Part shown: piece after piece, positions 1-64,000 of the stretch
Numbering within the stretch: position 1 is the stretch's first letter
How the letters are laid out: every line of letters starts with the position of its first letter
Assembly (NCBI RefSeq): GCF_013466425.1
Contig: NZ_CP059165.1
Coordinates: forward strand, 5,332,001 to 5,396,000
Source: Mycobacterium vicinigordonae
GTDB taxonomy: Bacteria > Actinomycetota > Actinomycetes > Mycobacteriales > Mycobacteriaceae
Reading direction: 5' to 3'
Length of the DNA stretch: 64,000 nt
Notes under the pieces: model-generated
Told to the model about the DNA's origin: nothing
Databases searched by the model: none
The model's input: only the letters and a program-made list of their open reading frames with translations
Translations under genes and position numbers: made by a program

Positions 1-1
1 C

Positions 2-1156
2 CGCATGCAGGAGGGCACGGTCGCGTTCTTGCAGATGGTCAAGATCGCCGCCGCGGTCCGGCTGCACCGGCAGGCCCGCTTGCCGTATCTGGTCTACCTG
101 CGCAATCCGACCACTGGCGGGGTTTTCGCGTCGTGGGGTTCGCTGGGCCATGTGACCTTCGCCCAGCCGGGCGCCCTGATCGGCTTCCTCGGCCCACGGG
201 TGTATGAGCTGCTCTACGGCGAACCATTCCCGGCGGGCGTACAGACCGCGGAGAACCTGCAGCATCACGGTGTAATCGATGATGTCGTCGAACTCGACCA
301 GTTGCGCGCCACGCTCGACCGGGCTCTGACGGTCATCGCCGACGCCCCCCAAGACCCGCCGCCGGCGGAGGCACCCGAGCAAATTCCCGACGTCCCGGCA
401 TGGGAGTCGGTGCTGGCCTCCCGACGGCCGGATCGGCCGGAAGTGCGTGACCTGCTGAGGCACGGCGCCACCGACCTGGTGCTGCTGTCCGGCACCGGCC
501 GGGGTACGGCGACGCTGCTGGCGCTGGCCCGATTCGCCGGTCAGCCCGCGGTGGTACTCGGTCAGCAACGGACGGTCGGCGGTGCGGGTAACACCGTTGG
601 GCCTGCGTCGCTGCGAGAGGCTCGGCGCGGCATGGCCCTGGCTGCTGAACTGCGGCTGCCGTTGGTGCTCGTGATCGACACCGCCGGCCCGGCGCTTTCA
701 GCCGAAGCCGAGCAGGGCGGGTTGGCTGGCCAAATCGCGCAATGTCTGGCCGACTTGGTCACACTGGACACGCCGACGGTGTCGGTGCTGCTGGGTCAGG
801 GCAGCGGCGGCCCGGCACTGGCGATGGTGCCGGCCGATCGGGTGCTGGCCGCACTACACGGTTGGCTTGCGCCGCTACCGCCGGAGGGTGCCAGCGCGAT
901 CGTGTTCCGTGATACTGCACATGCTCCCGAACTCGCCGCAGCACAAGGTATCCGGTCGGCCGATCTGTTGGCTTCGGGGATCGCCGATGCCATCGTGCCC
1001 GAACATCCCGACGCCGCCGACGAGCGCGTCGAGTTCTCGTGGCGACTTGCGCGAGCCATCGCCGTCGAGGTCCACGCACTGCGCATGGTGCCTGACGCGC
1101 AGCGGCTCGACACCCGGCTGAGCCGCTACCGTCGCATCGGTCTGTTCGGCACCTGA
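2..1156 (+). CDS. accD3: Acetyl/propionyl-CoA carboxylase beta (carboxyltransferase) subunit AccD3, 5' truncated
   Basis: This is the C-terminal 384 or so residues of an AccD-type carboxyltransferase, which moves the carboxyl group from carboxybiotin to an acyl-CoA. The reading frame is open to the left edge of the window, so the true start lies outside. The visible part has two crotonase-fold halves. The first ends near residue 110 and contains the segment with NPTTGGVFASWGSLGH, typical of the CoA-binding core of the beta-subunit half. The second contains GTGRGTATLLALARF and GGAGNTVGPASLREARRG, typical of the alpha-like half. Both halves on one chain fit AccD3 (Rv0904c, 495 residues in H37Rv as recalled), which is the prrA neighbour there too. 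Its specific acyl substrate is not known from the sequence. Confidence 0.9.
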   Translation, partial: RMQEGTVAFLQMVKIAAAVRLHRQARLPYLVYLRNPTTGGVFASWGSLGHVTFAQPGALIGFLGPRVYELLYGEPFPAGVQTAENLQHHGVIDDVVELDQLRATLDRALTVIADAPQDPPPAEAPEQIPDVPAWESVLASRRPDRPEVRDLLRHGATDLVLLSGTGRGTATLLALARFAGQPAVVLGQQRTVGGAGNTVGPASLREARRGMALAAELRLPLVLVIDTAGPALSAEAEQGGLAGQIAQCLADLVTLDTPTVSVLLGQGSGGPALAMVPADRVLAALHGWLAPLPPEGASAIVFRDTAHAPELAAAQGIRSADLLASGIADAIVPEHPDAADERVEFSWRLARAIAVEVHALRMVPDAQRLDTRLSRYRRIGLFGT

Positions 1157-1269
1157 CCAGCGAAGCCGGCGCAGCAACCGCGCCCTGAATTCGACAGTTC
1201 CCCAATTGTCCTGTCGCGCACCCGATGTGACAATGTAGCGAATTACTGAGGCAATCGGAGGCAAGCCAG

Positions 1270-1863
1270 ATGCCGACAGCTACCACGCCCGCCACCAAGC
1301 CACCGCGGGTCACCAAACGGCGCGCCGAAACGCGCGCCCGCCTTGTGGAGGCGGCCTTTCGGGTGTTCTCAGGTAAGGGCTACGGTCACGTGACCATTGA
1401 GGACGTGTGCCTGGCCGCCGGTTACACCCGTGGCGCGTTCTACTCCCAGTTCGAGAATCTCGAAGAACTGTTTTTCCTGCTGTACGACCAATGGGCCGCC
1501 CGTACCGCCGAACAGGTATCCACAGCGATGCAACACAGCACTGAGTTGCGCGGTGTGGTGGAACGCGTTGTGGACACCCTGTTCTTCGAGCGCGACTGGC
1601 TGCTCATCAAATTCGACTTCTTGCTGCACGCCGCGCGGCATCCCAAAGTCGCACACCGCTGGGACGCGCATCGGGCGCAGTTGCGCAACGTGATCGAGGA
1701 GCGACTGGTCGCTGCCGGGATCGCGTCCCACGAATCTGCCGATACCGCACGCGCGGTCATCGTCGCGTACGACGGGGTCAGCGCTCAGCTGCTGCTCGAC
1801 GGCGACGAGGCCAGCGCACGCGCCAGACTGAGTCAGGTGTTGAACGCAGTCCTGACGCAATAA
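1270..1863 (+). CDS. TetR/AcrR family transcriptional regulator
   Basis: A 197-residue one-domain repressor-type protein. The N-terminal helix-turn-helix is clear (residues about 18-65: [20 protein letters not shown], then [21 protein letters not shown], where the recognition helix ends in the usual YxxF). The C-terminal 130 residues are a variable, mostly helical ligand-binding domain. A good ribosome binding site (TCGGAGG) lies 7-8 bases before the ATG. It sits between accD3 and prrA on the same strand with a 113-base upstream gap, so it probably has its own promoter. I recall no TetR gene at this point in H37Rv, so it may be an insertion or a loss in the tuberculosis lineage. Its ligand and targets cannot be read from the sequence. 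Confidence 0.88.
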
Positions 1864-1919
1864 CCGCCCCCGGGTTCCGCCTCCCACCGCCGCAACCGCC
1901 AATCAGGCAAGATAGGCGC

Positions 1920-2621
1920 ATGGACACTGGTGTCAACTCACCCCGGGTCTTGGTAGTCGACGACGACTCCGACGTGCTGGCTTCCCTGGAACGAGGGTTG
2001 CGGCTGTCGGGATTCGAGGTTTCAACCGCTGTCGACGGCGCCGAGGCCCTGCGCAGCGCCACCGAGACCCGGCCGGATGCGATCGTGCTCGACATCAACA
2101 TGCCGGTCCTGGATGGCGTCAGCGTGGTAACGGCGCTGCGCGCCATGGACAACGATGTGCCGGTGTGCGTGCTCAGTGCGCGCAGCTCCGTGGACGACCG
2201 GGTGGCCGGCCTGGAAGCCGGTGCTGACGATTACCTGGTCAAGCCATTTGTGCTGGCCGAGCTGGTGGCGCGGGTGCGTGCCCTACTCAGGCGGCGCGGC
2301 GCCACCGCGACGTCGTCGTCGGAGACGATCACGGTGGGTCCGCTGGAAGTCGACATTCCTGGCCGTCGGGCTCGGGTCAATGGTGTCGACGTCGACTTGA
2401 CCAAGCGGGAATTTGACCTGTTGGCTGTGCTTGCCGAACACAAGACGGCGGTGCTGTCCCGCGCGCAGCTGCTCGAGCTGGTGTGGGGCTACGACTTCGC
2501 CGCCGATACCAACGTCGTCGACGTCTTCATCGGCTACCTGCGACGCAAGTTGGAGGCTAACGGCGGCCCACGGCTGCTGCACACCGTCAGGGGAGTCGGG
2601 TTCGTCCTGCGGATGCAGTGA
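1920..2621 (+). CDS. prrA: Two-component response regulator PrrA
   Basis: A 233-residue OmpR/PhoB-type response regulator. The receiver domain covers about residues 9-125, with the acidic pocket D14-D15-D16, the phospho-acceptor Asp58 in IVLDINMP, and the conserved Lys in YLVKPF. The winged-helix DNA-binding domain covers about 140-230 ([18 protein letters not shown], then [14 protein letters not shown]). It is followed 16 bases later by its sensor kinase prrB, so the two are one transcription unit. PrrAB is known in M. tuberculosis as an essential system tied to intracellular adaptation and nitrogen or respiratory control. Length and sequence match Rv0903c closely. Confidence 0.96.
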
Positions 2622-2637
2622 GGCCGCGACGTTGTTG

Positions 2638-3978
2638 ATGAACATCCTGTCGCGGATCTTTGCCCGGACGCCCTCGCTGCGCACCCGGGTGGTGATCGCG
2701 ACGGCCATCGGCGCCGCGATTCCGGTGCTGATAGTCGGCGTTGTTGTCTGGGTGGGCATCACCAAGGACCGCAAAGAACGGCTGGACCGCCGGCTCGACG
2801 AGGCGGCGGGCTTCGCGATCCCGTTCGTGCCGCGCGGCCTGGACGAAATCCCGCGCTCCCCCAATGACCAGGACGCGCTGATCACAGTCCGCCGCGGCAA
2901 CCTGATCAAGTCGAACTCCGATATCGAACTGCCCAAGCTGCACTCGGACTACGCCGACACCTACATACATGGGGTGCGCTACCGGGTACGGACGGTCGAG
3001 ATTCCCGGTCCGGAACCGACGTCGATGGCCGTCGGCGCCACTTACGACGCCACCTACGCCGAGACCAACAACCTGCATCGCCGGGTACTGCTGATCTGTA
3101 GTTTCGCGATCGGTGCCGCCGCGGTGTTTGCCTGGCTGCTGGCCGTCTTCGCGGTGCGCCCGTTCAAACAGCTCGCCGAGCAGACCAGATCGATCGACGC
3201 CGGCGACGAGGCGCCGCGGGTCGAAGTGCACGGCGCCAGCGAAGCCGTCGAGATCGCCGAGGCCATGCGCGGCATGCTGCAACGCATCTGGAACGAACAG
3301 AACCGCACCCAGGAGGCGCTGGCGTCGGCTCGCGACTTCGCGGCGGTGTCCTCCCACGAACTGCGCACCCCGCTGACCGCGATGCGGACCAACCTGGAGG
3401 TGCTGTCCACCCTGGATATGCCCGAAGATCAGCGCAAGGAGGTGCTCAACGACGTGATCCGCACCCAGTCGCGGATCGAGGCCACCTTGAGCGCGCTGGA
3501 GCGGTTGGCCCAGGGCGAGCTGTCCACGTCCGACGATCACGTGCCGGTCGACATCACCGAATTGCTCGACCGCGCCGCCCACGACGCCATGCGCATCTAT
3601 CCCGACCTGGATGTCTCCCTGGTGCCGTCGCCGACCTGCATCATCGTCGGGATGCCGGCCGGCCTCCGGCTGGCCGTGGACAACGCGATCGCCAACGCCG
3701 TTAAGCACGGCGGCGCCACCCATGTCCAGGTGTCGGCGGTAAGCTCGCGCGCGGGAGTCGAGATTTCGATCGACGACGACGGCAGCGGGGTCCCCGAAGA
3801 GGAGCGCCAGGTGGTCTTCGAGCGGTTCTCCCGGGGCTCGACAGCGTCGCATTCGGGGTCGGGACTGGGTCTGGCGCTGGTGGCCCAGCAGGCTGAGCTA
3901 CACCGCGGGACGGCGTCGTTGGAGAGCAGCCCGCTGGGCGGTGCGCGGCTGGTGCTGCGGTTGCCGGGACCGAGCTGA
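2638..3978 (+). CDS. prrB: Two-component sensor histidine kinase PrrB
   Basis: A 446-residue membrane histidine kinase. There is a first membrane segment at about 18-42, a periplasmic sensor loop, a second membrane segment at about 145-170, then a HAMP linker. The dimerisation/phosphotransfer domain carries His240 in SSHELRTPLTA. The ATP-binding domain follows, with an N-box (VDNAIANAVKHGG), a G1 box (DDDGSGVPEEE) and a G2 box (GSGLGLAL). I chose the ATG at 2638 because it gives the usual family length and begins MNILSRIF; a TTG lies just before it. The stop codon TGA abuts the stop of the convergent arfC, together forming the palindrome TGATCA. It phosphorylates PrrA. Confidence 0.95.
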   Translation: MNILSRIFARTPSLRTRVVIATAIGAAIPVLIVGVVVWVGITKDRKERLDRRLDEAAGFAIPFVPRGLDEIPRSPNDQDALITVRRGNLIKSNSDIELPKLHSDYADTYIHGVRYRVRTVEIPGPEPTSMAVGATYDATYAETNNLHRRVLLICSFAIGAAAVFAWLLAVFAVRPFKQLAEQTRSIDAGDEAPRVEVHGASEAVEIAEAMRGMLQRIWNEQNRTQEALASARDFAAVSSHELRTPLTAMRTNLEVLSTLDMPEDQRKEVLNDVIRTQSRIEATLSALERLAQGELSTSDDHVPVDITELLDRAAHDAMRIYPDLDVSLVPSPTCIIVGMPAGLRLAVDNAIANAVKHGGATHVQVSAVSSRAGVEISIDDDGSGVPEEERQVVFERFSRGSTASHSGSGLGLALVAQQAELHRGTASLESSPLGGARLVLRLPGPS

Positions 3979-4628
3979 TCAGTCGTCTCGCGCCCTGTTG
4001 CGTCCCGGCAGGAAGAATGCCCGCTTGGCGAATTCTTCGTTTTCGAACCAGACTTGCGCTTCGACGTCGTCGTAGCCGTCATCCTCGGGCGAGTAGAAGA
4101 GCCGAGAGTCGCTGCGCCCCTTGATTGGCCAGCCCTCGGGCCCCTTGCCGTCTGGATCTGCCCGCATCGAACCGGGCCCGTAGGGCGCATACGGCACCAG
4201 CTGAATCTTCTGCGTCGGCGTCTCGGCAGGCGGAATTTTGTGTGTTACAGCACTTTTGGTCCTGACCTTCTTCGCGGGCACCTTCTTGCCCGGAACTTTT
4301 CGGCCCGGCACTTTTTTGACCGGCCGCTTCCTGGGGACCGGAATTCGTTCCGTTGCATCATCTCTGGGAGAAGGTCGGCGTTTGGCCGGTGGCGCTTTGG
4401 AGACCGCGTTCTTCTTGGCAGGCCGAGGCCTGGCAAGGGGAATCTCCTCGGTCGGCGCCTCGGCTGCGGGCACTCTCATCGCCGGCGGCTCGGGCTTAGG
4501 GCGCGGCGCGGGCTGAGCGAGAACCCACGCCGGCATCTGCGCCCTCGTGGGCCGGGCCATCAGCGTGCAGGTCAGCGCCATGCCCAGCGCGAACGAAACG
4601 GCGGCCAACCACCAGTGCACGTGGCCTG

Positions 4629-4632
<4 letters not shown>
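3979..4632 (-). CDS. arfC: ArfC-like membrane protein, Lys/Pro-rich, third gene of the arf operon
   Basis: A 217-residue protein with one N-terminal membrane segment ([21 protein letters not shown]) followed by a long, low-complexity basic region with repeated KKVPGRK / KKVPAKK elements and a C-terminal segment starting [19 protein letters not shown]. The HVHWWLA and PYGPGS elements match ArfC (Rv0901, about 175 residues, recalled). I chose the GTG at 4632, since it overlaps the arfB stop as GTGA, has GGGGTGAG just upstream, and starts right before the conserved segment; an ATG at 4677 would add 15 residues inside arfB. In M. tuberculosis the arf operon is tied to ammonia release and pH adaptation. 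The molecular role of ArfC is unknown. Confidence 0.85.
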
Positions 4633-5369
<737 letters not shown>

Positions 5370-5381
5370 GCTTGATTCTCC

Positions 5382-6419
5382 CTAGCCGACCACAAGCTCG
5401 GCGCGCCGGTTCTTGGCACGCCCCTCGGCCGTGTCATTGCTGGCTATCGGATTGGCCGATCCCAGACCCTTGGCGGTGACGCGATCGCGAACCACGCCGT
5501 TGGCGATCAGGAACTCGGCGACTGCGGTGGCCCGCTGGGTACTCAGCGGAATGTTGATGGCTTCGGCGCCGGCGTTGTCCGTGTAGCCATTGACGGTCAC
5601 GCGCGCGGTCGGACACGTCTTGAGCTTGTCCGCCACTCGTATCAGGATTTCGGTGTCCTGGGTTGTCAGACTCACTCCATCGGCGCCGAAGGCGAGCGGT
5701 CCACGGGTCAGGGCATTGATGGCGGCTTGCAGGTCGTTGCACGTCGCCGGAGCCGGCGGCCCAGCCGCGGGAGGGGCGCCCAACGGCGCTGGAGCGCTGG
5801 GGGTGATCTGGGTTTTGGCCAAAATTCTGTTGATGACGTTGACGTTGGGCCAGGCGCCTTCAACCGCCCGCGCCACCGCATCCTTCTGATCGCGGGATGT
5901 GGCAGTCCCGCTCAAGGTGACCGTGTCCTTTTCCACCGTGAGGTTGAAGTCGGGGATCGGCGCGCCTGCGGCGAACACCTGGTCCGCGATGGCGAAATCC
6001 AGCGCGTGCACTAGCGGGTCAATGCGGACCTGATCGATGACGTTGACACCGGGCGCCAGTAATCCCTTGAGCGACTTCATCAATGCCGCCTTCGAAGCGT
6101 CGTCGGGAACGTCGCCGATCAGCGTGACGCTGTTTCCGGTGCGACTGATCGACAGGAGGGCCAGCGACAAACTTGGGGCGACCGACACGCTCGTCGTCGG
6201 CGAGGTGAGTGTCGGGAGGTCGCCGGTCGGACCGTTGACGGCCAAGGGTCGGCCGTCGGCGCCATAACCGATCAGGGCAAGCAGTATCGGGATGGCCACG
6301 ACACCGATCAACCAGGGCCGACCGGGCCGCTCCCGACGGAATCGTGAGGTGTTTGGCGCCTGGTCGACGGTATCGGCGGGCGCGGGGGCTTCGCCGACAC
6401 CCAACTTTGAACCGACCAT
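5382..6419 (-). CDS. arfA: ArfA / OmpATb: membrane-anchored BON and OmpA-like protein
   Basis: A 345-residue protein with a short cytoplasmic N-terminus, one membrane segment at about 37-53 ([19 protein letters not shown]), a BON-type domain of two repeats at about 85-200 ([20 protein letters not shown] and [18 protein letters not shown]), and a C-terminal OmpA-like peptidoglycan-binding domain (about 225-345) with [10 protein letters not shown] and the closing [13 protein letters not shown]. This is the exact architecture of Rv0899, first called a porin and later shown to act in ammonia secretion and acid adaptation. It is the first gene of arfABC. The divergent DUF2630 gene starts 117 bases away, and the promoters for both must lie in that gap. 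Confidence 0.95.
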
Positions 6420-6536
6420 CGCTCCTCACTCGCTTGTTGAACAGGGTTTGTTCGCGATTTCCAGGCGATATGCAGCCTACCGAGTCCGAGCCGATGCCAA
6501 CGGTATCTGCGGGCAACTGTCGGGCAGACTAGGGCG

Positions 6537-6800
6537 ATGACCCAAGGGAGAAAACCCAACGAGCACGACACGTTGGCGCACATCCGCGACCTCGTCGCAC
6601 AGGAGAAGCTGCTGCGCACTCAGCTGCAGCAGGGCGAGATTTCGACCACCGAGGAGCACGAGCGGCTGCAATCGATCGAGGTCGAACTCGACCAGTGCTG
6701 GGATCTGCTGCGGCAGCGACGGGCGCTGCGCGAAACCGGCGGCGACCCCCGCGAAGCCACCGTGCGCCCGGCCAACGAGGTCGAGGGCTACACGGGTTAA
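6537..6800 (+). CDS. DUF2630 family small protein
   Basis: An 87-residue soluble, highly charged, mostly helical protein (HIRDLVAQEKLLRTQLQ, then ERLQSIEVELDQCWDLLRQRRALRE). This is the DUF2630 pattern, and it corresponds to Rv0898c, which sits at the same place next to arfA. The helices have heptad-like spacing and probably form a coiled coil or helical hairpin. It is followed 6 bases after its stop by the FAD oxidoreductase gene, so the two are probably co-transcribed. No enzymatic motif is present and the function is unknown. Confidence 0.9.
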   Translation: MTQGRKPNEHDTLAHIRDLVAQEKLLRTQLQQGEISTTEEHERLQSIEVELDQCWDLLRQRRALRETGGDPREATVRPANEVEGYTG

Positions 6801-6806
6801 CCGCGA

Positions 6807-8348
6807 ATGGACTACGACGTAGTCGTGGTCGGCGGAGGCCACAACGCCCTGGTGGCGGCGGCCTACCTGGCCCGCGCGGGCCTTGGGGTGCGCGTCCTGG
6901 AACGCCAGGGCCACGTCGGTGGTGCCGCGATCTCGGCTCGGATCTTCGACGGCGTCGACGTGCGGCTGTCGCGGTATTCGTACCTGGTCAGCCTGCTGCC
7001 GTCGCGCATCCTTACCGACCTGGGCGCGCATGTTCGGCTGGTCCAGCGGGCCTACTCCTCCTACACTCCCGACCCCGGCACGAGCGGTCGCACCGGCCTG
7101 CTGGTGGGGTCATCCGGCGGATTCGAATCGATCGGTGCGGCCGCCGACGAGCACGGCTTCGACAGCTTTTACCGTCGCGCCCGCCTGGTCACTCAGCGGC
7201 TCTGGCCCACTCTGCTCGAGCCGCTGCGTACCCGCACCCAGGCTCGTCGCCTGGTCTTGGACGGAGGCGATCCCGACTCGGTAGCGGCGTGGCGGACCCT
7301 GATCGAGGAGCCGATCGGGCACGCGATCGTCGACGCGGTGAACAATGACGTGGTTCGAGGGGTGATCGCCACCGACGCCTTGATCGGCACCTTCGCCCGG
7401 CTGAACGACCCGTCGCTGCAGCAGAACATCTGCCTGCTGTACCACGTACTCGGTGGGGGCACCGGCGACTGGAACGTCCCGGTCGGTGGCATGGGTGCGG
7501 TGACTTCGGCGCTGTCCGCCGCCGCCACCGGATTTGGGGTCGAAATATCAACGAGCACTGATGTTTTCGCTATCACCCCGGACTGCGATGTGCACTATCG
7601 CGACGCGGGTGGTGAGCACGTCCTCCGCGGCCGGTTCGTCCTGTCCGGCGTCTCGCCAACGGTGTTGGCAGGCCTGTTGGGTGAGACCGCACCTGCGTCG
7701 ACCCCGGGCGCGCAGGTCAAGGTGAACATGGTGCTGCGGCGGCTACCCCGGTTGCGGGACCAGCAGGTGAAACCGCAACAGGCATTCGCAGGCACATTCC
7801 ACGTCAACGAAACCTGGTCCCAGCTCGACACCGGCTACAGCCAGGCCGCCAACGGCCTGCTGCCGGATGTGTTGCCGTGCGAGGCCTACTGCCATTCGCT
7901 GGCCGACCCGAGCATAGTCTCACCCGAGTTGACCGGTGTGCAGACGATGACGGTGTTCGGCTTGCACACCCCGCACTCGCTGCCGGCCGACGCCGCCGCG
8001 CTCACAGACTCGGTGCTTACGTCACTGAATTCCGTTCTAGCCGAACCTATTCAGGATGCGCTACTGCCGGACGCACATGGGCGTCCGTGTATCGAGACGA
8101 CGACTACCGCCGACCTGCAACGCACCCTGGGGATGACGGCGGGCAACATCTTCCACGGCGCGCTGGCGTGGCCGTTCGCCGAGGACGACGACCCGCTGGA
8201 CACTCCGGCCCGAAAATGGGGGGTGGCCACCGAGCACCCACGAATCATGATGTGCGGCTCGGCTGCCCGCCGGGGCGGGGCCGTTTCGGGTATCGCAGGC
8301 CACAACGCCGCGATGGCAGTGTTGGCGTCCCTGCCCGACAGTGGCTAA
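6807..8348 (+). CDS. FAD-dependent oxidoreductase of the phytoene desaturase/amine oxidase type
   Basis: A 513-residue flavoprotein. It starts with a Rossmann dinucleotide-binding motif (DYDVVVVGGGHNALVAAAYLARAG, G-x-G-x-x-N) and the FAD-binding LERQGHVGGAAISA. Near the C-terminus it has the FAD-closing segment MMCGSAARRGGAVSGIAGHNAA. This pattern is that of the pyridine nucleotide-disulphide / phytoene desaturase-like family (Rv0897c counterpart). No carotenoid genes lie nearby, so the substrate is not evident. It is probably co-transcribed with the DUF2630 gene. Its stop codon sits in a small hairpin shared with the stop of the convergent gltA2. Confidence 0.88.
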   Translation: MDYDVVVVGGGHNALVAAAYLARAGLGVRVLERQGHVGGAAISARIFDGVDVRLSRYSYLVSLLPSRILTDLGAHVRLVQRAYSSYTPDPGTSGRTGLLVGSSGGFESIGAAADEHGFDSFYRRARLVTQRLWPTLLEPLRTRTQARRLVLDGGDPDSVAAWRTLIEEPIGHAIVDAVNNDVVRGVIATDALIGTFARLNDPSLQQNICLLYHVLGGGTGDWNVPVGGMGAVTSALSAAATGFGVEISTSTDVFAITPDCDVHYRDAGGEHVLRGRFVLSGVSPTVLAGLLGETAPASTPGAQVKVNMVLRRLPRLRDQQVKPQQAFAGTFHVNETWSQLDTGYSQAANGLLPDVLPCEAYCHSLADPSIVSPELTGVQTMTVFGLHTPHSLPADAAALTDSVLTSLNSVLAEPIQDALLPDAHGRPCIETTTTADLQRTLGMTAGNIFHGALAWPFAEDDDPLDTPARKWGVATEHPRIMMCGSAARRGGAVSGIAGHNAAMAVLASLPDSG

Positions 8349-8359
8349 CGCCGGTTAGC
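8344..8359. terminator. Short hairpin spanning both stop codons of convergent genes
   Basis: GCTAAC / GTTAGC is a perfect 6-base inverted repeat with a 4-base loop. It contains the TAA of the FAD oxidoreductase gene and the TAA of gltA2. With only six bases between the two genes, it could act as a weak bidirectional stop for RNA polymerase. There is no U-tract, so confidence is low. Confidence 0.35.
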
Positions 8360-9647
8360 GCCCGTCCATGCCAACATAGTTGCGCTCGGTGTAGCCCGTG
8401 TAGATCTGACGCGGACGGCCGATCTTGCTATCGCCCTCGTCGTGCATCTCGCGCCAATGCGCGATCCAGCCGGGAAGCCGACCCAGCGCGAACAGCACCG
8501 TGAACATCCGGACCGGGAAGCCCAGCGCCCGGTAGATCAGGCCGGTGTAGAAGTCGACGTTCGGGTAGAGCTTGCGCTCAATGAAATAGTCATCGGTCAG
8601 CGCAGCCTCTTCGAGTTGCTTGGCGATGTCAAGCAAGGGGTCGCCGCCAAGCTTGGCCAGGATCTTGTCGGCCTGCTCTTTGACGATCCGAGCGCGCGGG
8701 TCGTAGTTCTTGTAAACCCGGTGGCCGAAGCCCATCAGCTTGACGCCCTCTTCGCGGTTCTTGACCTTGCGGACGAATTCGCCGACGTCGTCGCCGCTCT
8801 CCTTGATCTGCTCGAGCATCTCCAGCACCGCCTGGTTCGCGCCGCCGTGCAGCGGACCCCACAAAGCATTGATGCCGCCCGAGATTGAGGTGAACAGATT
8901 GGCCTGCGATGACCCCACCAGCCGTACCGTGGACGTCGAACAGTTCTGCTCGTGGTCGGCGTGCAGGATCAGCAGCATGTCCAGGGCGCGGACCACCTCG
9001 GGGTCGGCCTGGTAGGGCTCGGCCGGGAGCCCGAACGTCATGCGCAGGAAATTCTCGACCAAGGTCAGCGAGTTGTCCGGGTAGAGGAACGGCTGTCCGA
9101 CCGACTTCTTGTATGCGTAGGCGGCGATGGTGGGCAGCTTGGCGAGCAGCCGAATCGTGGACAGCTCGACCTGCGTGTTGTCGGTCGGGTCCAGCGAGTC
9201 CGGGTAGTACGCCGACAGTGCGTTGACGGTGCTGGACAGCACCGGCATTGGGTGAGCGTTGCGCGGGAAGCCGTCGAAGAACCGCTTCAGGTCCTCGTGC
9301 AGCATCGTGTGCAGCTGAATGCGGCCAGTGAACTCGGCCAGCTGGTCGGCGGTGGGCAGCTCGCCGTAGATCAGCAGGTAGGACACCTCAATGAAGTTGG
9401 ACTTCTCGGCGAGCTGATCGATCGGGTAACCGCGATAGCGCAGGATTCCGGCGTCGCCGTCGATATAGGTGATGGAACTCTTGCAGGCCGCAGTGTTGAC
9501 GAAGCCATTGTCGAACGTGGTGTGTCCGGTCTTGGACAGCAGCGGACCCAGCGCAATACCGTCGGCACCTTCGGTGGCATGGACGACCTTCAGGTCGATC
9601 TCGCCACCCGGGTACTTCAGAGATGCGGTGTCGTCGGTGTCGCCCAC
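8355..9647 (-). CDS. gltA2: Citrate synthase GltA2
   Basis: A 430-residue hexameric-type (type II) citrate synthase, condensing oxaloacetate and acetyl-CoA at the entry to the TCA cycle. Visible active-site elements are the [10 protein letters not shown] segment, [13 protein letters not shown], the signature [14 protein letters not shown], and the catalytic Asp in NVDFYTG. Length matches Rv0896 (431). The gene is preceded by 258 bases without a clear gene. It is the main housekeeping citrate synthase; a shorter paralogue, citA, is 10.5 kb further on. Confidence 0.97.
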
Positions 9648-9905
9648 GAGAACCCCTTTGCGCTCAGGCTTGATATGACTACCTGCCCTTGTGCGTACAG
9701 GTGTGCACTAAGGGCGTCATAGGTGAAGGTAGTCGTTATCGCAGCGGCGTGCCTGCCCGGGGTCGGGTCTGCAGGTCACGCCGTCCATCCGGGCTCCGCC
9801 GAGCACGCGGGTGGCCCCAGCGGGGGCAGCGAAGGTGACGGCGGCGTCGGTGGAAATGCCCAGGTGCATCCGGCGGTCGGGAACTAGAAGCCATCGGCGC
9901 GGGGG

Positions 9906-11171
9906 TCACGACCGCGCCAGCACCCGGTAGTTCACAAATGCCGGCGCGACCAATGCCGCCACCACCACGCCCAGCACCACCAGCGCCCCACCGCCGGCCG
10001 CTGCCGCGGTAGTTCCGACCATTGCGGCGGCCGCGCCGTGCAACGTGTCGGCTAGCCGTGGCCCGCCACCGACCACGACCGCGAACACGCCCTGAAGCCG
10101 CCCGACCACATCGTCAGAGGCAGCCTGCTGAAGGATGGTCGACCGGAAAGCCGCCGACACCATGTCCGCCGCACCACCGAATGCCAGGAATACCACCGCG
10201 AGCCACAGCATCGCCCCCGCCCGGCCGTGCGCCGCACCGCTGGCCAGACCGAAGCCCACCATGGCCAGGCCCCACGCCACAATCGAGACGACGATCACCA
10301 GCCCCTGGCGCCGGACCCTCGGAAACCACCCCGAGAACACTCCCCCGGCCACCGCGCCGACCGCGATGGCCGCCGACAGCAACGCCATCGCCGAGCCACC
10401 CTCGATGGGACCGCCGAAGCTCTGGTGCGCCATCTGCGGAAACAGCGCCCGCGGCATACCGAAGATCATCGCGATCAGGTCAACGACGAACGACATCAGC
10501 ACCACCGTATTGCCGGCCAGATAACGGAAGCCGTCCAAGACCGCACCCAGACCCCACCGAGACGTCCCGGCAGTTTCCACGGCGGGCATCGGCGCCAGCC
10601 GGAAAGTCGCCCAGATCGGCAATAGGCATGTCACAGCGTCAAGCAAATACAACGCCGATAGGTCGACCCAGTTCAGCAGCACACCGGCCAGCAGCGGCCC
10701 GGCGATTGCACCGAACTGGCCCACGGTCATGTTCAGCGCGTTGGCTGCGGGCAATTGCTCACCGGGCACCATCCGCGGGATGGCCGCCGAGCGCGCCGGT
10801 GAATTGACGGCAAAGAACGCCTGCTGCACCGCCAGCAGACACAGCACCACCCAGACGTCGTTAAGCGCCAGTAGCGCTTGCAACCAGAGCAGCAGCGAGG
10901 ACACCGCCAGCCCGCACGACGCGACAATCAGCAGCACCCGCCGGTCCATAGCGTCGGCCCAGGCACCGCCCAGCAGCCCGAACACCACCAGCGGCACCAG
11001 CGAGAACAGTCCAGCCAGCCCAACGTACGCCGAGCTCTGGGTCAGCGCGTAGATCTGGACCGGGACCGCGAAGATCGTGAGGTTGGCGCCGATGACGGTC
11101 GGAATGCCGGCCACCCAGAGCCGGCGGAAATCAGGGGTGCGCAGCGGGGTGGTGTCCGCGAACAGTGGCAT
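9906..11171 (-). CDS. MFS transporter (EntS-like permease)
   Basis: A membrane protein of about 421 residues with 11-12 hydrophobic segments in two halves. The conserved loop between segments 2 and 3 reads GLLGGAWADAMDRRVLL, the major facilitator signature of the EntS/tetracenomycin-type efflux group. I chose the ATG at 11171 (MPLFADTTPLRTPDFRRLW), because the family usually begins just before such an LRxxxFRRLW segment; an ATG at 11249 would add 26 Arg/Pro-rich residues. It lies divergent from the giant signalling gene, with their starts 152 bases apart. Transport substrate is unknown. It is not in the H37Rv segment as I recall it. Confidence 0.87.
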   Translation of the reverse strand: MPLFADTTPLRTPDFRRLWVAGIPTVIGANLTIFAVPVQIYALTQSSAYVGLAGLFSLVPLVVFGLLGGAWADAMDRRVLLIVASCGLAVSSLLLWLQALLALNDVWVVLCLLAVQQAFFAVNSPARSAAIPRMVPGEQLPAANALNMTVGQFGAIAGPLLAGVLLNWVDLSALYLLDAVTCLLPIWATFRLAPMPAVETAGTSRWGLGAVLDGFRYLAGNTVVLMSFVVDLIAMIFGMPRALFPQMAHQSFGGPIEGGSAMALLSAAIAVGAVAGGVFSGWFPRVRRQGLVIVVSIVAWGLAMVGFGLASGAAHGRAGAMLWLAVVFLAFGGAADMVSAAFRSTILQQAASDDVVGRLQGVFAVVVGGGPRLADTLHGAAAAMVGTTAAAAGGGALVVLGVVVAALVAPAFVNYRVLARS

Positions 11172-11323
11172 CGTCGATGAGGTTACCGGTGGCGATCGCG
11201 GGCGCCCCGAACCCAACCGCGCTGCCACGGCCCAGGCCGCAGACCGCAACCCGCCGGTCGGCCGTCCATGTTGCTGGCGGTCTTTACCCGATCTTGACCG
11301 TGCGTTGAATCGACTTACCGACG

Positions 11324-14300
11324 ATGGCGGATGTGACTACCCTTCAAGACGTGGAGCTGGGGGTTTTGGGCCCTCTTCAGGTCCGGCAGCGCGGCGTACC
11401 CGTCGTCATCCCGGGCGCCAAACCGCGCGCCTTGCTCACCGTGCTGGGTTTGCACCACGGCTCCGTCGTTCCGGCCGATACGTTGATCGAACTGCTCTGG
11501 GGCACCGATCCGCCCCGCACCGCCGCCAAGGCCCTGCAAACACACATCTCCGCGCTGCGCCGCACGCTTGGCGACGGATTCGTGTTGACCGAGGGATTGG
11601 GATGGAAGCTCGCCGGAGCAGACGTCGATGCCTCGCGTTACAGAGCGACAGCCCGGGCGGGACGTGACGCGGCTGCCGCTGGCGACACCAGCCAGGCGGT
11701 GGCCCGCTTCGAAGAGGCGCTTTCGCTGTGGCGTGGAATCCCCGAACTGCCCGACGGTCGGCGCGGCACGTCAGAAAAGACGCGCTGGATCGAGGGCCAT
11801 GCCGCGCTCGTCGAGGACCGCGCCGACGCGTTGTTAGCCACCGGTCGCGCCGCCGAGATCATCGGAGACCTCGAGGCCGCGGTGGCCGAGGCACCGCTTC
11901 GCGAAAGACGTTGGGGCCAACTGATGCTCGCCCTGTACCGCGCCGGCCGTCAGGGCGAAGCCCTCGCCGCCTACCAGCGGGCGCGGTCAATGCTCGCCGA
12001 CGAGCTGGGCGTCGACCCCGGACCCGAACTGCGTCGCCTCGAGGCGGCCATTGTCGCGCAGGACTCTTCTCTGGATGTCGTTGTTGTACAGCTACTCCCG
12101 TCGGTAACGCGGGCGGTCACCTTCTTGCTGACCGATATCGAAGGATCCACGTCCGCTTGGGAATTGGACGCCGACGCGATGGCAGTTGCGTTGGCTCGCC
12201 ACGACGAAATCATCGAACAGGTCGTCACCGCCCGTGGCGGACGGCTGATCAAAACCCGCGGTGAGGGCGACGCGACGTTTTCGGTCTTCGACCGGCCGTC
12301 GGCAGCGGCCGCTGCCGCTATTGATCTGCAGGAAGCCATCTTTAGTGAGCCGTGGGCATTACGGGAGCCGATGCGGGTACGCGTGGCGCTGCACACCGGC
12401 GAGGTCGAGTTCCGCGACGGCGACTACTTCGGCCGGGCGGTCAACCGCGCGGCGCGGTTGCGGTCGCTGGCCGCCGGCGGGCAGATCCTGTGCTCGGGCG
12501 CCGTCGCCGAACTTGTCATCGACACATTGTCCGACGACGTGGTGCTCGCCGATCTGGGGACTCGCCACCTGAAGAACTTGGCCCGCCCGGAGCACGTTTT
12601 CGAACTCCGCCTGGACACCGAGCGACACGAAGACGTCAATCTGGAAGCTCCGACGCTGGAACGGCCGCCCCTGCCCGCGGTGTTGATCGGCCCGGGTCCC
12701 TTCGTCGGCCGCGGTCCGGAACTGCAGCGGCTGCTGTCGTCGTGGCAGAGCGGCGGCACGCATGCGGTGTTGATCGCTGGCGAGCCGGGGGTCGGCAAGA
12801 CCCGGCTGGCCGGTGAATGGTCCCAGCGGGCCTACAAACAGGGGGCATTCGTGCTCTACGGCCGGTGCGACGAGGATTTGGGCGCGCCGTATCAGCCGTT
12901 CGCCGAAGCGCTGCGGTCGCTGGTGCCGAGCGTGGGCGCGGACCGGTTGCGCGGACTACGCGGTGTGGAAGCGCTACTCCCCCTTGTTCCCGGACTGCCC
13001 GACGTAGTGCCCGATCTGGCGTCCCCGGCCCGTTCGGGCCCCGACACCGAGCGCTACGCGCTATTCGATGCCGTCGTCGCTCTGCTCGAAGTAGCTTCGG
13101 CCGCGGCGCCGGTGATCCTGGTCCTCGATGATCTGCACTGGGCGGCAAAGCCGACCCTGCTGCTGTTGCGGCATCTGCTGCGCTTCGGCGACCGGGCCCG
13201 CGTCCAGATCGTGGGCACCTACCGCAGCACCGACCTCGACCGATCGCACCCGTTGGCGGCGATGCTCGCCGACCTGCACCGGGACGGCAGCGCCAACCGG
13301 CTGAACCTCAGCGGTCTCGACCAGGACGACGTCACGGCTTACGTGGCCGAGGCCGGTTACGACGAGGAACTCGCCCACGCGTTGGCATCCGTCACCGGCG
13401 GCAACCCGTTCTTTCTGATCGAGGCGCTGCGCCACGTCGACGAGAGCGGCGGCGTCTGGGATCAAAGCACCCTGCCACAAGGGGTGCGAGAAGCGGTGAG
13501 CCGCAGGCTTTCCCGACTCTCTTTGGAAACCAACAAAGCGCTGTCGGCCGCGGCCGTCGTCGGCAGCCGGTTCGGCCTAGAACTGGTCGAGACGGTGATC
13601 GGCACCGATCTCGTCGACGCGTTCGACGAGGCGTGCCAAGCGGGTCTGGTCATCGAAGAGCCCGGCGGCCGGTACCGCTTCAACCACGCCATCGTGCGGC
13701 AGTCGCTGTTAGCCGAGCTGGCATCGGTGCGGCGCATGCGGCTGCACCAGCGCATCGCCTCGACGCTGGAGAATCAGCCCGGTGCCGACGACCAGCTGTT
13801 AGCAGAACTGGCGCATCACTACTTCGAATGCGCCTGGGCTGGAAACGCATCGAAGGCCGTGTCTTTTTGCCGGCGTGCCGCAGACCAGGCGATGGCTCGG
13901 CTGGCCTATGAGGGTGCGGCCGACCTCTACGACCACGCGCTGCACGCGTTGCAGGAGATCGACGACGAGCTGCCCGACCGCGACGAGCAGACCGCCGAGC
14001 TGCTGGTGGCGCGCTGCGAGGCGCTGCTCGCCGCGGGCGATATGGGTGCGGCGACAGGTGCGGTAACCCAATTGCATTCGGCAGCAGTCGATTCCCTGCA
14101 TCTGACGGCATGGGCGACGTGCTTCGATGGGCAGTTGTCGATGCTGATCCACCCCGAACGACTCGATGAAGTAGAAGCCGCATTGGGGGTGGCCGCCGCC
14201 AGGTTAGCCGAATTGGACGATGCCGCAGGCGAAGCTAAGGCACACACCGTACGGGCTGGGTGCCTGGCCCGCCTCGGGCGTATCGGTGACTGTGAAGTCG

Positions 14301-17300
14301 CGCTGGACGATGCCCTCACCGCGGCGCGGCGATCGCGAGACCACCGTCGGGTGAACGCGGTGCTGGCCGGTGCACCGCTGGCGGCTCTGTGGGGTCCTAA
14401 TCCTGTTCCGCGCGCGGGCGGCCGGTGCCTTGACGTGGTGCGGCTGCTGCGCATCACCACTGACTCGCCTGCGGTCGAGGCCACTTCGACGCGATGCCAG
14501 GCGGTCCTCGAGGCGTTTCGCGGACGCACGGCCGCCGGTCGGCGCATGATCGACTCCGCGCGGCGCACTGTCACCGAGCTCGGGCTGCGGCACTCGCTGC
14601 TCGAAGTGGAGCAGTTCGCCGGTATCGTCGAATTGGTCGCCGCTGATCCTTCCATGGCCGAGCCACATCTGCGTAAGGCCTACAACGGTTTCCGTCGAAT
14701 GGGTTTAGATGCCGACACTGCCGAGACCGCTGCGCTGCTTGGACGCGCTTGCCTCCTGCTCGACCGCGAGGAAGAGGCCAGCGAATTGTGCGCGGAGAGT
14801 GAGCGTCTAGCGGGGCACGCGTTGAAGGCATCAATTGCGTGGCGCTTGCTTCGGGCGCACTTGCTGACGCGCTCTAGTGATTACGACGAGGCTCGCCAGG
14901 TAGCTGAGGCCGCCGTCAGCCTGGCCGAGCGCACCGACTTGTTAGTCGACCACGGCGATGCCTGTCTCACCCTCGCAACAGTATTACGCGCTGGCGGCGA
15001 TGCCGCGGCCGCACGTGCCGCAGCCAGCCGGGCTGTCGATCTGTATGAGCGGAAAGGCGCTGCGGCACTTGCCGAAATGGCACAGTCGACGCTTGCGGCC
15101 GAACGTCGCCTTGTACTAGCCGCACCCGACGAGGCGCGCGTCGAGCTGGACAACGCGTGTGTCCGAGCATCCGGCCAGGTGGCGGCCGCTGTCGATCGCG
15201 AGGCTTGGGACGAGCTGGCGCGGCTTTTTGCCCCCCAGGTGATCGTCGAGAGCCGCCGGAAGTTAGTTCGCTTCAACCGGGACGATCTTCCCACCGCCCC
15301 GTGGCCGCAGCAGGTACGCCGGCTCGGTGAGAGCGGGGCACTGCGGTTCCAGACTGTCGGAGTCCTGGCAGTACGAGGAGAACACCTTGCCCTGACTCGA
15401 CTGAAAGTAGGCACGGCCGACAAGAGCGTGGGGTCGCCGCACGACGAATTTCTTCAATTGTGCCGTCTCGACGCGGACGGGCGTATTGCACTTCAGATTT
15501 GGTTCGACCTCGATGACGTTGACGTCGCAATCGCTGAACTCGACGCCGCGCACGAGCGGTCCGGGAAGGTGCAGGAAGCGTCCGTCGAACTGCACAACGC
15601 ATGTGTGCAGGTGATCCGCCACGGCGAAGCTGCTATCCATCGCAAAGCGTGGGACGAGTACGAGCGGTTGATTTCACCCGACGTCATTGCCGAGAGTCGG
15701 CGAAAGGTGGTCGGGTTCAAGCAAAACGATCTCCCCGACGAATGGCTGGATCAGGCGTCGCAGCTACTGCGGTCGGGAACCGCACGCCTCGCCTCGATTA
15801 TCGTCCTAGCCACCCGAGGCGAGCACCTAGCTCTCGTCAGGGCGGTGCTGGGCACCGACGACGAGAGTCCAGGCGCGCCGTCTGACGAATATCTGCACCT
15901 GATTGCCATCGACGATCAGGGCCGAATCTCGCGGCAGGTGTTCTTCGACGCCGAAGACATCGATTCCGCGCTGGCCGAGCTTGACGCCGCGTACGCCCGG
16001 TTCGCGAAGTCCCGCCCTCAAACGCCTCTCGAGAACACCGCAAGCCGCGCGGATGCTCGGTTCAACGACCTTTTCGCAGGGAGGTGCTGGAACGAGTTCG
16101 ACGCCCTACTCATCGACGACCTCCGTATCGAAGATCGACGGCAGGGGCTTCACCAAGACGGCCGTGGCCGCGCCGCAGCGCTCGCTGAGCTTCGGGCGAT
16201 CGCGGGGGTTGGCACCACGACAATGACCTCGCACGTGGTCGCGGTTCGCGGAGAACGTCTGGCCCTCGTTCGTACCAAGTACTCGGGCCGAGACACTCGG
16301 CCCCCGGGGTTCGATACCGAGGTACTCCGCATCGCCGAGATCGACACCGAAGGTCGGATGCTCGCATACGTCGCGCTCGACGCCGATGACCTCGACGCCG
16401 CGTTCGAGGAGCTCGATCGTCGATATTTGGCCGGGGAAGGTGCGGCCCACGCCCACACCTGGTCGGTGCTCGTGCAAAGTTTCGCTGCGTTCAATAGACA
16501 CGAACTCCCTTCGGTGACGCCGGACTGGGTGAATGTCGACCACCGCCGCGCACGAGCCTTCGCGCCCGGCGACCTCGTCCCATACATCCGTGCCACATGG
16601 GAACTCGCGCCGGAAGCCACCATCTATGTCGTGGCCGTGCACCGCCTGAGTGGCCTCGGGGCGGTCGTCACGCAGGCGACATGCGGGACGTCGCGAGCTG
16701 GCTTCGACGTCGAGTGGCTAGAGGTCACTCTTTTTACGGTCGAAGGCGGCCGGATCAGCCGTTGTGAGGTTTTCGAAGAGGCAGACCTGAACGCGGCAAT
16801 CGCGAGGTTCGATGAGCTCACCCAACCGCTGCCGCGACTGCAGAATGCGGCAAGTCGGGTCGACCAAAGAGTTCTCGCGTACCTTTCGGCCGGAGACTTG
16901 GCGGCTACCGCGGGTTTGTTGTCCGACGGCTATTGCAGCGATGATCGGCGGCAGGTAGTCGGCGTCGGCACCATACGCGGTCTCGCTACCGCAAGCGGGA
17001 ACGCCGCAAGCGCCGAACTCGGAGTCACCTTCGAAGTACTGGAGGTCATCGCAACCCGCGGAGATCGTCTCGCCCTCAGTCGAATACGCTGTTCTCGAAC
17101 GGATCAGCGCAATGGACCCCTCGACACCGAGATGCTCAGCCTCGTCGAGGCCAACCCCGACGAGCATCTGAGGGCGCGAATCATGTTCGACCCTAACGAT
17201 GTCGACACTGCCTTCGCCGAACTGGATGCGCGATACCGCGCTGGTGAGGCCGCACCATACCTGGATACCTGGTCGTCGATCAACCAAGGTTTCGCCGCTC

Positions 17301-19273
17301 TCAATCGCCGCGAACTCTTTGCCTCAGAGCCTGATTGGGTCAATATCGATCACCGCAAAGGGACCTCGATCGCGACTGGTGAGATGCCGGCGCTGCTTGA
17401 CGCGGCATGGCGTGTGCCGTCCGAGCTGACTTACCGCATTGTGGCAGTGCCACGTTTGAATGAGCACGGAGCCGTCCTCACCCACGTGACCCGCGAGACC
17501 TCGGACGAAGGCTTCTTGGCTGAGTGGCGGGTAATCAGCGTCATCACCTTCGATGGCGAGTTGGTCGACCGTTGCGAGATTTTTGATGAGGCAGACCTCG
17601 ATGCCGCGATCGCTCGTTTCGATGAACTACACCTGCCAGCAAAACGATTGCAGAACAAGGCGAGCCGTGTCGGCGCTCGTTCCTTTGGACATTTCGCCGC
17701 GGGTGAAATCGACGCGGTGGCCGAGATCATGGCGGCCGGCTGTCACATCGAAGACCGCCGCAAGTTGGTGAGCGTCGGGTCCTGGGACGGTCACGATGCC
17801 GTCATGGCAAATATGCGGGCGTTGTCCGACGGTGCGACGAACAGAACATTGACCGTTATCGCGACGCGCGGGGAACGACTCGCCCTCTTTCGGGTCAGTG
17901 CGCCGAATCGCGATGCAGGGCAAGGACAGTTCGGCGTCGAGGTGCTCAGCATCACCGTGATCGACGCCGACGAGCGGATCACCGCTCACGTCCTGTTCGA
18001 GCCGGACGACTTCGACGCGGCTTTCGCCGAACTCGATGCGCGCTACCTCGCCGGCGAAGCCCCCGCTGCGGCTCGTACGTGGTCGATGATCGCGGGAGCC
18101 TACGCAGGATTCAAACGACATGATCTTCCCGCGATGACGTCGAATCTGGTTTACGTCGACCACCGACCGCTCGTGTCGATCGAGGGGGTTGACCTTGCCG
18201 CATCGATACACGCCTTATGGGATCTCATGCCTTCCAGCCGCGCGTACATCGAGGCGGTGCATCGCCTGACCGAGTTCGGGGCCGTCATCACACAGGCGGT
18301 GACCGGAACGTCGCAGGACGGCTTCGATGCTGAGCTTCAGATGGTGGCCGTTTTCACGGTCGAGGGCGACCTGCTTGCTCGAGCCGAAGTCTTCGACGAG
18401 ACAGACCTCGACGCCGCTATCGCTCGCTTCGAAGAGCTGCACGCGCAGGCGCAGCAACCACAAACCGCGGCCTGCAGAGTGGCCGAGCGCTTTATCGCGA
18501 GGTACGCGGTCGGCGACTGGAACGCCATGGCGGACATGCTTGCCGAAGACTTTCTGAACGATGATCGCCGTCAATTGGTGGGTTCGGGAATCCGACTGGG
18601 CCGGGATGCCCATATGGCGGATGTGCAAGCCCTCACCGACCTATGCCTCACCAATGTGACGCCGAGAGTCATAGCGACCCGCGGCGAACGACTAGTCCTC
18701 GCCCGCAACAGTCTTTCAGATAGCGAACTGGGACCCGAGGCTAACCTCACCGAAGTACTCAGCATCCTCGAGATTGCCTCCGACGAGCGGATTGTCGCTC
18801 TGATCACCTTCGACGTCGACGACCTTGAGGCCGCTTTCGCCGAACTCGAGGCCCGATACCTCGCCGGTGAGGTCGCCGCCCACGCTCGCACCTGGTCAGT
18901 CCTCACCGGGGCATACGCGTCCCTCAACAAGCACGAAATACCGTTGACAGCAACTGATTTCGTGGACGTCGACCACCGACCCCTGGCCCCGGTCGGGCCT
19001 GGCGACCTCAGGGCTTACCTGCGCGCCGCGTTGAACGAAACGACGCACAACAACCTCTACGTTGAGACTGTTCATCGATTGACCGATACCGGTGCGGTCG
19101 TCACTCATGTGGCGAGCGGGACTACATCTATGGGCTTCGAAGCCGAGTGGCGCATCACCGTCCTCTTCATGATCGAAGGGGAGTTGCTCAGCCGGTGCGA
19201 AATGTTCGACGAGGCTGATCTCGATGCCGCTCTCGCCCGCTTCGACGAGTTCGACCGCTCACCTAGGACATAA
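11324..19273 (+). CDS. Giant multidomain regulator: OmpR-type HTH, BTAD, class III cyclase, STAND ATPase, TPR-like region, ten SnoaL-like repeats
   Basis: A 2,649-residue protein (roughly 285 kDa). Domains in order: winged helix of the OmpR/SARP type (about 12-95, ALQTHISALRRTLG); BTAD helices (about 98-245); class III nucleotide cyclase (about 263-430) with metal Asp271 in LTDIEGST, a KTRGEGDATFSVF segment and NRAAR for transition-state Asn/Arg; AAA/STAND ATPase (about 463-820) with Walker A GEPGVGKT (486-493) and Walker B VLDDLHW (D602/D603); TPR-like helices to about 1265; then ten SnoaL/NTF2-like units. It has no LuxR-type HTH at the C-terminus, unlike the related Rv0890c-type proteins at this locus in H37Rv. 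Active-site residues look intact, so cyclase and ATPase activity are plausible but inferred. Confidence 0.93.
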   Translation: MADVTTLQDVELGVLGPLQVRQRGVPVVIPGAKPRALLTVLGLHHGSVVPADTLIELLWGTDPPRTAAKALQTHISALRRTLGDGFVLTEGLGWKLAGADVDASRYRATARAGRDAAAAGDTSQAVARFEEALSLWRGIPELPDGRRGTSEKTRWIEGHAALVEDRADALLATGRAAEIIGDLEAAVAEAPLRERRWGQLMLALYRAGRQGEALAAYQRARSMLADELGVDPGPELRRLEAAIVAQDSSLDVVVVQLLPSVTRAVTFLLTDIEGSTSAWELDADAMAVALARHDEIIEQVVTARGGRLIKTRGEGDATFSVFDRPSAAAAAAIDLQEAIFSEPWALREPMRVRVALHTGEVEFRDGDYFGRAVNRAARLRSLAAGGQILCSGAVAELVIDTLSDDVVLADLGTRHLKNLARPEHVFELRLDTERHEDVNLEAPTLERPPLPAVLIGPGPFVGRGPELQRLLSSWQSGGTHAVLIAGEPGVGKTRLAGEWSQRAYKQGAFVLYGRCDEDLGAPYQPFAEALRSLVPSVGADRLRGLRGVEALLPLVPGLPDVVPDLASPARSGPDTERYALFDAVVALLEVASAAAPVILVLDDLHWAAKPTLLLLRHLLRFGDRARVQIVGTYRSTDLDRSHPLAAMLADLHRDGSANRLNLSGLDQDDVTAYVAEAGYDEELAHALASVTGGNPFFLIEALRHVDESGGVWDQSTLPQGVREAVSRRLSRLSLETNKALSAAAVVGSRFGLELVETVIGTDLVDAFDEACQAGLVIEEPGGRYRFNHAIVRQSLLAELASVRRMRLHQRIASTLENQPGADDQLLAELAHHYFECAWAGNASKAVSFCRRAADQAMARLAYEGAADLYDHALHALQEIDDELPDRDEQTAELLVARCEALLAAGDMGAATGAVTQLHSAAVDSLHLTAWATCFDGQLSMLIHPERLDEVEAALGVAAARLAELDDAAGEAKAHTVRAGCLARLGRIGDCEVALDDALTAARRSRDHRRVNAVLAGAPLAALWGPNPVPRAGGRCLDVVRLLRITTDSPAVEATSTRCQAVLEAFRGRTAAGRRMIDSARRTVTELGLRHSLLEVEQFAGIVELVAADPSMAEPHLRKAYNGFRRMGLDADTAETAALLGRACLLLDREEEASELCAESERLAGHALKASIAWRLLRAHLLTRSSDYDEARQVAEAAVSLAERTDLLVDHGDACLTLATVLRAGGDAAAARAAASRAVDLYERKGAAALAEMAQSTLAAERRLVLAAPDEARVELDNACVRASGQVAAAVDREAWDELARLFAPQVIVESRRKLVRFNRDDLPTAPWPQQVRRLGESGALRFQTVGVLAVRGEHLALTRLKVGTADKSVGSPHDEFLQLCRLDADGRIALQIWFDLDDVDVAIAELDAAHERSGKVQEASVELHNACVQVIRHGEAAIHRKAWDEYERLISPDVIAESRRKVVGFKQNDLPDEWLDQASQLLRSGTARLASIIVLATRGEHLALVRAVLGTDDESPGAPSDEYLHLIAIDDQGRISRQVFFDAEDIDSALAELDAAYARFAKSRPQTPLENTASRADARFNDLFAGRCWNEFDALLIDDLRIEDRRQGLHQDGRGRAAALAELRAIAGVGTTTMTSHVVAVRGERLALVRTKYSGRDTRPPGFDTEVLRIAEIDTEGRMLAYVALDADDLDAAFEELDRRYLAGEGAAHAHTWSVLVQSFAAFNRHELPSVTPDWVNVDHRRARAFAPGDLVPYIRATWELAPEATIYVVAVHRLSGLGAVVTQATCGTSRAGFDVEWLEVTLFTVEGGRISRCEVFEEADLNAAIARFDELTQPLPRLQNAASRVDQRVLAYLSAGDLAATAGLLSDGYCSDDRRQVVGVGTIRGLATASGNAASAELGVTFEVLEVIATRGDRLALSRIRCSRTDQRNGPLDTEMLSLVEANPDEHLRARIMFDPNDVDTAFAELDARYRAGEAAPYLDTWSSINQGFAALNRRELFASEPDWVNIDHRKGTSIATGEMPALLDAAWRVPSELTYRIVAVPRLNEHGAVLTHVTRETSDEGFLAEWRVISVITFDGELVDRCEIFDEADLDAAIARFDELHLPAKRLQNKASRVGARSFGHFAAGEIDAVAEIMAAGCHIEDRRKLVSVGSWDGHDAVMANMRALSDGATNRTLTVIATRGERLALFRVSAPNRDAGQGQFGVEVLSITVIDADERITAHVLFEPDDFDAAFAELDARYLAGEAPAAARTWSMIAGAYAGFKRHDLPAMTSNLVYVDHRPLVSIEGVDLAASIHALWDLMPSSRAYIEAVHRLTEFGAVITQAVTGTSQDGFDAELQMVAVFTVEGDLLARAEVFDETDLDAAIARFEELHAQAQQPQTAACRVAERFIARYAVGDWNAMADMLAEDFLNDDRRQLVGSGIRLGRDAHMADVQALTDLCLTNVTPRVIATRGERLVLARNSLSDSELGPEANLTEVLSILEIASDERIVALITFDVDDLEAAFAELEARYLAGEVAAHARTWSVLTGAYASLNKHEIPLTATDFVDVDHRPLAPVGPGDLRAYLRAALNETTHNNLYVETVHRLTDTGAVVTHVASGTTSMGFEAEWRITVLFMIEGELLSRCEMFDEADLDAALARFDEFDRSPRT
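15128..19255 (+). repeat. Ten tandem SnoaL/NTF2-like coding repeats
   Basis: Units begin near residues 1269, 1416, 1569, 1707, 1841, 1976, 2111, 2246, 2381 and 2518 of the giant protein. Units 1, 2, 3, 5, 7 and 9 are type A (core VIATRGERLALxR). Units 4, 6, 8 and 10 are type B (start TWSxx, core VHRLxxxGAVxTHxxxGTS). From unit 3 on, A and B alternate, and the A-to-A distances 1841-2111-2381 are exactly 270 residues (810 bases). Every unit has an SRRK, DRRQ, DHRR or DHRP motif near its first third, and ends in D-x-D-x-A-x-A-x-x-E/D-L/F. The pattern shows growth by duplication of a two-unit module. Confidence 0.9.
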
Positions 19274-19388
19274 CCCACCGCGAGAACGGCACAGGCGCGA
19301 TGATGCATCGCCGGACTCGCAACGGGGATGACGGTCATGAAACTGGCCCGGGCGTGGCCTGAACGCGGGGCAAACGACCCCACGGGCA

Positions 19389-20057
19389 TCACGGCTGCAG
19401 TCGCTCCACCACGCCGTCGCAGACCCTAATCCTGTTGTGCAACCGGTCTTCTCGGCCCTGCCAGAACTCAATTACCTCGGGCGCGATCAGGTACCCGCCC
19501 CAGTTCGGCGCAACCGGCACCCGTTCGGTGTCAGCGAACCGCGCAGTCACGGTGGCCAGCTGCTCGAGCAGCGCCGCACGCGACGCGATCGGCTGCGACT
19601 GATGCGAGGCCCAGGCCCCCAATTGCGAGCCACGCGGCCGCTTCGACCAGTACTCTTCAGTCGCCTCTGCCGCGACCTTGGTGACCGCACCCCGAACGTG
19701 GATCTGACGCCCCAGCCGATACCACGGGAAGGTTGCCGACGCATACGGCGTCGCCGACAGCTCCAAGCCTTTGGCCGAGTTGTAGTGCGTGAAGAACGTG
19801 ATCCCGTTTTCGTCGGCTCCTTTGCACAACACCGAGCGGCTCACCGGCCGCCCATCCAGGACGGTGGCCACCACCATGGCGTTGGGTTCGGCAACTCCGG
19901 CGCTCTCGGCGTCGGCCATCCACCTACGAAACAGCGCCAACCAACCGTCCGCCAGCCAGTTCGCGTCGAGATCGGTGCTTCCATCCTTCTCGACGGATCC
20001 GTACTCCGCCCGCATCCCAGCCAGGCGATTCTGCTCAGCTCCGGTCACCGCGCCCAC
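19389..20057 (-). CDS. pdxH: Pyridoxamine 5'-phosphate oxidase PdxH
   Basis: A 222-residue FMN flavoprotein that oxidises pyridoxamine or pyridoxine phosphate to PLP. Family marks are visible: the FMN- and substrate-binding [53 protein letters not shown], the SQ-rich HQSQPI segment, [28 protein letters not shown] and the closing [14 protein letters not shown]. It is convergent with the giant gene and divergent from citA, 65 bases between starts. A GTG at 20048 is an alternative start. In H37Rv pdxH is elsewhere as I recall, but adjacency to citA is natural here and supplies PLP-dependent neighbours such as serC and dapC. Confidence 0.93.
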
Positions 20058-20122
20058 GCTACTCGCCGCCGGTTACCAGCCGGTAGTAACGGGCCTGCGG
20101 ACGGGTGCAAGAATCAAGCCCC

Positions 20123-21241
20123 ATGACAGTGGTCCCCGAGGATTTTGTCCCAGGCTTAGAAGGTGTGGTGGCATTCACCACCAAGATCGCCGAACCGGAC
20201 AAGGATGGCGGCGCACTGCGCTACCGCGGTGTCGACATCGAGGACTTGGTGGGCCGCGTCCACTTCGGTGATGTATGGGCACTCCTCGTCGACGGAGACT
20301 TTGGCCGCGGGCTGCCGCCGGCCGAGCCGTTCCCGTTACCGATCCACACCGGCGACGTGCGGGTCGACGTCCAGGCAGGCCTGGCGATGCTGGCGCCGAT
20401 CTGGGGATACAAACCGCTGTTGGATACCAACGAACCCACCGCGCGCGACCAGCTGGCCCGCGCGTCGGTGATGGCACTGTCTTACGTCGCGCAATCTGGC
20501 CGCGGCATCTACCGGCCCGCGGTTCCCCAGCGCGTCATCGACGAATGCTCAACGGTCACAGCACGTTTCATGACGCGCTGGCAGGGCGAACCGGACCCCA
20601 GGCACATCGAAGCGATCGACGCCTACTGGGTGTCGGCGGCCGAGCATGGGATGAACGCATCCACCTTCACCGCGCGAGTGATCGCCTCTACCGGGGCCGA
20701 CGTGGCTGCGGCCCTGTCCGGCGCCATCGGAGCGATGAGCGGCCCCCTGCACGGTGGTGCCCCGGCTCGCGTGCTGCCGATGATCGAGGAAGTCGAGCGC
20801 ACCGACGACGCCCGCGGTCTGGTCAAGGGCATTCTGGACCGCAACGAGAAGCTGATGGGCTTCGGGCACCGCGTCTACCGCGCCGAGGACCCGCGCGCCC
20901 GGGTGTTGCGCGCCACAGCCAAACGGTTGAATGCGCCGCGGTACGAGGTCGCTGCCGCGCTCGAGCAGGCGGCCCTGGCCGAATTGCGGGAACGCCGCCC
21001 CGACCGGCCGATCGAGACCAACGTGGAGTTCTGGGCGGCCGTCATCCTCGATTTCGCCGGGGTACCGGCGGAGATGATGCCGGCGATGTTCACCTGTGGT
21101 CGCACCGCAGGATGGTGCGCACACATTCTTGAACAGAAGCGGCTCGGCAAGCTGGTCCGCCCGTCGGCGATCTACGTGGGCCCGGACCCCCGCAGCCCGG
21201 AATCCGTGCCGGGTTGGGACGCCGTCGCCACCCCCGTGTGA
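20123..21241 (+). CDS. citA: Citrate synthase 2 (CitA)
   Basis: A 372-residue citrate synthase-family enzyme. The start at 20123 gives MTVVPEDFVPGLEGVVAF, matching Rv0889c; an ATG at 20105 would add six residues. Active-site segments present are [48 protein letters not shown] and ETNVEFWAAVIL (catalytic Asp replaced by Glu in the NV-E-F position, where gltA2 has NVDFYTG). That Glu is also in the tuberculosis CitA as I recall it. Lengths and these differences fit the second, Bacillus-like citrate synthase group, which may include methylcitrate synthase activity. Exact substrate range is not settled by the sequence. Confidence 0.93.
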   Translation: MTVVPEDFVPGLEGVVAFTTKIAEPDKDGGALRYRGVDIEDLVGRVHFGDVWALLVDGDFGRGLPPAEPFPLPIHTGDVRVDVQAGLAMLAPIWGYKPLLDTNEPTARDQLARASVMALSYVAQSGRGIYRPAVPQRVIDECSTVTARFMTRWQGEPDPRHIEAIDAYWVSAAEHGMNASTFTARVIASTGADVAAALSGAIGAMSGPLHGGAPARVLPMIEEVERTDDARGLVKGILDRNEKLMGFGHRVYRAEDPRARVLRATAKRLNAPRYEVAAALEQAALAELRERRPDRPIETNVEFWAAVILDFAGVPAEMMPAMFTCGRTAGWCAHILEQKRLGKLVRPSAIYVGPDPRSPESVPGWDAVATPV

Positions 21242-21414
21242 TCCGCTCACCCTATTGCCGCGAACGTAACCGGGCCGCGATTTCCCGGCGCTGATTGCAC
21301 GGCTGGTGATACCAGCGAGTGCGAACGAGTAAGACAATCTGCTGCCTAAGCGATGAGTTTTCGGCACCGCCCTGGTCAATACGAGCGACCGCACATCGAG
21401 CATCAGGAGTGACC

Positions 21415-21870
21415 ATGGCCATCACCGTCCAACCCGCACTGTCCCCCCACCTCGTCGTCGACAACGCCGCCGCCGCAATCGACTTCTACGTCAAGGCGTT
21501 CGACGCGGTTGAGCTGGGTCGGGTGCCTGGGCCGGATGGCCGGTTGATCCACGCCGCGGTACAGATCAACGGCTTCACCGTGATGCTCGCCGACGACTTC
21601 CCGGAGATGTGCAGCGGCCAATCGATGACCCCGAAGGCGCTGGGTGGCACCGCAGTCACTATCCACCTGACCGTCACCGACGTCGATGCCAAGTTCCAGC
21701 GCGCGCTCAACGCCGGGGCCACCGAGGTGATGCCGTTGGAAGACCAGTTCTGGGGCGACCGTTACGGCGTGGTCGCCGATCCGTTCGGGCACAACTGGTC
21801 ACTGGGACAGCCTGTGCGCGAGGTCAGTTACGACGAGATCCAGAAAGCCATGTGCGCCCAGGCAGACTAG
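21415..21870 (+). CDS. Glyoxalase/VOC superfamily protein
   Basis: A 151-residue vicinal-oxygen-chelate protein with two beta-alpha-beta-beta-beta halves. The first is LSPHLVVDNAAAAIDFYVKAFDAVE and VQINGFTVMLADDFPEM. The second is VTIHLTVTDVDAKFQRALNAGATEV and WGDRYGVVADPFGHNWSLGQ. This is the PhnB-like glyoxalase pattern, counterpart of Rv0887c. The ATG at 21415 follows AGGAG at an ideal distance, and upstream in-frame starts give a Cys-rich, unlike-protein stretch, so I rejected them. The sphingomyelinase gene (Rv0888) that lies beside it in H37Rv is absent here. Confidence 0.9.
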   Translation: MAITVQPALSPHLVVDNAAAAIDFYVKAFDAVELGRVPGPDGRLIHAAVQINGFTVMLADDFPEMCSGQSMTPKALGGTAVTIHLTVTDVDAKFQRALNAGATEVMPLEDQFWGDRYGVVADPFGHNWSLGQPVREVSYDEIQKAMCAQAD

Positions 21871-21943
21871 TTTGTCGCTGTTGCTGGTGCCGTATTCGCC
21901 GGTGGGACGCCTACAGCTGCGTAACCTGTCCGAGCGGGTACAG

Positions 21944-23632
21944 CTAGCGCCGAAGCCGTGCCAGCAGGCGTCGTCCCCGGGTAGGCGGCTGCGGCGCGGT
22001 GGCAGCTACCGCAAGCATGTCGGCGACATCGGTGAACTTGACCCGCGGCCGCCCATCCTCACCACCGCGCGCAATTTCGGCGGCGTCGATGGCTCGCCAC
22101 CCAGCAGAGTCCACGACGGCCGGCTGGCGCTGGGCCACCAGCTTCCGTAATGCCGCGGGTTTGGCAACCGGGGCGGTCAGGCGTCCCTCGTTGAAGTCGG
22201 CCACCAGCGCCCGGATGGTCTGCAACGAGTCGGACTTGTTGGTGCCGATGAAGCCGGTGGGCCCACGCTTGATCCAGCCTGCGACGTAGGCGCCCACGAC
22301 GGGCCGTCCGGTCTCAGGATCGATGACGCGGCCCTCCTCATTGGGGACGACGGCGGCTGACTCGTCGAACGGGAGGTCGCGAATTGCCTTACCGCGGTAG
22401 CCAATCGAGGTCAGCACCAGGCCCGCGTCAATGCGGCGCACCTCGTCGGTGCCAGAGACGTCGAACTCGACGCCAGTGGCGTGCGCCTCACCGAGGATAC
22501 GGCGGGGTGTCAGCTGGTACGCCAACCGGATACGCGGTCCTGATGCCGGCGACGAGCTGTCGCCTAGCGCGTGCAGGATCTCCAACTTGTTGCGGGTCAG
22601 TGCATCCGACACAGTGGCCAGGTCCTGCTGCACCAGCCGGTGGTCCTCGGCGTCGAGCACCACCTCAGCGGTAGCCGTGAGGCCGATCAGCTCGGGTAGG
22701 GTGAATGCCGAGTGGGCGGGTCCGCGGCGGGCCGCGATCACCACCTCCCTTACCGCCGATTTTTCGAACGCCTTCAAGGCGTGATCAGCGATGTCGGTGC
22801 GGGCCAACTCGTCTGGGTCGGCGGTGAGCACCCGCGCGACGTCCAGTGCGACGTTGCCGTTGCCGACGATCACCACCCGCTCATGGCTGAGATCGACTGG
22901 CAGGGAGGAATACTCGGGATGTCCGTTGATCCAGGCGACCAGCTCGGTAGCGGTGCCGGTGCCTGGCAGGCCCATTCCCTCGATGTTGAGGCGACGATCG
23001 TTGGGCGCACCCACCGCGTACAGCACCGCGTGATGATGCTGTAGCAGCTCAGCGTGGCTCAGGTGGTTGCCGATTTCCACATTGAGGAAGAACCCAAACC
23101 GCCGATCAGCGGTCACCCGGTCGAACAACCGAGTCACCTGCTTAGTGTGCTGGTGATCAGGCGCCACCCCAGCTCGCACCAAACCGTATGGTGTGGGCAG
23201 CTTTTCGAAGATGTTGACCCGCACGTTCTGTTGCACCAGGAGTTCGTCTGCGGCATACATGGCCGCTGGCCCCGATCCCACGATGGCGACCGTCAGCGGC
23301 TCGTGTTGTGCGCTCACAGCGGCGGCCGGGAGTACCGCGGCCAGCTTCGAGGTCGGCGGCAGCTTCACGCCGGCGGGCCGCTCCGGGTAGAACGACGCGT
23401 TGATCTCCACGAATGGCAACTGTTTGAGGTCAAGCTTGCTGTCGGGCACGATCGCGCCAACTGGGCAAGCACTCACGCAGGCGCCGCAGTCTACGCAGGC
23501 CACCGGGTCGATGTAGAGCATCTCCGATGTCGCGTAGCCCGGCTCGTCCGGGGATGGGTGGATGCAATTGACCGGGCACGCGAAAACGCACGACCCGTCA
23601 TTGCAGCACGACTGGGTAATTACGTGCGGCAC
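21944..23632 (-). CDS. fprB: Ferredoxin/NADPH-adrenodoxin reductase-type flavoprotein FprB
   Basis: A 562-residue fusion. An N-terminal bacterial ferredoxin (1-65) has cysteines 9, 10, 15, 19 and 23 and a second set C46-x2-C49-x2-C52-x3-C56, so one or two Fe-S clusters (7Fe type likely). After it comes an adrenodoxin reductase-like flavoprotein with an FAD Rossmann motif (VAIVGSGPAAMYAADELL, about 115) and an NADP-binding motif (VVIVGNGNVALDVARVL), closing with VAGWIKRGPTGFIGTNKSDS. It probably passes electrons from NADPH through FAD to its own ferredoxin or to P450/oxygenase partners. The diiron oxygenase gene lies 20 bases upstream in the same operon, a plausible electron acceptor. Confidence 0.95.
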   Translation of the reverse strand: MPHVITQSCCNDGSCVFACPVNCIHPSPDEPGYATSEMLYIDPVACVDCGACVSACPVGAIVPDSKLDLKQLPFVEINASFYPERPAGVKLPPTSKLAAVLPAAAVSAQHEPLTVAIVGSGPAAMYAADELLVQQNVRVNIFEKLPTPYGLVRAGVAPDHQHTKQVTRLFDRVTADRRFGFFLNVEIGNHLSHAELLQHHHAVLYAVGAPNDRRLNIEGMGLPGTGTATELVAWINGHPEYSSLPVDLSHERVVIVGNGNVALDVARVLTADPDELARTDIADHALKAFEKSAVREVVIAARRGPAHSAFTLPELIGLTATAEVVLDAEDHRLVQQDLATVSDALTRNKLEILHALGDSSSPASGPRIRLAYQLTPRRILGEAHATGVEFDVSGTDEVRRIDAGLVLTSIGYRGKAIRDLPFDESAAVVPNEEGRVIDPETGRPVVGAYVAGWIKRGPTGFIGTNKSDSLQTIRALVADFNEGRLTAPVAKPAALRKLVAQRQPAVVDSAGWRAIDAAEIARGGEDGRPRVKFTDVADMLAVAATAPQPPTRGRRLLARLRR

Positions 23633-23651
23633 AAGTTAACTCGCGGACTTG

Positions 23652-26017
<2,366 letters not shown>

Positions 26018-26116
26018 CCCCTCCCGCGTGTCAGCGAGGTTAACAGCGTTCGGCGCACTAGAGTGCGCACGAGACGGGTCCGGCGCTGACCTGCACGGAG
26101 CCTGCGAGGAGAAGCC

Positions 26117-26902
26117 ATGCGGGAACTCAAGGTGGTTGGGCTAGACCCCGACGGCAAATTCGTCCTCTGCGAGGGCGCCTCCCCGACGGAGAAGTTCAAG
26201 CTGCCCGCCGACGACCGCTTACGCGCCGCGCTGAATGGCGAGCCGATGCCCGCTGAGCAACCTGCCCTCGACATCGTGGTGACGAATATGTTGAGCCCCA
26301 AAGAGATTCAAGCCCGGATCCGGGCCGGCGCTTCGGTCGAGCAGGTGGCCGCCGCGTCGGGATCCGACGTCGCCCGCATCCAGCGGTTCGCCAACCCGGT
26401 TCTGCTGGAGCGTTACCGCGCCGCCGAGCTGGCAACCGCCGCACACCCGGTGCTGGCCGATGGACCCGCGGTGCTGAGCCTGCTGGAAACCGTCACCGCA
26501 TCGCTAGTGGGCCGCGGCCTGAGTCCCGACAAGCTCACCTGGGACGCATGGCGCAACGAGGACGGGCGCTGGACGGTACAACTGGGCTGGCAGGCAGGCC
26601 GGTCGGACAATGTCGCCCACTTCCGCTTCACCCCCGGCGCGCACGGCGGCATGGTCACCGCGATCGACGACGCGGCCAGCGAGCTGATCGACCCGGACTT
26701 CAAGCCTCGCCAGCTGGCGCCGGTGGCACACCTCGCCTTCGATCCCGCCGAGCAGTCGGCCCAGCCGGCCCAACAGGCTGCGCCGGAATCCGCCGTACCA
26801 ACCGCACCGACCGACCCTCCCGCCCAGGCCCGGCGCGGCAAGCCGGCCATCCCGGCCTGGGAGGACGTGCTACTCGGCGTCCGCTCAAGCGGACAGCGTT
26901 AA
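26117..26902 (+). CDS. sepH: Septation protein SepH
   Basis: A 261-residue protein with an N-terminal DUF3071-type domain (MRELKVVGLDPDGKFVLCEG) containing a helix-turn-helix-like segment (SPKEIQARIRAGASVEQVAAASGSDVARIQRFANPV), and a C-terminal Pro/Ala-rich linker ending in RRGKPAIPAWEDVLLGVRS. This is the architecture of the actinobacterial SepH family (Rv0883c), known to bind FtsZ and promote its assembly. The short conserved C-terminal tail is a typical feature. A good ribosome binding site (GCGAGGAGAAG) precedes the ATG. Its 3' end overlaps the convergent small membrane protein gene by 18 bases. Confidence 0.93.
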   Translation: MRELKVVGLDPDGKFVLCEGASPTEKFKLPADDRLRAALNGEPMPAEQPALDIVVTNMLSPKEIQARIRAGASVEQVAAASGSDVARIQRFANPVLLERYRAAELATAAHPVLADGPAVLSLLETVTASLVGRGLSPDKLTWDAWRNEDGRWTVQLGWQAGRSDNVAHFRFTPGAHGGMVTAIDDAASELIDPDFKPRQLAPVAHLAFDPAEQSAQPAQQAAPESAVPTAPTDPPAQARRGKPAIPAWEDVLLGVRSSGQR

Positions 26903-27157
26903 CGCCACCAGGGCTAACCAGCCGCCGACGACTCCGATCCCGGCACCCAACACGAACCAGCGCAGCACCAGGGTTCGGCGCCATCCCCAGAAGGTCGGCG
27001 CCAATCCCCCGACAGCCACGATGTTGAGGCCGACGGCCAACAGCGGGTGAACACGCATCAGGCCCAGGCTGAGCACCACGATCGCCGTGCCGACCACAGC
27101 GGCGACGAACCCGGCCACCGCCAGACCCGTTCCCCACGGCACGGACTCGTCGCTCAC
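26885..27157 (-). CDS. DUF2537-like small membrane protein
   Basis: A 90-residue protein with three hydrophobic segments (about 9-31, 38-58 and 66-88) and a conserved FWGWRRTLVLRW stretch between the second and third. It fits DUF2537, the counterpart of Rv0882, and sits in the same place between sepH and the methyltransferase gene. It ends inside the 3' end of sepH on the other strand. No function is known. The start lies 10 bases past the stop of the methyltransferase gene in the other direction of reading, so the three minus-strand genes from MarR onward probably form one transcript. Confidence 0.85.
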   Translation of the reverse strand: MSDESVPWGTGLAVAGFVAAVVGTAIVVLSLGLMRVHPLLAVGLNIVAVGGLAPTFWGWRRTLVLRWFVLGAGIGVVGGWLALVALTLSA

Positions 27158-27167
27158 GACCGGAAGC

Positions 27168-28001
27168 CTAACCCTCGCGGCGATCGACGGTCCGCTCGTA
27201 GAACGCCAGCGCCGCGGCCGTCGCCACGTTTAGCGAGTCAGTGCCCCGCGACATCGGAATCCGGACCCGCATGTCGCTGATCTGCAACGCAGCAATGGTC
27301 AACCCCGGACCCTCGGCGCCCACCAGCAGCGCGACCGGATCGTCGGCAACAGCGGCCATCGCCTCCGGCAGCGGGAGCGCCTGGTGGTGCGGGGTCATCG
27401 CCAGCAACCGAAAGCCCAGATTCTTGAGCCGGGCCAGGTCGGCGGGCCATTGCGCGGCGCGGGCGTAGGGCACCAGCAACGCGTGGCCCATCGAGACCCG
27501 CACCGCGCGGCGATACAGCGGGTCGGCGCAGCCGCTGCCGAACACCACCGCATCCACCCCGAGACCGGCGGCGTTGCGGAAGATCGAACCCAGGTTCTCG
27601 TGGTCGTTGACGCCTTCCAACACGGCCACGGTTCGGGCGCCGTCGACGACCTGGGCGACGGTCGGCTCGGCAACCCGGCTCGCCGCAGCCAATACGCCCC
27701 GGTTCAGATGGAAGCCAACGGCCTGCGCCATCACCTCGGCCGAGGCCCGATAGTAGGGCGCCGAGTTACCAGCCAGGTCGTCCTTGAGTTCGGTGAGTCG
27801 GCGCTCGGTGCCCAACAACGCCCGCGGAGTGAACCGCGACGCCAGCATGCGCTGCACCACCAGCACACCTTCGGCGATCACCAGGCCCTTGCCGGTGGGC
27901 AGGTCCGGGCGGCGGTCGACACTGTTCAGGTCGCGGAAGTCGTCGAGGCGCGGGTCGTCGGGGTCGGTGACGTCCTGGACATCGATGTCCGGTGACCTCA
28001 C
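27168..28001 (-). CDS. SpoU/TrmH-family RNA 2'-O-methyltransferase
   Basis: A 277-residue SPOUT-class methyltransferase. An N-terminal substrate-binding domain (about 30-110) is followed by the knotted SpoU domain with the three family motifs: [22 protein letters not shown] (motif 1), [13 protein letters not shown] (motif 2) and [22 protein letters not shown] (motif 3), which together bind S-adenosylmethionine. It corresponds to Rv0881. The target nucleotide cannot be told from sequence. Its start overlaps the stop of the upstream marR gene by four bases, indicating translational coupling. Confidence 0.93.
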
Positions 28002-28429
28002 GGACTTTCGTCGACCAACGTCGACATCAGATCGGCGGCCTTACGCAGGATCTCGCGTTGCTCGTCGTCCAGGGTGGACAGTCGATCGGCAAGCCATTCC
28101 TGCCGGGCCCGCCGGGCAGCTCTGACCAGTTCGGCGCCGGCCTCCGACACCGACACCAACACCTGACGACCGTCGACCGGGTGTGGTGCGCGGTCCACCA
28201 GGCCTTCGTCGGCCAGCGACGCAATCACCCGGGTCATTGAGGGCGGCCGTACGCGTTCGCGAATGGCCAGCGCGCCGGGCGTCATCGCGCCCTCGTTAGC
28301 CAGCGTGGTCAGCGCCGACAGCTGCGACAGAGACACTGGCGACGACGGGTTTCGGAACCGAAGCTGACGGGAAAGCCGCATGACGGCCAACGACAGGTCG
28401 GCGGCCAGGCGCGCATCGCTGTCAGGCAC
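27998..28429 (-). CDS. MarR family transcriptional regulator
   Basis: A 143-residue winged-helix regulator. The DNA-binding core is [62 protein letters not shown], the classic MarR recognition helix plus wing. It matches Rv0880 in length and position. Homologues are often called MarR-type repressors with phenolic or lipophilic ligands, but this one's ligand is unknown. It is the first gene of the minus-strand run marR - methyltransferase - DUF2537. A 138-base gap separates it from the divergent small membrane protein gene. Confidence 0.93.
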
Positions 28430-28567
28430 AGCGCGAGGTTACAACGGAACCTGGCTAACAGCGATGAGAAACGGCGAACCGGGACGCTCCCTCCTGCGCT
28501 GAGCCCTCATACGCGGCGATAAGTCGACGCCACGCGCCGCCTGGCCGCGGACTAATATTGAAACGCG

Positions 28568-28840
28568 ATGAGCACCGAACCCCAGCCGCCGCCGCTACCG
28601 CCGGCGATGCTGACAATATGGCCGATCATCATCGTCGGCGCGCTGGGCTGGGCGGTCGCGACCGCCGTCGCATTCCTGGTCCCCAGCCTCGAAAGTTGGC
28701 GCCCTATCACCATCGCCGGCCTGGGCGTTTCAGCGCTCGGCACCAGCATCTTCGTGCTGCAGTTGGCCGCCGCCCGACGCGGCGCGCGCGGTGCGCAATC
28801 CGGGCTCGAAAGATATCTCGAACAAAAACAGGAGGACTGA
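28568..28840 (+). CDS. Small two-helix membrane protein
   Basis: A 90-residue protein with a Pro-rich start (STEPQPPPLPPAMLTIWPII), two membrane segments (about 15-37 and 44-68) and a charged C-terminus ending in RYLEQKQED. It is the Rv0879c counterpart. The stop TGA overlaps the ATG of the next gene as TGATG, and the ribosome binding site AGGAGG for that gene lies inside its coding end, so the two are translated together. An AT-rich TAATATTGA lies just before the start and may be part of the promoter. Function unknown. Confidence 0.85.
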   Translation: MSTEPQPPPLPPAMLTIWPIIIVGALGWAVATAVAFLVPSLESWRPITIAGLGVSALGTSIFVLQLAAARRGARGAQSGLERYLEQKQED

Positions 28841-29301
28841 TGGCCACCCCTACCGCGCTCTTACAAGCACAAGTCGACATCGACGCGCCGCCGGCGAAGG
28901 TGTGGGCGCTGATCTCCGACCTGCGGCGAATGCCGCAGTGGAGCCCGCAGTGCCGGTGGATGCGACAGTTCGGCCCGCTGCGCGCGGGCACCCGCACCCT
29001 GAACTTCAATCGGCGCAACAAGCTGTTTTGGCCGACCACCAGCACAATTGTGGAAGTCGTCCCGGAGCAAAAGCTGGCTTTCCGGGTCGACACCAACCGG
29101 ACGATTTGGACCTACGAACTCGAGCCACACGGCGAGGGCACCCGGCTGACGGAGAGCCGGCACGCCGAAAACGGCGTCACCGCATTTTCCAGCATGTCTG
29201 TCAACGCGCTGATGGGTGGGACTAGCAGCTTTGAACGCGAGCTGGTCGAAGGTATGCAGACGTCGCTCGCCAAGATCAAGGCGGCCGCCGAGAAGGGTTA
29301 G
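28840..29301 (+). CDS. SRPBCC (polyketide cyclase/START-like) family protein
   Basis: A 153-residue single-domain protein of the SRPBCC fold. It has the START-like opening QAQVDIDAPPAKVWALISDLRRMPQWSPQCRWM, a middle strand set (TLNFNRRNKLFWPTTSTIVEVVPEQKLAFRV) and the long C-terminal helix (FERELVEGMQTSLAKIKAAAEKG) that caps a hydrophobic pocket. It overlaps the previous gene by one base and so is co-translated with a membrane partner. H37Rv has PPE13 around here as I recall, so this gene may differ between species. It probably binds a lipid or hydrophobic ligand; no catalytic residues are recognised. Confidence 0.88.
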   Translation: MATPTALLQAQVDIDAPPAKVWALISDLRRMPQWSPQCRWMRQFGPLRAGTRTLNFNRRNKLFWPTTSTIVEVVPEQKLAFRVDTNRTIWTYELEPHGEGTRLTESRHAENGVTAFSSMSVNALMGGTSSFERELVEGMQTSLAKIKAAAEKG

Positions 29302-30347
29302 TCGGTGGGCGGTTCCTCGGCGGCCTGCACCTCAATGACCGGCGCCTCGGCGGCGCGTTCCACGCTCGTGTGCTCTGTGGCCGGTTCCGCAGTCACCGAT
29401 TCGTCCGCGACCGGCTCGTCCGTCAGGGGCACGTCCGCGACCGGCTGGTTCGTCACAGGCTCGTCCGCGACCGGCTCGTTCACCACGGGCTCCTCGGTCA
29501 CCGGGTCGTCCGCAATCGGCGTGGCCACGGTCTCTTCGGCCGCCGGCTCGGCAACCACAGCCGCCTGAACGACCTCCAGCACACCGTCGTCGTACGGCTC
29601 GTACATCGGCGAGCCAGTCCCCGGCGGGGCGGGGGTGTCCGAGTGCGCGCCACACCCGTACAGCTTGTCCACCACGTGGCCGTCGGCGGAGAGTTCGTTG
29701 CCGCACACCCCGAACATCCTGCCCAGCGACCCCGCCAGCGGCAGGAAAAAGCCGCAGTCGCGGCAGACCCGTTTGGTCGACCGCGACATCGCCGAATCCG
29801 GCCCGTAGTCACCCTCATGCCAGCGCTCGGCGGCATCCGCGCGACCCCAGGCGCTCATCACCCAACGGCGACCCAACCCCAGCTCGTAGGCGACATCGTC
29901 AACCTCTGAGTCACCGCTCGCGCGATAGCCCGGCACCAGCCGCGGGTCGTCCTTGACCGGTGCCAGCAGATCCCCGGGCCCCAGGTCGCCCGGCCGCACC
30001 CGCTGCTCCCACGGCACCCACTCGGGCGCCAGCAGCGCCGTGGGCCCTGGAATCAGCACTACCTCGCTGATGGTGGCGTGATCCGCGCCAACGTAGGAGG
30101 CCACGACGACGGCCCATTGCCAACCCACGTAACCCGGCAGGTGCGCCAGGAAACGGTGGGTGGCGGCGTTCGGGTCTTCGTAGCTGACGCCCAAGTAGTC
30201 GCCGACGGTCTCTGGGCCACTGAACTCCGCGACGGCGGCCCTGGCCAGCTCGGCCGCACCCGTGAGCACCCCCGCGATCTCGTCGGGCCAAGCCGTCGCC
30301 GTTACGGCGCCAGCCGGCTGGGGGGACTCCTCGATGGGTCCGGTCAC
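29298..30347 (-). CDS. DUF3027 family protein with an acidic Pro/Glu/Thr repeat tail
   Basis: A protein of about 349 residues. The N-terminal 235 residues form the conserved DUF3027 domain (LGVSYEDPNAATHRFLAHLPGYVGWQW, then CRDCGFFLPL...FGVCGNELSADGHVV, two CxxC/CxxN-type knuckles that may bind zinc). The remaining 110 residues are acidic low-complexity repeats of the DEPV-A-DEPVT-N-QPV type. I chose the GTG at 30347, which follows the strong site GAGAGGTG; ATGs at 30365 and 30434 are alternatives. It is the Rv0877 counterpart and ends four bases inside the convergent SRPBCC gene. Function unknown. Confidence 0.85.
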   Translation of the reverse strand: MTGPIEESPQPAGAVTATAWPDEIAGVLTGAAELARAAVAEFSGPETVGDYLGVSYEDPNAATHRFLAHLPGYVGWQWAVVVASYVGADHATISEVVLIPGPTALLAPEWVPWEQRVRPGDLGPGDLLAPVKDDPRLVPGYRASGDSEVDDVAYELGLGRRWVMSAWGRADAAERWHEGDYGPDSAMSRSTKRVCRDCGFFLPLAGSLGRMFGVCGNELSADGHVVDKLYGCGAHSDTPAPPGTGSPMYEPYDDGVLEVVQAAVVAEPAAEETVATPIADDPVTEEPVVNEPVADEPVTNQPVADVPLTDEPVADESVTAEPATEHTSVERAAEAPVIEVQAAEEPPTD

Positions 30348-30450
30348 GCTTTCACCTCTCTGCATTGCCTCACCAATACTGCCGGAAGACACGTCGGCCG
30401 AGCCACACCGGTTTCCTCCACCAGCAGTCGACATAAGACAGAATTGAACC

Positions 30451-32145
30451 GTGTCTGGACCGAGGCGTGATCAACCGGGCCGTACGGCCCCACCCCCGGG
30501 CCGCCGGACCCGAGACGAAGGATCCTTTCAGGAACATCCCGGGATGGCCAATTACCCGGCGGGCGACGCCGACCACCGGCGGTCCCGCCGGCCACCACCC
30601 ATGCCCAGCTCCAACAGGTACCTGCCGCCGCTGGGCCAGGAACCACCGCCCCGTCGCGACAACGCGCCCCCGCCACGCAACTTCACCAACGGGGAGCGCA
30701 TCACCGTCACCCGTGCCGCGGCGATGCGTAGCCGTGAAATGGGTTCGCGGATGTACTGGATGGTGCAGCGGGCCGCCACCGCAGACGGTGCCGACAAGTC
30801 CGGGCTCACAGCGCTGACCTGGCCGGTGATGGCGAATTTCGCCGTTGACTCCGCGATGGCAGTCGCCCTGGCCAACACGTTGTTCTTCGCGGCGGCAAGC
30901 GGGGAGAGCAAGTCCAAAGTGGCCCTGTACCTGCTGATCACTATCGCGCCGTTCGCCGTGATCGCCCCGCTGATTGGACCGGCGTTGGACAAGTTGCAGC
31001 ACGGCCGCCGCGTCGCGCTGGCTATGTCCTTCGCGCTGCGCACCGCGCTGGCCTTGGTGCTGATCATCAATTACGACGGCGCAACCGGCAGCTTCCCGTC
31101 CTGGGTGCTCTACCCCTGCGCGCTGGCCATGATGGTGTTCTCCAAATCCTTCAGCGTGCTGCGCAGCGCGGTGACGCCTCGGGTAATGCCGCCCAGCATC
31201 GACCTGGTGCGGGTCAATTCCCGGTTGACCGTGTTCGGCCTGCTCGGTGGCACCATCGCCGGCGGCGCGGTGGCGGCCGGCGTGGAGTTCGCCTGCACGC
31301 ACCTGTTCAAGCTGCCCGGGGCGTTGTTCGTCGTCGTCGGCATCACGATTGCCGGGGCGCTGTTGTCCATGCGTATCCCGAGTTGGGTCGAAGTGACCGC
31401 CGGTGAGGTCCCCGCCACCCTGAGCTATCACCGTGACACCGACACGGTGCGGCGCAGCTGGCACACCGAGTTAAAGCCTGCCAAAGACAAGCCTCGACAG
31501 CCGTTGGGCCGCAACATCATCACCTCGTTATGGGGCAACTGCACGATCAAGGTGATGGTCGGGTTCTTGTTCCTGTATCCGGCGTTCGTCGCCAAGGCGC
31601 ACGACGCCGACGGCTGGGTTCAGCTGGCCATGCTGGGAATGATCGGCGCGGCGGCCGCCGTCGGCAATTTCGCCGGCAATTTCGCCAGCGCGCGATTGAA
31701 ACTGGGCCGGCCGGCGGTGCTGGTGGTGCGATGCACGCTGGTCGTCACCGCGTTCGCATTGGCCGCCGCGGTGGCCGGGCATCTGATCATGGTCGCCGTC
31801 GCCACGCTGGTCACCTCGGGATCCAGCGCCATCGCCAAGGCATCGCTGGACGCGTCGCTGCAACACGATCTCCCCGAGGAGTCGCGCGCCTCGGGTTTTG
31901 GGCGCTCCGAATCGACCCTGCAGTTGGCATGGGTGCTGGGAGGCGCCCTGGGCGTGCTGGTCTACACGGACCTTTGGGTGGGATTCACCGCGGTCAGCGC
32001 GCTACTGATTCTGGGCCTGGCCCAGACCGTCGTCAGCTTCCAGGGCCGCTCGTTGATCCCAGGGCTCGGCGGTAACCGGCCGATCATGGTCGAGCAGGAG
32101 GGTTGGCGCCGGAGCGCTCCGTCAACTCGAGCGATGCCCCAGTGA
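30451..32145 (+). CDS. MFS-type membrane transporter (Rv0876c-like)
   Basis: A protein of up to 564 residues. A Pro/Arg-rich, probably cytoplasmic N-terminus of about 80 residues is followed by about twelve membrane segments (for example VALYLLITIAPFAVIAPLIG, ALALVLIINYDG, ALFVVVGITIAGALLSM) arranged as two MFS-like halves around a cytoplasmic linker (TDTVRRSWHTELKPAKDKPRQPLGRN). It starts at a GTG; an ATG at 30544 after AGGA is an alternative. The downstream exported protein gene starts at its stop, so the two are coupled. Substrate unknown. Confidence 0.88.
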   Translation: MSGPRRDQPGRTAPPPGRRTRDEGSFQEHPGMANYPAGDADHRRSRRPPPMPSSNRYLPPLGQEPPPRRDNAPPPRNFTNGERITVTRAAAMRSREMGSRMYWMVQRAATADGADKSGLTALTWPVMANFAVDSAMAVALANTLFFAAASGESKSKVALYLLITIAPFAVIAPLIGPALDKLQHGRRVALAMSFALRTALALVLIINYDGATGSFPSWVLYPCALAMMVFSKSFSVLRSAVTPRVMPPSIDLVRVNSRLTVFGLLGGTIAGGAVAAGVEFACTHLFKLPGALFVVVGITIAGALLSMRIPSWVEVTAGEVPATLSYHRDTDTVRRSWHTELKPAKDKPRQPLGRNIITSLWGNCTIKVMVGFLFLYPAFVAKAHDADGWVQLAMLGMIGAAAAVGNFAGNFASARLKLGRPAVLVVRCTLVVTAFALAAAVAGHLIMVAVATLVTSGSSAIAKASLDASLQHDLPEESRASGFGRSESTLQLAWVLGGALGVLVYTDLWVGFTAVSALLILGLAQTVVSFQGRSLIPGLGGNRPIMVEQEGWRRSAPSTRAMPQ

Positions 32146-32153
32146 GGGGCGCG

Positions 32154-32636
32154 GTGAAACCCCGCGTCGTCGCGCTGCTCGTGAGCGTGGTGGTGCTTGC
32201 CGCCGGGGCAGGGGTCGGAACGTGGCTGCTGCTGCGTGATCGCGGCCCGTCCTACCCGGTGATTAGCGCCTATTCGAACGGCCACCTGACCCGGGTGGGT
32301 CCCTACATGTATTGCAACGTCCTGAATCTCAATGATTGTCAGGAACCGCGGACGCAGGGCGAATTGCCGGTGAGCGAACGTTACCCGGTGCAGCTCTCGG
32401 TGCCTGAGGCGATCGGTCGCGCACCGTGGAAATTGCTTCAGACCTACGAGGATCCGACCAAGGACACCACTACCATCTTCCGGCCGAACAGCACCCTGGC
32501 CGTCACCATCCCCACCGTCGACCCGCAGCGAGGCCGGCTGACCGGGGTGGTAGTGCAACTGCTGACCAAGCTGATCTACAACGGTGAAGAACTATTTCCG
32601 CCGCACGCCGAATGGTCTGTGCGCGTTACCTTCTGA
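32154..32636 (+). CDS. Membrane-anchored exported protein (DUF2771-like)
   Basis: A 160-residue protein with an N-terminal membrane segment (VVALLVSVVVLAAGAGVGTWLLL) and an outward-facing domain of about 125 residues containing two conserved cysteines (YMYCNVLNLNDCQEPR) and a SLxVTIPTVDPQRGRLTGVVVQL strand region. No lipobox Cys is present, so it is probably an anchored protein, not a lipoprotein. The GTG at 32154 lies eight bases after the transporter stop with GAGGGG ahead of it; a TTG at 32103 is an alternative. It matches Rv0875c in position and pairs with the transporter upstream. Function unknown. Confidence 0.83.
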   Translation: MKPRVVALLVSVVVLAAGAGVGTWLLLRDRGPSYPVISAYSNGHLTRVGPYMYCNVLNLNDCQEPRTQGELPVSERYPVQLSVPEAIGRAPWKLLQTYEDPTKDTTTIFRPNSTLAVTIPTVDPQRGRLTGVVVQLLTKLIYNGEELFPPHAEWSVRVTF

Positions 32637-32865
32637 CACATCAACTTGGCAGACGCGCGATGAACCGACGGCGGTGTCGCGAAGGTGATCACTTTCACCA
32701 GTTGAGTTCACACGCGCGGCGAATGGACGGGCTGATCCGGCCCGGCATGCCGTTCGTCGCCGGGTCGTCGAGCCGGGGGCGATCGGGTCGATCTGGAGCC
32801 AAGTCGGACTATCCAGGGGTCATACAGAAATGTACCCCGCAAGGAAGGGACCGAAGTCAGGCCGG

Positions 32866-33870
32866 CTACGCGCCGTGACTGGTCGGCACCCGCTCACCCT
32901 CGACCGTCGGACCCGGTGCCGTACCCTCTCCGAAAGGCCGGCCGCCCAATGCTTCTCGGCCGTGCGGCGTCAACCAGCCGGACAACTCCGGCCCCTTGGG
33001 CACGATGCGAGTGGGGTTGATGTCGGCGTGCACTATGTAGTAGTGCTGCTTGATCTGGACGAAGTCGGTGGTGTCCCCGAAACCTGGAGTCTGGAACAGG
33101 TCTCGAGCGTAGGCCCACAACACCGGCATCTCGGATAGCTTGGCCCGATTGCACTTGAAGTGCCCGTGGTACACGGGATCGAAGCGGGCCAGCGTGGTGA
33201 ACAGCCGAACGTCGGCCTCGGTGATCGTGTCACCCACCAGGAATCGCTGGTCGGCCAGGCGGTCGCTGACCCAGTCGAGCGCCGTGAACAACCGGTCGTA
33301 GGCCGCGTCGTAGGCCTGCTGCGAACCGGCAAACCCACAGCGGTAGACACCGTTATTAATCTCGGTGTAGATCCTCTTGCTCACCTCGTCGATCTCGGCG
33401 CGCAGTTTTTCGGGATAGAGCCGGGGCGCTCCCTCGCGGTGGTAGGCGGTCCATTCGGTGGAGAGGTCGAGGGTGATCTGCGCAAAGTCGTTGGTGACCA
33501 CAGCCCCGGTGGAAATGTCGACGATCGCCGGGACGGTGATGCCCTTGGAGTAGCCGGGGAACCGCTTAAAGTAGGCATCTTGAAGCCGCGGGATCTTTAG
33601 CACCGGGTCGACACCACCGGGATCAAGGTCGAACGTCCAGCTGCGCTCGTCATGGGTCGGACCGCAAAATCCAATGGAGAGAACCGATTCCAGACCCAAT
33701 AACCGTCGCACAATGATCGTGCGGTTGGCCCACGGACAAGCGCGGGCGACCACAAGCCGGTACCTGCCGGGTTCCACCGGATACCCGTCGCGACCGTCGC
33801 CCGTGATCCGGGTGGTTATGTAGTTGGTGTCGCGGTTGAATTCGCCCGTGCCGGCCACATAAGAGGACAT
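32866..33870 (-). CDS. Xi-class glutathione S-transferase-like reductase (glutathionyl-hydroquinone reductase type)
   Basis: A 334-residue protein of the ECM4/YqjG family. The thioredoxin-like N-terminal domain has the catalytic Cys45 in ARACPWANR, and the family's conserved VTVPAIVDISTGAVVTNDFAQI segment. The C-terminal helical domain has FLVGDTITEADVRLFTTLARFDPVY and the xi-class HFKCNRAKLSEMPVLWAYARDLFQTPG. Family members reduce glutathionyl-hydroquinones. Mycobacteria make mycothiol, not glutathione, so the natural thiol partner here is probably different. I recall Rv0874c, an unrelated protein, at this spot in H37Rv. Terminal region rich in Gly/Pro. Confidence 0.92.
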   Translation of the reverse strand: MSSYVAGTGEFNRDTNYITTRITGDGRDGYPVEPGRYRLVVARACPWANRTIIVRRLLGLESVLSIGFCGPTHDERSWTFDLDPGGVDPVLKIPRLQDAYFKRFPGYSKGITVPAIVDISTGAVVTNDFAQITLDLSTEWTAYHREGAPRLYPEKLRAEIDEVSKRIYTEINNGVYRCGFAGSQQAYDAAYDRLFTALDWVSDRLADQRFLVGDTITEADVRLFTTLARFDPVYHGHFKCNRAKLSEMPVLWAYARDLFQTPGFGDTTDFVQIKQHYYIVHADINPTRIVPKGPELSGWLTPHGREALGGRPFGEGTAPGPTVEGERVPTSHGA

Positions 33871-33905
33871 GAGTACGATTGTGCTCCGATCCTCGTCGCC
33901 GACAG

Positions 33906-35852
33906 CTACAGCCGTCCCTGCGCGTGTGGTGACAGGACGCGGCGTGCCAGGTTGGTCTGGGCGGACTCAGCCGGCTCCCAGTCGGCGATCCACGGCCCAG
34001 TGCCCTCGGACTGGTCGAGGATGCCGGCTTCCAGCCAGGTGTAGCGACCGTCCAGCACATCGTTGGTCAATTGCACATCACTACTGTCGGTGTTGGTCCA
34101 CAACGCACCGAACAGTGCATCGACCCGCAAAGTTGCTTGTTGACAGAACATTTCGGCGAGCTCGTAGGCCTGCTTGCCGACCACCGGATCCGCCGCCCGC
34201 TGAGCCTCGGCCCGCACGCAAACAGCCGCCATCGCAAAAAGTTCGGCGCCGATGTCGACGATCCTGCCCAAAAATCCCTGCTTCTGCTCCAGCTTGGCCT
34301 GCCAGCGCGCCATCCCATAGAAGGTGTTGCGGGCAAGCTTGCGGCTGGCACGTTCGACGAAGCGCAGGTGCGCTGCCAGCGTGCCGAAGTCTCGGTACGC
34401 CCTGGGCCGTTGTCCTTCGCCAAACACCAGTTTGGGCAACCACTTTGCGTAGAATCCACTGGCGTCAAGCGCCGCTGCCGCCTTCTGCCGCAGGTCGGCG
34501 TCCGGCTTGGCGAGGTCGCCTGCGGCATTCAGGTGCGCGTCGACCGCCTCTCGCGCGATGAGCAGGCGCATGATCTCGCTGGCCCCCTCGAAGATGCGAT
34601 TGATCCGCAGGTCTCGCAGGGACTGTTCCACGGGTGCGGCACGTTCCCCGCGCGCGGCCAACGATTCCGCCGTCTCGTAGCCACGGCCGCCGCGGATCTG
34701 CATCAGGTCGTCGGCGATGAGGCAAGCCATTTCGCTGCACCACAGCTTGGCCAGCGCCGCCTCGATCCGAATATCGTTTCGGCCCTCGTCTGCCATCTGA
34801 CCAGTCAACTCGACCACCGCATCCAGCGCATACGTGGTCGCTGCCATGAAGGCGATCTTGCGGGCCACCGCTTCGTGTTTGCCGATCTGCTTGCCCCACT
34901 GCACCCTCTCGCTAGACCATTCGCGGGCGATCTTCAGCGACCATTTCGACGATCCCGTCACCATCGCCGGCAACGCCAACCGACCCACATTAAGCGTGGT
35001 CAGCGCGATGCGCAGACCGTCGCCCTCGCGACCGATCAGGTTCTCGGCAGGAACGCGGACGCGGTGCATCCGCGTCACGCCGTTCTCGATGCCGCGCAGG
35101 CCCATGAACTGGTTGCGTCGTTCCACGGTGATGCCCGGCGAATCAGCCTCCACGACAAAGGCACTGATGCCGCCACGATGTCCGTCGCTCTTCGGGACCC
35201 GGGCCATCACCACCAGCAGTTCGGCTACCACCCCGTTGGTGGTCCACAGCTTCACACCCTCCAACTCGTAGGCGTGCCCGTCGTCGATGGGTGTCGCCGT
35301 GGAGCCCAGCCGTGCGGGGTCGGAACCCACGTCCGGTTCTGTCAGCAGGAATGCCGAGATTGCCCCGGCGGCGCACCGCGGCAGGAACTTTCGCTTCTGC
35401 TCATCGGATCCGGCGAGCTTGAGCGGTTCGGGCACCCCGATCGACTGGTGAGCCGACAGCAGCGCACCGAGACTGGGATGAACTGTCGACGCCAACATGA
35501 GCGCCCGGTTGTAGGCGACCTGAGACATGTTCAGACCGCCGTACTCCGACCCGATCTTCATCCCAAAGCAGCCCAGTTCGGCTAGCCCCGCGATGTATTC
35601 GTCCGGGATCCGCGCGTCACGCTCGATGACGCTGCCCGAAACGGTGCCAAGGAATTCCTTCAACTTCTCCAAGAATTCCGCACTGCGTTTCTCCTCGTCG
35701 TCCGGTGGCCGGGGGAAGGGATGTATCAGCTCCAGCCCGAAGCGGCCAAGAAACAGCTCCTTGGCGAAAGACGGTTTATCCCAACCACTCTCGCGAGATT
35801 CTTCGGCAACGGCTCTCGCCTGCTCCTCGGTGACCTGCGCTTGCTCTGCCAT
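33906..35852 (-). CDS. fadE10: Acyl-CoA dehydrogenase FadE10
   Basis: A 648-residue acyl-CoA dehydrogenase of the long form (VLCAD/FadE10 group, extra C-terminal helical domain). The flavin-binding segments are ISAFLLTEPDVGSDPARLGSTAT and the ACAD C-terminal domain with QIRGGRGYETAESLAARGERAAPVEQSLRDLRINRIFEGASEIMRLLI. The catalytic base lies in this region in the family. Length is close to Rv0873 (650), which is flanked by the same neighbours. It introduces the alpha-beta double bond in fatty acyl-CoA oxidation. Its real substrate is not known; in M. tuberculosis the gene is widely expressed. Confidence 0.95.
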   Translation of the reverse strand: MAEQAQVTEEQARAVAEESRESGWDKPSFAKELFLGRFGLELIHPFPRPPDDEEKRSAEFLEKLKEFLGTVSGSVIERDARIPDEYIAGLAELGCFGMKIGSEYGGLNMSQVAYNRALMLASTVHPSLGALLSAHQSIGVPEPLKLAGSDEQKRKFLPRCAAGAISAFLLTEPDVGSDPARLGSTATPIDDGHAYELEGVKLWTTNGVVAELLVVMARVPKSDGHRGGISAFVVEADSPGITVERRNQFMGLRGIENGVTRMHRVRVPAENLIGREGDGLRIALTTLNVGRLALPAMVTGSSKWSLKIAREWSSERVQWGKQIGKHEAVARKIAFMAATTYALDAVVELTGQMADEGRNDIRIEAALAKLWCSEMACLIADDLMQIRGGRGYETAESLAARGERAAPVEQSLRDLRINRIFEGASEIMRLLIAREAVDAHLNAAGDLAKPDADLRQKAAAALDASGFYAKWLPKLVFGEGQRPRAYRDFGTLAAHLRFVERASRKLARNTFYGMARWQAKLEQKQGFLGRIVDIGAELFAMAAVCVRAEAQRAADPVVGKQAYELAEMFCQQATLRVDALFGALWTNTDSSDVQLTNDVLDGRYTWLEAGILDQSEGTGPWIADWEPAESAQTNLARRVLSPHAQGRL

Positions 35853-35929
35853 CGCCGCCTCCTCGCTGACGTTGTAGACGAGGCTTTGAGTACCCGCTTC
35901 CGGAACGGATACGCGCAGCTAACGGCCTG

Positions 35930-36352
35930 CTAAGCCTCGAACTCCCGCGCGACCGCCTTGACCACTTCGGAGATCTGCCGGGCGGTCTTGCGGTCGGGGT
36001 AGCGGCCCTTGCGCAGCTCGGGCTGCACGGTGCTCTCCAACAGGGTGATCATGTCTTCGACCATGCCGTGCAGTTCGTCCGGACTGTGCTTGTGCTCGGC
36101 CGGCGCTTCCCGCCGCGAGGCCTCACGGCGCGTCCGGGACAGGCTCGGCGGCGGATCGAGCAGTTTGAGGCTCAACGCCTGCGGCCCCCGCCGTCCAGAA
36201 GCGATGCCGAACTCGACGCGTTGACCCGCCTTGAGCCCTTCGACACCTGCGGGCAACGCCGACGAACGGACGTAGACGTCCTCGCCATCCTCCTGCGACA
36301 GGAAGCCGAACCCCTTCTCGGAGTCGTACCACTTCACTTTGCCGGTCGGCAC
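35930..36352 (-). CDS. cspB: Cold shock-like protein CspB
   Basis: A 140-residue protein. The first 65 residues are a cold-shock OB domain with the RNA-binding motifs KGFGFLSQ and DVYVRSSAL. The tail, unlike single-domain CspA, continues with a helical region [54 protein letters not shown] that is strongly conserved with Rv0871. I chose the GTG at 36352, preceded by AGGTGAG and giving the known start PTGKVKWY; the ATG at 36394 would add 14 residues. It is a nucleic acid-binding regulator, and the helical tail suggests a protein partner or dimerisation. Confidence 0.94.
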
Positions 36353-36513
36353 TGCTCTCACCTGCTTGTCTGACGGAATAGGTATCCCACACAAAGACGC
36401 GCCCCGCCTGCGCAGGACGCGATGACGATCACAGATCCTACTCGGCCGCTTGGCGACCGGGCATCCCGGTTTACCCGGAACTCGGTACGCTGGCGGTACC
36501 GCTGGAGGAGACT

Positions 36514-36909
36514 ATGCGCCTTATTCTCAACGTCATCTGGTTGGTGTTCGGTGGCCTCTGGTTGGCCCTCGGATACCTGCTGGCCGCGCTCGTCTGCTTC
36601 CTGCTGATCATCACCATTCCGTTCGGCTTCGCATCGCTGCGGATTGCGTCCTATGCGTTGTGGCCGTTCGGCCGCACGATCGTGGACAAGCCGGGCACGG
36701 GATCGGGCGCCTTGATCGGCAACGTGATCTGGCTGGTGCTGTGCGGGCTGTGGCTGGCCATCGGTCATCTGACCAGCGCGCTGGCCATGGCAGCGACCAT
36801 CGTCGGCATCCCGCTGGCGTTGGCGAACCTGAAGATGATCCCAGTGTCGCTGGTTCCGCTGGGTAAAGAGATCGTCCCTGCCGACTGGCCGGCCCGAGCG
36901 CACGCATGA
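36514..36909 (+). CDS. YccF domain membrane protein
   Basis: A 131-residue membrane protein with two copies of the YccF-type unit. The first reads NVIWLVFGGLWLALGYLLAALVCFLLIITIPFGFASLRIASYALWPFG. The second reads NVIWLVLCGLWLAIGHLTSALAMAATIVGIPLALANLKMIPVSLVPLG. Each unit holds a helical hairpin, about four membrane segments in all. It is the Rv0870c counterpart. Its ATGA stop-start overlap with moaA2 makes it the first gene of the YccF - moaA2 - moaD2 unit, though the functional link to molybdopterin synthesis is unknown. AGGAG lies before the ATG. Confidence 0.92.
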   Translation: MRLILNVIWLVFGGLWLALGYLLAALVCFLLIITIPFGFASLRIASYALWPFGRTIVDKPGTGSGALIGNVIWLVLCGLWLAIGHLTSALAMAATIVGIPLALANLKMIPVSLVPLGKEIVPADWPARAHA

Positions 36910-37976
36910 CGCTGATCGCGCTGGGACTGCCCCGGATACCCACCACCAGCAAACACCGGCGGCCGCCGGGCGTCGGGCCGCTGGTGGACACGTACGGCCG
37001 TGTCGCTACCGACCTGCGTGTTTCACTCACCGACCGCTGCAATCTGCGGTGCACCTACTGCATGCCCGCGGACGGCCTGAACTGGCTGCCCGACGACCAG
37101 CTGCTGCGCAGCGACGAGCTGGCCCGCCTGATGCGCATCGCGGTGACCCGACTTGGCGTCACCAGCGTGCGATTCACCGGCGGCGAGCCGCTGCTGGCCC
37201 GCCACCTCGAGGAGGTCGTCGCGGCCGCGGACCGCCTCGTGCCCCGCCCGGAGATATCGCTGACCACCAACGGCGTCGGACTCGCACGCCGGGCGGCCCC
37301 GCTGGCAGCGGCGGGCCTGGACCGGGTCAACGTGTCGATGGACAGCATCGACCCCGCGCAGTTTGCGGCCATCACCCGCCGCGACCGCCTTGCCGACGTG
37401 CTGGCGGGACTGGCCGCCGCCGCGGAGGCTGGGCTGGCACCGGTGAAGGTGAACGCCGTTCTCGACCCCGCAACCGGTCGCGAAGACGTTGTCGAGCTGC
37501 TGCGGTACTGCCTGCGGTACGGCTACCAATTGCGGGTCATCGAGCAGATGCCACTGGACGCCGACCACCGTTGGCGCCGCAACGCCGCTCTGAGTGCTGA
37601 CGACGTGCTGGCCGCGCTGCGACCGCACTTCCGGCTGCAACCCGACCCGACGCCCCGCGGGTCGGCTCCCGCCGAACTCTGGCTGGTCGACACCGGCCCC
37701 GGCACGCCCGCCGCCAAGTTCGGCGTCATCGCCTCGGTTTCGCACGCCTTCTGCGCGGCCTGCGACCGGACCAGACTCACCGCCGACGGGCAGATCCGCA
37801 GCTGCCTGTTCTCCACCGAAGAGACCGACCTGCGCGCCCTGCTGCGCGGCGGCGCCGACGATGACGCCATCGAGGCGGCGTGGCGCGACGCGATGTGGGC
37901 CAAGCCCGCAGGGCACGGCATCAACGACCCCGGGTTTGTACAGCCCGATCGTCCGATGAGCGCTATCGGTGGCTGA
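36906..37976 (+). CDS. moaA2: Radical SAM GTP 3',8-cyclase MoaA2
   Basis: A 356-residue radical S-adenosylmethionine enzyme that makes the first intermediate in molybdopterin biosynthesis from GTP. The N-terminal cluster is C45-x3-C49-x2-C52 (DRCNLRCTYCMP). The C-terminal second 4Fe-4S cluster is in FCAACDRTRLTADGQIRSCLF. The protein ends in the Gly-Gly tail (MSAIGG) that the reaction needs. Other marks: RFTGGEPLLARHL and TTNGVGLARRA. It overlaps the YccF gene (ATGA) and is overlapped by moaD2 at its end. Rv0869c counterpart. Confidence 0.96.
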   Translation: MTLIALGLPRIPTTSKHRRPPGVGPLVDTYGRVATDLRVSLTDRCNLRCTYCMPADGLNWLPDDQLLRSDELARLMRIAVTRLGVTSVRFTGGEPLLARHLEEVVAAADRLVPRPEISLTTNGVGLARRAAPLAAAGLDRVNVSMDSIDPAQFAAITRRDRLADVLAGLAAAAEAGLAPVKVNAVLDPATGREDVVELLRYCLRYGYQLRVIEQMPLDADHRWRRNAALSADDVLAALRPHFRLQPDPTPRGSAPAELWLVDTGPGTPAAKFGVIASVSHAFCAACDRTRLTADGQIRSCLFSTEETDLRALLRGGADDDAIEAAWRDAMWAKPAGHGINDPGFVQPDRPMSAIGG

Positions 37977-38259
37977 GGCTCCCGCTGAGGCGTCTTCGAC
38001 GGGCGTCCGGTTCAAGGTGACAGTCCGGTACTTCGCGGCTGCCCGGGCGGCCGCAGGTGTCGAATCGGAATCGGTCGGGTTGCCAACCGGCACCACAGTG
38101 GCCGGCTTGGTTCAGAAACTGAAGAGTCGGGGTACCCGCCTGGCAACGGTTTTGGAACGCTGCTCTTATCTACGCGACGGAATTGCTGTTCGAGATGAGG
38201 CCGCGGTGTTATCCGCCGGCGACACTGTTGACGTACTCCCGCCCTTCGCCGGCGGCTGA
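37969..38259 (+). CDS. moaD2: Molybdopterin synthase small subunit MoaD2
   Basis: A 96-residue ubiquitin-fold sulphur carrier ending in the essential Gly-Gly (PPFAGG), whose C-terminal thiocarboxylate donates sulphur in molybdopterin synthase. The start is a GTG eight bases before the moaA2 stop (in a different frame), so the two are translationally coupled. Its large-subunit partner, moaE2, is on the other strand beyond rpfA. Sequence and length fit Rv0868c. The perfect CRP-type site begins four bases after its stop codon. Confidence 0.93.
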   Translation: MAEAPAEASSTGVRFKVTVRYFAAARAAAGVESESVGLPTGTTVAGLVQKLKSRGTRLATVLERCSYLRDGIAVRDEAAVLSAGDTVDVLPPFAGG

Positions 38260-38263
38260 AAAG

Positions 38264-38279
38264 TGTGAAATGTCTCACA
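38264..38279. promoter_or_regulatory. CRP/FNR-type binding site upstream of rpfA
   Basis: TGTGA-N6-TCACA with exact half-sites, the consensus for the mycobacterial cAMP receptor protein (Rv3676). It lies about 430 bases before the rpfA start codon, upstream of the riboswitch, so it would be near the promoter. CRP control of rpfA is reported for M. tuberculosis (established knowledge; the site here is seen directly in the sequence). Confidence 0.85.
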
Positions 38280-38476
38280 TAACGGAAAGATAACGGCCCG
38301 GCTACGCTCCGATTTCGGCCGGCATGAGCTGGGTAAACGCATACCGCTCCTGCTGTTATTCGCGCTAAGTGTGACCAAAACGCCGGTTTCAACTCGACGT
38401 GACGGGACCGCCGTAACCCGCTACCGTCTCGGGAGGTTCGTCAGCCAACCCAAGAGACGGACTCTCCCTCACCTGT

Positions 38477-39661
<1,185 letters not shown>

Positions 39662-39667
39662 CCGTCA

Positions 39668-39701
39668 GGCTCGGCCTGCGCCTTCCGGTTCAGGCCGAGC
39701 C
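39668..39701. terminator. Bidirectional hairpin between rpfA and moaE2
   Basis: GGCTCGGCCTG / CAGGCCGAGCC is an 11-base perfect inverted repeat with a 12-base loop, placed after the rpfA stop and overlapping the stop codon of convergent moaE2. It lacks a U-run, which is common for mycobacterial terminators. It can end both transcripts. Confidence 0.65.
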
Positions 39702-40115
39702 GACCCACTCTTCGGAGCCGTCGTCGAAGAACTGGTGTTTCCACACCGGTAGTCGCGCTTTGATGGTGTCCACTAATAGCGCACAGGTAGCAAACGCCGC
39801 CTGACGATGGTCGGCCGCCACCGCGGCCACCAGCGCAGCCTCCCCAATGTGCAACACCCCGACGCGGTGGCTGGCCGCCACCGCCCGAACGCCGCTGGCC
39901 TGGCCGGCCACGCCCGCAACCACCTCGGTGAAGACCTCGGGCGCCGATGGGTGCGCGGAATACTCCAGTCGCACTACCCGGCGCCCGCCGTCGTGGTCAC
40001 GGATCATGCCGACAAAGCCGACGACCGCCCCCGCGGACTGGTGACCCACCAGGGCCTCGTGCTCGGCGAGAAGGATCGGCTGTTCGGTCACTGCAGCGCG
40101 CAGGACCAGTGTCAT
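39690..40115 (-). CDS. moaE2: Molybdopterin synthase large subunit MoaE2
   Basis: A 141-residue MoaE protein. The substrate-binding pocket elements are visible: [59 protein letters not shown] and the C-terminal [17 protein letters not shown] with the family's active-site Lys. It works with MoaD2, encoded beyond rpfA on the other strand. It overlaps the mog gene by four bases at its start. Rv0866 counterpart, same length. Confidence 0.95.
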
Positions 40116-40591
40116 CGCCGGTGGTCTTCGCCGGCGAGTTGCGACAGCGCGTGGTCGAGCACACCGGCCAGCACCCCGAGGCCATCCCGCACCCCACCGG
40201 GTGAGCCCGGCAGGTTAACCACCAGCGTGTTGCCGGCCACCCCGCAGACCCCGCGCGACAGCACCGACGTCGGCACCTTCGGCAACCCGGACTGCCTGAT
40301 TGCGTCGGCCAATCCCGGGATGACGTAATCCAACACCGCAACGGTTTGCTCGGGTGTGCTGTCGGTGGGCGAGATGCCGGTGCCCCCCGAGGTAATGACG
40401 AGGTCGACGTCGTCGTCGAGAGCGTCGTGCAGGGCATCGCCGACCGGGTTTCCGTCGGCGACCACGCGCGCCTCAACTGGTGAAAATCCTTGTTCTTCAA
40501 GCCATTCAGTGATGATGGGACCGCATTCGTCGGTATAGGCACCAGAAGCAGCCCGGGTGGACGCGATCACCACTCGTGCGGATCGGCTCAT
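40112..40591 (-). CDS. mog: Molybdopterin adenylyltransferase Mog
   Basis: A 159-residue MogA/MoaB-type protein that adenylylates molybdopterin before molybdenum insertion. Motifs: [29 protein letters not shown] (substrate loop) and [26 protein letters not shown]. The ATG at 40591 overlaps the stop of moaC2 by one base (TGATG) and gives the family length; longer in-frame starts run into moaC2. It overlaps moaE2 at its end (four bases). Rv0865 counterpart. Confidence 0.94.
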
Positions 40592-41085
40592 CACCTCACC
40601 CAACTTCCGCTGCGACCACCTTCTTTGCTCAGCACCCGGACATCGTCGATGCGCGCAGCCGGGTCGACCGCTTTGATCATGTCGTAGAGGGTCAGGGCTG
40701 CCACGCTGACCGCGGTAAGCGCCTCCATCTCCACCCCCGTTCGGTCGGTGCTGCGTACCGTCGCGTTGATCTCGATATCTGAGGTGCCCACGGTGAATTC
40801 GACATCGACTCCGGTGAGAGCCAGCTGGTGACACAGCGGGATCAGGTCGCTGGTGCGTTTGGCTGCGAGGATGCCCGCGACCCGTGCGGTGGCCAGGGCA
40901 TCGCCTTTGGGTAGACCGCCCGTCGAGATCAGCGCCACCACAGTCGAGGAGGTGCGCAGTGCACCCGCCGCGACGGCGATGCGACGGGTGGTGTCCTTTG
41001 CGGTGACGTCGACCATGTGCGCGGCACCCCGCTCGTCCAAGTGGGACAGCGCGGGAACTGCTTTGTGGTCAGCCGACCCGGACAC
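40591..41085 (-). CDS. moaC2: Cyclic pyranopterin monophosphate synthase MoaC2
   Basis: A 164-residue MoaC protein converting the MoaA product to cyclic pyranopterin monophosphate. The conserved segments are [33 protein letters not shown] (active-site region), [26 protein letters not shown] (with the family's Lys) and [12 protein letters not shown]. It starts at a GTG two bases after the stop of the small upstream gene. Together with mog and moaE2 it forms a tightly packed minus-strand operon that completes the pathway begun by moaA2/moaD2 on the other strand. Rv0864 counterpart. Confidence 0.95.
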
Positions 41086-41087
41086 GA

Positions 41088-41282
41088 CTACCAGGTGGCA
41101 ATGGTCACCGGATGTACATAGGGCAACTCCTCGGCGGGCACCGGGAACACCACTTCCCCGAAGGGTGACAGTGCACCCGTTCGGTCGGTCACGAGTTCGC
41201 TCACCGCGTGGTCGTCGGGGTCCGTAGTGGGCCAGCCGTTGTCCACATACTTTGCCTTGCCTGCGTCAGCCACGCGGTCCAT
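41088..41282 (-). CDS. Short conserved hypothetical (Rv0863-like)
   Basis: A 64-residue acidic soluble protein ([18 protein letters not shown]... ending in [13 protein letters not shown]). No known domain is recognised. It sits immediately upstream of moaC2 (stop to GTG is two bases), so it is translated with the molybdopterin genes. It falls where H37Rv has Rv0863. An ATG at 41300 would lengthen it by six residues, and I saw no clear ribosome site to decide. Its role is unknown; coupling to moaC2 suggests a link to the cofactor pathway, but this is inference. Confidence 0.7.
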
Positions 41283-41345
41283 TCTGACAGGTCCGCGCAC
41301 CGTACGCGACGGTAGGCCACCGGTCGGGCCTACGCTTGATCAGCA

Positions 41346-43604
41346 ATGACCGAACATTCCCCGGATATCCCGCTGGGGTCTTGGCTGGCCGACCTGCCCG
41401 ACGAGCGACTGATCCTGCTGTTGGAGCTGCGGCCGGACCTTGCCCAGCCCCCGCCCGGCAGCATCGCCGCGCTGGCTGCGCGCGCGCAGGCGCGACAGTC
41501 GATAAAGGCTGCGACCGACGACCTCGACTTCCTGCGCCTGGCGGTCCTCGATGCGCTACTGGTGCTGCAGGCCGACGCCGAGCCGGTGCCGGTGGCCAAG
41601 CTGTTGGCCCTGATCTCCGACCACGCTCCACAGCCGGACGTGCTTGCCGCACTGGACGACCTCAAGTACCGCGCCCTGGCGTGGGGTGACGCCGCAGTGC
41701 GGGTGGCCGGCGACACCGGGACGGCGCTGCCGTGGCATCCCGGCCAGGTGACCCTGGAGGACCGCTCGCACAGCGCCGACGAGATCGCCGCCCTGGTCGA
41801 CGGCCTCGACCCACCCGAGCGGGACGTCTTGGACAAACTGCTCGAGGGTTCGCCGATGGGGCGGACCCGCGACGCCGCTCCCGGCGCTCCCCCGGACCGG
41901 CCGGTGCCGCGCTTGCTTTCCGCGGGGCTGCTGCGCCGCATCGACGCCGAGACGGTCATCTTGCCTCGGCACGTCGGTCAGGTACTGCGCGGTGAGAACC
42001 CCGGTCCGATCCAGCTGACCGCGCCCGATCCGGTGGTTTCGACCACCAAGCCCGCCGACGTCGACGCCGCGGCCGCCGGCGCGGTCATCGATCTGCTGCG
42101 ACAGGTCGACGTGCTGCTGGAAAACCTCAGCGCCACACCGGTCGCCGAGCTGCGCAGCGGCGGGCTCGGGATTCGTGAGATCAAGCGGCTGGCCAAGTCG
42201 ACCGGCATCGACGAACCAGGCGTGGGCCTGATCCTCGAGCTGGCGGCGGCCGCCGGCCTGATCGGCAGCGGCATGCCCGATCCGGAACCGACCTACGGTG
42301 AGGGACCGTACTGGGCGCCCACCACAGCGGCCGATCGGTACACCACACTGTCGGCCGCCGACCGCTGGCTCCTGCTGGCCGACACCTGGCTGGACCTGCC
42401 GGGCCGGCCCACACTGATCGGCACACGTGGGCCCGACGGCAAAACTTATGGTGCACTGTCGGACTCGTTGTTCTCCACCGCAGCCCCGCTGGACCGGCGG
42501 CTACTGCTCGGCATGTTGGCCGAGTTGCCCGAGGGCGCCGGGGTCAACGAGACAACAGCGTCGGCGGCGTTGATCTGGCGCCGTCCACGCTGGTCCCGTC
42601 GGCTGCAACCCGGGCCGGTCGCCGATTTGCTGTCCGAAGCGCAGTCGCTGGGTCTGGTGGGGCGCGGGGCGATCAGCACACCGGGACGGGCATTGCTGGA
42701 CGCCGACGACGATCGCGGCGCCGTGGTCGACGCGATGGTCCGTGCGCTGCCGAAGCCGATCGATCACTTCCTGGTGCAGGCCGACCTGACGGTGGTGGTG
42801 CCAGGTCCGTTGGAACGCGAATTGGCCGACGAACTGGCCACTGTCGCTTCAATCGAATCCGCCGGTGCGGCAATGGTTTACCGGGTCAGCGAGCAATCGG
42901 TCCGGCACGCTCTGGACGTCGGTAAGACCCGGGACTGGATGCAGGCGTTCTTCGCCAACCACTCGAAAACACCGGTGCCACAGGGACTCACCTATCTGAT
43001 CGACGATGTCGCGCGGCGGCACGGGCAGCTTCGGATAGGAATGGCGTCCTCATTCGTGCGCTGCGAGGACCCGGCGTTGCTGGCCCAGGCGGTCTCGGCG
43101 GCCGATGCCGCCGATTTGCAGATACGGGCACTGGCCCCGACGGTGGCGGTGTCTCCGGCCTCGATCGCCGAGGTGTTAACGGCTTTGCGGGCGGCGGGGT
43201 TCGCCCCGGCCGCCGAGGACTCATCGGGCGCGATCGTCGACGTGCGCGGCCGTGGTGCCCGGGTGCCCACACCGCAGCGCCGCAGACCCTACCGGCCGCC
43301 GTCGCAGCCCAGCACCGACACGCTGCAGGCGGTGGTGGCGGTCCTGCGCACGGTGACCGCGGCACCCTTCGGCAACATCCGCGTCGATCCCGCCGTCGCC
43401 ATCTCGCTACTGCAGCGCGCCGCGAAAGACCAGGAAACGGTGCTTATCGGCTATCTCGATGCCGCCGGGGTGGCAACCCAGCGGGTGGTGTCCCCGATCG
43501 TGGTCAAGGGCGGGCAGCTGATGGCGTTCGACTCGGCGTCCGGACGTCTGCGCGACTTCGCCATCCACCGCATCACCTCGGTGATGTCGCCCGACGAACG
43601 ATAG
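41346..43604 (+). CDS. XPB/Ssl2 N-terminal-like helicase-associated protein (Rv0862c-like)
   Basis: A 752-residue protein without a helicase motor: no Walker A or DEAH motif is visible. The N-terminal half carries paired helical repeats (SWLADLPDERLILLLELRPDL), and the C-terminal third has a winged, helicase-XPB/Ssl2-N-terminal-like region ending in LQAVVAVLRTVTAAPFGNIRVDPAV and VLIGYLDAAGVATQRVVSPIVVKGGQLMAFDSASGRLRDFAIHRI, a WYL-like ending. It lies 29 bases upstream of the XPB helicase gene in the same direction. It probably works with that helicase; the pair is conserved (Rv0862c-Rv0861c). Confidence 0.88.
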   Translation: MTEHSPDIPLGSWLADLPDERLILLLELRPDLAQPPPGSIAALAARAQARQSIKAATDDLDFLRLAVLDALLVLQADAEPVPVAKLLALISDHAPQPDVLAALDDLKYRALAWGDAAVRVAGDTGTALPWHPGQVTLEDRSHSADEIAALVDGLDPPERDVLDKLLEGSPMGRTRDAAPGAPPDRPVPRLLSAGLLRRIDAETVILPRHVGQVLRGENPGPIQLTAPDPVVSTTKPADVDAAAAGAVIDLLRQVDVLLENLSATPVAELRSGGLGIREIKRLAKSTGIDEPGVGLILELAAAAGLIGSGMPDPEPTYGEGPYWAPTTAADRYTTLSAADRWLLLADTWLDLPGRPTLIGTRGPDGKTYGALSDSLFSTAAPLDRRLLLGMLAELPEGAGVNETTASAALIWRRPRWSRRLQPGPVADLLSEAQSLGLVGRGAISTPGRALLDADDDRGAVVDAMVRALPKPIDHFLVQADLTVVVPGPLERELADELATVASIESAGAAMVYRVSEQSVRHALDVGKTRDWMQAFFANHSKTPVPQGLTYLIDDVARRHGQLRIGMASSFVRCEDPALLAQAVSAADAADLQIRALAPTVAVSPASIAEVLTALRAAGFAPAAEDSSGAIVDVRGRGARVPTPQRRRPYRPPSQPSTDTLQAVVAVLRTVTAAPFGNIRVDPAVAISLLQRAAKDQETVLIGYLDAAGVATQRVVSPIVVKGGQLMAFDSASGRLRDFAIHRITSVMSPDER

Positions 43605-43632
43605 CTGTCGGTCCACCGACGATAATGAACTA

Positions 43633-45282
43633 ATGACTGACGGACCGTTGATCGTGCAGTCCGACAAGACGGTGCTGCTTGAGGTAGATCACGAGCTGGC
43701 CGGTGCAGCACGCGCCGCCATCGCGCCGTTCGCCGAGCTGGAACGCGCGCCCGAGCACGTGCACACCTACCGCATCACGCCGTTGGCGCTGTGGAATGCG
43801 CGGGCAGCCGGCCACGATGCCGAGCAGGTGGTCGACGCGCTGGTCAGCTTCTCCCGTTACGCAGTACCCCAACCGTTGCTGGTCGACATCGTCGACACCA
43901 TGGCCCGGTACGGCCGGCTACAGCTCGTCAAGCACCCTGCCCACGGCCTGACACTGATCAGCCTGGACCGCGCGGTGCTCGAGGAGGTGCTCCGCAACAA
44001 GAAGATCGCGCCGATGCTGGGCGCCCGCATCGACGACGATACCGTCGTCGTGCATCCCAGCGAGCGCGGCCGGGTCAAGCAGATGTTGCTCAAGATCGGT
44101 TGGCCCGCAGAGGATCTTGCCGGGTATGTGGACGGCGAGGCACACCCGATCAGCCTGCAGCCCGACGGCTGGGAGCTGCGTGACTACCAGCAGCTGGCCA
44201 CCGACTCGTTCTGGGCCGGCGGGTCGGGCGTGGTGGTGCTGCCCTGCGGGGCCGGCAAAACTCTGGTCGGCGCCGCGGCGATGGCCAAGGCCCAAGCGAC
44301 GACGCTGATCCTGGTCACCAACATCGTGGCGGCCCGGCAGTGGAAGCGCGAACTGGTCGCGCGCACGTCGCTGACCGAGGACGAGATCGGCGAGTATTCC
44401 GGCGAGCGCAAGGAGATTCGGCCCGTCACCATCTCGACGTATCAGATGGTCACCCGCCGCAGTAAAGGGGAGTACCGCCACCTGGAACTCTTCGACAGCC
44501 GCGACTGGGGCCTAATCATCTACGACGAGGTGCACCTGCTTCCGGCGCCGGTGTTCCGGATGACCGCGGACCTGCAGTCGCGGCGGCGACTCGGGTTGAC
44601 AGCCACTCTGATCCGCGAGGATGGCCGCGAGGGTGACGTGTTCTCCCTGATCGGGCCGAAGCGGTACGACGCGCCGTGGAAGGATATCGAGGCGCAGGGG
44701 TGGATCGCACCCGCGGAGTGTGTGGAAGTTCGGGTCACCATGACCGACAGCGAGCGGATGAACTACGCCACCGCCGAACCCGAGGAGCGCTACAAGCTGT
44801 GCTCGACGGTGCACACCAAAATTGCTGTGGTCAAATCGATTCTGAAGAATCACCCCGGCGAGCAGACGTTGGTGATCGGCGCCTACCTCGACCAGCTCGA
44901 GGAACTTGGCGCCGAATTGGACGCACCGGTGATCCAGGGATCAACGAAGACCCGGGAGCGCGAGGAGCTTTTCGACAAGTTCCGCAGCGGTGAGATCTCG
45001 ACACTGGTGGTCTCCAAGGTCGCGAACTTCTCCATCGACCTACCGGAAGCGTCTGTGGCGGTGCAGGTTTCGGGGACCTTCGGGTCCCGCCAGGAAGAGG
45101 CCCAACGACTGGGCCGGCTGCTTCGACCTAAGTCCGATGGCGGCGGGGCGATCTTCTATTCGGTGGTAGCACGCGACAGCCTGGACGCCGAGTACGCTGC
45201 CCACCGGCAACGCTTTCTGGCCGAACAGGGCTACGGCTACATCATCCGCGACGCCGACGACCTACTCGGCCCCGCCATCTAA
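43633..45282 (+). CDS. ercc3: XPB-type DNA repair helicase
   Basis: A 549-residue SF2 DNA helicase. An N-terminal damage-recognition region (about 1-180) is followed by RecA-like domain 1 with Walker A PCGAGKT (Lys209), the DEVH box (Asp298-His301) in IIYDEVHLLPA, and the RED motif in TLIREDGREGDV. RecA domain 2 has VIQGSTKTREREELFDKFRSG, then VSGTFGSRQEEAQRLGRLLRPK, motif VI. It unwinds DNA 3' to 5' in homologues. Rv0861c counterpart. A 64-base perfect hairpin follows 40 bases after its stop. Confidence 0.96.
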   Translation: MTDGPLIVQSDKTVLLEVDHELAGAARAAIAPFAELERAPEHVHTYRITPLALWNARAAGHDAEQVVDALVSFSRYAVPQPLLVDIVDTMARYGRLQLVKHPAHGLTLISLDRAVLEEVLRNKKIAPMLGARIDDDTVVVHPSERGRVKQMLLKIGWPAEDLAGYVDGEAHPISLQPDGWELRDYQQLATDSFWAGGSGVVVLPCGAGKTLVGAAAMAKAQATTLILVTNIVAARQWKRELVARTSLTEDEIGEYSGERKEIRPVTISTYQMVTRRSKGEYRHLELFDSRDWGLIIYDEVHLLPAPVFRMTADLQSRRRLGLTATLIREDGREGDVFSLIGPKRYDAPWKDIEAQGWIAPAECVEVRVTMTDSERMNYATAEPEERYKLCSTVHTKIAVVKSILKNHPGEQTLVIGAYLDQLEELGAELDAPVIQGSTKTREREELFDKFRSGEISTLVVSKVANFSIDLPEASVAVQVSGTFGSRQEEAQRLGRLLRPKSDGGGAIFYSVVARDSLDAEYAAHRQRFLAEQGYGYIIRDADDLLGPAI

Positions 45283-45322
45283 AGCTCACCCCCTACCGCG
45301 AACTCCCTGCCGCGACTCCGTA

Positions 45323-45386
45323 CGCCGAGCAGACGTAAAAGCACCGTGGAACAGGTGTTCCACGGTGCTTTTACGTCTGCTCGGCG
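45323..45386. terminator. Very long perfect hairpin between convergent genes
   Basis: Two 30-base arms, exact reverse complements, flank a 4-base loop AGGT. The arms begin CGCCGAGCAGACGTAAAAGC. It sits between the XPB gene stop (45282) and the convergent Ltp-like gene stop (45392), so it can act as a bidirectional terminator. The size and perfection are well beyond ordinary terminators. The GAGCAGACG core resembles short palindromic intergenic repeats I recall in mycobacterial genomes, a point to check. Confidence 0.75.
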
Positions 45387-45391
45387 GGGGC

Positions 45392-46537
45392 CTAGAGGGA
45401 CAGGATGGTCGCCGACGCCGTACCCGGCGCGCCATAGACCTGTGCCAGCCCAACCCGCGGATTTCCCGGCACCTGACGCTCGCCGGCCTCACCGCGCAGC
45501 TGGCGCACCAACTCGTGCATCTGCCGTAGTCCTGAGGCGCCGATCGGTTCGCCGTTGGCGATCAACCCGCCGTCGGTATTCACCGGCATCGAGCCGTGAA
45601 TCTCGGTGGCACCGTCAGCAATCAGCTTTTCCTGCTCGCCGTCGGCGCACAGGCCCGTCTCGGCCATGTGGATGACCTCGTTACCGGCATCGGTGTCCTG
45701 CAATTGGGCCACGTCGACGTCCTCGGGCCCGATGCCCGCGGCCTCGTAAGCCGCCTTGGACGCATACACCGTCGGGGAGACGTCCTCGTCGAGCGGTGCG
45801 AAGGTGGCGTGTACCTCGTAGGCGCCGTAGCGTCGGGTGCGAATTTCGCAAGCCCGCACGTACACCGGGGTGTCGGTGTATTTGTGTGCCAGATCGGCGC
45901 GGCACATGATGACCGCCGCCGCGCCCTCGTCGGGCGCGCAGAACATGTACTGCGTTAACGGGTAGTTGAGCACCGCCGAGTTGAGGATCTCTTCTTCTGG
46001 AATCGGCTTGCGGCGGAACGCATTCGGATTCAGTGCACCATTGCGGAAGTTCTTCGCGGCCACCTTGGCCAAGGTGGCCTGAGAGATGTTGTGGTCGTGC
46101 AGGTACTTGTTGGCCTTCATCCCGAAGAACTTGGTGGTGACGAACTGCCCGTTCTGGGCATACCACTGCGGTAGCGCAAGTTTGGCGGGGTCGTCGGTGA
46201 AGGCGCCGCGCGGGTGCTTGTCCAGGCCGATCGCAATTCCGATGTCGTACTTGCCCAGCCGGATGGTGTCGGCGGTCTGCTGAATCGCGCTCGCGGCGGT
46301 GGCGCAGGCATTGAACACATTGGTGAACGTGATACCTGTCAGCCCGACCAGCCGGGTTACCGCATCGGGGTTGGAGACCTCGTGGCTACCGCCGAAGCCG
46401 AACTGGATGTCCTTCCATTCCGCTCCGGCATCGGTCAGGGCGGACTGAATGGCCTCGGCGCCCATCTGCATGGCCGTCTTCTCGAATCGGCCGAACGGGT
46501 GCAGCCCCACACCAATGATCGCAACGTCGTTGGTCAT
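45392..46537 (-). CDS. Ltp/SCP2-thiolase-like protein (probable aldolase or thiolase), partner of DUF35 protein
   Basis: A 381-residue thiolase-superfamily protein. Cys78 lies in NVFNACATAASAI, the position of the thiolase nucleophile. The usual His of the GHPxGxSG loop is replaced by Glu (NGEPIGASGL), and the C-terminal CxGxG is YGAPG, with no Cys. These replacements fit Ltp-type proteins of steroid side-chain removal, where Ltp2-like members act as retro-aldolases with a DUF35 partner. The start follows the stop of the DUF35 gene with one base between. It is not in this place in H37Rv; Ltp3/Ltp4 (Rv3522-Rv3523) are the nearest relatives I recall. Confidence 0.85.
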   Translation of the reverse strand: MTNDVAIIGVGLHPFGRFEKTAMQMGAEAIQSALTDAGAEWKDIQFGFGGSHEVSNPDAVTRLVGLTGITFTNVFNACATAASAIQQTADTIRLGKYDIGIAIGLDKHPRGAFTDDPAKLALPQWYAQNGQFVTTKFFGMKANKYLHDHNISQATLAKVAAKNFRNGALNPNAFRRKPIPEEEILNSAVLNYPLTQYMFCAPDEGAAAVIMCRADLAHKYTDTPVYVRACEIRTRRYGAYEVHATFAPLDEDVSPTVYASKAAYEAAGIGPEDVDVAQLQDTDAGNEVIHMAETGLCADGEQEKLIADGATEIHGSMPVNTDGGLIANGEPIGASGLRQMHELVRQLRGEAGERQVPGNPRVGLAQVYGAPGTASATILSL

Positions 46538-46538
46538 C

Positions 46539-46964
46539 TCAGGCTCCCGTTCCGACCGGCTGGAATGCGAACGTCATGACCTCGTCGCCGTTCTCATCGG
46601 TGATGAGCGGCACCATGGTCAACTCGACCTCCTGGCCGAACTGCAGCTTGGCGGGGTCGTTTTCGGTGAGCCGGCCCTCGACACGAACCACGTCACCCAA
46701 TTGCACCAGGCCCACGCCGAACGGCACGAAGTCCTTGCCGGTCGGACCGGCATACGGCGCGCCGGGTGGAAACCCCTGCGTGGTCCACGCGATGACGGTG
46801 CCGCGCCGCGGCAACAGAACATCGCTCATCTCCCCCAGGCTGCAACGCGGACAGCGCTGCTGTACGGGGAAGGTGGTGGCGTCACAGGCGCCGCAGCGAC
46901 TACCGATCAGCTGTGGGTTCTCGTCGGGCCAGGTCGAGATCTCCGGGGCGAGTGCCTTCTGCAT
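46539..46964 (-). CDS. DUF35 OB-fold zinc-ribbon protein (Ltp partner)
   Basis: A 141-residue protein with an N-terminal zinc ribbon (CGACDATTFPVQQRCPRC, CxxC and CxxC) and a C-terminal OB fold (GTVIAWTTQGFPPG, VGLVQLGDVVRVEGRL). This is the DUF35 pattern of ChsH2-type partners of Ltp proteins and of other acyl-CoA-binding complexes. The ATG at 46964 follows GGAGGAT; an upstream GTG/ATG would add 21 Ser-rich residues. It is one base from the start of the Ltp-like gene, so translation is coupled. Together they probably form one complex, as for the Rv3521-Rv3522 pair. Confidence 0.86.
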   Translation of the reverse strand: MQKALAPEISTWPDENPQLIGSRCGACDATTFPVQQRCPRCSLGEMSDVLLPRRGTVIAWTTQGFPPGAPYAGPTGKDFVPFGVGLVQLGDVVRVEGRLTENDPAKLQFGQEVELTMVPLITDENGDEVMTFAFQPVGTGA

Positions 46965-47082
46965 CGAGGATCCTCCGTCGGACACGGGACAATGCGACTC
47001 ACCCGACGGTACAACAGCGTTCCGCAAAAGTGGAAATCTGATTCTCGCAGCGGCTGCTACCGGCGCTCCTCGGCGCCGACGA

Positions 47083-48078
47083 CTAGTCGGCCGGCGCGCC
47101 GAGCGCGGGAATCACTTCCCGCTCGAAAAGCTCGATCCCGGATCGGTCGTATGCCGCCTCAGGGAAGTAGCAGATCGCATATTCGCAGCCGATGTCGCGC
47201 GCCTTCGCCAGCCGCTCGATGATCTGTTCGGGCGTGCCCGACGCCGAGTCGGGGATGGCACCCACCATCGACTCAGCCAGCGACTCGGGCATATAACCAG
47301 CGAGCCGATCCCGAACTCGCCGAACCCGGTCTGCAACGTCGGCCTCGGAGGTGCCGACGACCGCGGTGAAGTTGGCCGACCGGACGATGGCGTCGAAGTC
47401 GGTCCCAAGACTGCGGCAGTGCTCGGCAAGTATCTGCGACTTATGGGCGAAGGCCTCCGGCTCCGGGGTGAAGTTGGTGAACTGCGCATACTGCGCGGCG
47501 ATGCGGAGTGTCTTCTTCTCGCCACCGCCGGCGATCCACAACGGAATTCCTTTGTCCTGCAACGGCTTGGGTGCGACGATCGCTCCGTCCACCTGGTAGT
47601 GCTTGCCGTCAAAGCTCACTTTGCCGTGCCGCCACGCATCGCGCATGATCTGCACGCCCTCGTCCAGCCGGGCCAGCCGCACCCCCGCCGACGGGAAGCC
47701 GTAACCGTAAGCGCGCCATTCGTGTTCGTACCAGCCGGCACCGATACCCATCTGGACGCGGCCACCGGAGATGATGTCAGTGGTGGCCGCCACCTTGGCC
47801 AGGTAGACCGGGTTGCGGTAGCTCATCGCGGTGCACATCTGGCCGAGTTTGATCCGCGTGGTGACCGCCGCGTACGCCGCCATCAATGACCACGCCTCGT
47901 GGGTGGCTTCGTCGCTGGGTAGCGGCACGGTATGAAAGTGGTCGTAGACCCACAGCGAATCCCAGGCACCGCCGTCCGCGTACGTGGCGAGCTCGCGCAT
48001 CACCTCCCAGTGCCGCTCGGGTTCGACGCCGACGAGATCCATTCGCCAGCCTTGCGGGATGAAGAGTCCGAAGCGCAT
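47083..48078 (-). CDS. LLM-class, probably F420-dependent oxidoreductase
   Basis: A 331-residue luciferase-like monooxygenase-fold protein. It has the family start MRFGLFIPQGWRMDL, the beta-barrel strands SLWVYDHFHTVPLP and TTRIKLGQMCTAMSYRNPVYLAK, the SGGRVQMGIGAGWYEHEWRAYGY segment and the end PEQIIERLAKARDIGCEYAICYFPEA. This resembles the TIGR03560 F420-type group. I chose the ATG at 48078; longer starts overlap the tetR gene. It lies 10 bases after the tetR stop, one transcription unit with it. F420 use is inferred from family and host; substrate unknown. Confidence 0.9.
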   Translation of the reverse strand: MRFGLFIPQGWRMDLVGVEPERHWEVMRELATYADGGAWDSLWVYDHFHTVPLPSDEATHEAWSLMAAYAAVTTRIKLGQMCTAMSYRNPVYLAKVAATTDIISGGRVQMGIGAGWYEHEWRAYGYGFPSAGVRLARLDEGVQIMRDAWRHGKVSFDGKHYQVDGAIVAPKPLQDKGIPLWIAGGGEKKTLRIAAQYAQFTNFTPEPEAFAHKSQILAEHCRSLGTDFDAIVRSANFTAVVGTSEADVADRVRRVRDRLAGYMPESLAESMVGAIPDSASGTPEQIIERLAKARDIGCEYAICYFPEAAYDRSGIELFEREVIPALGAPAD

Positions 48079-48088
48079 TGCGCTGACT

Positions 48089-48634
48089 TTAGACCTGCCC
48101 GACCCCGAGCGCGGCCAGCCCTGCCTCCACCGAACGAGCTCGCAACTCGTCGTACGGGGCTTCGGGGAATTGCATGCAGCAGTCCTGCAATCCGCCGAAA
48201 GCAACCGCCGCGCGTGTCGCCTGCGCCAGCGTCGGAGTCGGGCCGAAAACTCGCCGTCCGAGTTGCTCGCGCCAGGCGATCACGGTGTCGATCAGGCCGA
48301 GGTCGGCCAGCATGGTCAGCTCGGTCAGCACCACGATCAGGTCCTGGCGGTGCCGGTAGTGGAAGTCGAAATAGCCTTCCAGGAGTTCGCGGATATCGAC
48401 CTCGCCGCGTGCCTCCCACTCGGCGACGAACAGCTGCCCCTCTTCGATGAGCGGCACCACGATGCTGCGTATCAGGTCTTCGCGCGACTCGAAGTGATAG
48501 TAGAGCGCAGGCTTGGTGATCCCGAGTTCGTCGGCGATGTCCTGCAGGCTGGTGCGCTGCACACCCTGTCGTGCGAACAGTGAGCGTGCCGCGTCCTGAA
48601 TGCGCTGCCGGGTGTCTGACCTGGGCTTGGTCAC
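48089..48634 (-). CDS. TetR/AcrR family regulator, divergent to an FAD monooxygenase
   Basis: A 181-residue regulator with an N-terminal HTH (TRQRIQDAARSLFARQGVQRTSLQDIADELGITKPALYYHFESREDLI) of clear TetR type; the remaining helices form the ligand pocket. It faces the FAD monooxygenase gene across a 76-base gap with two palindromes, so it probably represses both directions. It precedes the LLM gene. Ligand unknown, but the neighbours suggest a hydrophobic or aromatic compound. Confidence 0.92.
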   Translation of the reverse strand: MTKPRSDTRQRIQDAARSLFARQGVQRTSLQDIADELGITKPALYYHFESREDLIRSIVVPLIEEGQLFVAEWEARGEVDIRELLEGYFDFHYRHRQDLIVVLTELTMLADLGLIDTVIAWREQLGRRVFGPTPTLAQATRAAVAFGGLQDCCMQFPEAPYDELRARSVEAGLAALGVGQV

Positions 48635-48650
48635 CTGACCAGATTAACTG

Positions 48651-48664
48651 ACCTACCGATAGGT
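48651..48664. promoter_or_regulatory. Palindrome 1 between tetR and FAD monooxygenase
   Basis: ACCTACCGATAGGT: arms ACCTA/TAGGT, four-base spacer. It lies 17 bases before the tetR start, a typical autorepression site. The same ACCTA-type half-site recurs in palindrome 2. Confidence 0.55.
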
Positions 48665-48680
48665 AAAATCATGGGATACG

Positions 48681-48700
48681 CTTACCTAACGTTAAGTAAG
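48681..48700. promoter_or_regulatory. Palindrome 2, 20-base operator before the FAD monooxygenase
   Basis: CTTACCTAACGTTAAGTAAG is a 20-base inverted repeat with one mismatched pair, centred on TAACGTTA. It ends just before the ribosome site (GGAGG) of the FAD monooxygenase, so a bound repressor would cover the promoter. This is the size and shape of a TetR-type operator. Confidence 0.65.
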
Positions 48701-48710
48701 GAGGCTGATC

Positions 48711-49982
48711 ATGCGTATCCTGATCTCGGGCGCCAGCATCTCGGGTCCGGTCCTCGCGTACTGGCTCATCCGGCATGGTTTCGACGTGACCGTCGTCGAG
48801 CGGGCCGGACAACTCCGCAAAACCGGCGGCCACGCCGTCGACCTGTTCCGGCCTGCGATGGAGATCTCGGAGAAGATGGGCGTGCTGCCCCAAATCGAGG
48901 CGCTGCAGACCGGCACCACCGAGCTGACGCTGCGGCGCCATGGCGCTAAACGGCCGGTACACGTCAACCTCACCAAGGTCTACGCCGCCTCGTCCGACCG
49001 ACACGTCGAGATCATGCGCGACGACCTCAGCGAGGTCTACTACAACGCCACCCGAGACGACGCCGAGTACCTGTTCGGCGACTCGATCATCGCCATCTCC
49101 CCCGACGGCCGAGTGACATTCGAGCACAACAAGCCACGCGACTTCGACGTGATCGTCGGCGCCGACGGATTGCACTCCAACGTGCGCAGTCTGGTGTTCG
49201 GTGGCGACGCCGGCCACACCAGGTTTCTCGGCGGCCATCTTGCCGTCGTGTCGGTACCGAAATCCCTTGCACGCGAAGGTGAAATGGTCGTTCATCTGGC
49301 GGCAGGCCGGATGGCCGGCATTTACACCGCCAAGCCGTTGCAGGACGCTCGCGCGCTGTTTTTGTTCCGCAGCAAGGAAGAACTGCGGTATCACCATCGG
49401 GATGTGTTGCGGCAAAAGCAATTACTACGCGCAGCAGTGGCCGGGATGCATCCACAGGTCGACCGCTGGCTCGACGGGCTCGACGTCACACCGGCGTTCT
49501 ACTTCGACTCGATCATCCAATTGCAGCTTGACGCGTGGTCGCGCGGACGGGTCGCGCTGGTAGGCGATGCCGGGTACTGCCCCGGTCCCGCGGTCGGTGG
49601 AAGCACCAGCATCGCGGTTCTCGGCGCCTACGTCCTCGCCGGGGAGCTGGCGCGCGCCGGCGGAGACTATCCGCGGGCATTCGCCTGCTACGAGCAGCAG
49701 ATGGCCGAAGCGGTACGGCGCAGCCGCGCCTTCGCGCGCACGGCGGCCAAGAGCATCGTTCCTAGCTCCGCCGCCGGAGTGTGGGCCCTGACCCGCGGTG
49801 CGCAACTGATCTCAGCGCTGCCCGCAAGCCTGACCAGGGCCGTCGCCAAGCTGAACACCAAGGGTGTGCGACTCTTCGACTCGATGCAATACTCCGATTA
49901 CTCGTTTGGCAACATGGCACCAAAGCCGCTGACGAGAGGACTGGCCCCGAATGGATCTCAACGGTGTCGGAATATGGAGTAG
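48711..49982 (+). CDS. FAD-dependent monooxygenase (PHBH-type)
   Basis: A 423-residue single-component flavoprotein. The FAD motifs are in order: MRILISGASISGPVLAYWLIRHG (GxGxxG variant GASISG at the start), the mid-protein DVIVGADGLHSNVRSLVFG (DG motif), and GRVALVGDAGYCPGPAVGGSTSIAVLGAYVLAGEL (GD motif). This is the aromatic hydroxylase (UbiH/PHBH, group A) pattern. The first Gly of the classic GxGxxG is kept but the second is Ala-Ser, a common variant. It overlaps the downstream LLM gene by 32 bases. It is probably controlled by the adjacent TetR protein. Confidence 0.92.
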   Translation: MRILISGASISGPVLAYWLIRHGFDVTVVERAGQLRKTGGHAVDLFRPAMEISEKMGVLPQIEALQTGTTELTLRRHGAKRPVHVNLTKVYAASSDRHVEIMRDDLSEVYYNATRDDAEYLFGDSIIAISPDGRVTFEHNKPRDFDVIVGADGLHSNVRSLVFGGDAGHTRFLGGHLAVVSVPKSLAREGEMVVHLAAGRMAGIYTAKPLQDARALFLFRSKEELRYHHRDVLRQKQLLRAAVAGMHPQVDRWLDGLDVTPAFYFDSIIQLQLDAWSRGRVALVGDAGYCPGPAVGGSTSIAVLGAYVLAGELARAGGDYPRAFACYEQQMAEAVRRSRAFARTAAKSIVPSSAAGVWALTRGAQLISALPASLTRAVAKLNTKGVRLFDSMQYSDYSFGNMAPKPLTRGLAPNGSQRCRNME

Positions 49983-50808
49983 TCAACTGCGCTACGGTAA
50001 CGCAGCCGAAGCGACCGATGCCGCAACGGAATTGGACGAGTTGGGGTTTCCCGCATTGTGGATTCCCGACGTCGGCGGAGCGGTCTTCGAGGCGGTGGGC
50101 CGCCTACTAGCCGCCACCAAGCGCACCGTCATCGCAACCGGCATCCTCAACCTGTGGATGCACACGCCCGAAGACACCGCCAAGTCCTACGCGGCGCTGA
50201 ACACCGAACACGGCGACCGCTTCCTGCTCGGGATCGGCGTCAGCCACGCCCCACTGATCGACGCCGGCACTCCCGGTCGATACCGCAAACCACTGGCCGC
50301 GACGGCGTCGTTCCTGGACGGTCTGGATGCCGCCGACACGCCGGTGTCCAGCGACCGGCGGGTACTGGCAGCGCTAGGTCCAAAGATGTTGGCACTAGCG
50401 GCAACCCGCGCCCGCGGTGCCCACCCCTATCTGGTCACGCCGGAGCACACCGCTACCGCCCGTACCACACTCGGACAGGGCCCGCTGCTGCTGCCCGAGC
50501 AGACCGCGATCCTGACCGACAACGCCGACGAGGCGCGCAGCATCGGAACCGATTGGCTGCGCGGCTACCTGGCGATGCCGAATTACGCCAACAACATGCT
50601 GCGCAGCGGGTTCTCCGAGGACGACATCAAGCAGATCAGCGAACGGCTGTTCGACGCGATCATCGTGTGGGGCGATGAGGCCGCAATCATGCGTCGGGTC
50701 GCCGAGCATCAGGCTGCCGGCGCCGACCATGTCTGCGTTCAAGTCCTCACGGCCGACCCGAAAGAGTTCCCCCGGGAGCAATGGCGCCGCTTGGCCGCGG
50801 CCATCTAG
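49951..50808 (+). CDS. LLM-class F420-type oxidoreductase (TIGR03620-like)
   Basis: A 285-residue LLM-fold protein. It begins MDLNGVGIWSSQLRYGNAAEATDAATELDELGFPALWIPD, continues KRTVIATGILNLWMHTPEDTAKSYAALNTEHGDRFLLGIGVSHAPL, and ends with AADHVCVQVLTADPKEFPREQWRRLA. The start falls 32 bases before the stop of the FAD monooxygenase, in another frame, so they are co-translated. It is the second such enzyme in the cluster; the two LLM proteins are not close to each other. A hairpin terminator follows. Confidence 0.9.
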   Translation: MDLNGVGIWSSQLRYGNAAEATDAATELDELGFPALWIPDVGGAVFEAVGRLLAATKRTVIATGILNLWMHTPEDTAKSYAALNTEHGDRFLLGIGVSHAPLIDAGTPGRYRKPLAATASFLDGLDAADTPVSSDRRVLAALGPKMLALAATRARGAHPYLVTPEHTATARTTLGQGPLLLPEQTAILTDNADEARSIGTDWLRGYLAMPNYANNMLRSGFSEDDIKQISERLFDAIIVWGDEAAIMRRVAEHQAAGADHVCVQVLTADPKEFPREQWRRLAAAI

Positions 50809-50858
50809 ATTTCAAACGCACTCAAAGCTCGGTCAACGGCCCGGAGGCCGGTAGCAAT

Positions 50859-50890
50859 AGGCCCCCGAAACACCGTTGTTTCGGGGGCCT
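50859..50890. terminator. Bidirectional terminator between the LLM gene and fadB
   Basis: AGGCCCCCGAAAC / GTTTCGGGGGCCT is a 13-base perfect stem with a 6-base loop, followed by TTTGCTT, in the 104-base gap between the two converging genes. It is the clearest terminator in the window. Confidence 0.85.
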
Positions 50891-50912
50891 TTGCTTGGCT
50901 TACGCCGACTTG

Positions 50913-53057
50913 TTAAGTCAACGAGTCCGGCGGCAGAAAGCGATCGCCGTACTTCTCGGCCAGCTCCCGGGCACGGGCCACGAAGGCTGCCTTGCCCCGC
51001 CCGTGCGGCCCTTCGTAGCCCACAATGTACTGTGCGCTACCACCGGTCCAGGGTGGGTATCCGATGCCCATGATGGACCCTATGTTGGCGTCCGCCGTCG
51101 AAGTCAGCACGTTCTCGTCCAGGCACTTCTGAGTTTCCAGAGCCTCGGCGAACAGCATCCGGTCGATCATGTCCTGCAGCGGCGGCTCCGAGGAGCCCGA
51201 CTTGAACGTCTCCCGCAGGCCCGGCCACAACCCGGACCGCTTGCCCTCGGGGTACTCGTAGAAGCCGGCGCCGTTGAGACGACCCGAGCGGCCGAGCTCG
51301 ATCATCTTCTCCACCACGGCTTCTGCCGGGTGCGGCTCGTACTTGCCGCCGGCGTCCTCGACGCCCTTGCGGGTGGCGACGGCGATCTTGTGCATCAGCT
51401 CCAGGTTGAGTTCGTCGGAGAGCTGCAGCGGCGGCGCCGGGTAACCGGCCTGCGAACCGGCCTGCTCGATCGAAGCCGGCTCAACGCCTTCGCCGAGCAT
51501 CGCTAGCGCCTCGTTGACGAAGGTGCCGATCACGCGTGAGGTGAAGAAACCGCGGCTGTCGTTGACCACGATCGGGGTCTTGCCGATAGCCAGCGTGTAG
51601 TCGAACACCCGAGCCAGCGCTTCGTCAGATGTCTTCTCGCCCTTGATGATCTCCACCAACGGCATCTTGTCGACCGGCGAGAAGAAGTGGATACCGACGA
51701 AGTCCTCCTGCCGCTTGACGCCGGTAGCCAGACCGGTGATCGGCAGCGTGGAGGTGTTGGATCCGAGCACCGCGTTCGGTTCGACGATGTCCTCGATCTC
51801 CTGGAACACCTTGTGCTTGAGATCCTGGTTCTCGAAGACAGCCTCGATAACGAAGTCGACGCCCTTCAGATCGGCGGGGTCGGCTGTCGGATGGATTCGG
51901 CCCAGCAGAGCGCTCGACTTCTCCTTGGTGGTCTTGCCGCGCTCAAGTGCTTTGGCCTCAAGCTTTTCTGAGTAGCCCTTGCCCTTCTGTGCGGCCTCCA
52001 AGGAGACGTCCTTGAGCACCACCTCGTAGCCGGCCTTCGCCGAGACGTAAGCGATACCGGCACCCATCATGCCGGCGCCAAGCACGCCGATCTTGTTGAT
52101 CTTGACCGGCTGGATACCGTCTGGCCGGGACCCACCGCCGTTGATGGTCTGCAGGTCGAAGAAGAACGCCTGGATCATGTTCTTGGCAACCTGACCGGTC
52201 ACCAGCGAGGTGAAGTAACGGCTCTCGATGCGGCAGGCGGTGTCGAAGTCCACCTGCGCGCCCTCGACGGCAGCAGCCAGGATCGCGCGCGGCGCCGGCA
52301 TGTTCGCGCCCTTGAGCTGTGAACGCAGCAGCGACGGGAACGACGGCAGGATCGCGGCCAGTGCCGGCGACGCCGGGGTGCCGCCAGGGATCTTGTAGCC
52401 CTTCACATCCCACGGCTGGGTGTGCGACTCCGGGTTGGCTTTGATCCACGCTTTGGCCGCCGGCACCAGTTCGTCGACCGAGCCGACCAGCTCGTCGACT
52501 AGCCCGACCTCCTTGGCCTTTTTCGGGTTGAAGCGGGTGCCCTGCGACAGCACGTTCATGAACGCGTTCTGGATGCCGAACATCCGTACCGTGCGGGCCA
52601 CGCCGCCACCGCCGGGCAACAGGCCCAGGGTGACTTCGGGCAGGCCCACGACCAGACCCTTGACGTCGGCCGCGATGCGGTGGTGACAGGCCAGGGCAAT
52701 CTCGAGGCCACCGCCGAGGGCGGCACCGTTGATGGCGGCCACCACCGGCACGCCGAGGGTCTCCAGGGTGCGCAGATCTCGTTTGACGCTCTCGACGGTG
52801 TCGAACGCATCGCCCGCGTTCTCCGGGCCGAGCTGGATCATGCCCTTGAGGTCACCGCCGGCGAAGAAAGTCTTCTTGGCGCTGGCGATCACCACGCCGG
52901 TGATCGAATCCTTTTCCGCGACAAGGCGTTCGACCGCCTTGTGCATCGACTCCTGGTAGTGCTCGTTCATCACATTGGCCGACCCGGTCGGGTCGTCCAG
53001 CGTCAGGGTGACGATGCCGTCGGCATCCTTATTCCAATGAATCGTGTTCTCAGCCAT
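50913..53057 (-). CDS. fadB: Fatty oxidation alpha-subunit FadB (enoyl-CoA hydratase / 3-hydroxyacyl-CoA dehydrogenase)
   Basis: A 714-residue multifunctional enzyme. The N-terminal crotonase domain (about 1-190) has VVAAINGAALGGGLEIALACHHRIAAD. The NAD domain starts at IGVLGAGMMGAGIAYVSAKAGYEVVLKD (about 330) and the 3-hydroxyacyl-CoA dehydrogenase C-terminal domain follows (VGIHFFSPVDKMPLVEIIKGEKTSDEAL, RVIGTFVNEALAMLGEGVEPASIEQAG). It is the alpha part of the FadB/FadA trifunctional complex, with fadA directly upstream (18 bases). Rv0860 counterpart. It hydrates and dehydrogenates acyl-CoAs in beta-oxidation. Confidence 0.97.
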   Translation of the reverse strand: MAENTIHWNKDADGIVTLTLDDPTGSANVMNEHYQESMHKAVERLVAEKDSITGVVIASAKKTFFAGGDLKGMIQLGPENAGDAFDTVESVKRDLRTLETLGVPVVAAINGAALGGGLEIALACHHRIAADVKGLVVGLPEVTLGLLPGGGGVARTVRMFGIQNAFMNVLSQGTRFNPKKAKEVGLVDELVGSVDELVPAAKAWIKANPESHTQPWDVKGYKIPGGTPASPALAAILPSFPSLLRSQLKGANMPAPRAILAAAVEGAQVDFDTACRIESRYFTSLVTGQVAKNMIQAFFFDLQTINGGGSRPDGIQPVKINKIGVLGAGMMGAGIAYVSAKAGYEVVLKDVSLEAAQKGKGYSEKLEAKALERGKTTKEKSSALLGRIHPTADPADLKGVDFVIEAVFENQDLKHKVFQEIEDIVEPNAVLGSNTSTLPITGLATGVKRQEDFVGIHFFSPVDKMPLVEIIKGEKTSDEALARVFDYTLAIGKTPIVVNDSRGFFTSRVIGTFVNEALAMLGEGVEPASIEQAGSQAGYPAPPLQLSDELNLELMHKIAVATRKGVEDAGGKYEPHPAEAVVEKMIELGRSGRLNGAGFYEYPEGKRSGLWPGLRETFKSGSSEPPLQDMIDRMLFAEALETQKCLDENVLTSTADANIGSIMGIGYPPWTGGSAQYIVGYEGPHGRGKAAFVARARELAEKYGDRFLPPDSLT

Positions 53058-53075
53058 GACTTTTTTAAATCCCTC

Positions 53076-54287
53076 TCAGACGCGCTCGATGATGGTCGCG
53101 ACACCCATGCCGCCGCCGACGCATAGGGTGATCAGCGCGCGTCGCGCGTTGCGGCGCTCAAGCTCGTCGACCATGGTTCCGGTGATCATGGCGCCGGTTG
53201 CCCCCAACGGGTGCCCCATCGCGATGGCGCCACCGTTGACGTTCAGTTTCTCGTCGGGAATGCGCAGGTCCTTCTGGAACTTCAGCACGACCGAAGCGAA
53301 CGCCTCGTTGAGCTCGAAAAGGTCGATGTCGTCGACGGTCAGTCCGGCTCGGTCCAGCGCTTTCTGGGTGGCGGGGGTGGGGCCGGTGAGCATGATCGTG
53401 GCGTCCGCGCCGGTGGTGGCCGTCGCCACGACGCGCGCCCGCGGGGTCAGCCCTTGCGACTTGCCGGCCGCCTCGGAACCGATCAGCACCAGTGCGGCGC
53501 CGTCGACGATGCCGGAGCTGTTGCCGCCGGTGTGCACGTGGTTGATCTTCTCGACCCAGTGGTAGCGCTGGCGCGCCACGTCGTCGAAGCCGGCCATCGC
53601 CGCCAGCCCCTCGAACGCCGGCTTGAGCTTGCCCAGCCCCTCGGCGGTGGTGTCGGGACGCATGTGCTCGTCGTGGTCGAGGATCACCAACCCGTTCATG
53701 TCACGGACTGGGACCACGGACTTGGCGAAGTAGCCGCCCGACCACGCCTCGGCGGCCTTGGACTGCGACCGCAGCGCGTATGCGTCGACGTCGTCGCGGG
53801 AGAAGCCCTCGATGGTGGCGATCAGGTCGGCACCGATGCCTTGCGGGACGATGTAGGCGTCGTAGCTGGTGGCCGGGTCGGCCATCATCGCGCCGCCGTC
53901 CGAGCCCATCGGAACCCGGCTCATGGACTCCACACCACCGGCGATCACCAGGTCGTCCCAGCCGGAGCGCACCTTCTGGGCGCCGATGTTGACGGCCTCC
54001 AGGCCTGAGGCACAGAACCGGTTGAGCTGCACCCCGCCTACCGTGTCGGGCATCTTGGCCGCCAGCACCGCGGTGCGGGCGATGTCGCCACCCTGGTCGC
54101 CGACCGGCGATACGACACCCAGCACGATGTCGCTGATCAGGTTCTCGTCGAGGTCAGGGTTGCGCCGCCGCAGCTCGTCGATCAAACCGACGACCAGGTC
54201 GAGCGGCTTTACCTCGGTCAGCGATCCGTTCTTCTGCTTTCCGCGCGGCGTGCGGATGGCCTCGTAGATGAAGGCTTCTTCGGACAT
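53076..54287 (-). CDS. fadA: 3-ketoacyl-CoA thiolase FadA
   Basis: A 403-residue thiolase, the last step of beta-oxidation. The nucleophile is Cys92 in [14 protein letters not shown], the His in [17 protein letters not shown], and the second Cys in [14 protein letters not shown]. It lies upstream of fadB in the same operon and forms the beta part of the trifunctional complex. Rv0859 counterpart, same length. AGGAAA precedes the ATG. A pair of overlapping inverted repeats lies in the gap to dapC. Confidence 0.97.
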
Positions 54288-54353
54288 GTCGATTTCCTAT
54301 TCCAAAAGGGGTTTCGGATCCGTCTTACAGAGTAGGTCCAGTACAGGCACCCT

Positions 54354-54383
54354 AACAGGACATTCGGCCAACCTGTTGGTTGG
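54354..54383. promoter_or_regulatory. Overlapping inverted repeats upstream of fadA and dapC
   Basis: CCAACC-TGTT-GGTTGG (54368-54383) is a perfect 6-base-arm palindrome. AACAGG (54354) and CCTGTT (54372) form a second pair overlapping it. The 231-base gap contains the divergent starts of fadBA (minus) and dapC (plus), so this may be an operator for the fatty-acid genes. No regulator is known here. Confidence 0.4.
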
Positions 54384-54518
54384 GAGGAAGTTCGCAGGTC
54401 AGCATCACTGTAGCTACCCTTTTCGGCGCCGAGTGTCCGGCCAGACCGATTCCCGGCGGCCCGCGCACCCTGGCCGGACGTTCGGCGGGGCAACTCACGC
54501 GCTCTAGGCTCGACCACC

Positions 54519-55697
54519 ATGACCGTCCCGCGGCTGCAGCCCTACGCCACCACGGTGTTCGCTGAGATGTCGGCGCTGGCCGCGCGCATCGGCGCGGTCA
54601 ACCTGGGGCAGGGCTTCCCTGACGACGACGGCCCGCCCGAAATGCTGCAAGCCGCTCAGGATGCGATCGCCGCCGGCGTCAATCAGTATCCGCCCGGCCC
54701 CGGCATCGCGCCGCTGCGCCAGGCCATCGCCGCGCAGCGGCGCAGGCATTACGGCATCGAGTACGACCCGGAGACCGAGGTCCTGGTCACCGTCGGCGCT
54801 ACCGAAGCCATCGCATCCGCGGTGCTCGGATTGGTAGAACCCGGCTCCGAGGTGCTGTTGATCCAACCGTTCTACGACTCGTACTCACCCGTGGTGGCGA
54901 TGGCCGGCGCGCGCCGCGTCCCGGTACCCCTGGTCGCCGATGGCCGCGGTTTCGCTCTCGACGCCGACGCGCTGCGCCGTGCCGTCACACCCCGCACCCG
55001 AGCTCTGATCGTCAACTCGCCGCACAACCCCACCGGCGCCGTACTCAGCCCGCCCGAACTACAAGCTATCGCCGAGATCGCTACCGCCGCGGACCTATTA
55101 GTGATCACCGACGAGGTGTACGAGCACCTGGTCTACGAGGGGCAGCGGCATCTGCCGCTGGCCGCCTTGGACGGCATGGCGCAGCGCACGATCACCATCT
55201 CTAGCGCGGCCAAGATGTTCAACTGCACCGGCTGGAAGATCGGATGGGCCTGCGGCCCAGCACATCTCATCGCCGGCGTCCGGGCAGCCAAACAGTATCT
55301 CAGCTACGTCGGCGGAGCGCCGTTCCAGCCCGCGGTAGCCCTGGCGCTGGACACTCAGGACCGCTGGGTCGCCGCGCTCCGCAACGAACTGCAGGCCCGG
55401 CGCGATCGACTGGCAACCGGGCTGAGTGACATCGGGTTCGCGGTGCACGACAGCCACGGCACCTATTTTCTGTGCGCCGACCCGCGCCCGCTTGGCTACC
55501 ACGACAGCACCGCGTTCTGCGCGGCGCTGCCGGAACGGGTCGGTGTGGCCGCCATTCCCATGTCGGCGTTCTGCGACCCGGACTCACATACCGCCGAACT
55601 CTGGAACCACTTGGTGCGCTTCACATTCTGCAAACGCGACGCCACCCTCGACGAGGCGCTGCGGCGGCTGGCCACGCTCAAAGCCGCAACTAAGTAG
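54519..55697 (+). CDS. dapC: N-succinyldiaminopimelate aminotransferase DapC
   Basis: A 392-residue class I PLP aminotransferase. Lys232 in ISSAAKMFNCTGWKIGWACG holds PLP. Other marks: GQGFPDDDGPPEMLQAA at the N-terminus, VGATEAIASAVLGL, NSPHNPTGAV (PLP/substrate Asn) and VRFTFCKRD, the substrate Arg end. It transfers an amino group to N-succinyl-2-amino-6-ketopimelate in lysine and peptidoglycan precursor synthesis. Rv0858c counterpart. Its 3' end overlaps the stop of the convergent SRPBCC gene by eight bases. Confidence 0.93.
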   Translation: MTVPRLQPYATTVFAEMSALAARIGAVNLGQGFPDDDGPPEMLQAAQDAIAAGVNQYPPGPGIAPLRQAIAAQRRRHYGIEYDPETEVLVTVGATEAIASAVLGLVEPGSEVLLIQPFYDSYSPVVAMAGARRVPVPLVADGRGFALDADALRRAVTPRTRALIVNSPHNPTGAVLSPPELQAIAEIATAADLLVITDEVYEHLVYEGQRHLPLAALDGMAQRTITISSAAKMFNCTGWKIGWACGPAHLIAGVRAAKQYLSYVGGAPFQPAVALALDTQDRWVAALRNELQARRDRLATGLSDIGFAVHDSHGTYFLCADPRPLGYHDSTAFCAALPERVGVAAIPMSAFCDPDSHTAELWNHLVRFTFCKRDATLDEALRRLATLKAATK

Positions 55698-56127
55698 GCG
55701 CGACCACCTGCTCGCGCAAACCCTCGGTCGCCACCCACAAAACCTTTTCGCGGGCGCGCTTGACCATGAACTCCGGCAGTAGCGCCGAGGTCTCGACCGT
55801 GAGTGTGAAACGCACTCTGGTCCGGTCGTCCGCTTCGCGGCTGAAGTTGTACTCGCCATGCTGGGCGTGCTGCCGACGAGTCTTCTTGGCGTCCCACACC
55901 ACCCAGTCCGGGCCCCAGTGGTATTCGAGGATCTCTTTGTCGATGATGCCGGCCACTTTGACGATGACCTTCACATGCCGAGGGCGGCCGTCCGGCCAGG
56001 TGTCGACGACTTTGGCCCGCTTGTGCACCGACGACCAACCCGGCAACGCCTCGATGTCGGCGATCGCGTCGATGATCGCCTCAGGCGGCGCGTCTATGAC
56101 AATCTCGGAGGACGCTTGAACAGCCAC
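55690..56127 (-). CDS. SRPBCC family protein (Rv0857-like)
   Basis: A 145-residue START-like protein with the family start SSEIVIDAPPEAIIDAIADIEALPGWSSVH, a central strand set (KVVDTWPDGRPRHVKVIVKVAGIIDKEILEYHWGPDWVVWDAKKTRR) and a C-terminal helix. It starts with GTG one base inside the stop of the next gene (TAGTG), so they are translated together. The two neighbours share about half their residues with it, pointing to local duplication. It probably binds a lipid or hydrophobic ligand; no catalytic residues seen. Confidence 0.92.
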   Translation of the reverse strand: MAVQASSEIVIDAPPEAIIDAIADIEALPGWSSVHKRAKVVDTWPDGRPRHVKVIVKVAGIIDKEILEYHWGPDWVVWDAKKTRRQHAQHGEYNFSREADDRTRVRFTLTVETSALLPEFMVKRAREKVLWVATEGLREQVVAPT

Positions 56128-56591
56128 TACTTCTTCTTCTCCGCGGGTTCACCATCCGACTCGCCTAGCACCCGTTCACGCAATCCCTTTGCGGCAGCGT
56201 CCAATACATGCTCACTGGCTCGCCGGACGATGAAACCTGGGATAGGACCACCTGGTTCGACGGTGATGTCGAAGCGCACCCGCGTCGTCTCGGGGCCCTC
56301 GGCGGTGACGTTGTACTCCACGTGTTGAGCGTGCTGCTGGTTGGTCTTGCCTGCGTCCCACACCACCCAGTCTGGGCCCCAGTGGTATTCGAGGATCTCC
56401 TTGTCGACAAGCCCCAGGATCTTAACCGTGGCCTTCACGTGGTGCGGCCGGCCGTCGGGGTAATAGTCGAGCACTTCGATGCTCTTGTGCAGCGGCGACC
56501 ACGACATCAGCACGTCGACGTCCGCCAGCGCCTCCATGACGGCTTCCTGGGGCGCCTCAATAAGAAATTCTCGCGATGCTTTTACGGCCAC
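56127..56591 (-). CDS. SRPBCC family protein (Rv0856-like)
   Basis: A 154-residue paralogue of the adjacent protein (KASREFLIEAPQEAVMEALADVDVLMSWSPLH, then EILEYHWGPDWVVWDAGKTNQQHAQHVEYNV, the same YHWGPDWVVWDA core). The GTG at 56591 fits the family length; longer in-frame starts give an Arg/Pro-rich segment unlike a protein. The C-terminus ends in the charged GESDGEPAEKKK. The paralogue pair and far make a conserved cluster (Rv0857-Rv0856-Rv0855). Confidence 0.9.
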   Translation of the reverse strand: MAVKASREFLIEAPQEAVMEALADVDVLMSWSPLHKSIEVLDYYPDGRPHHVKATVKILGLVDKEILEYHWGPDWVVWDAGKTNQQHAQHVEYNVTAEGPETTRVRFDITVEPGGPIPGFIVRRASEHVLDAAAKGLRERVLGESDGEPAEKKK

Positions 56592-56649
56592 CGCGTTCAA
56601 AACTAGCAACGTCGTCCTGACATCGGGAGCTGTTGGAGCAATTTGTCTG

Positions 56650-57729
56650 TTACCACCCGATCTCGGCGAGCGGGGTGGTCTCGGTGGGAGGTTTGCCGAC
56701 GGGTCCGCCGGGTGTTCGCGAGAACCGCGGTGCCGGGGCGGCCTGGTCGACGCCGTGCGCGCTGACCACCGTAGACCGCCCCCGCAAATGGGCGTCACCT
56801 GCCGCTTCACTCCAGCTCAGCACGGGCGTCACACATGCGTCGGTATCGGCGAACACCTCGGTCCACTCGTCGCGCGTCCGGCTGGCGAACTTCGCCTCGA
56901 ATAACTCGCGCATCCGTGGAAAGGAATCTCGTTCCAGTTGGGCCGGCACCTCGTCCACCGTCAATTCGAGCCCTGCCAGCAACGCCGCGAAGAACTGCGG
57001 CTCGATGGCGCCCACGGCCATGTACTTGCCGTCGGAGGTCTCGTAGCAGCGGTAGAACGGGGCACCGCCGTCGAGCAGGAACGATTCCCGTTCGTCGCGC
57101 AGCGAGCCGGTCGCCTTCATCGTCCACATCACCTGGGCCAGCACGCTGACCCCGTCGACCATTGCGGCATCGATGACCTGTCCCTGGCCGGACCGCTCGC
57201 GTTCGTAGAGTGCGGTCACAATGCCCAGCAACACCAGCATCGAGCCGCCGCCGAAGTCGGCAACCAGGTTCAGCGGCGGGGTCGGCGGCCGGTCGCGGTA
57301 TCCCAGCGACGACATCGCGCCGGTCTGCGACAGGTAGTTGATGTCGTGTCCCGCCCTTGATGCCAGCGGGCCGTCCTGTCCCCAGCCGGTGATGCGCGCG
57401 AAGATCAGCCGCGAATTGATCGCCGCGCACTCGTCGGGCCCGATACCGAGCCGTTCGCAGGTGCCGGGCCGGAAGCAGTCCAGCAATACGTCGGCCTTGG
57501 CCGCCAACTCCAGCAGCACGTCGGGGTGGGACTTCACATCGAGATCGACGATTCGCTTGCCGCGGTGCAGCAGGTCGCGATCCTCGGCAGGCATCTGCAG
57601 GCCGCCGGGCCGGCGCACCCGCACCACGTCGGCGCCGAGGTCGGCGAGCACCATGCCCGCGTGCGGTCCGGGCCCGATGCCGCCCAGTTCGATCACCCGC
57701 ACCCCGGCCAGGGGGCCCCCGCCCACCAC
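56650..57729 (-). CDS. far: CaiB/BaiF family CoA-transferase or alpha-methylacyl-CoA racemase (Far)
   Basis: A 359-residue member of the CoA-transferase III family. Marks: GPLAGVRVIELGGIGPGPHAGMVLADLGADVVRV (N-terminal fold), FARITGWGQDGPLASRAGHDINYLSQTGAM (with the racemase His), DFGGGSMLVLLGIVTALYERERSGQGQVIDAAMVDGV (with the Asp). These are the residues used by alpha-methylacyl-CoA racemases such as MCR (Rv1143). It is Rv0855 and acts on branched-chain acyl-CoA. It starts at a GTG five bases from the upstream SRPBCC stop. Confidence 0.92.
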   Translation of the reverse strand: MVGGGPLAGVRVIELGGIGPGPHAGMVLADLGADVVRVRRPGGLQMPAEDRDLLHRGKRIVDLDVKSHPDVLLELAAKADVLLDCFRPGTCERLGIGPDECAAINSRLIFARITGWGQDGPLASRAGHDINYLSQTGAMSSLGYRDRPPTPPLNLVADFGGGSMLVLLGIVTALYERERSGQGQVIDAAMVDGVSVLAQVMWTMKATGSLRDERESFLLDGGAPFYRCYETSDGKYMAVGAIEPQFFAALLAGLELTVDEVPAQLERDSFPRMRELFEAKFASRTRDEWTEVFADTDACVTPVLSWSEAAGDAHLRGRSTVVSAHGVDQAAPAPRFSRTPGGPVGKPPTETTPLAEIGW

Positions 57730-57734
57730 CGGTG

Positions 57735-58178
57735 TTACTTCGCCTTCTTCACCTTCAGCACCCGCTCGCGCAATCCCTTGGTGGCCGAATCGATAGATCC
57801 CTTAACGGCTCGCTTGAGCACGAAGCCAGGCAGCGGCACGTTCGGGTCGACGGTGATCTCCATCTTCACCAGCGTGTCGCCACCCTTTGGCACCAGGGTG
57901 TATTTGCCGTCCTGCGCCTTCTGCTGGCTTGAATTCACCAGCGTCCAGCTCACCTCGTTGCCGTCCCAGGTGTAGGCCACCACCTGCTCGTCGGTGATGC
58001 CCGCGGTCTTCACCTTCATCTTGACTTTGCTCGGACGACCGTCGGCCCCGGTCTCGAGGACCTCGGCACTCTGATGCGGTTCGGACCAGTCGGGCATCGC
58101 TTCGAAATCGGCGATGACATCCAGGATCTCCTCGGGACTGGCTTCGATGACGATGTCGCGGGATTCTTTGATTGCCAT
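57735..58178 (-). CDS. SRPBCC family protein (Rv0854-like)
   Basis: A 147-residue third member of the local SRPBCC set: [32 protein letters not shown] start, [37 protein letters not shown] in the middle and a [31 protein letters not shown]-terminus. The ATG at 58178 (MAIKES) agrees with Rv0854; a longer start to 58262 has no support. It is more distant than the other two. It lies upstream of far with a five-base gap, so all four genes (this, far, and the pair) are one transcript. Confidence 0.92.
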
Positions 58179-58260
58179 GGCCCGCACGATATCGCGGGCC
58201 GTGTCCCTGGGGAATAGCCGTTGCACTGATATGTCGTCTCCGGGGCGTACCGTCGACGGC

Positions 58261-59934
58261 ATGACCGAATCCGTTTACAGCGTCGGCGACTACCTGTTGG
58301 ACCGCCTCGCGGAGCTCGGCGTCACCGAGATCTTCGGCGTCCCCGGCGACTACAACCTCGCGTTCCTCGACCACATTGTCGCCCATCCCAAGCTGCGCTG
58401 GGTGGGTAATGCGAACGAGCTCAATGCCGGCTACGCCGCCGACGGTTACGGACGCCTTCGCGGAATGTCAGCTGTGGTAACAACTTTCGGTGTGGGTGAA
58501 CTCTCGGCAACCAACGCGATTGCGGGCAGCTACGCCGAGCACGTACCGGTGGTGCACATCGTCGGCGGTCCGTCCAAGGATGCCCAGGCCACCCGACGGG
58601 CGTTGCATCACTCGCTCGGCGATGGCGACTTCGAGCACTTCTTCCGAATCAGCCGCGAAATCACATGTGCGCAAGCCAATCTCATGCCCGCAACGGCCCG
58701 CCGCGAGATCGACCGGGTGCTCAGCGAGGTGCGCGAACAGAAACGGCCCGGGTACCTGCTGATGTCCACCGACGTGGCCCGCTTCCCCACCGAGCCGCCC
58801 GATGCCCCGTTACCGCGCTACAGCGGGGGCACCAGCCCACGCGCGCTGGCCATGTTCACCGAAGCCGCCGCCAAGCTGATCGGTGACCATCAGTTGACGG
58901 TGCTCGCGGACCTGTTGGTGCACCGATTGCAGGCGGTCGGCGAGTTAGAGGCGCTACTGGCGGCCGACGTGGTGCCGCACGCCACGTTGGTGTGGGGTAA
59001 GAGTCTGCTCGACGAAAGCTCTCCGAATTTCCTTGGTATCTATGCCGGTTCGGCCAGCGCCGAGCGGGTGCGCACCGCGATCGAACAGGCGCCGGTATTG
59101 GTGACGGCCGGCGTGGTGTTCACCGACATGGTTAGCGGATTCTTCAGTCAGCGCATCGACCCGGCGCGCACCATCGACATCGACCAGTATCAGAGCAGCG
59201 TGGCCGACGAAGTGTTCGCACCACTGGAAATGGGCGCTGCACTACAGGCGCTCGCCGCGATACTTACCGAGCGTGGAATCAGGTCACCGGCCGTGGCGCC
59301 GCCACCGGCCGCACCGCCCGCCCCCACCCCAGATCGCAACTCGGCACTCACCCAGCGGGTTCTGTGGGATCGGCTGTGCTCGGCGCTGACGCCGGGCAAC
59401 GTGGTGCTGGCCGATCAGGGCACATCCTTCTACGGCATGGCCGACCACGTGCTGCCGCAAGGAGTCACCTTCATCGGCCAACCCCTCTGGGGCTCAATCG
59501 GTTACACATTGCCCGCGGCGTTCGGCGCCGCGGTGGCGCATCCTGAACGCAGGGCGGTGCTGCTGATCGGGGACGGGGCCGCGCAGCTGACGGTGCAGGA
59601 GCTAGGGACGTTCGCCCGCGAAGGGCTGTCCCCGGTGATCGTGGTGGTCAACAACGACGGCTACACCGTGGAGCGCGCAATCCACGGAGAAACGGCGCCC
59701 TACAACGACATCGTCGGCTGGCGCTGGACCGACTTGCCGCACACGCTGGGCGTACGAGACTACCTCGCGTTCCGCGCGCAGACCTACGGCGAACTCGACG
59801 ACGCGCTCACCGCGGCCGCGGAGAACCGGGACCGGATGGTGCTCGTCGAGGTGGTGCTGCCACGACTCGAGATTCCGCCACTGCTGGCCCAACTCGTCGG
59901 ACCGATGGCGCCGCCGCACCAGCAATCGGGATAG
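58261..59934 (+). CDS. Thiamine-diphosphate keto-acid decarboxylase (Rv0853c-like)
   Basis: A 557-residue TPP enzyme of the pyruvate/indolepyruvate decarboxylase type. The N-terminal TPP Glu is in [18 protein letters not shown]. The C-terminal binding motif is [35 protein letters not shown] (GDG near 437, NND ending the motif). In M. tuberculosis the enzyme is reported as a branched-chain keto-acid decarboxylase. The ATG at 58261 gives [13 protein letters not shown]; longer in-frame starts lie in the reversed SRPBCC gene. It ends next to a 24-26 base direct repeat that contains its stop region. Confidence 0.95.
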
Positions 59935-59978
59935 GAAGGGGGCAGCCCAAGGCTGGATAGGAAGGGCAGCCCAAGGCT
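59929..59978. repeat. Tandem 24-26 base direct repeat after the decarboxylase gene
   Basis: GGATAGGAAGGGGGCAGCCCAAGGCT is followed at once by GGATAGGAAGGGCAGCCCAAGGCT, the copy lacking two bases. The first copy contains the stop codon of the decarboxylase gene. The second ends at the stop codon of the convergent Bfd gene. A slip-strand duplication explains it. Confidence 0.75.
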
Positions 59979-60163
59979 TAGGCGGGCTTGGACGTGCTGT
60001 CCACGGTCGCCGATGAGATGATCGCCCGCACGGTACGCCGGCAGCGCCCGCAATCCGCACCCGCCCCGCAGGCGGCGGCGACCTCCTTGGTGGTGCATGC
60101 GCCCGCGCCGACGGCCTCAGCGACCATATGGCTGGTGATGCCATTGCACAGACACACGTACAT
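59978..60163 (-). CDS. Bacterioferritin-associated ferredoxin-like [2Fe-2S] protein
   Basis: A 61-residue BFD-like protein. Cluster ligands are visible as C4-x-C6 ... C38-x2-C41, the Bfd spacing, with two further cysteines at 23 and 32. In other bacteria Bfd reduces and releases iron from bacterioferritin. No bacterioferritin gene is in this window. It lies 9 bases downstream of the gene at 60173 in the same direction, so they may be co-transcribed. Ends inside the direct repeat region. Confidence 0.9.
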   Translation of the reverse strand: MYVCLCNGITSHMVAEAVGAGACTTKEVAAACGAGADCGRCRRTVRAIISSATVDSTSKPA

Positions 60164-60172
60164 CGCGCGCCG

Positions 60173-60802
60173 CTAGTCCGTCCCGATCCGGATCATGTCG
60201 GAGAAACGGCCGACGAACAGCGGCGGGTAGGCGCCGATGCCCACGCCTCTCAACCACTGCGCAGCCGCATCCGGGTGCTCGATCCATTCCCGGGCGCTGT
60301 CCTCATCGGGAAACTCTTGCAGGATCAGCACTTCGTGGGAATCGTCGAAAGCCTGGAAAACCCAGGTCTTCCGGATGCCGGCGGCGGTGAACCGCTCCAT
60401 CGCTAGGCCGACTTCGGCGCTCAGTGTCGGCACGCTATTCACCGACGCGAACGCGGCCACCACCACCCCGGGCGCTTTGGGAGCAGCCGGCGGAGATTCA
60501 GCGACGAACCTGTCCACGATCTCGCCGGCGAACACGGCCGGGATGTCGTCGACACCGACCGCATCGAACCAATCGAAGAAGACCCTTGACCGCAGGAGTT
60601 CCACGATGGGCTCGCGGCTGTGCACGCCGATCATCACCAGGACCCGGCCGTAGTCGTGGGTCGAGGTATAGACGAGCACATGGTGAGCACCGATGTCGGC
60701 CAGCGCCGCCTTGCGACGCTCGAGCAGCGGCCACACTTTGGTCGGATCCGGAATTCGGTAGTCCGACGCAATCACCATCGAGTGGATGTCGCCGTCGCTC
60801 AT
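60173..60802 (-). CDS. Protein with two ferredoxin-like (ABM-type) halves, function unknown
   Basis: A 209-residue protein that appears to be an internal duplication. The first half (about 15-98) has VLVYTSTHDYGRVLVMIGVH and ends DIPAVFAGEIVDRF. The second half (about 112-205) has KTWVFQAFDDSHEVLILQEF and ends AYPPLFVGRFSDMI, so both finish in P-x-F-x-G-x-x-x-D. The likely fold is a dimeric alpha/beta barrel made inside one chain. It precedes bfd and follows the Mce-associated genes (8-base gap). No catalytic residues recognised. Confidence 0.75.
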   Translation of the reverse strand: MSDGDIHSMVIASDYRIPDPTKVWPLLERRKAALADIGAHHVLVYTSTHDYGRVLVMIGVHSREPIVELLRSRVFFDWFDAVGVDDIPAVFAGEIVDRFVAESPPAAPKAPGVVVAAFASVNSVPTLSAEVGLAMERFTAAGIRKTWVFQAFDDSHEVLILQEFPDEDSAREWIEHPDAAAQWLRGVGIGAYPPLFVGRFSDMIRIGTD

Positions 60803-60809
60803 GACGTTC

Positions 60810-61415
60810 CTAGGCCGGATTGAACTGCGAAATAAGCCATTTGCCGTCAGCCTTGATCAAGGTGACCAGCACCGTACTCGCGGCCATGGACGGCTCCGGG
60901 CGGTCCTTGCTCTGGGTGGTTTGGTTGACGAACAACAGGACGACGGCCGAGTTGGGGTGGAATTCGGTCAGCGCTCCACGCAACACCACCGCCGTCGTCT
61001 TCAGCGACTTCTGGGTGGCCGCCGGGGCGATGACCTGACGCGAGAAATTGTCATAGTAAGACAGGAAGTCACCCGTCAAACGCGTTCTGGCAGACGAGAA
61101 GTCGCGCTCAAGCGTTTCGGGCGAATAGGACAGGATGGCGACCACGCCATCGCTGGCGGCGGTGACTGCGGCCTTGGCGGCGTCCGCGTCGACTGCTTTG
61201 TCCTGGCGGTTGATAAACCAGTACTGTCCACCGAGCGCCAACAGCGAGACCACCACGAGCGCGGCCAACAAAATGGCGCCGGCCGTCGACGACAACCTGC
61301 TCGCCCGAAGTTTGCTCAACCGCCCACCGAGACGCGTGAGCCGGCCCGGACGCGACTCGCCCGCGGCTTCGAGCTTTTCCTTCTCCTCGACTACCGAGGT
61401 CTCCTCTGCGGTCAC
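60810..61415 (-). CDS. Mce-associated membrane protein (orphan)
   Basis: A 201-residue protein of the MAM type: charged cytoplasmic N-terminus, one membrane segment (about 44-67, SSTAGAILLAALVVVSLLALGGQYWF) and an outward NTF2-like domain with ATRTRLTGDF-like and SPETLERDFSSAR elements. MAM/OMAM proteins stabilise Mce lipid-import complexes. No mce operon is in the window, so it is an orphan type. Its start overlaps the stop of the next MAM gene by four bases. Ends with LIKADGKWLISQFNPA, typical of the family. Confidence 0.9.
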   Translation of the reverse strand: MTAEETSVVEEKEKLEAAGESRPGRLTRLGGRLSKLRASRLSSTAGAILLAALVVVSLLALGGQYWFINRQDKAVDADAAKAAVTAASDGVVAILSYSPETLERDFSSARTRLTGDFLSYYDNFSRQVIAPAATQKSLKTTAVVLRGALTEFHPNSAVVLLFVNQTTQSKDRPEPSMAASTVLVTLIKADGKWLISQFNPA

Positions 61416-62350
61416 GGCACGAACTCCACTCTGGACATCTTGAGTTGTCCACCGTCGCGAGTCATTGTCACGATCAGCCGGTATTTGCGTGGATCTTGTT
61501 TAGCTCCAGCAGAATTCGTGATCTCAGCAGTACTTGCGACCAGTACGACCGCCGAGTTTTCGGTCATGGTGTCGCGTTCCACCGCAGTGGCCTGAACGCT
61601 GCCCTGCGCCACCACCTTCGACTCCTCCACGGTCCGGGTGAAGTCGTCGGCCATCTTCAGGAAATCTGCCTTGAAGTCACCGGTGGCGACGTCCTCGATG
61701 CGTTGGACACTTTCCTTCGCGTGCTCGAAGTCCAGCGAGGTCAAAGTCACCACGCCTTGGCGCGCAGCTGCGGCGAACTGCTCCACCTGCTGGCGTTCAC
61801 GGGCCGCATTGCGGTGCAGGATGGACATCTCGACGCTGGCTCCCACTGAGGCCAGCACGACGAGGACGGCGAGAACCACGGCGACTTCGGACAGTTTCGG
61901 ACGCCGCAGCGGGAGCAGCCGCCGGCCAGATTCGGCGGTCGCCCCTTCCGGATCGTGGGCCGTGGCGGTTTCACCACCGGTGATCTCTTCGGTCTGGCCC
62001 ACCGGTTCGGTCTCTTCGGCCTCTTCGGCGGGTTTGGTGAGTTTGCTCGGCTCCGCCTTGCGGGCCGCGACCTTTGAGGGTCCCTCGGCTTGGGGCGCGG
62101 CCACAGCGTCCGGCTCGCTGGCCGCCGCGGCGATCTCCGCCTCGACGGTTTCTGCTTCGGCGGTGCCGCTCGGTGCGTCGTGGTCTGATTCGACGAGTTC
62201 GGCCTCGCGACGCAGCCGGATCGCTCGGGCCCGGGCCCGAGCGGCGGCGGCGAGGGCTTCGGCCTCGGCAGCCTCAGCCTCCGCTTCCTCGGCCAGCGAC
62301 CTCATCTCCGCGATATCCCGCGGAGTCTCGTACTTTTTCAGCGGAGACAA
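61412..62350 (-). CDS. Mce-associated membrane protein with a long acidic Ala/Glu N-terminus
   Basis: A 312-residue MAM protein. The first 140 residues are Glu/Ala-rich, probably coiled (EEAEAEAAEAEALAAAARAR) then low-complexity. The single membrane segment is near 157-177 (VAVVLAVLVVLASVGASVEMS), and the outside domain (about 180-312) has the family's LTSLDFEHAKESVQRIEDVATGDFKADFLK. The start is a TTG, the first usable start codon after an in-frame TAG 33 codons upstream; I see no good ribosome site. It overlaps the second MAM gene by four bases, so they form an operon pair. Confidence 0.83.
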   Translation of the reverse strand: MSPLKKYETPRDIAEMRSLAEEAEAEAAEAEALAAAARARARAIRLRREAELVESDHDAPSGTAEAETVEAEIAAAASEPDAVAAPQAEGPSKVAARKAEPSKLTKPAEEAEETEPVGQTEEITGGETATAHDPEGATAESGRRLLPLRRPKLSEVAVVLAVLVVLASVGASVEMSILHRNAARERQQVEQFAAAARQGVVTLTSLDFEHAKESVQRIEDVATGDFKADFLKMADDFTRTVEESKVVAQGSVQATAVERDTMTENSAVVLVASTAEITNSAGAKQDPRKYRLIVTMTRDGGQLKMSRVEFVP

Positions 62351-62686
62351 TTTCGTCTCGGCAGCATCCTGTCGGATGCCGCCGTCCCCCGCTCGTCGGC
62401 TAGAGAGCGAGACTGCTTGTCGCTCAACCTGGAACTCCTCTACCGCCTACCCGTCGGTGACCACCGGCATCGCCGACCGGCCCAAACCCTACTCGGCACC
62501 AACGATGGTGCGCGACAACTTGAGCGTGGTTAGACCTGTACGCGACAGCAGCCATCGGAGAGCGAGATTATCACTGTCCGCCCGCCACCCTACCGAAGAT
62601 GTAAAGTACTCCCACCAAAAAGTCCTGGTCAACTGCGGAAATATCATTCTTATTTTTGGCATATCAGACCCTCCCCCGGGGCGGGC
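62351..62686. other. Intergenic leader before the MAM operon (336 bases)
   Basis: No gene is seen. The part from about 62600 to 62670 is AT-rich for this genome (ATATCATTCTTATTTTTGGC), and holds a candidate promoter for the minus strand. The reading frame of the MAM protein stays open 33 codons upstream of the TTG, without a usual start codon. The piece next to 62687 also holds the 3' end of the fadD transcript. If the promoter is right the MAM leader is about 250 bases. Confidence 0.5.
62605..62634 (-). promoter_or_regulatory. Candidate sigma-A-type promoter for the MAM genes
   Basis: On the minus strand TTGACC (-35) is followed after 18 bases by TACTTT (-10) in an AT-rich patch. The distance to the MAM start codon is about 250 bases, which is long, so the call is tentative. 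Confidence 0.35.
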
Positions 62687-64000
62687 TCAGCGCAGCAGGT
62701 CCTTGACGACCTTGCCAGTCGCGTTGAGCGGTAGCGCGTCGAGAAACTCCACCGAACGTGGCACCTTGAATCCCGCCATGCGCTCGCGGCACCAGTCGAT
62801 GAGTTCCTGCGCTTCGACGGGGCTGTGGCAGACCACGAACGCCTTGCCGACCTGCCCCAGCCGCTCGTCGGGTGCGCCGATCACCGCCGCCTGCGAGATG
62901 GCGGGATGCTTCAGCAGAAAGCCCTCGATCTCAGCCGGATAGGCATTGAAGCCGCCGACGATGAACATGTCCTTCTTGCGGCCGTCGATGCGCAACCGTC
63001 CGGCGACGTCGATGCTGCCTAGGTCGCCGGTGTGCAGCCACCCGTTGCTGTCGATCGCCTCGGCGGTCGCGACCGGATCGTCGAGATACCCCTGCATCAC
63101 GCCGTAGCCGCGAACCAGCACCTCCCCGTCCTCGGCGATCCGCACCTCCACGCCGTCGCACGGCAGTCCGGCGGTGGTGGCCACATCCTGGAAGGTGTCG
63201 CCGGGCCGGGACAAAGTCACGTTGCCCGCCTCGGTCAGTCCGTAACCGGTCATCAACGTCTGGAACGGCAGTTCTTCGTGGATGCGACGCACCAGCTCGA
63301 CGGGGATGTCGGCGGCTCCGGTCACGCCCGCCCGCAGCGTGGACAGCCGGGATTTGTCGCGCACCGTCAACAGTGAATGGTACAAGGTCGGTGGTCCCGG
63401 GAGCATCGTGACGCGTTCGCGCTCAACGAGATCCACGACCCCGTCAATATCGAAGACCGCGACGGGCAACATCGTGGCGCCGCGCAGGAACGACGTGATG
63501 AGGCCCGCTTTCAAGCCGAAGGTGTGGAAGTACGGGTTGATCATCAGGTAGCGGTCGCCCTCGCGCAGATCGGCGAGCGTGGCCCACTCCTCGTACATCC
63601 GTAACGTCTGCTCGTGGTTCATCATCGCGCCCTTGGGGCGGCCGGTGGTACCCGAGGTGAAGATGATATCGGAGATATCGGCGCCGTCCACCGGCATCTC
63701 GAACGGCGAACCACTTTGCAGAAAGCGGGATTTCAGGTCGATGACAGGTATCCCGGCAGGTGAGGCGTAGTCCTGATCCAGGAATCCCTGCTGGACCAGA
63801 ACCGCCTTGGCCCCGCTGCGAACGATGACATCGCCCGCCTCGTCGGCCTTGAATCGCGTGTTGACCGGAACGAGCACGCCGCCGGCGGTGAGCAGACCGA
63901 ACGCCGCGACGATCCACTCCACGGAGTTGGGCGCCCAGACGGCGACCCGATCCCCCTTGCCGATGCCAAGTTCAGCGAAAGCACCAGCTGCACAACGTAT
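62687..64000 (-). CDS. FadD-type acyl-CoA synthetase (FadD3-like), 5' truncated
   Basis: The C-terminal 437 codons of an adenylate-forming ligase; the frame runs on past the right edge (GDRVAVWAPNS precedes). Motifs: P-loop-like TSGTTGRPKGAMM, FHTFGLKAGL, TGYGLTEAGN, the GWLHTGDLG and RIDGRKKDMFIVGGFNAYPAEIE segment (hinge) and the catalytic Lys near the end in NATGKVVKDLL. It resembles FadD3 (3-HIP-CoA ligase of steroid-ring breakdown) more than the long-chain ligases as I recall them. It may start the Mce-linked operon. Substrate is uncertain. Confidence 0.9.
   Translation of the reverse strand: MRCAAGAFAELGIGKGDRVAVWAPNSVEWIVAAFGLLTAGGVLVPVNTRFKADEAGDVIVRSGAKAVLVQQGFLDQDYASPAGIPVIDLKSRFLQSGSPFEMPVDGADISDIIFTSGTTGRPKGAMMNHEQTLRMYEEWATLADLREGDRYLMINPYFHTFGLKAGLITSFLRGATMLPVAVFDIDGVVDLVERERVTMLPGPPTLYHSLLTVRDKSRLSTLRAGVTGAADIPVELVRRIHEELPFQTLMTGYGLTEAGNVTLSRPGDTFQDVATTAGLPCDGVEVRIAEDGEVLVRGYGVMQGYLDDPVATAEAIDSNGWLHTGDLGSIDVAGRLRIDGRKKDMFIVGGFNAYPAEIEGFLLKHPAISQAAVIGAPDERLGQVGKAFVVCHSPVEAQELIDWCRERMAGFKVPRSVEFLDALPLNATGKVVKDLLR

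Follow-up and report, generated by a model that had tools for sequence, protein, structure and literature searches.

The window analyzed here is a 64,000-nucleotide stretch of the Mycobacterium vicinigordonae genome, which is assembled as one contig of 6,266,765 bases. Within this window lies a single large gene for a candidate regulator of 2649 amino acids. The gene, its upstream neighbors, and the features of the first half of its product are as follows:

8355..9647, citrate synthase gene, upstream of the regulator gene
9906..11249, minus strand, MFS exporter gene, upstream of and divergent from the regulator gene
11324..19273, plus strand, whole regulator gene (open reading frame of 2649 aa; the start codon is ambiguous, as a database copy of the same protein has 2640 aa)
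11420..11575, plus strand, OmpR-type winged helix (Trans_reg_C), residues 33-84 (Pfam, 2e-08)
11624..12052, plus strand, BTAD, residues 101-243 (Pfam, 2.5e-39)
12110..12517, plus strand, class III nucleotide cyclase, residues 263-398, with D271, K310, E314, D316, D367, N374, and R378 (Pfam, 1.6e-08; conservation in 86 rows; alignment to 3mr7 and Ma1120)
12698..13207, plus strand, STAND-type ATPase (AAA_16), residues 459-628 (Pfam, 8.5e-27, above cut-off)
12779..12802, plus strand, Walker A GEPGVGKT, residues 486-493 (from sequence; identical in 86 of 86 rows)
13127..13132, plus strand, Walker B Asp602-Asp603 (from sequence; identical in 86 of 86 rows)
13397..13414, plus strand, GGNPFF, residues 692-697 (identical in 86 of 86 rows)
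13871..15103, plus strand, TPR-like helical region, residues ~850-1260 (Pfam TPR_12, below cut-off; 50-52% identical to the TPR region of a second family described below)

Downstream of the regulator are genes for PNPOx-like, ferredoxin-reductase-like (presumably fprB), and AurF-like proteins, as well as serC and sepH. Rfam gave no match across positions 9000..22000, a tRNA scan of the entire window likewise gave none, and no convincing SARP direct repeats were found upstream of the gene.

The N-terminus of the protein has the arrangement that defines SARP regulators, with an OmpR-type winged helix followed by a BTAD, and is predicted to bind DNA. PDB chains of EmbR and AfsR match within residues 5-253, and the score against the NCBIfam AfsR equivalog model is 150.6 versus a cut-off of 1430. 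The cyclase domain is recognized by PF00211 at 34.8 bits (cut-off 21.9). D271, D367, N374, and R378 are present in 86 of 86 rows of the family and D316 in 85 of 86; we take these residues and their neighbors to include the two metal-binding Asp residues, the substrate-selecting pair, and the transition-state Asn and Arg. The turn KTRGEGD is two residues longer than the KTxGDG turn of the solved relatives 3mr7 and Ma1120, and therefore the metal ligand could be either E314 or D316 and the substrate selector either K310 or R312. Judged from its residues, the cyclase is plausibly active. The ATPase carries the sequence hallmarks of STAND proteins, namely Walker A, Walker B, and GGNPFF, which we take to be the GxP-type motif, all three identical in 86 of 86 rows.

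The remainder of the protein is an array of ten units:

15131..15565, plus strand, unit U1, leader type L (52% identical to U2; HMM)
15566..16018, plus strand, unit U2, leader type L (repeat comparison; HMM; NTF2-like model)
16019..16438, plus strand, unit U3, type A (repeat comparison; HMM; model)
16439..16825, plus strand, unit U4, type B (repeat comparison; HMM)
16826..17242, plus strand, unit U5, type A (repeat comparison; HMM)
17243..17635, plus strand, unit U6, type B (repeat comparison; HMM)
17636..18052, plus strand, unit U7, type A (repeat comparison; HMM; model)
18053..18445, plus strand, unit U8, type B (repeat comparison; HMM; model)
18446..18868, plus strand, unit U9, type A (repeat comparison; HMM; model)
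18869..19270, plus strand, unit U10, type B, the final unit (repeat comparison; HMM; model)

Two leaders (L) are followed by strict A-B alternation from U3 to U10. Ten equal repeats are ruled out, since A and B units share only 12-21% identity, versus 36-47% among A units and 42-50% among B units. The Pfam family SnoaL_2 (PF12680) reaches 57.9 bits over the whole protein (cut-off 27), and no single unit reaches this cut-off alone. The modelled A and L units have the cone-shaped alpha+beta fold of NTF2/SnoaL-like domains, and for these types the assignment from the models is firm. For B units the evidence is weaker. Their model is confident and has the same order of elements as that of A, and two-domain structure matches span A and B; however, B is barely probed by single-domain matches, its profile matches that of A only weakly, and no hit came from a PDB profile search using B units. 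The SnoaL/NTF2-like assignment of the original prediction stands for A and L and is less firm for B. The pTM values of the models (0.55 and 0.65) are too low to fix the arrangement among units. The nearest solved structures are NTF2/KSI-like and include Rv0760c with an estradiol derivative as well as designed binders of vitamin D, 17-OHP, cortisol, and digoxigenin. PMC3924330 notes a tendency of NTF2-like domains to hold small molecules in a shared pocket.

The order predicted for this one open reading frame (SARP winged helix, BTAD, cyclase, STAND-type ATPase, TPR-like helices, and ten NTF2/SnoaL-like units) is therefore borne out by Pfam, repeat comparison, and models, and the cyclase and ATPase motifs named earlier prove to be conserved across the family (86 rows).

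The same layout recurs in relatives. HMMs for the three unit types, built from the L, A, and B units of the window, were run on the best 120 of 959 database matches. Among these 120 proteins, 93 have one or two L units and then (AB)n, 13 alternate but lack L (mostly fragments missing the N-terminus), 10 alternate and end in A, and 4 break the rule. Restricting the set to proteins whose first unit is preceded by 1200 aa or more leaves 86 of the 120 listed, among which 78 fit, 6 have a terminal A, and 2 violate the rule. A query with the N-terminus provided 79 named loci, taken from its best 80 matches. Twelve of these genes run off their contig and two are complete frames without units, which leaves 65, of which 53 fit L+(AB)n. 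Eight of the 12 deviating genes differ only by a missing last B, and frameshifts are possible among the 12. In the 53 fitting genes, protein length equals 1280 aa plus 131.5 per L and 271.8 per A-B dyad, with a residual standard deviation of 17 aa. These genes carry 1 to 11 dyads, which places the window gene with its 4 at the short end, and a database protein of 4624 aa has 12. Alternation is broken in the unit strings of L073, L040, and L085 (LBABAB, LABBA, and a step of AA close to the end), which might illustrate the origin of a parity error. In L027 (a frame of 1278 aa) and L031 (515 aa) the N-terminal part is present and the frame ends before the array; these are possibly decayed copies.

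Parts of this architecture resemble established systems. The Mclx regulators of M. tuberculosis (Rv0386, Rv1358, and Rv2488c) are presented in PMC4452763 as cyclase-AAA/NB-ARC-LuxR proteins, and only Rv0386 is said there to have all the needed cyclase residues. As in these proteins (PMC4452763), a cyclase homology domain precedes an AAA/NB-ARC ATPase in one soluble mycobacterial protein that also has a DNA-binding domain. However, the window protein has an N-terminal SARP module and a C-terminal NTF2-like A-B array, and no LuxR helix-turn-helix was found. The proposal that the array replaces a LuxR output fits poorly, because the DNA-binding domain is N-terminal and the array occupies the place at which STAND proteins have their sensing repeats. 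The 15 Pfam matches of the protein (E up to 1) include no LuxR family. AfsR and related SARP regulators share the order winged helix-BTAD-ATPase-TPR, but the window protein has a cyclase inserted between BTAD and ATPase and the added array. In the ECF41 and ECF56 sigma factors (SigJ, SigG, and SigG1), a C-terminal SnoaL_2 domain is thought to regulate the transcription factor in cis (PMC7730460), and SigG1 (7qh5) is among the structure matches of the modelled units. Those proteins have one NTF2-like domain and neither ATPase nor cyclase, unlike the alternating array described here.

A sensing role is also suggested by a second family. L094 (2448 aa; 2038-9381), L112 (1904 aa; 1521-7232), and L109 (4094 aa; 2205-14486) start with a CxxC zinc-ribbon-like segment, followed by a GDGF-type cyclase and an AAA domain, with no SARP match in any of the three (Pfam was applied to L094). 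All three end in the same kind of alternating array, and L109 has 11 A-type units spaced 273-276 aa apart. Relative to the window protein, this family is 50-52% identical in the TPR region, 26-29% in the AAA domain, and 32-33% in the cyclase. A query with the L094 array matched 6 of 13 genomes that have the dyad and lack the window-type N-terminus. Pairing of the same TPR-plus-array half with two different cyclase-ATPase heads argues that this half is the sensing half.

Arrays are stable at the strain level and turned over between species. The N-terminal parts of the named loci have a mean identity of 82.7%. At N-terminal identities of at least 0.93 (14 pairs), shared units make up on average 52% of the shorter array (range 14-93%), and this mean drops to 33%, 8%, 3%, and 0% in the lower bins, with some of the compared genes possibly being paralogues. 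Best-match unit identities are bimodal with a trough at 0.65-0.70, and in the top bin 102 of 104 steps between shared units keep colinear order. Intervals between consecutive shared units are empty in 59 cases, hold equal numbers of unshared units in 16 (11 of them one versus one), and hold unequal numbers in 27, with differences of two (22) or four (5) units. That all 27 length changes are even was dropped as independent evidence, since evenness between two shared units follows from the alternation itself. If A units recombine mainly with A and B units with B, then length would change in steps of two and the alternation would be kept.

When the 14 close gene pairs were compared in both directions, 216 unit comparisons gave whole orthologues, 214 gave no counterpart, 48 were intermediate, and 9 were one-half matches. 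No two-parent chimeras were found at the threshold used, and thus crossovers inside units have little support. Inheritance of the A-B dyad as a unit is only a trend (linkage of A to the next B in 44 of 92 cases versus B to the next A in 30 of 83, p=0.13). Units are as similar within an array as between genes (A, 0.453 and 0.445; B, 0.485 and 0.484), which speaks against concerted evolution within genes as a general rule; single near-copies within arrays do exist, with up to 0.86 identity. This equality would also be expected if the array were a spacer or scaffold, in which case its units would be parts of a structural arm, drifting in sequence and copied through unequal recombination. Like-with-like recombination would preserve alternation in such an arm without any functional need. 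We consider this explanation unlikely on the basis of the pocket data given below.

Strain-level comparison was made with 44 database proteins (2460-2475 aa), many of them named M. intracellulare or M. paraintracellulare. In 198 pairs with N-termini more than 98.5% identical, array identity averages 0.968 with a minimum of 0.761, whereas in 138 pairs with N-termini below 95% it is 0.60. These values bear on the possibility that the array detects proteins or other larger partners. By this explanation the array would be a surface, NLR-like or conflict-system-like, that recognizes invader or host proteins, with cAMP as the alarm. Bacterial conflict systems do bring together iSTAND ATPases and cNMP cyclases with superstructure-forming repeats and diversification (PMC7159879), and the arrays considered here differ between close relatives. 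However, near-identical pairs give no sign of a strain-level arms race, and in A units the most variable strand positions are on the side of the pocket, where orthologous units keep them. PADLOC models also had no match at the window, although an undescribed defense system would escape them. Overall, a protein sensor seems quite unlikely.

The arrangement of variable positions is most readily described for unit U7, where two features are relevant:

17753..17761, plus strand, Asp2144-Arg-Arg2146 of U7 (Asp2144 and Arg2146 each 99% in 481 A units)
17882..17995, plus strand, residues 2187-2224 of U7, the stretch that holds the hypervariable strand positions of the pocket face

In the register of the ketosteroid isomerase (KSI) fold, set by the alignment of Asp2144 described below, strand residues at 2187-2193, 2205-2211, and 2220-2224 would point in turn toward the pocket and away from it; the faces were assigned from this register rather than from model coordinates. 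Among 481 A units, mean entropy is 3.04 on the pocket face and 1.28 on the opposite face (p=2e-4, with the face sets picked after the A entropies were in view). There are 447 distinct pocket signatures, and in 74 of 75 genes all signatures within the gene differ. For pairs of A units, the ratio of pocket mismatch to mismatch at other variable positions is 1.04, 1.08, 1.01, 0.75, 0.65, and 0.29 with rising identity, from 1.04 in unrelated pairs to 0.65 at 80-90% and 0.29 at 90-99% identity (orthologous pairs). For B units the corresponding ratios in two strands are 1.07, 0.90, 0.69, and 0.23; the highest-identity bins of these comparisons are small (14 and 20 pairs) and the pairs are non-independent. 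In the two B strands of certain register (465 units), entropy is 2.39 versus 1.00 (p=0.010). With the third B strand (2321-2326) included, the aligned register gives p=0.115 and a register shifted by one gives p=0.0025, a shift that departs from two alignments and was chosen with entropies in view. B positions 2336 and 2338 run against the pocket pattern.

The A-unit pocket positions therefore form what appears, from sequence comparison, to be a specificity-determining pattern, variable between units and kept between orthologous units, as expected if each unit type keeps its own specificity. The predicted multi-ligand sensor gains support to this extent from A units, and from B units in two of three strands. 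Slow change of buried core positions between orthologues, i.e., core repacking, is the main alternative and explains part of the pattern; it is also how the spacer explanation would account for pocket-face variability. However, polar residues occupy four of the pocket positions in 40-65% of A units, unlike a repacked core, pocket signatures are conserved between orthologues, and dN/dS is ~0.2 in 122 orthologous-like A pairs (picked at identity of at least 78%). At the pocket sites of these pairs dN/dS is 0.21, a value lowered by selection of the pairs for high identity, and ongoing positive selection at pocket positions is thus unsupported.

The conserved residues of the pocket raise the question of catalysis. 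Asp2144 aligns with the xEDP Asp of the KSI-like structures 6p3l and 5cxo, although these profile matches are weak (E 0.26 and 0.29), and we take it to be the equivalent of KSI Asp40. This KSI-type Asp is present in 99% of A units and 98% of B units. Such conservation would be expected if the units were enzymes, such as isomerases, hydrolases, or cyclase-like proteins, with the regulator head in a secondary role. In addition, the ten best Foldseek matches, and the best for both models, are the epoxide hydrolases Lsd19 and MonB, which likewise have two NTF2-like domains per chain. Yet these are two-domain enzymes, and their domains are placed differently from those of the models, with an rmsd of 11.6 to 22 when both domains are superposed. 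KSI relies on Tyr16, Asp40, and Asp103 (PMC3500292), and in A units, by our mapping, only the presumed Asp40 equivalent of this triad is conserved. Position 2209, equated with Asp103, is variable (Gly, Ser, Asn, Asp, or Gln), as is position 2120, equated with Tyr16 (Phe, Leu, Tyr, or Val). Moreover, sensing would seem a better role for so many diverged copies (a dozen) attached to STAND and cyclase heads. We therefore view a catalytic array as quite unlikely.

Given these observations, we favor a modular multi-ligand sensor that drives a STAND switch with cyclase and promoter outputs and whose repertoire is renewed between species by units, a model to which we assign a little less than an even chance. 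The A and B NTF2-like domains would form a panel of small-molecule pockets, with different units binding different compounds. Ligand binding would be passed on by the TPR-like helices to the STAND ATPase. A nucleotide-driven change in the shape or oligomeric state of this ATPase may then put the N-terminal cyclase and SARP module into an active arrangement. The output would be cAMP (or cGMP) and a bound target promoter. Gain, loss, and replacement of whole units would renew the repertoire between species.

A broader proposal is that these proteins constitute a modular repertoire of chemosensors specific to the genus. Each protein would hold as many as a dozen pocket pairs whose units are tuned to different small molecules, a single STAND switch would read them all and act through cAMP and promoter binding, and reshuffling between species would proceed unit by unit. 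We offer this only tentatively, as it is rather less than probable. If true, the array of a species would be a record of the chemicals it has met, and a signaling chain bearing many different pockets would be the equivalent, in bacteria, of a repertoire of receptors. This could help explain why mycobacteria keep many cyclases (20 domains in the genome of the window). The proposed specificity-determining positions point, unit by unit, to residues for ligand discovery.

The distribution of the family was surveyed in the genus and in the order. The window-type N-terminus (E<=1e-60) is present in 125 of 297 sampled genomes of the genus, a few of these matches being partial, usually in one copy and sometimes in two or three (five candidates scored per genome). 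The A-B dyad is present in 138 of the 297, with at most eight candidates scored in most genomes, such that the counts are not array sizes. An order-wide array search (E<=1e-20; three candidates scored per genome) matched 24 of 397 genomes, and all 24 belong to a single one of the 85 genera. Array or head proteins P0024, P0032, P0121, and P0189 are filed under Kofleriaceae, Acidimicrobiaceae, Sericytochromatia-like, and Actinomycetota bins, which we take for misassigned metagenome bins. Among plasmid records the dyad had no match, and the 226 that match the N-terminus are all below 60% identity.

It had been allowed that the architecture might be common and already described. Common it is (125 of 297 genomes, and the databases), but no description was found among the papers listed by searches of open PMC text. 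The terms SnoaL and BTAD are absent from the main text of PMC3466318, and an actinobacterial cyclase survey is given by PMC2447327. Each module is known, and the array is apparently undescribed as far as our literature search reaches; what is new is the A-B alternation with its step size, the turnover of units, the second head, and the pocket pattern in A units.

The genomic setting varies. We take the neighborhood in the window to be the Rv0886-Rv0896 interval of H37Rv, where the corresponding position is presumably occupied by Rv0891c-Rv0890c. This position, noted in the original prediction, does not extend to the family, as only 6 of the 79 named loci have any of ten window-neighborhood genes, some loci having short flanks. 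No common neighborhood or operon partner emerged from 78 upstream flanks (window included), which form 22 clusters with several genes per genome mixed in. In L014, L030, L031, and L049 a related MFS gene lies downstream of the regulator, whereas in the window it is divergent, indicating that the regulator has moved relative to the MFS gene. The genome of the window has 20 class III cyclase matches, and two such matches lie ~3 kb apart at G000:C1:5128726-5132597, in frames of 1115 and 1548 aa. Neighbors of the regulator in four loci include HSP90, SpoIIE/GAF, phosphodiesterase, luciferase-like, and PmbA/TldD genes.
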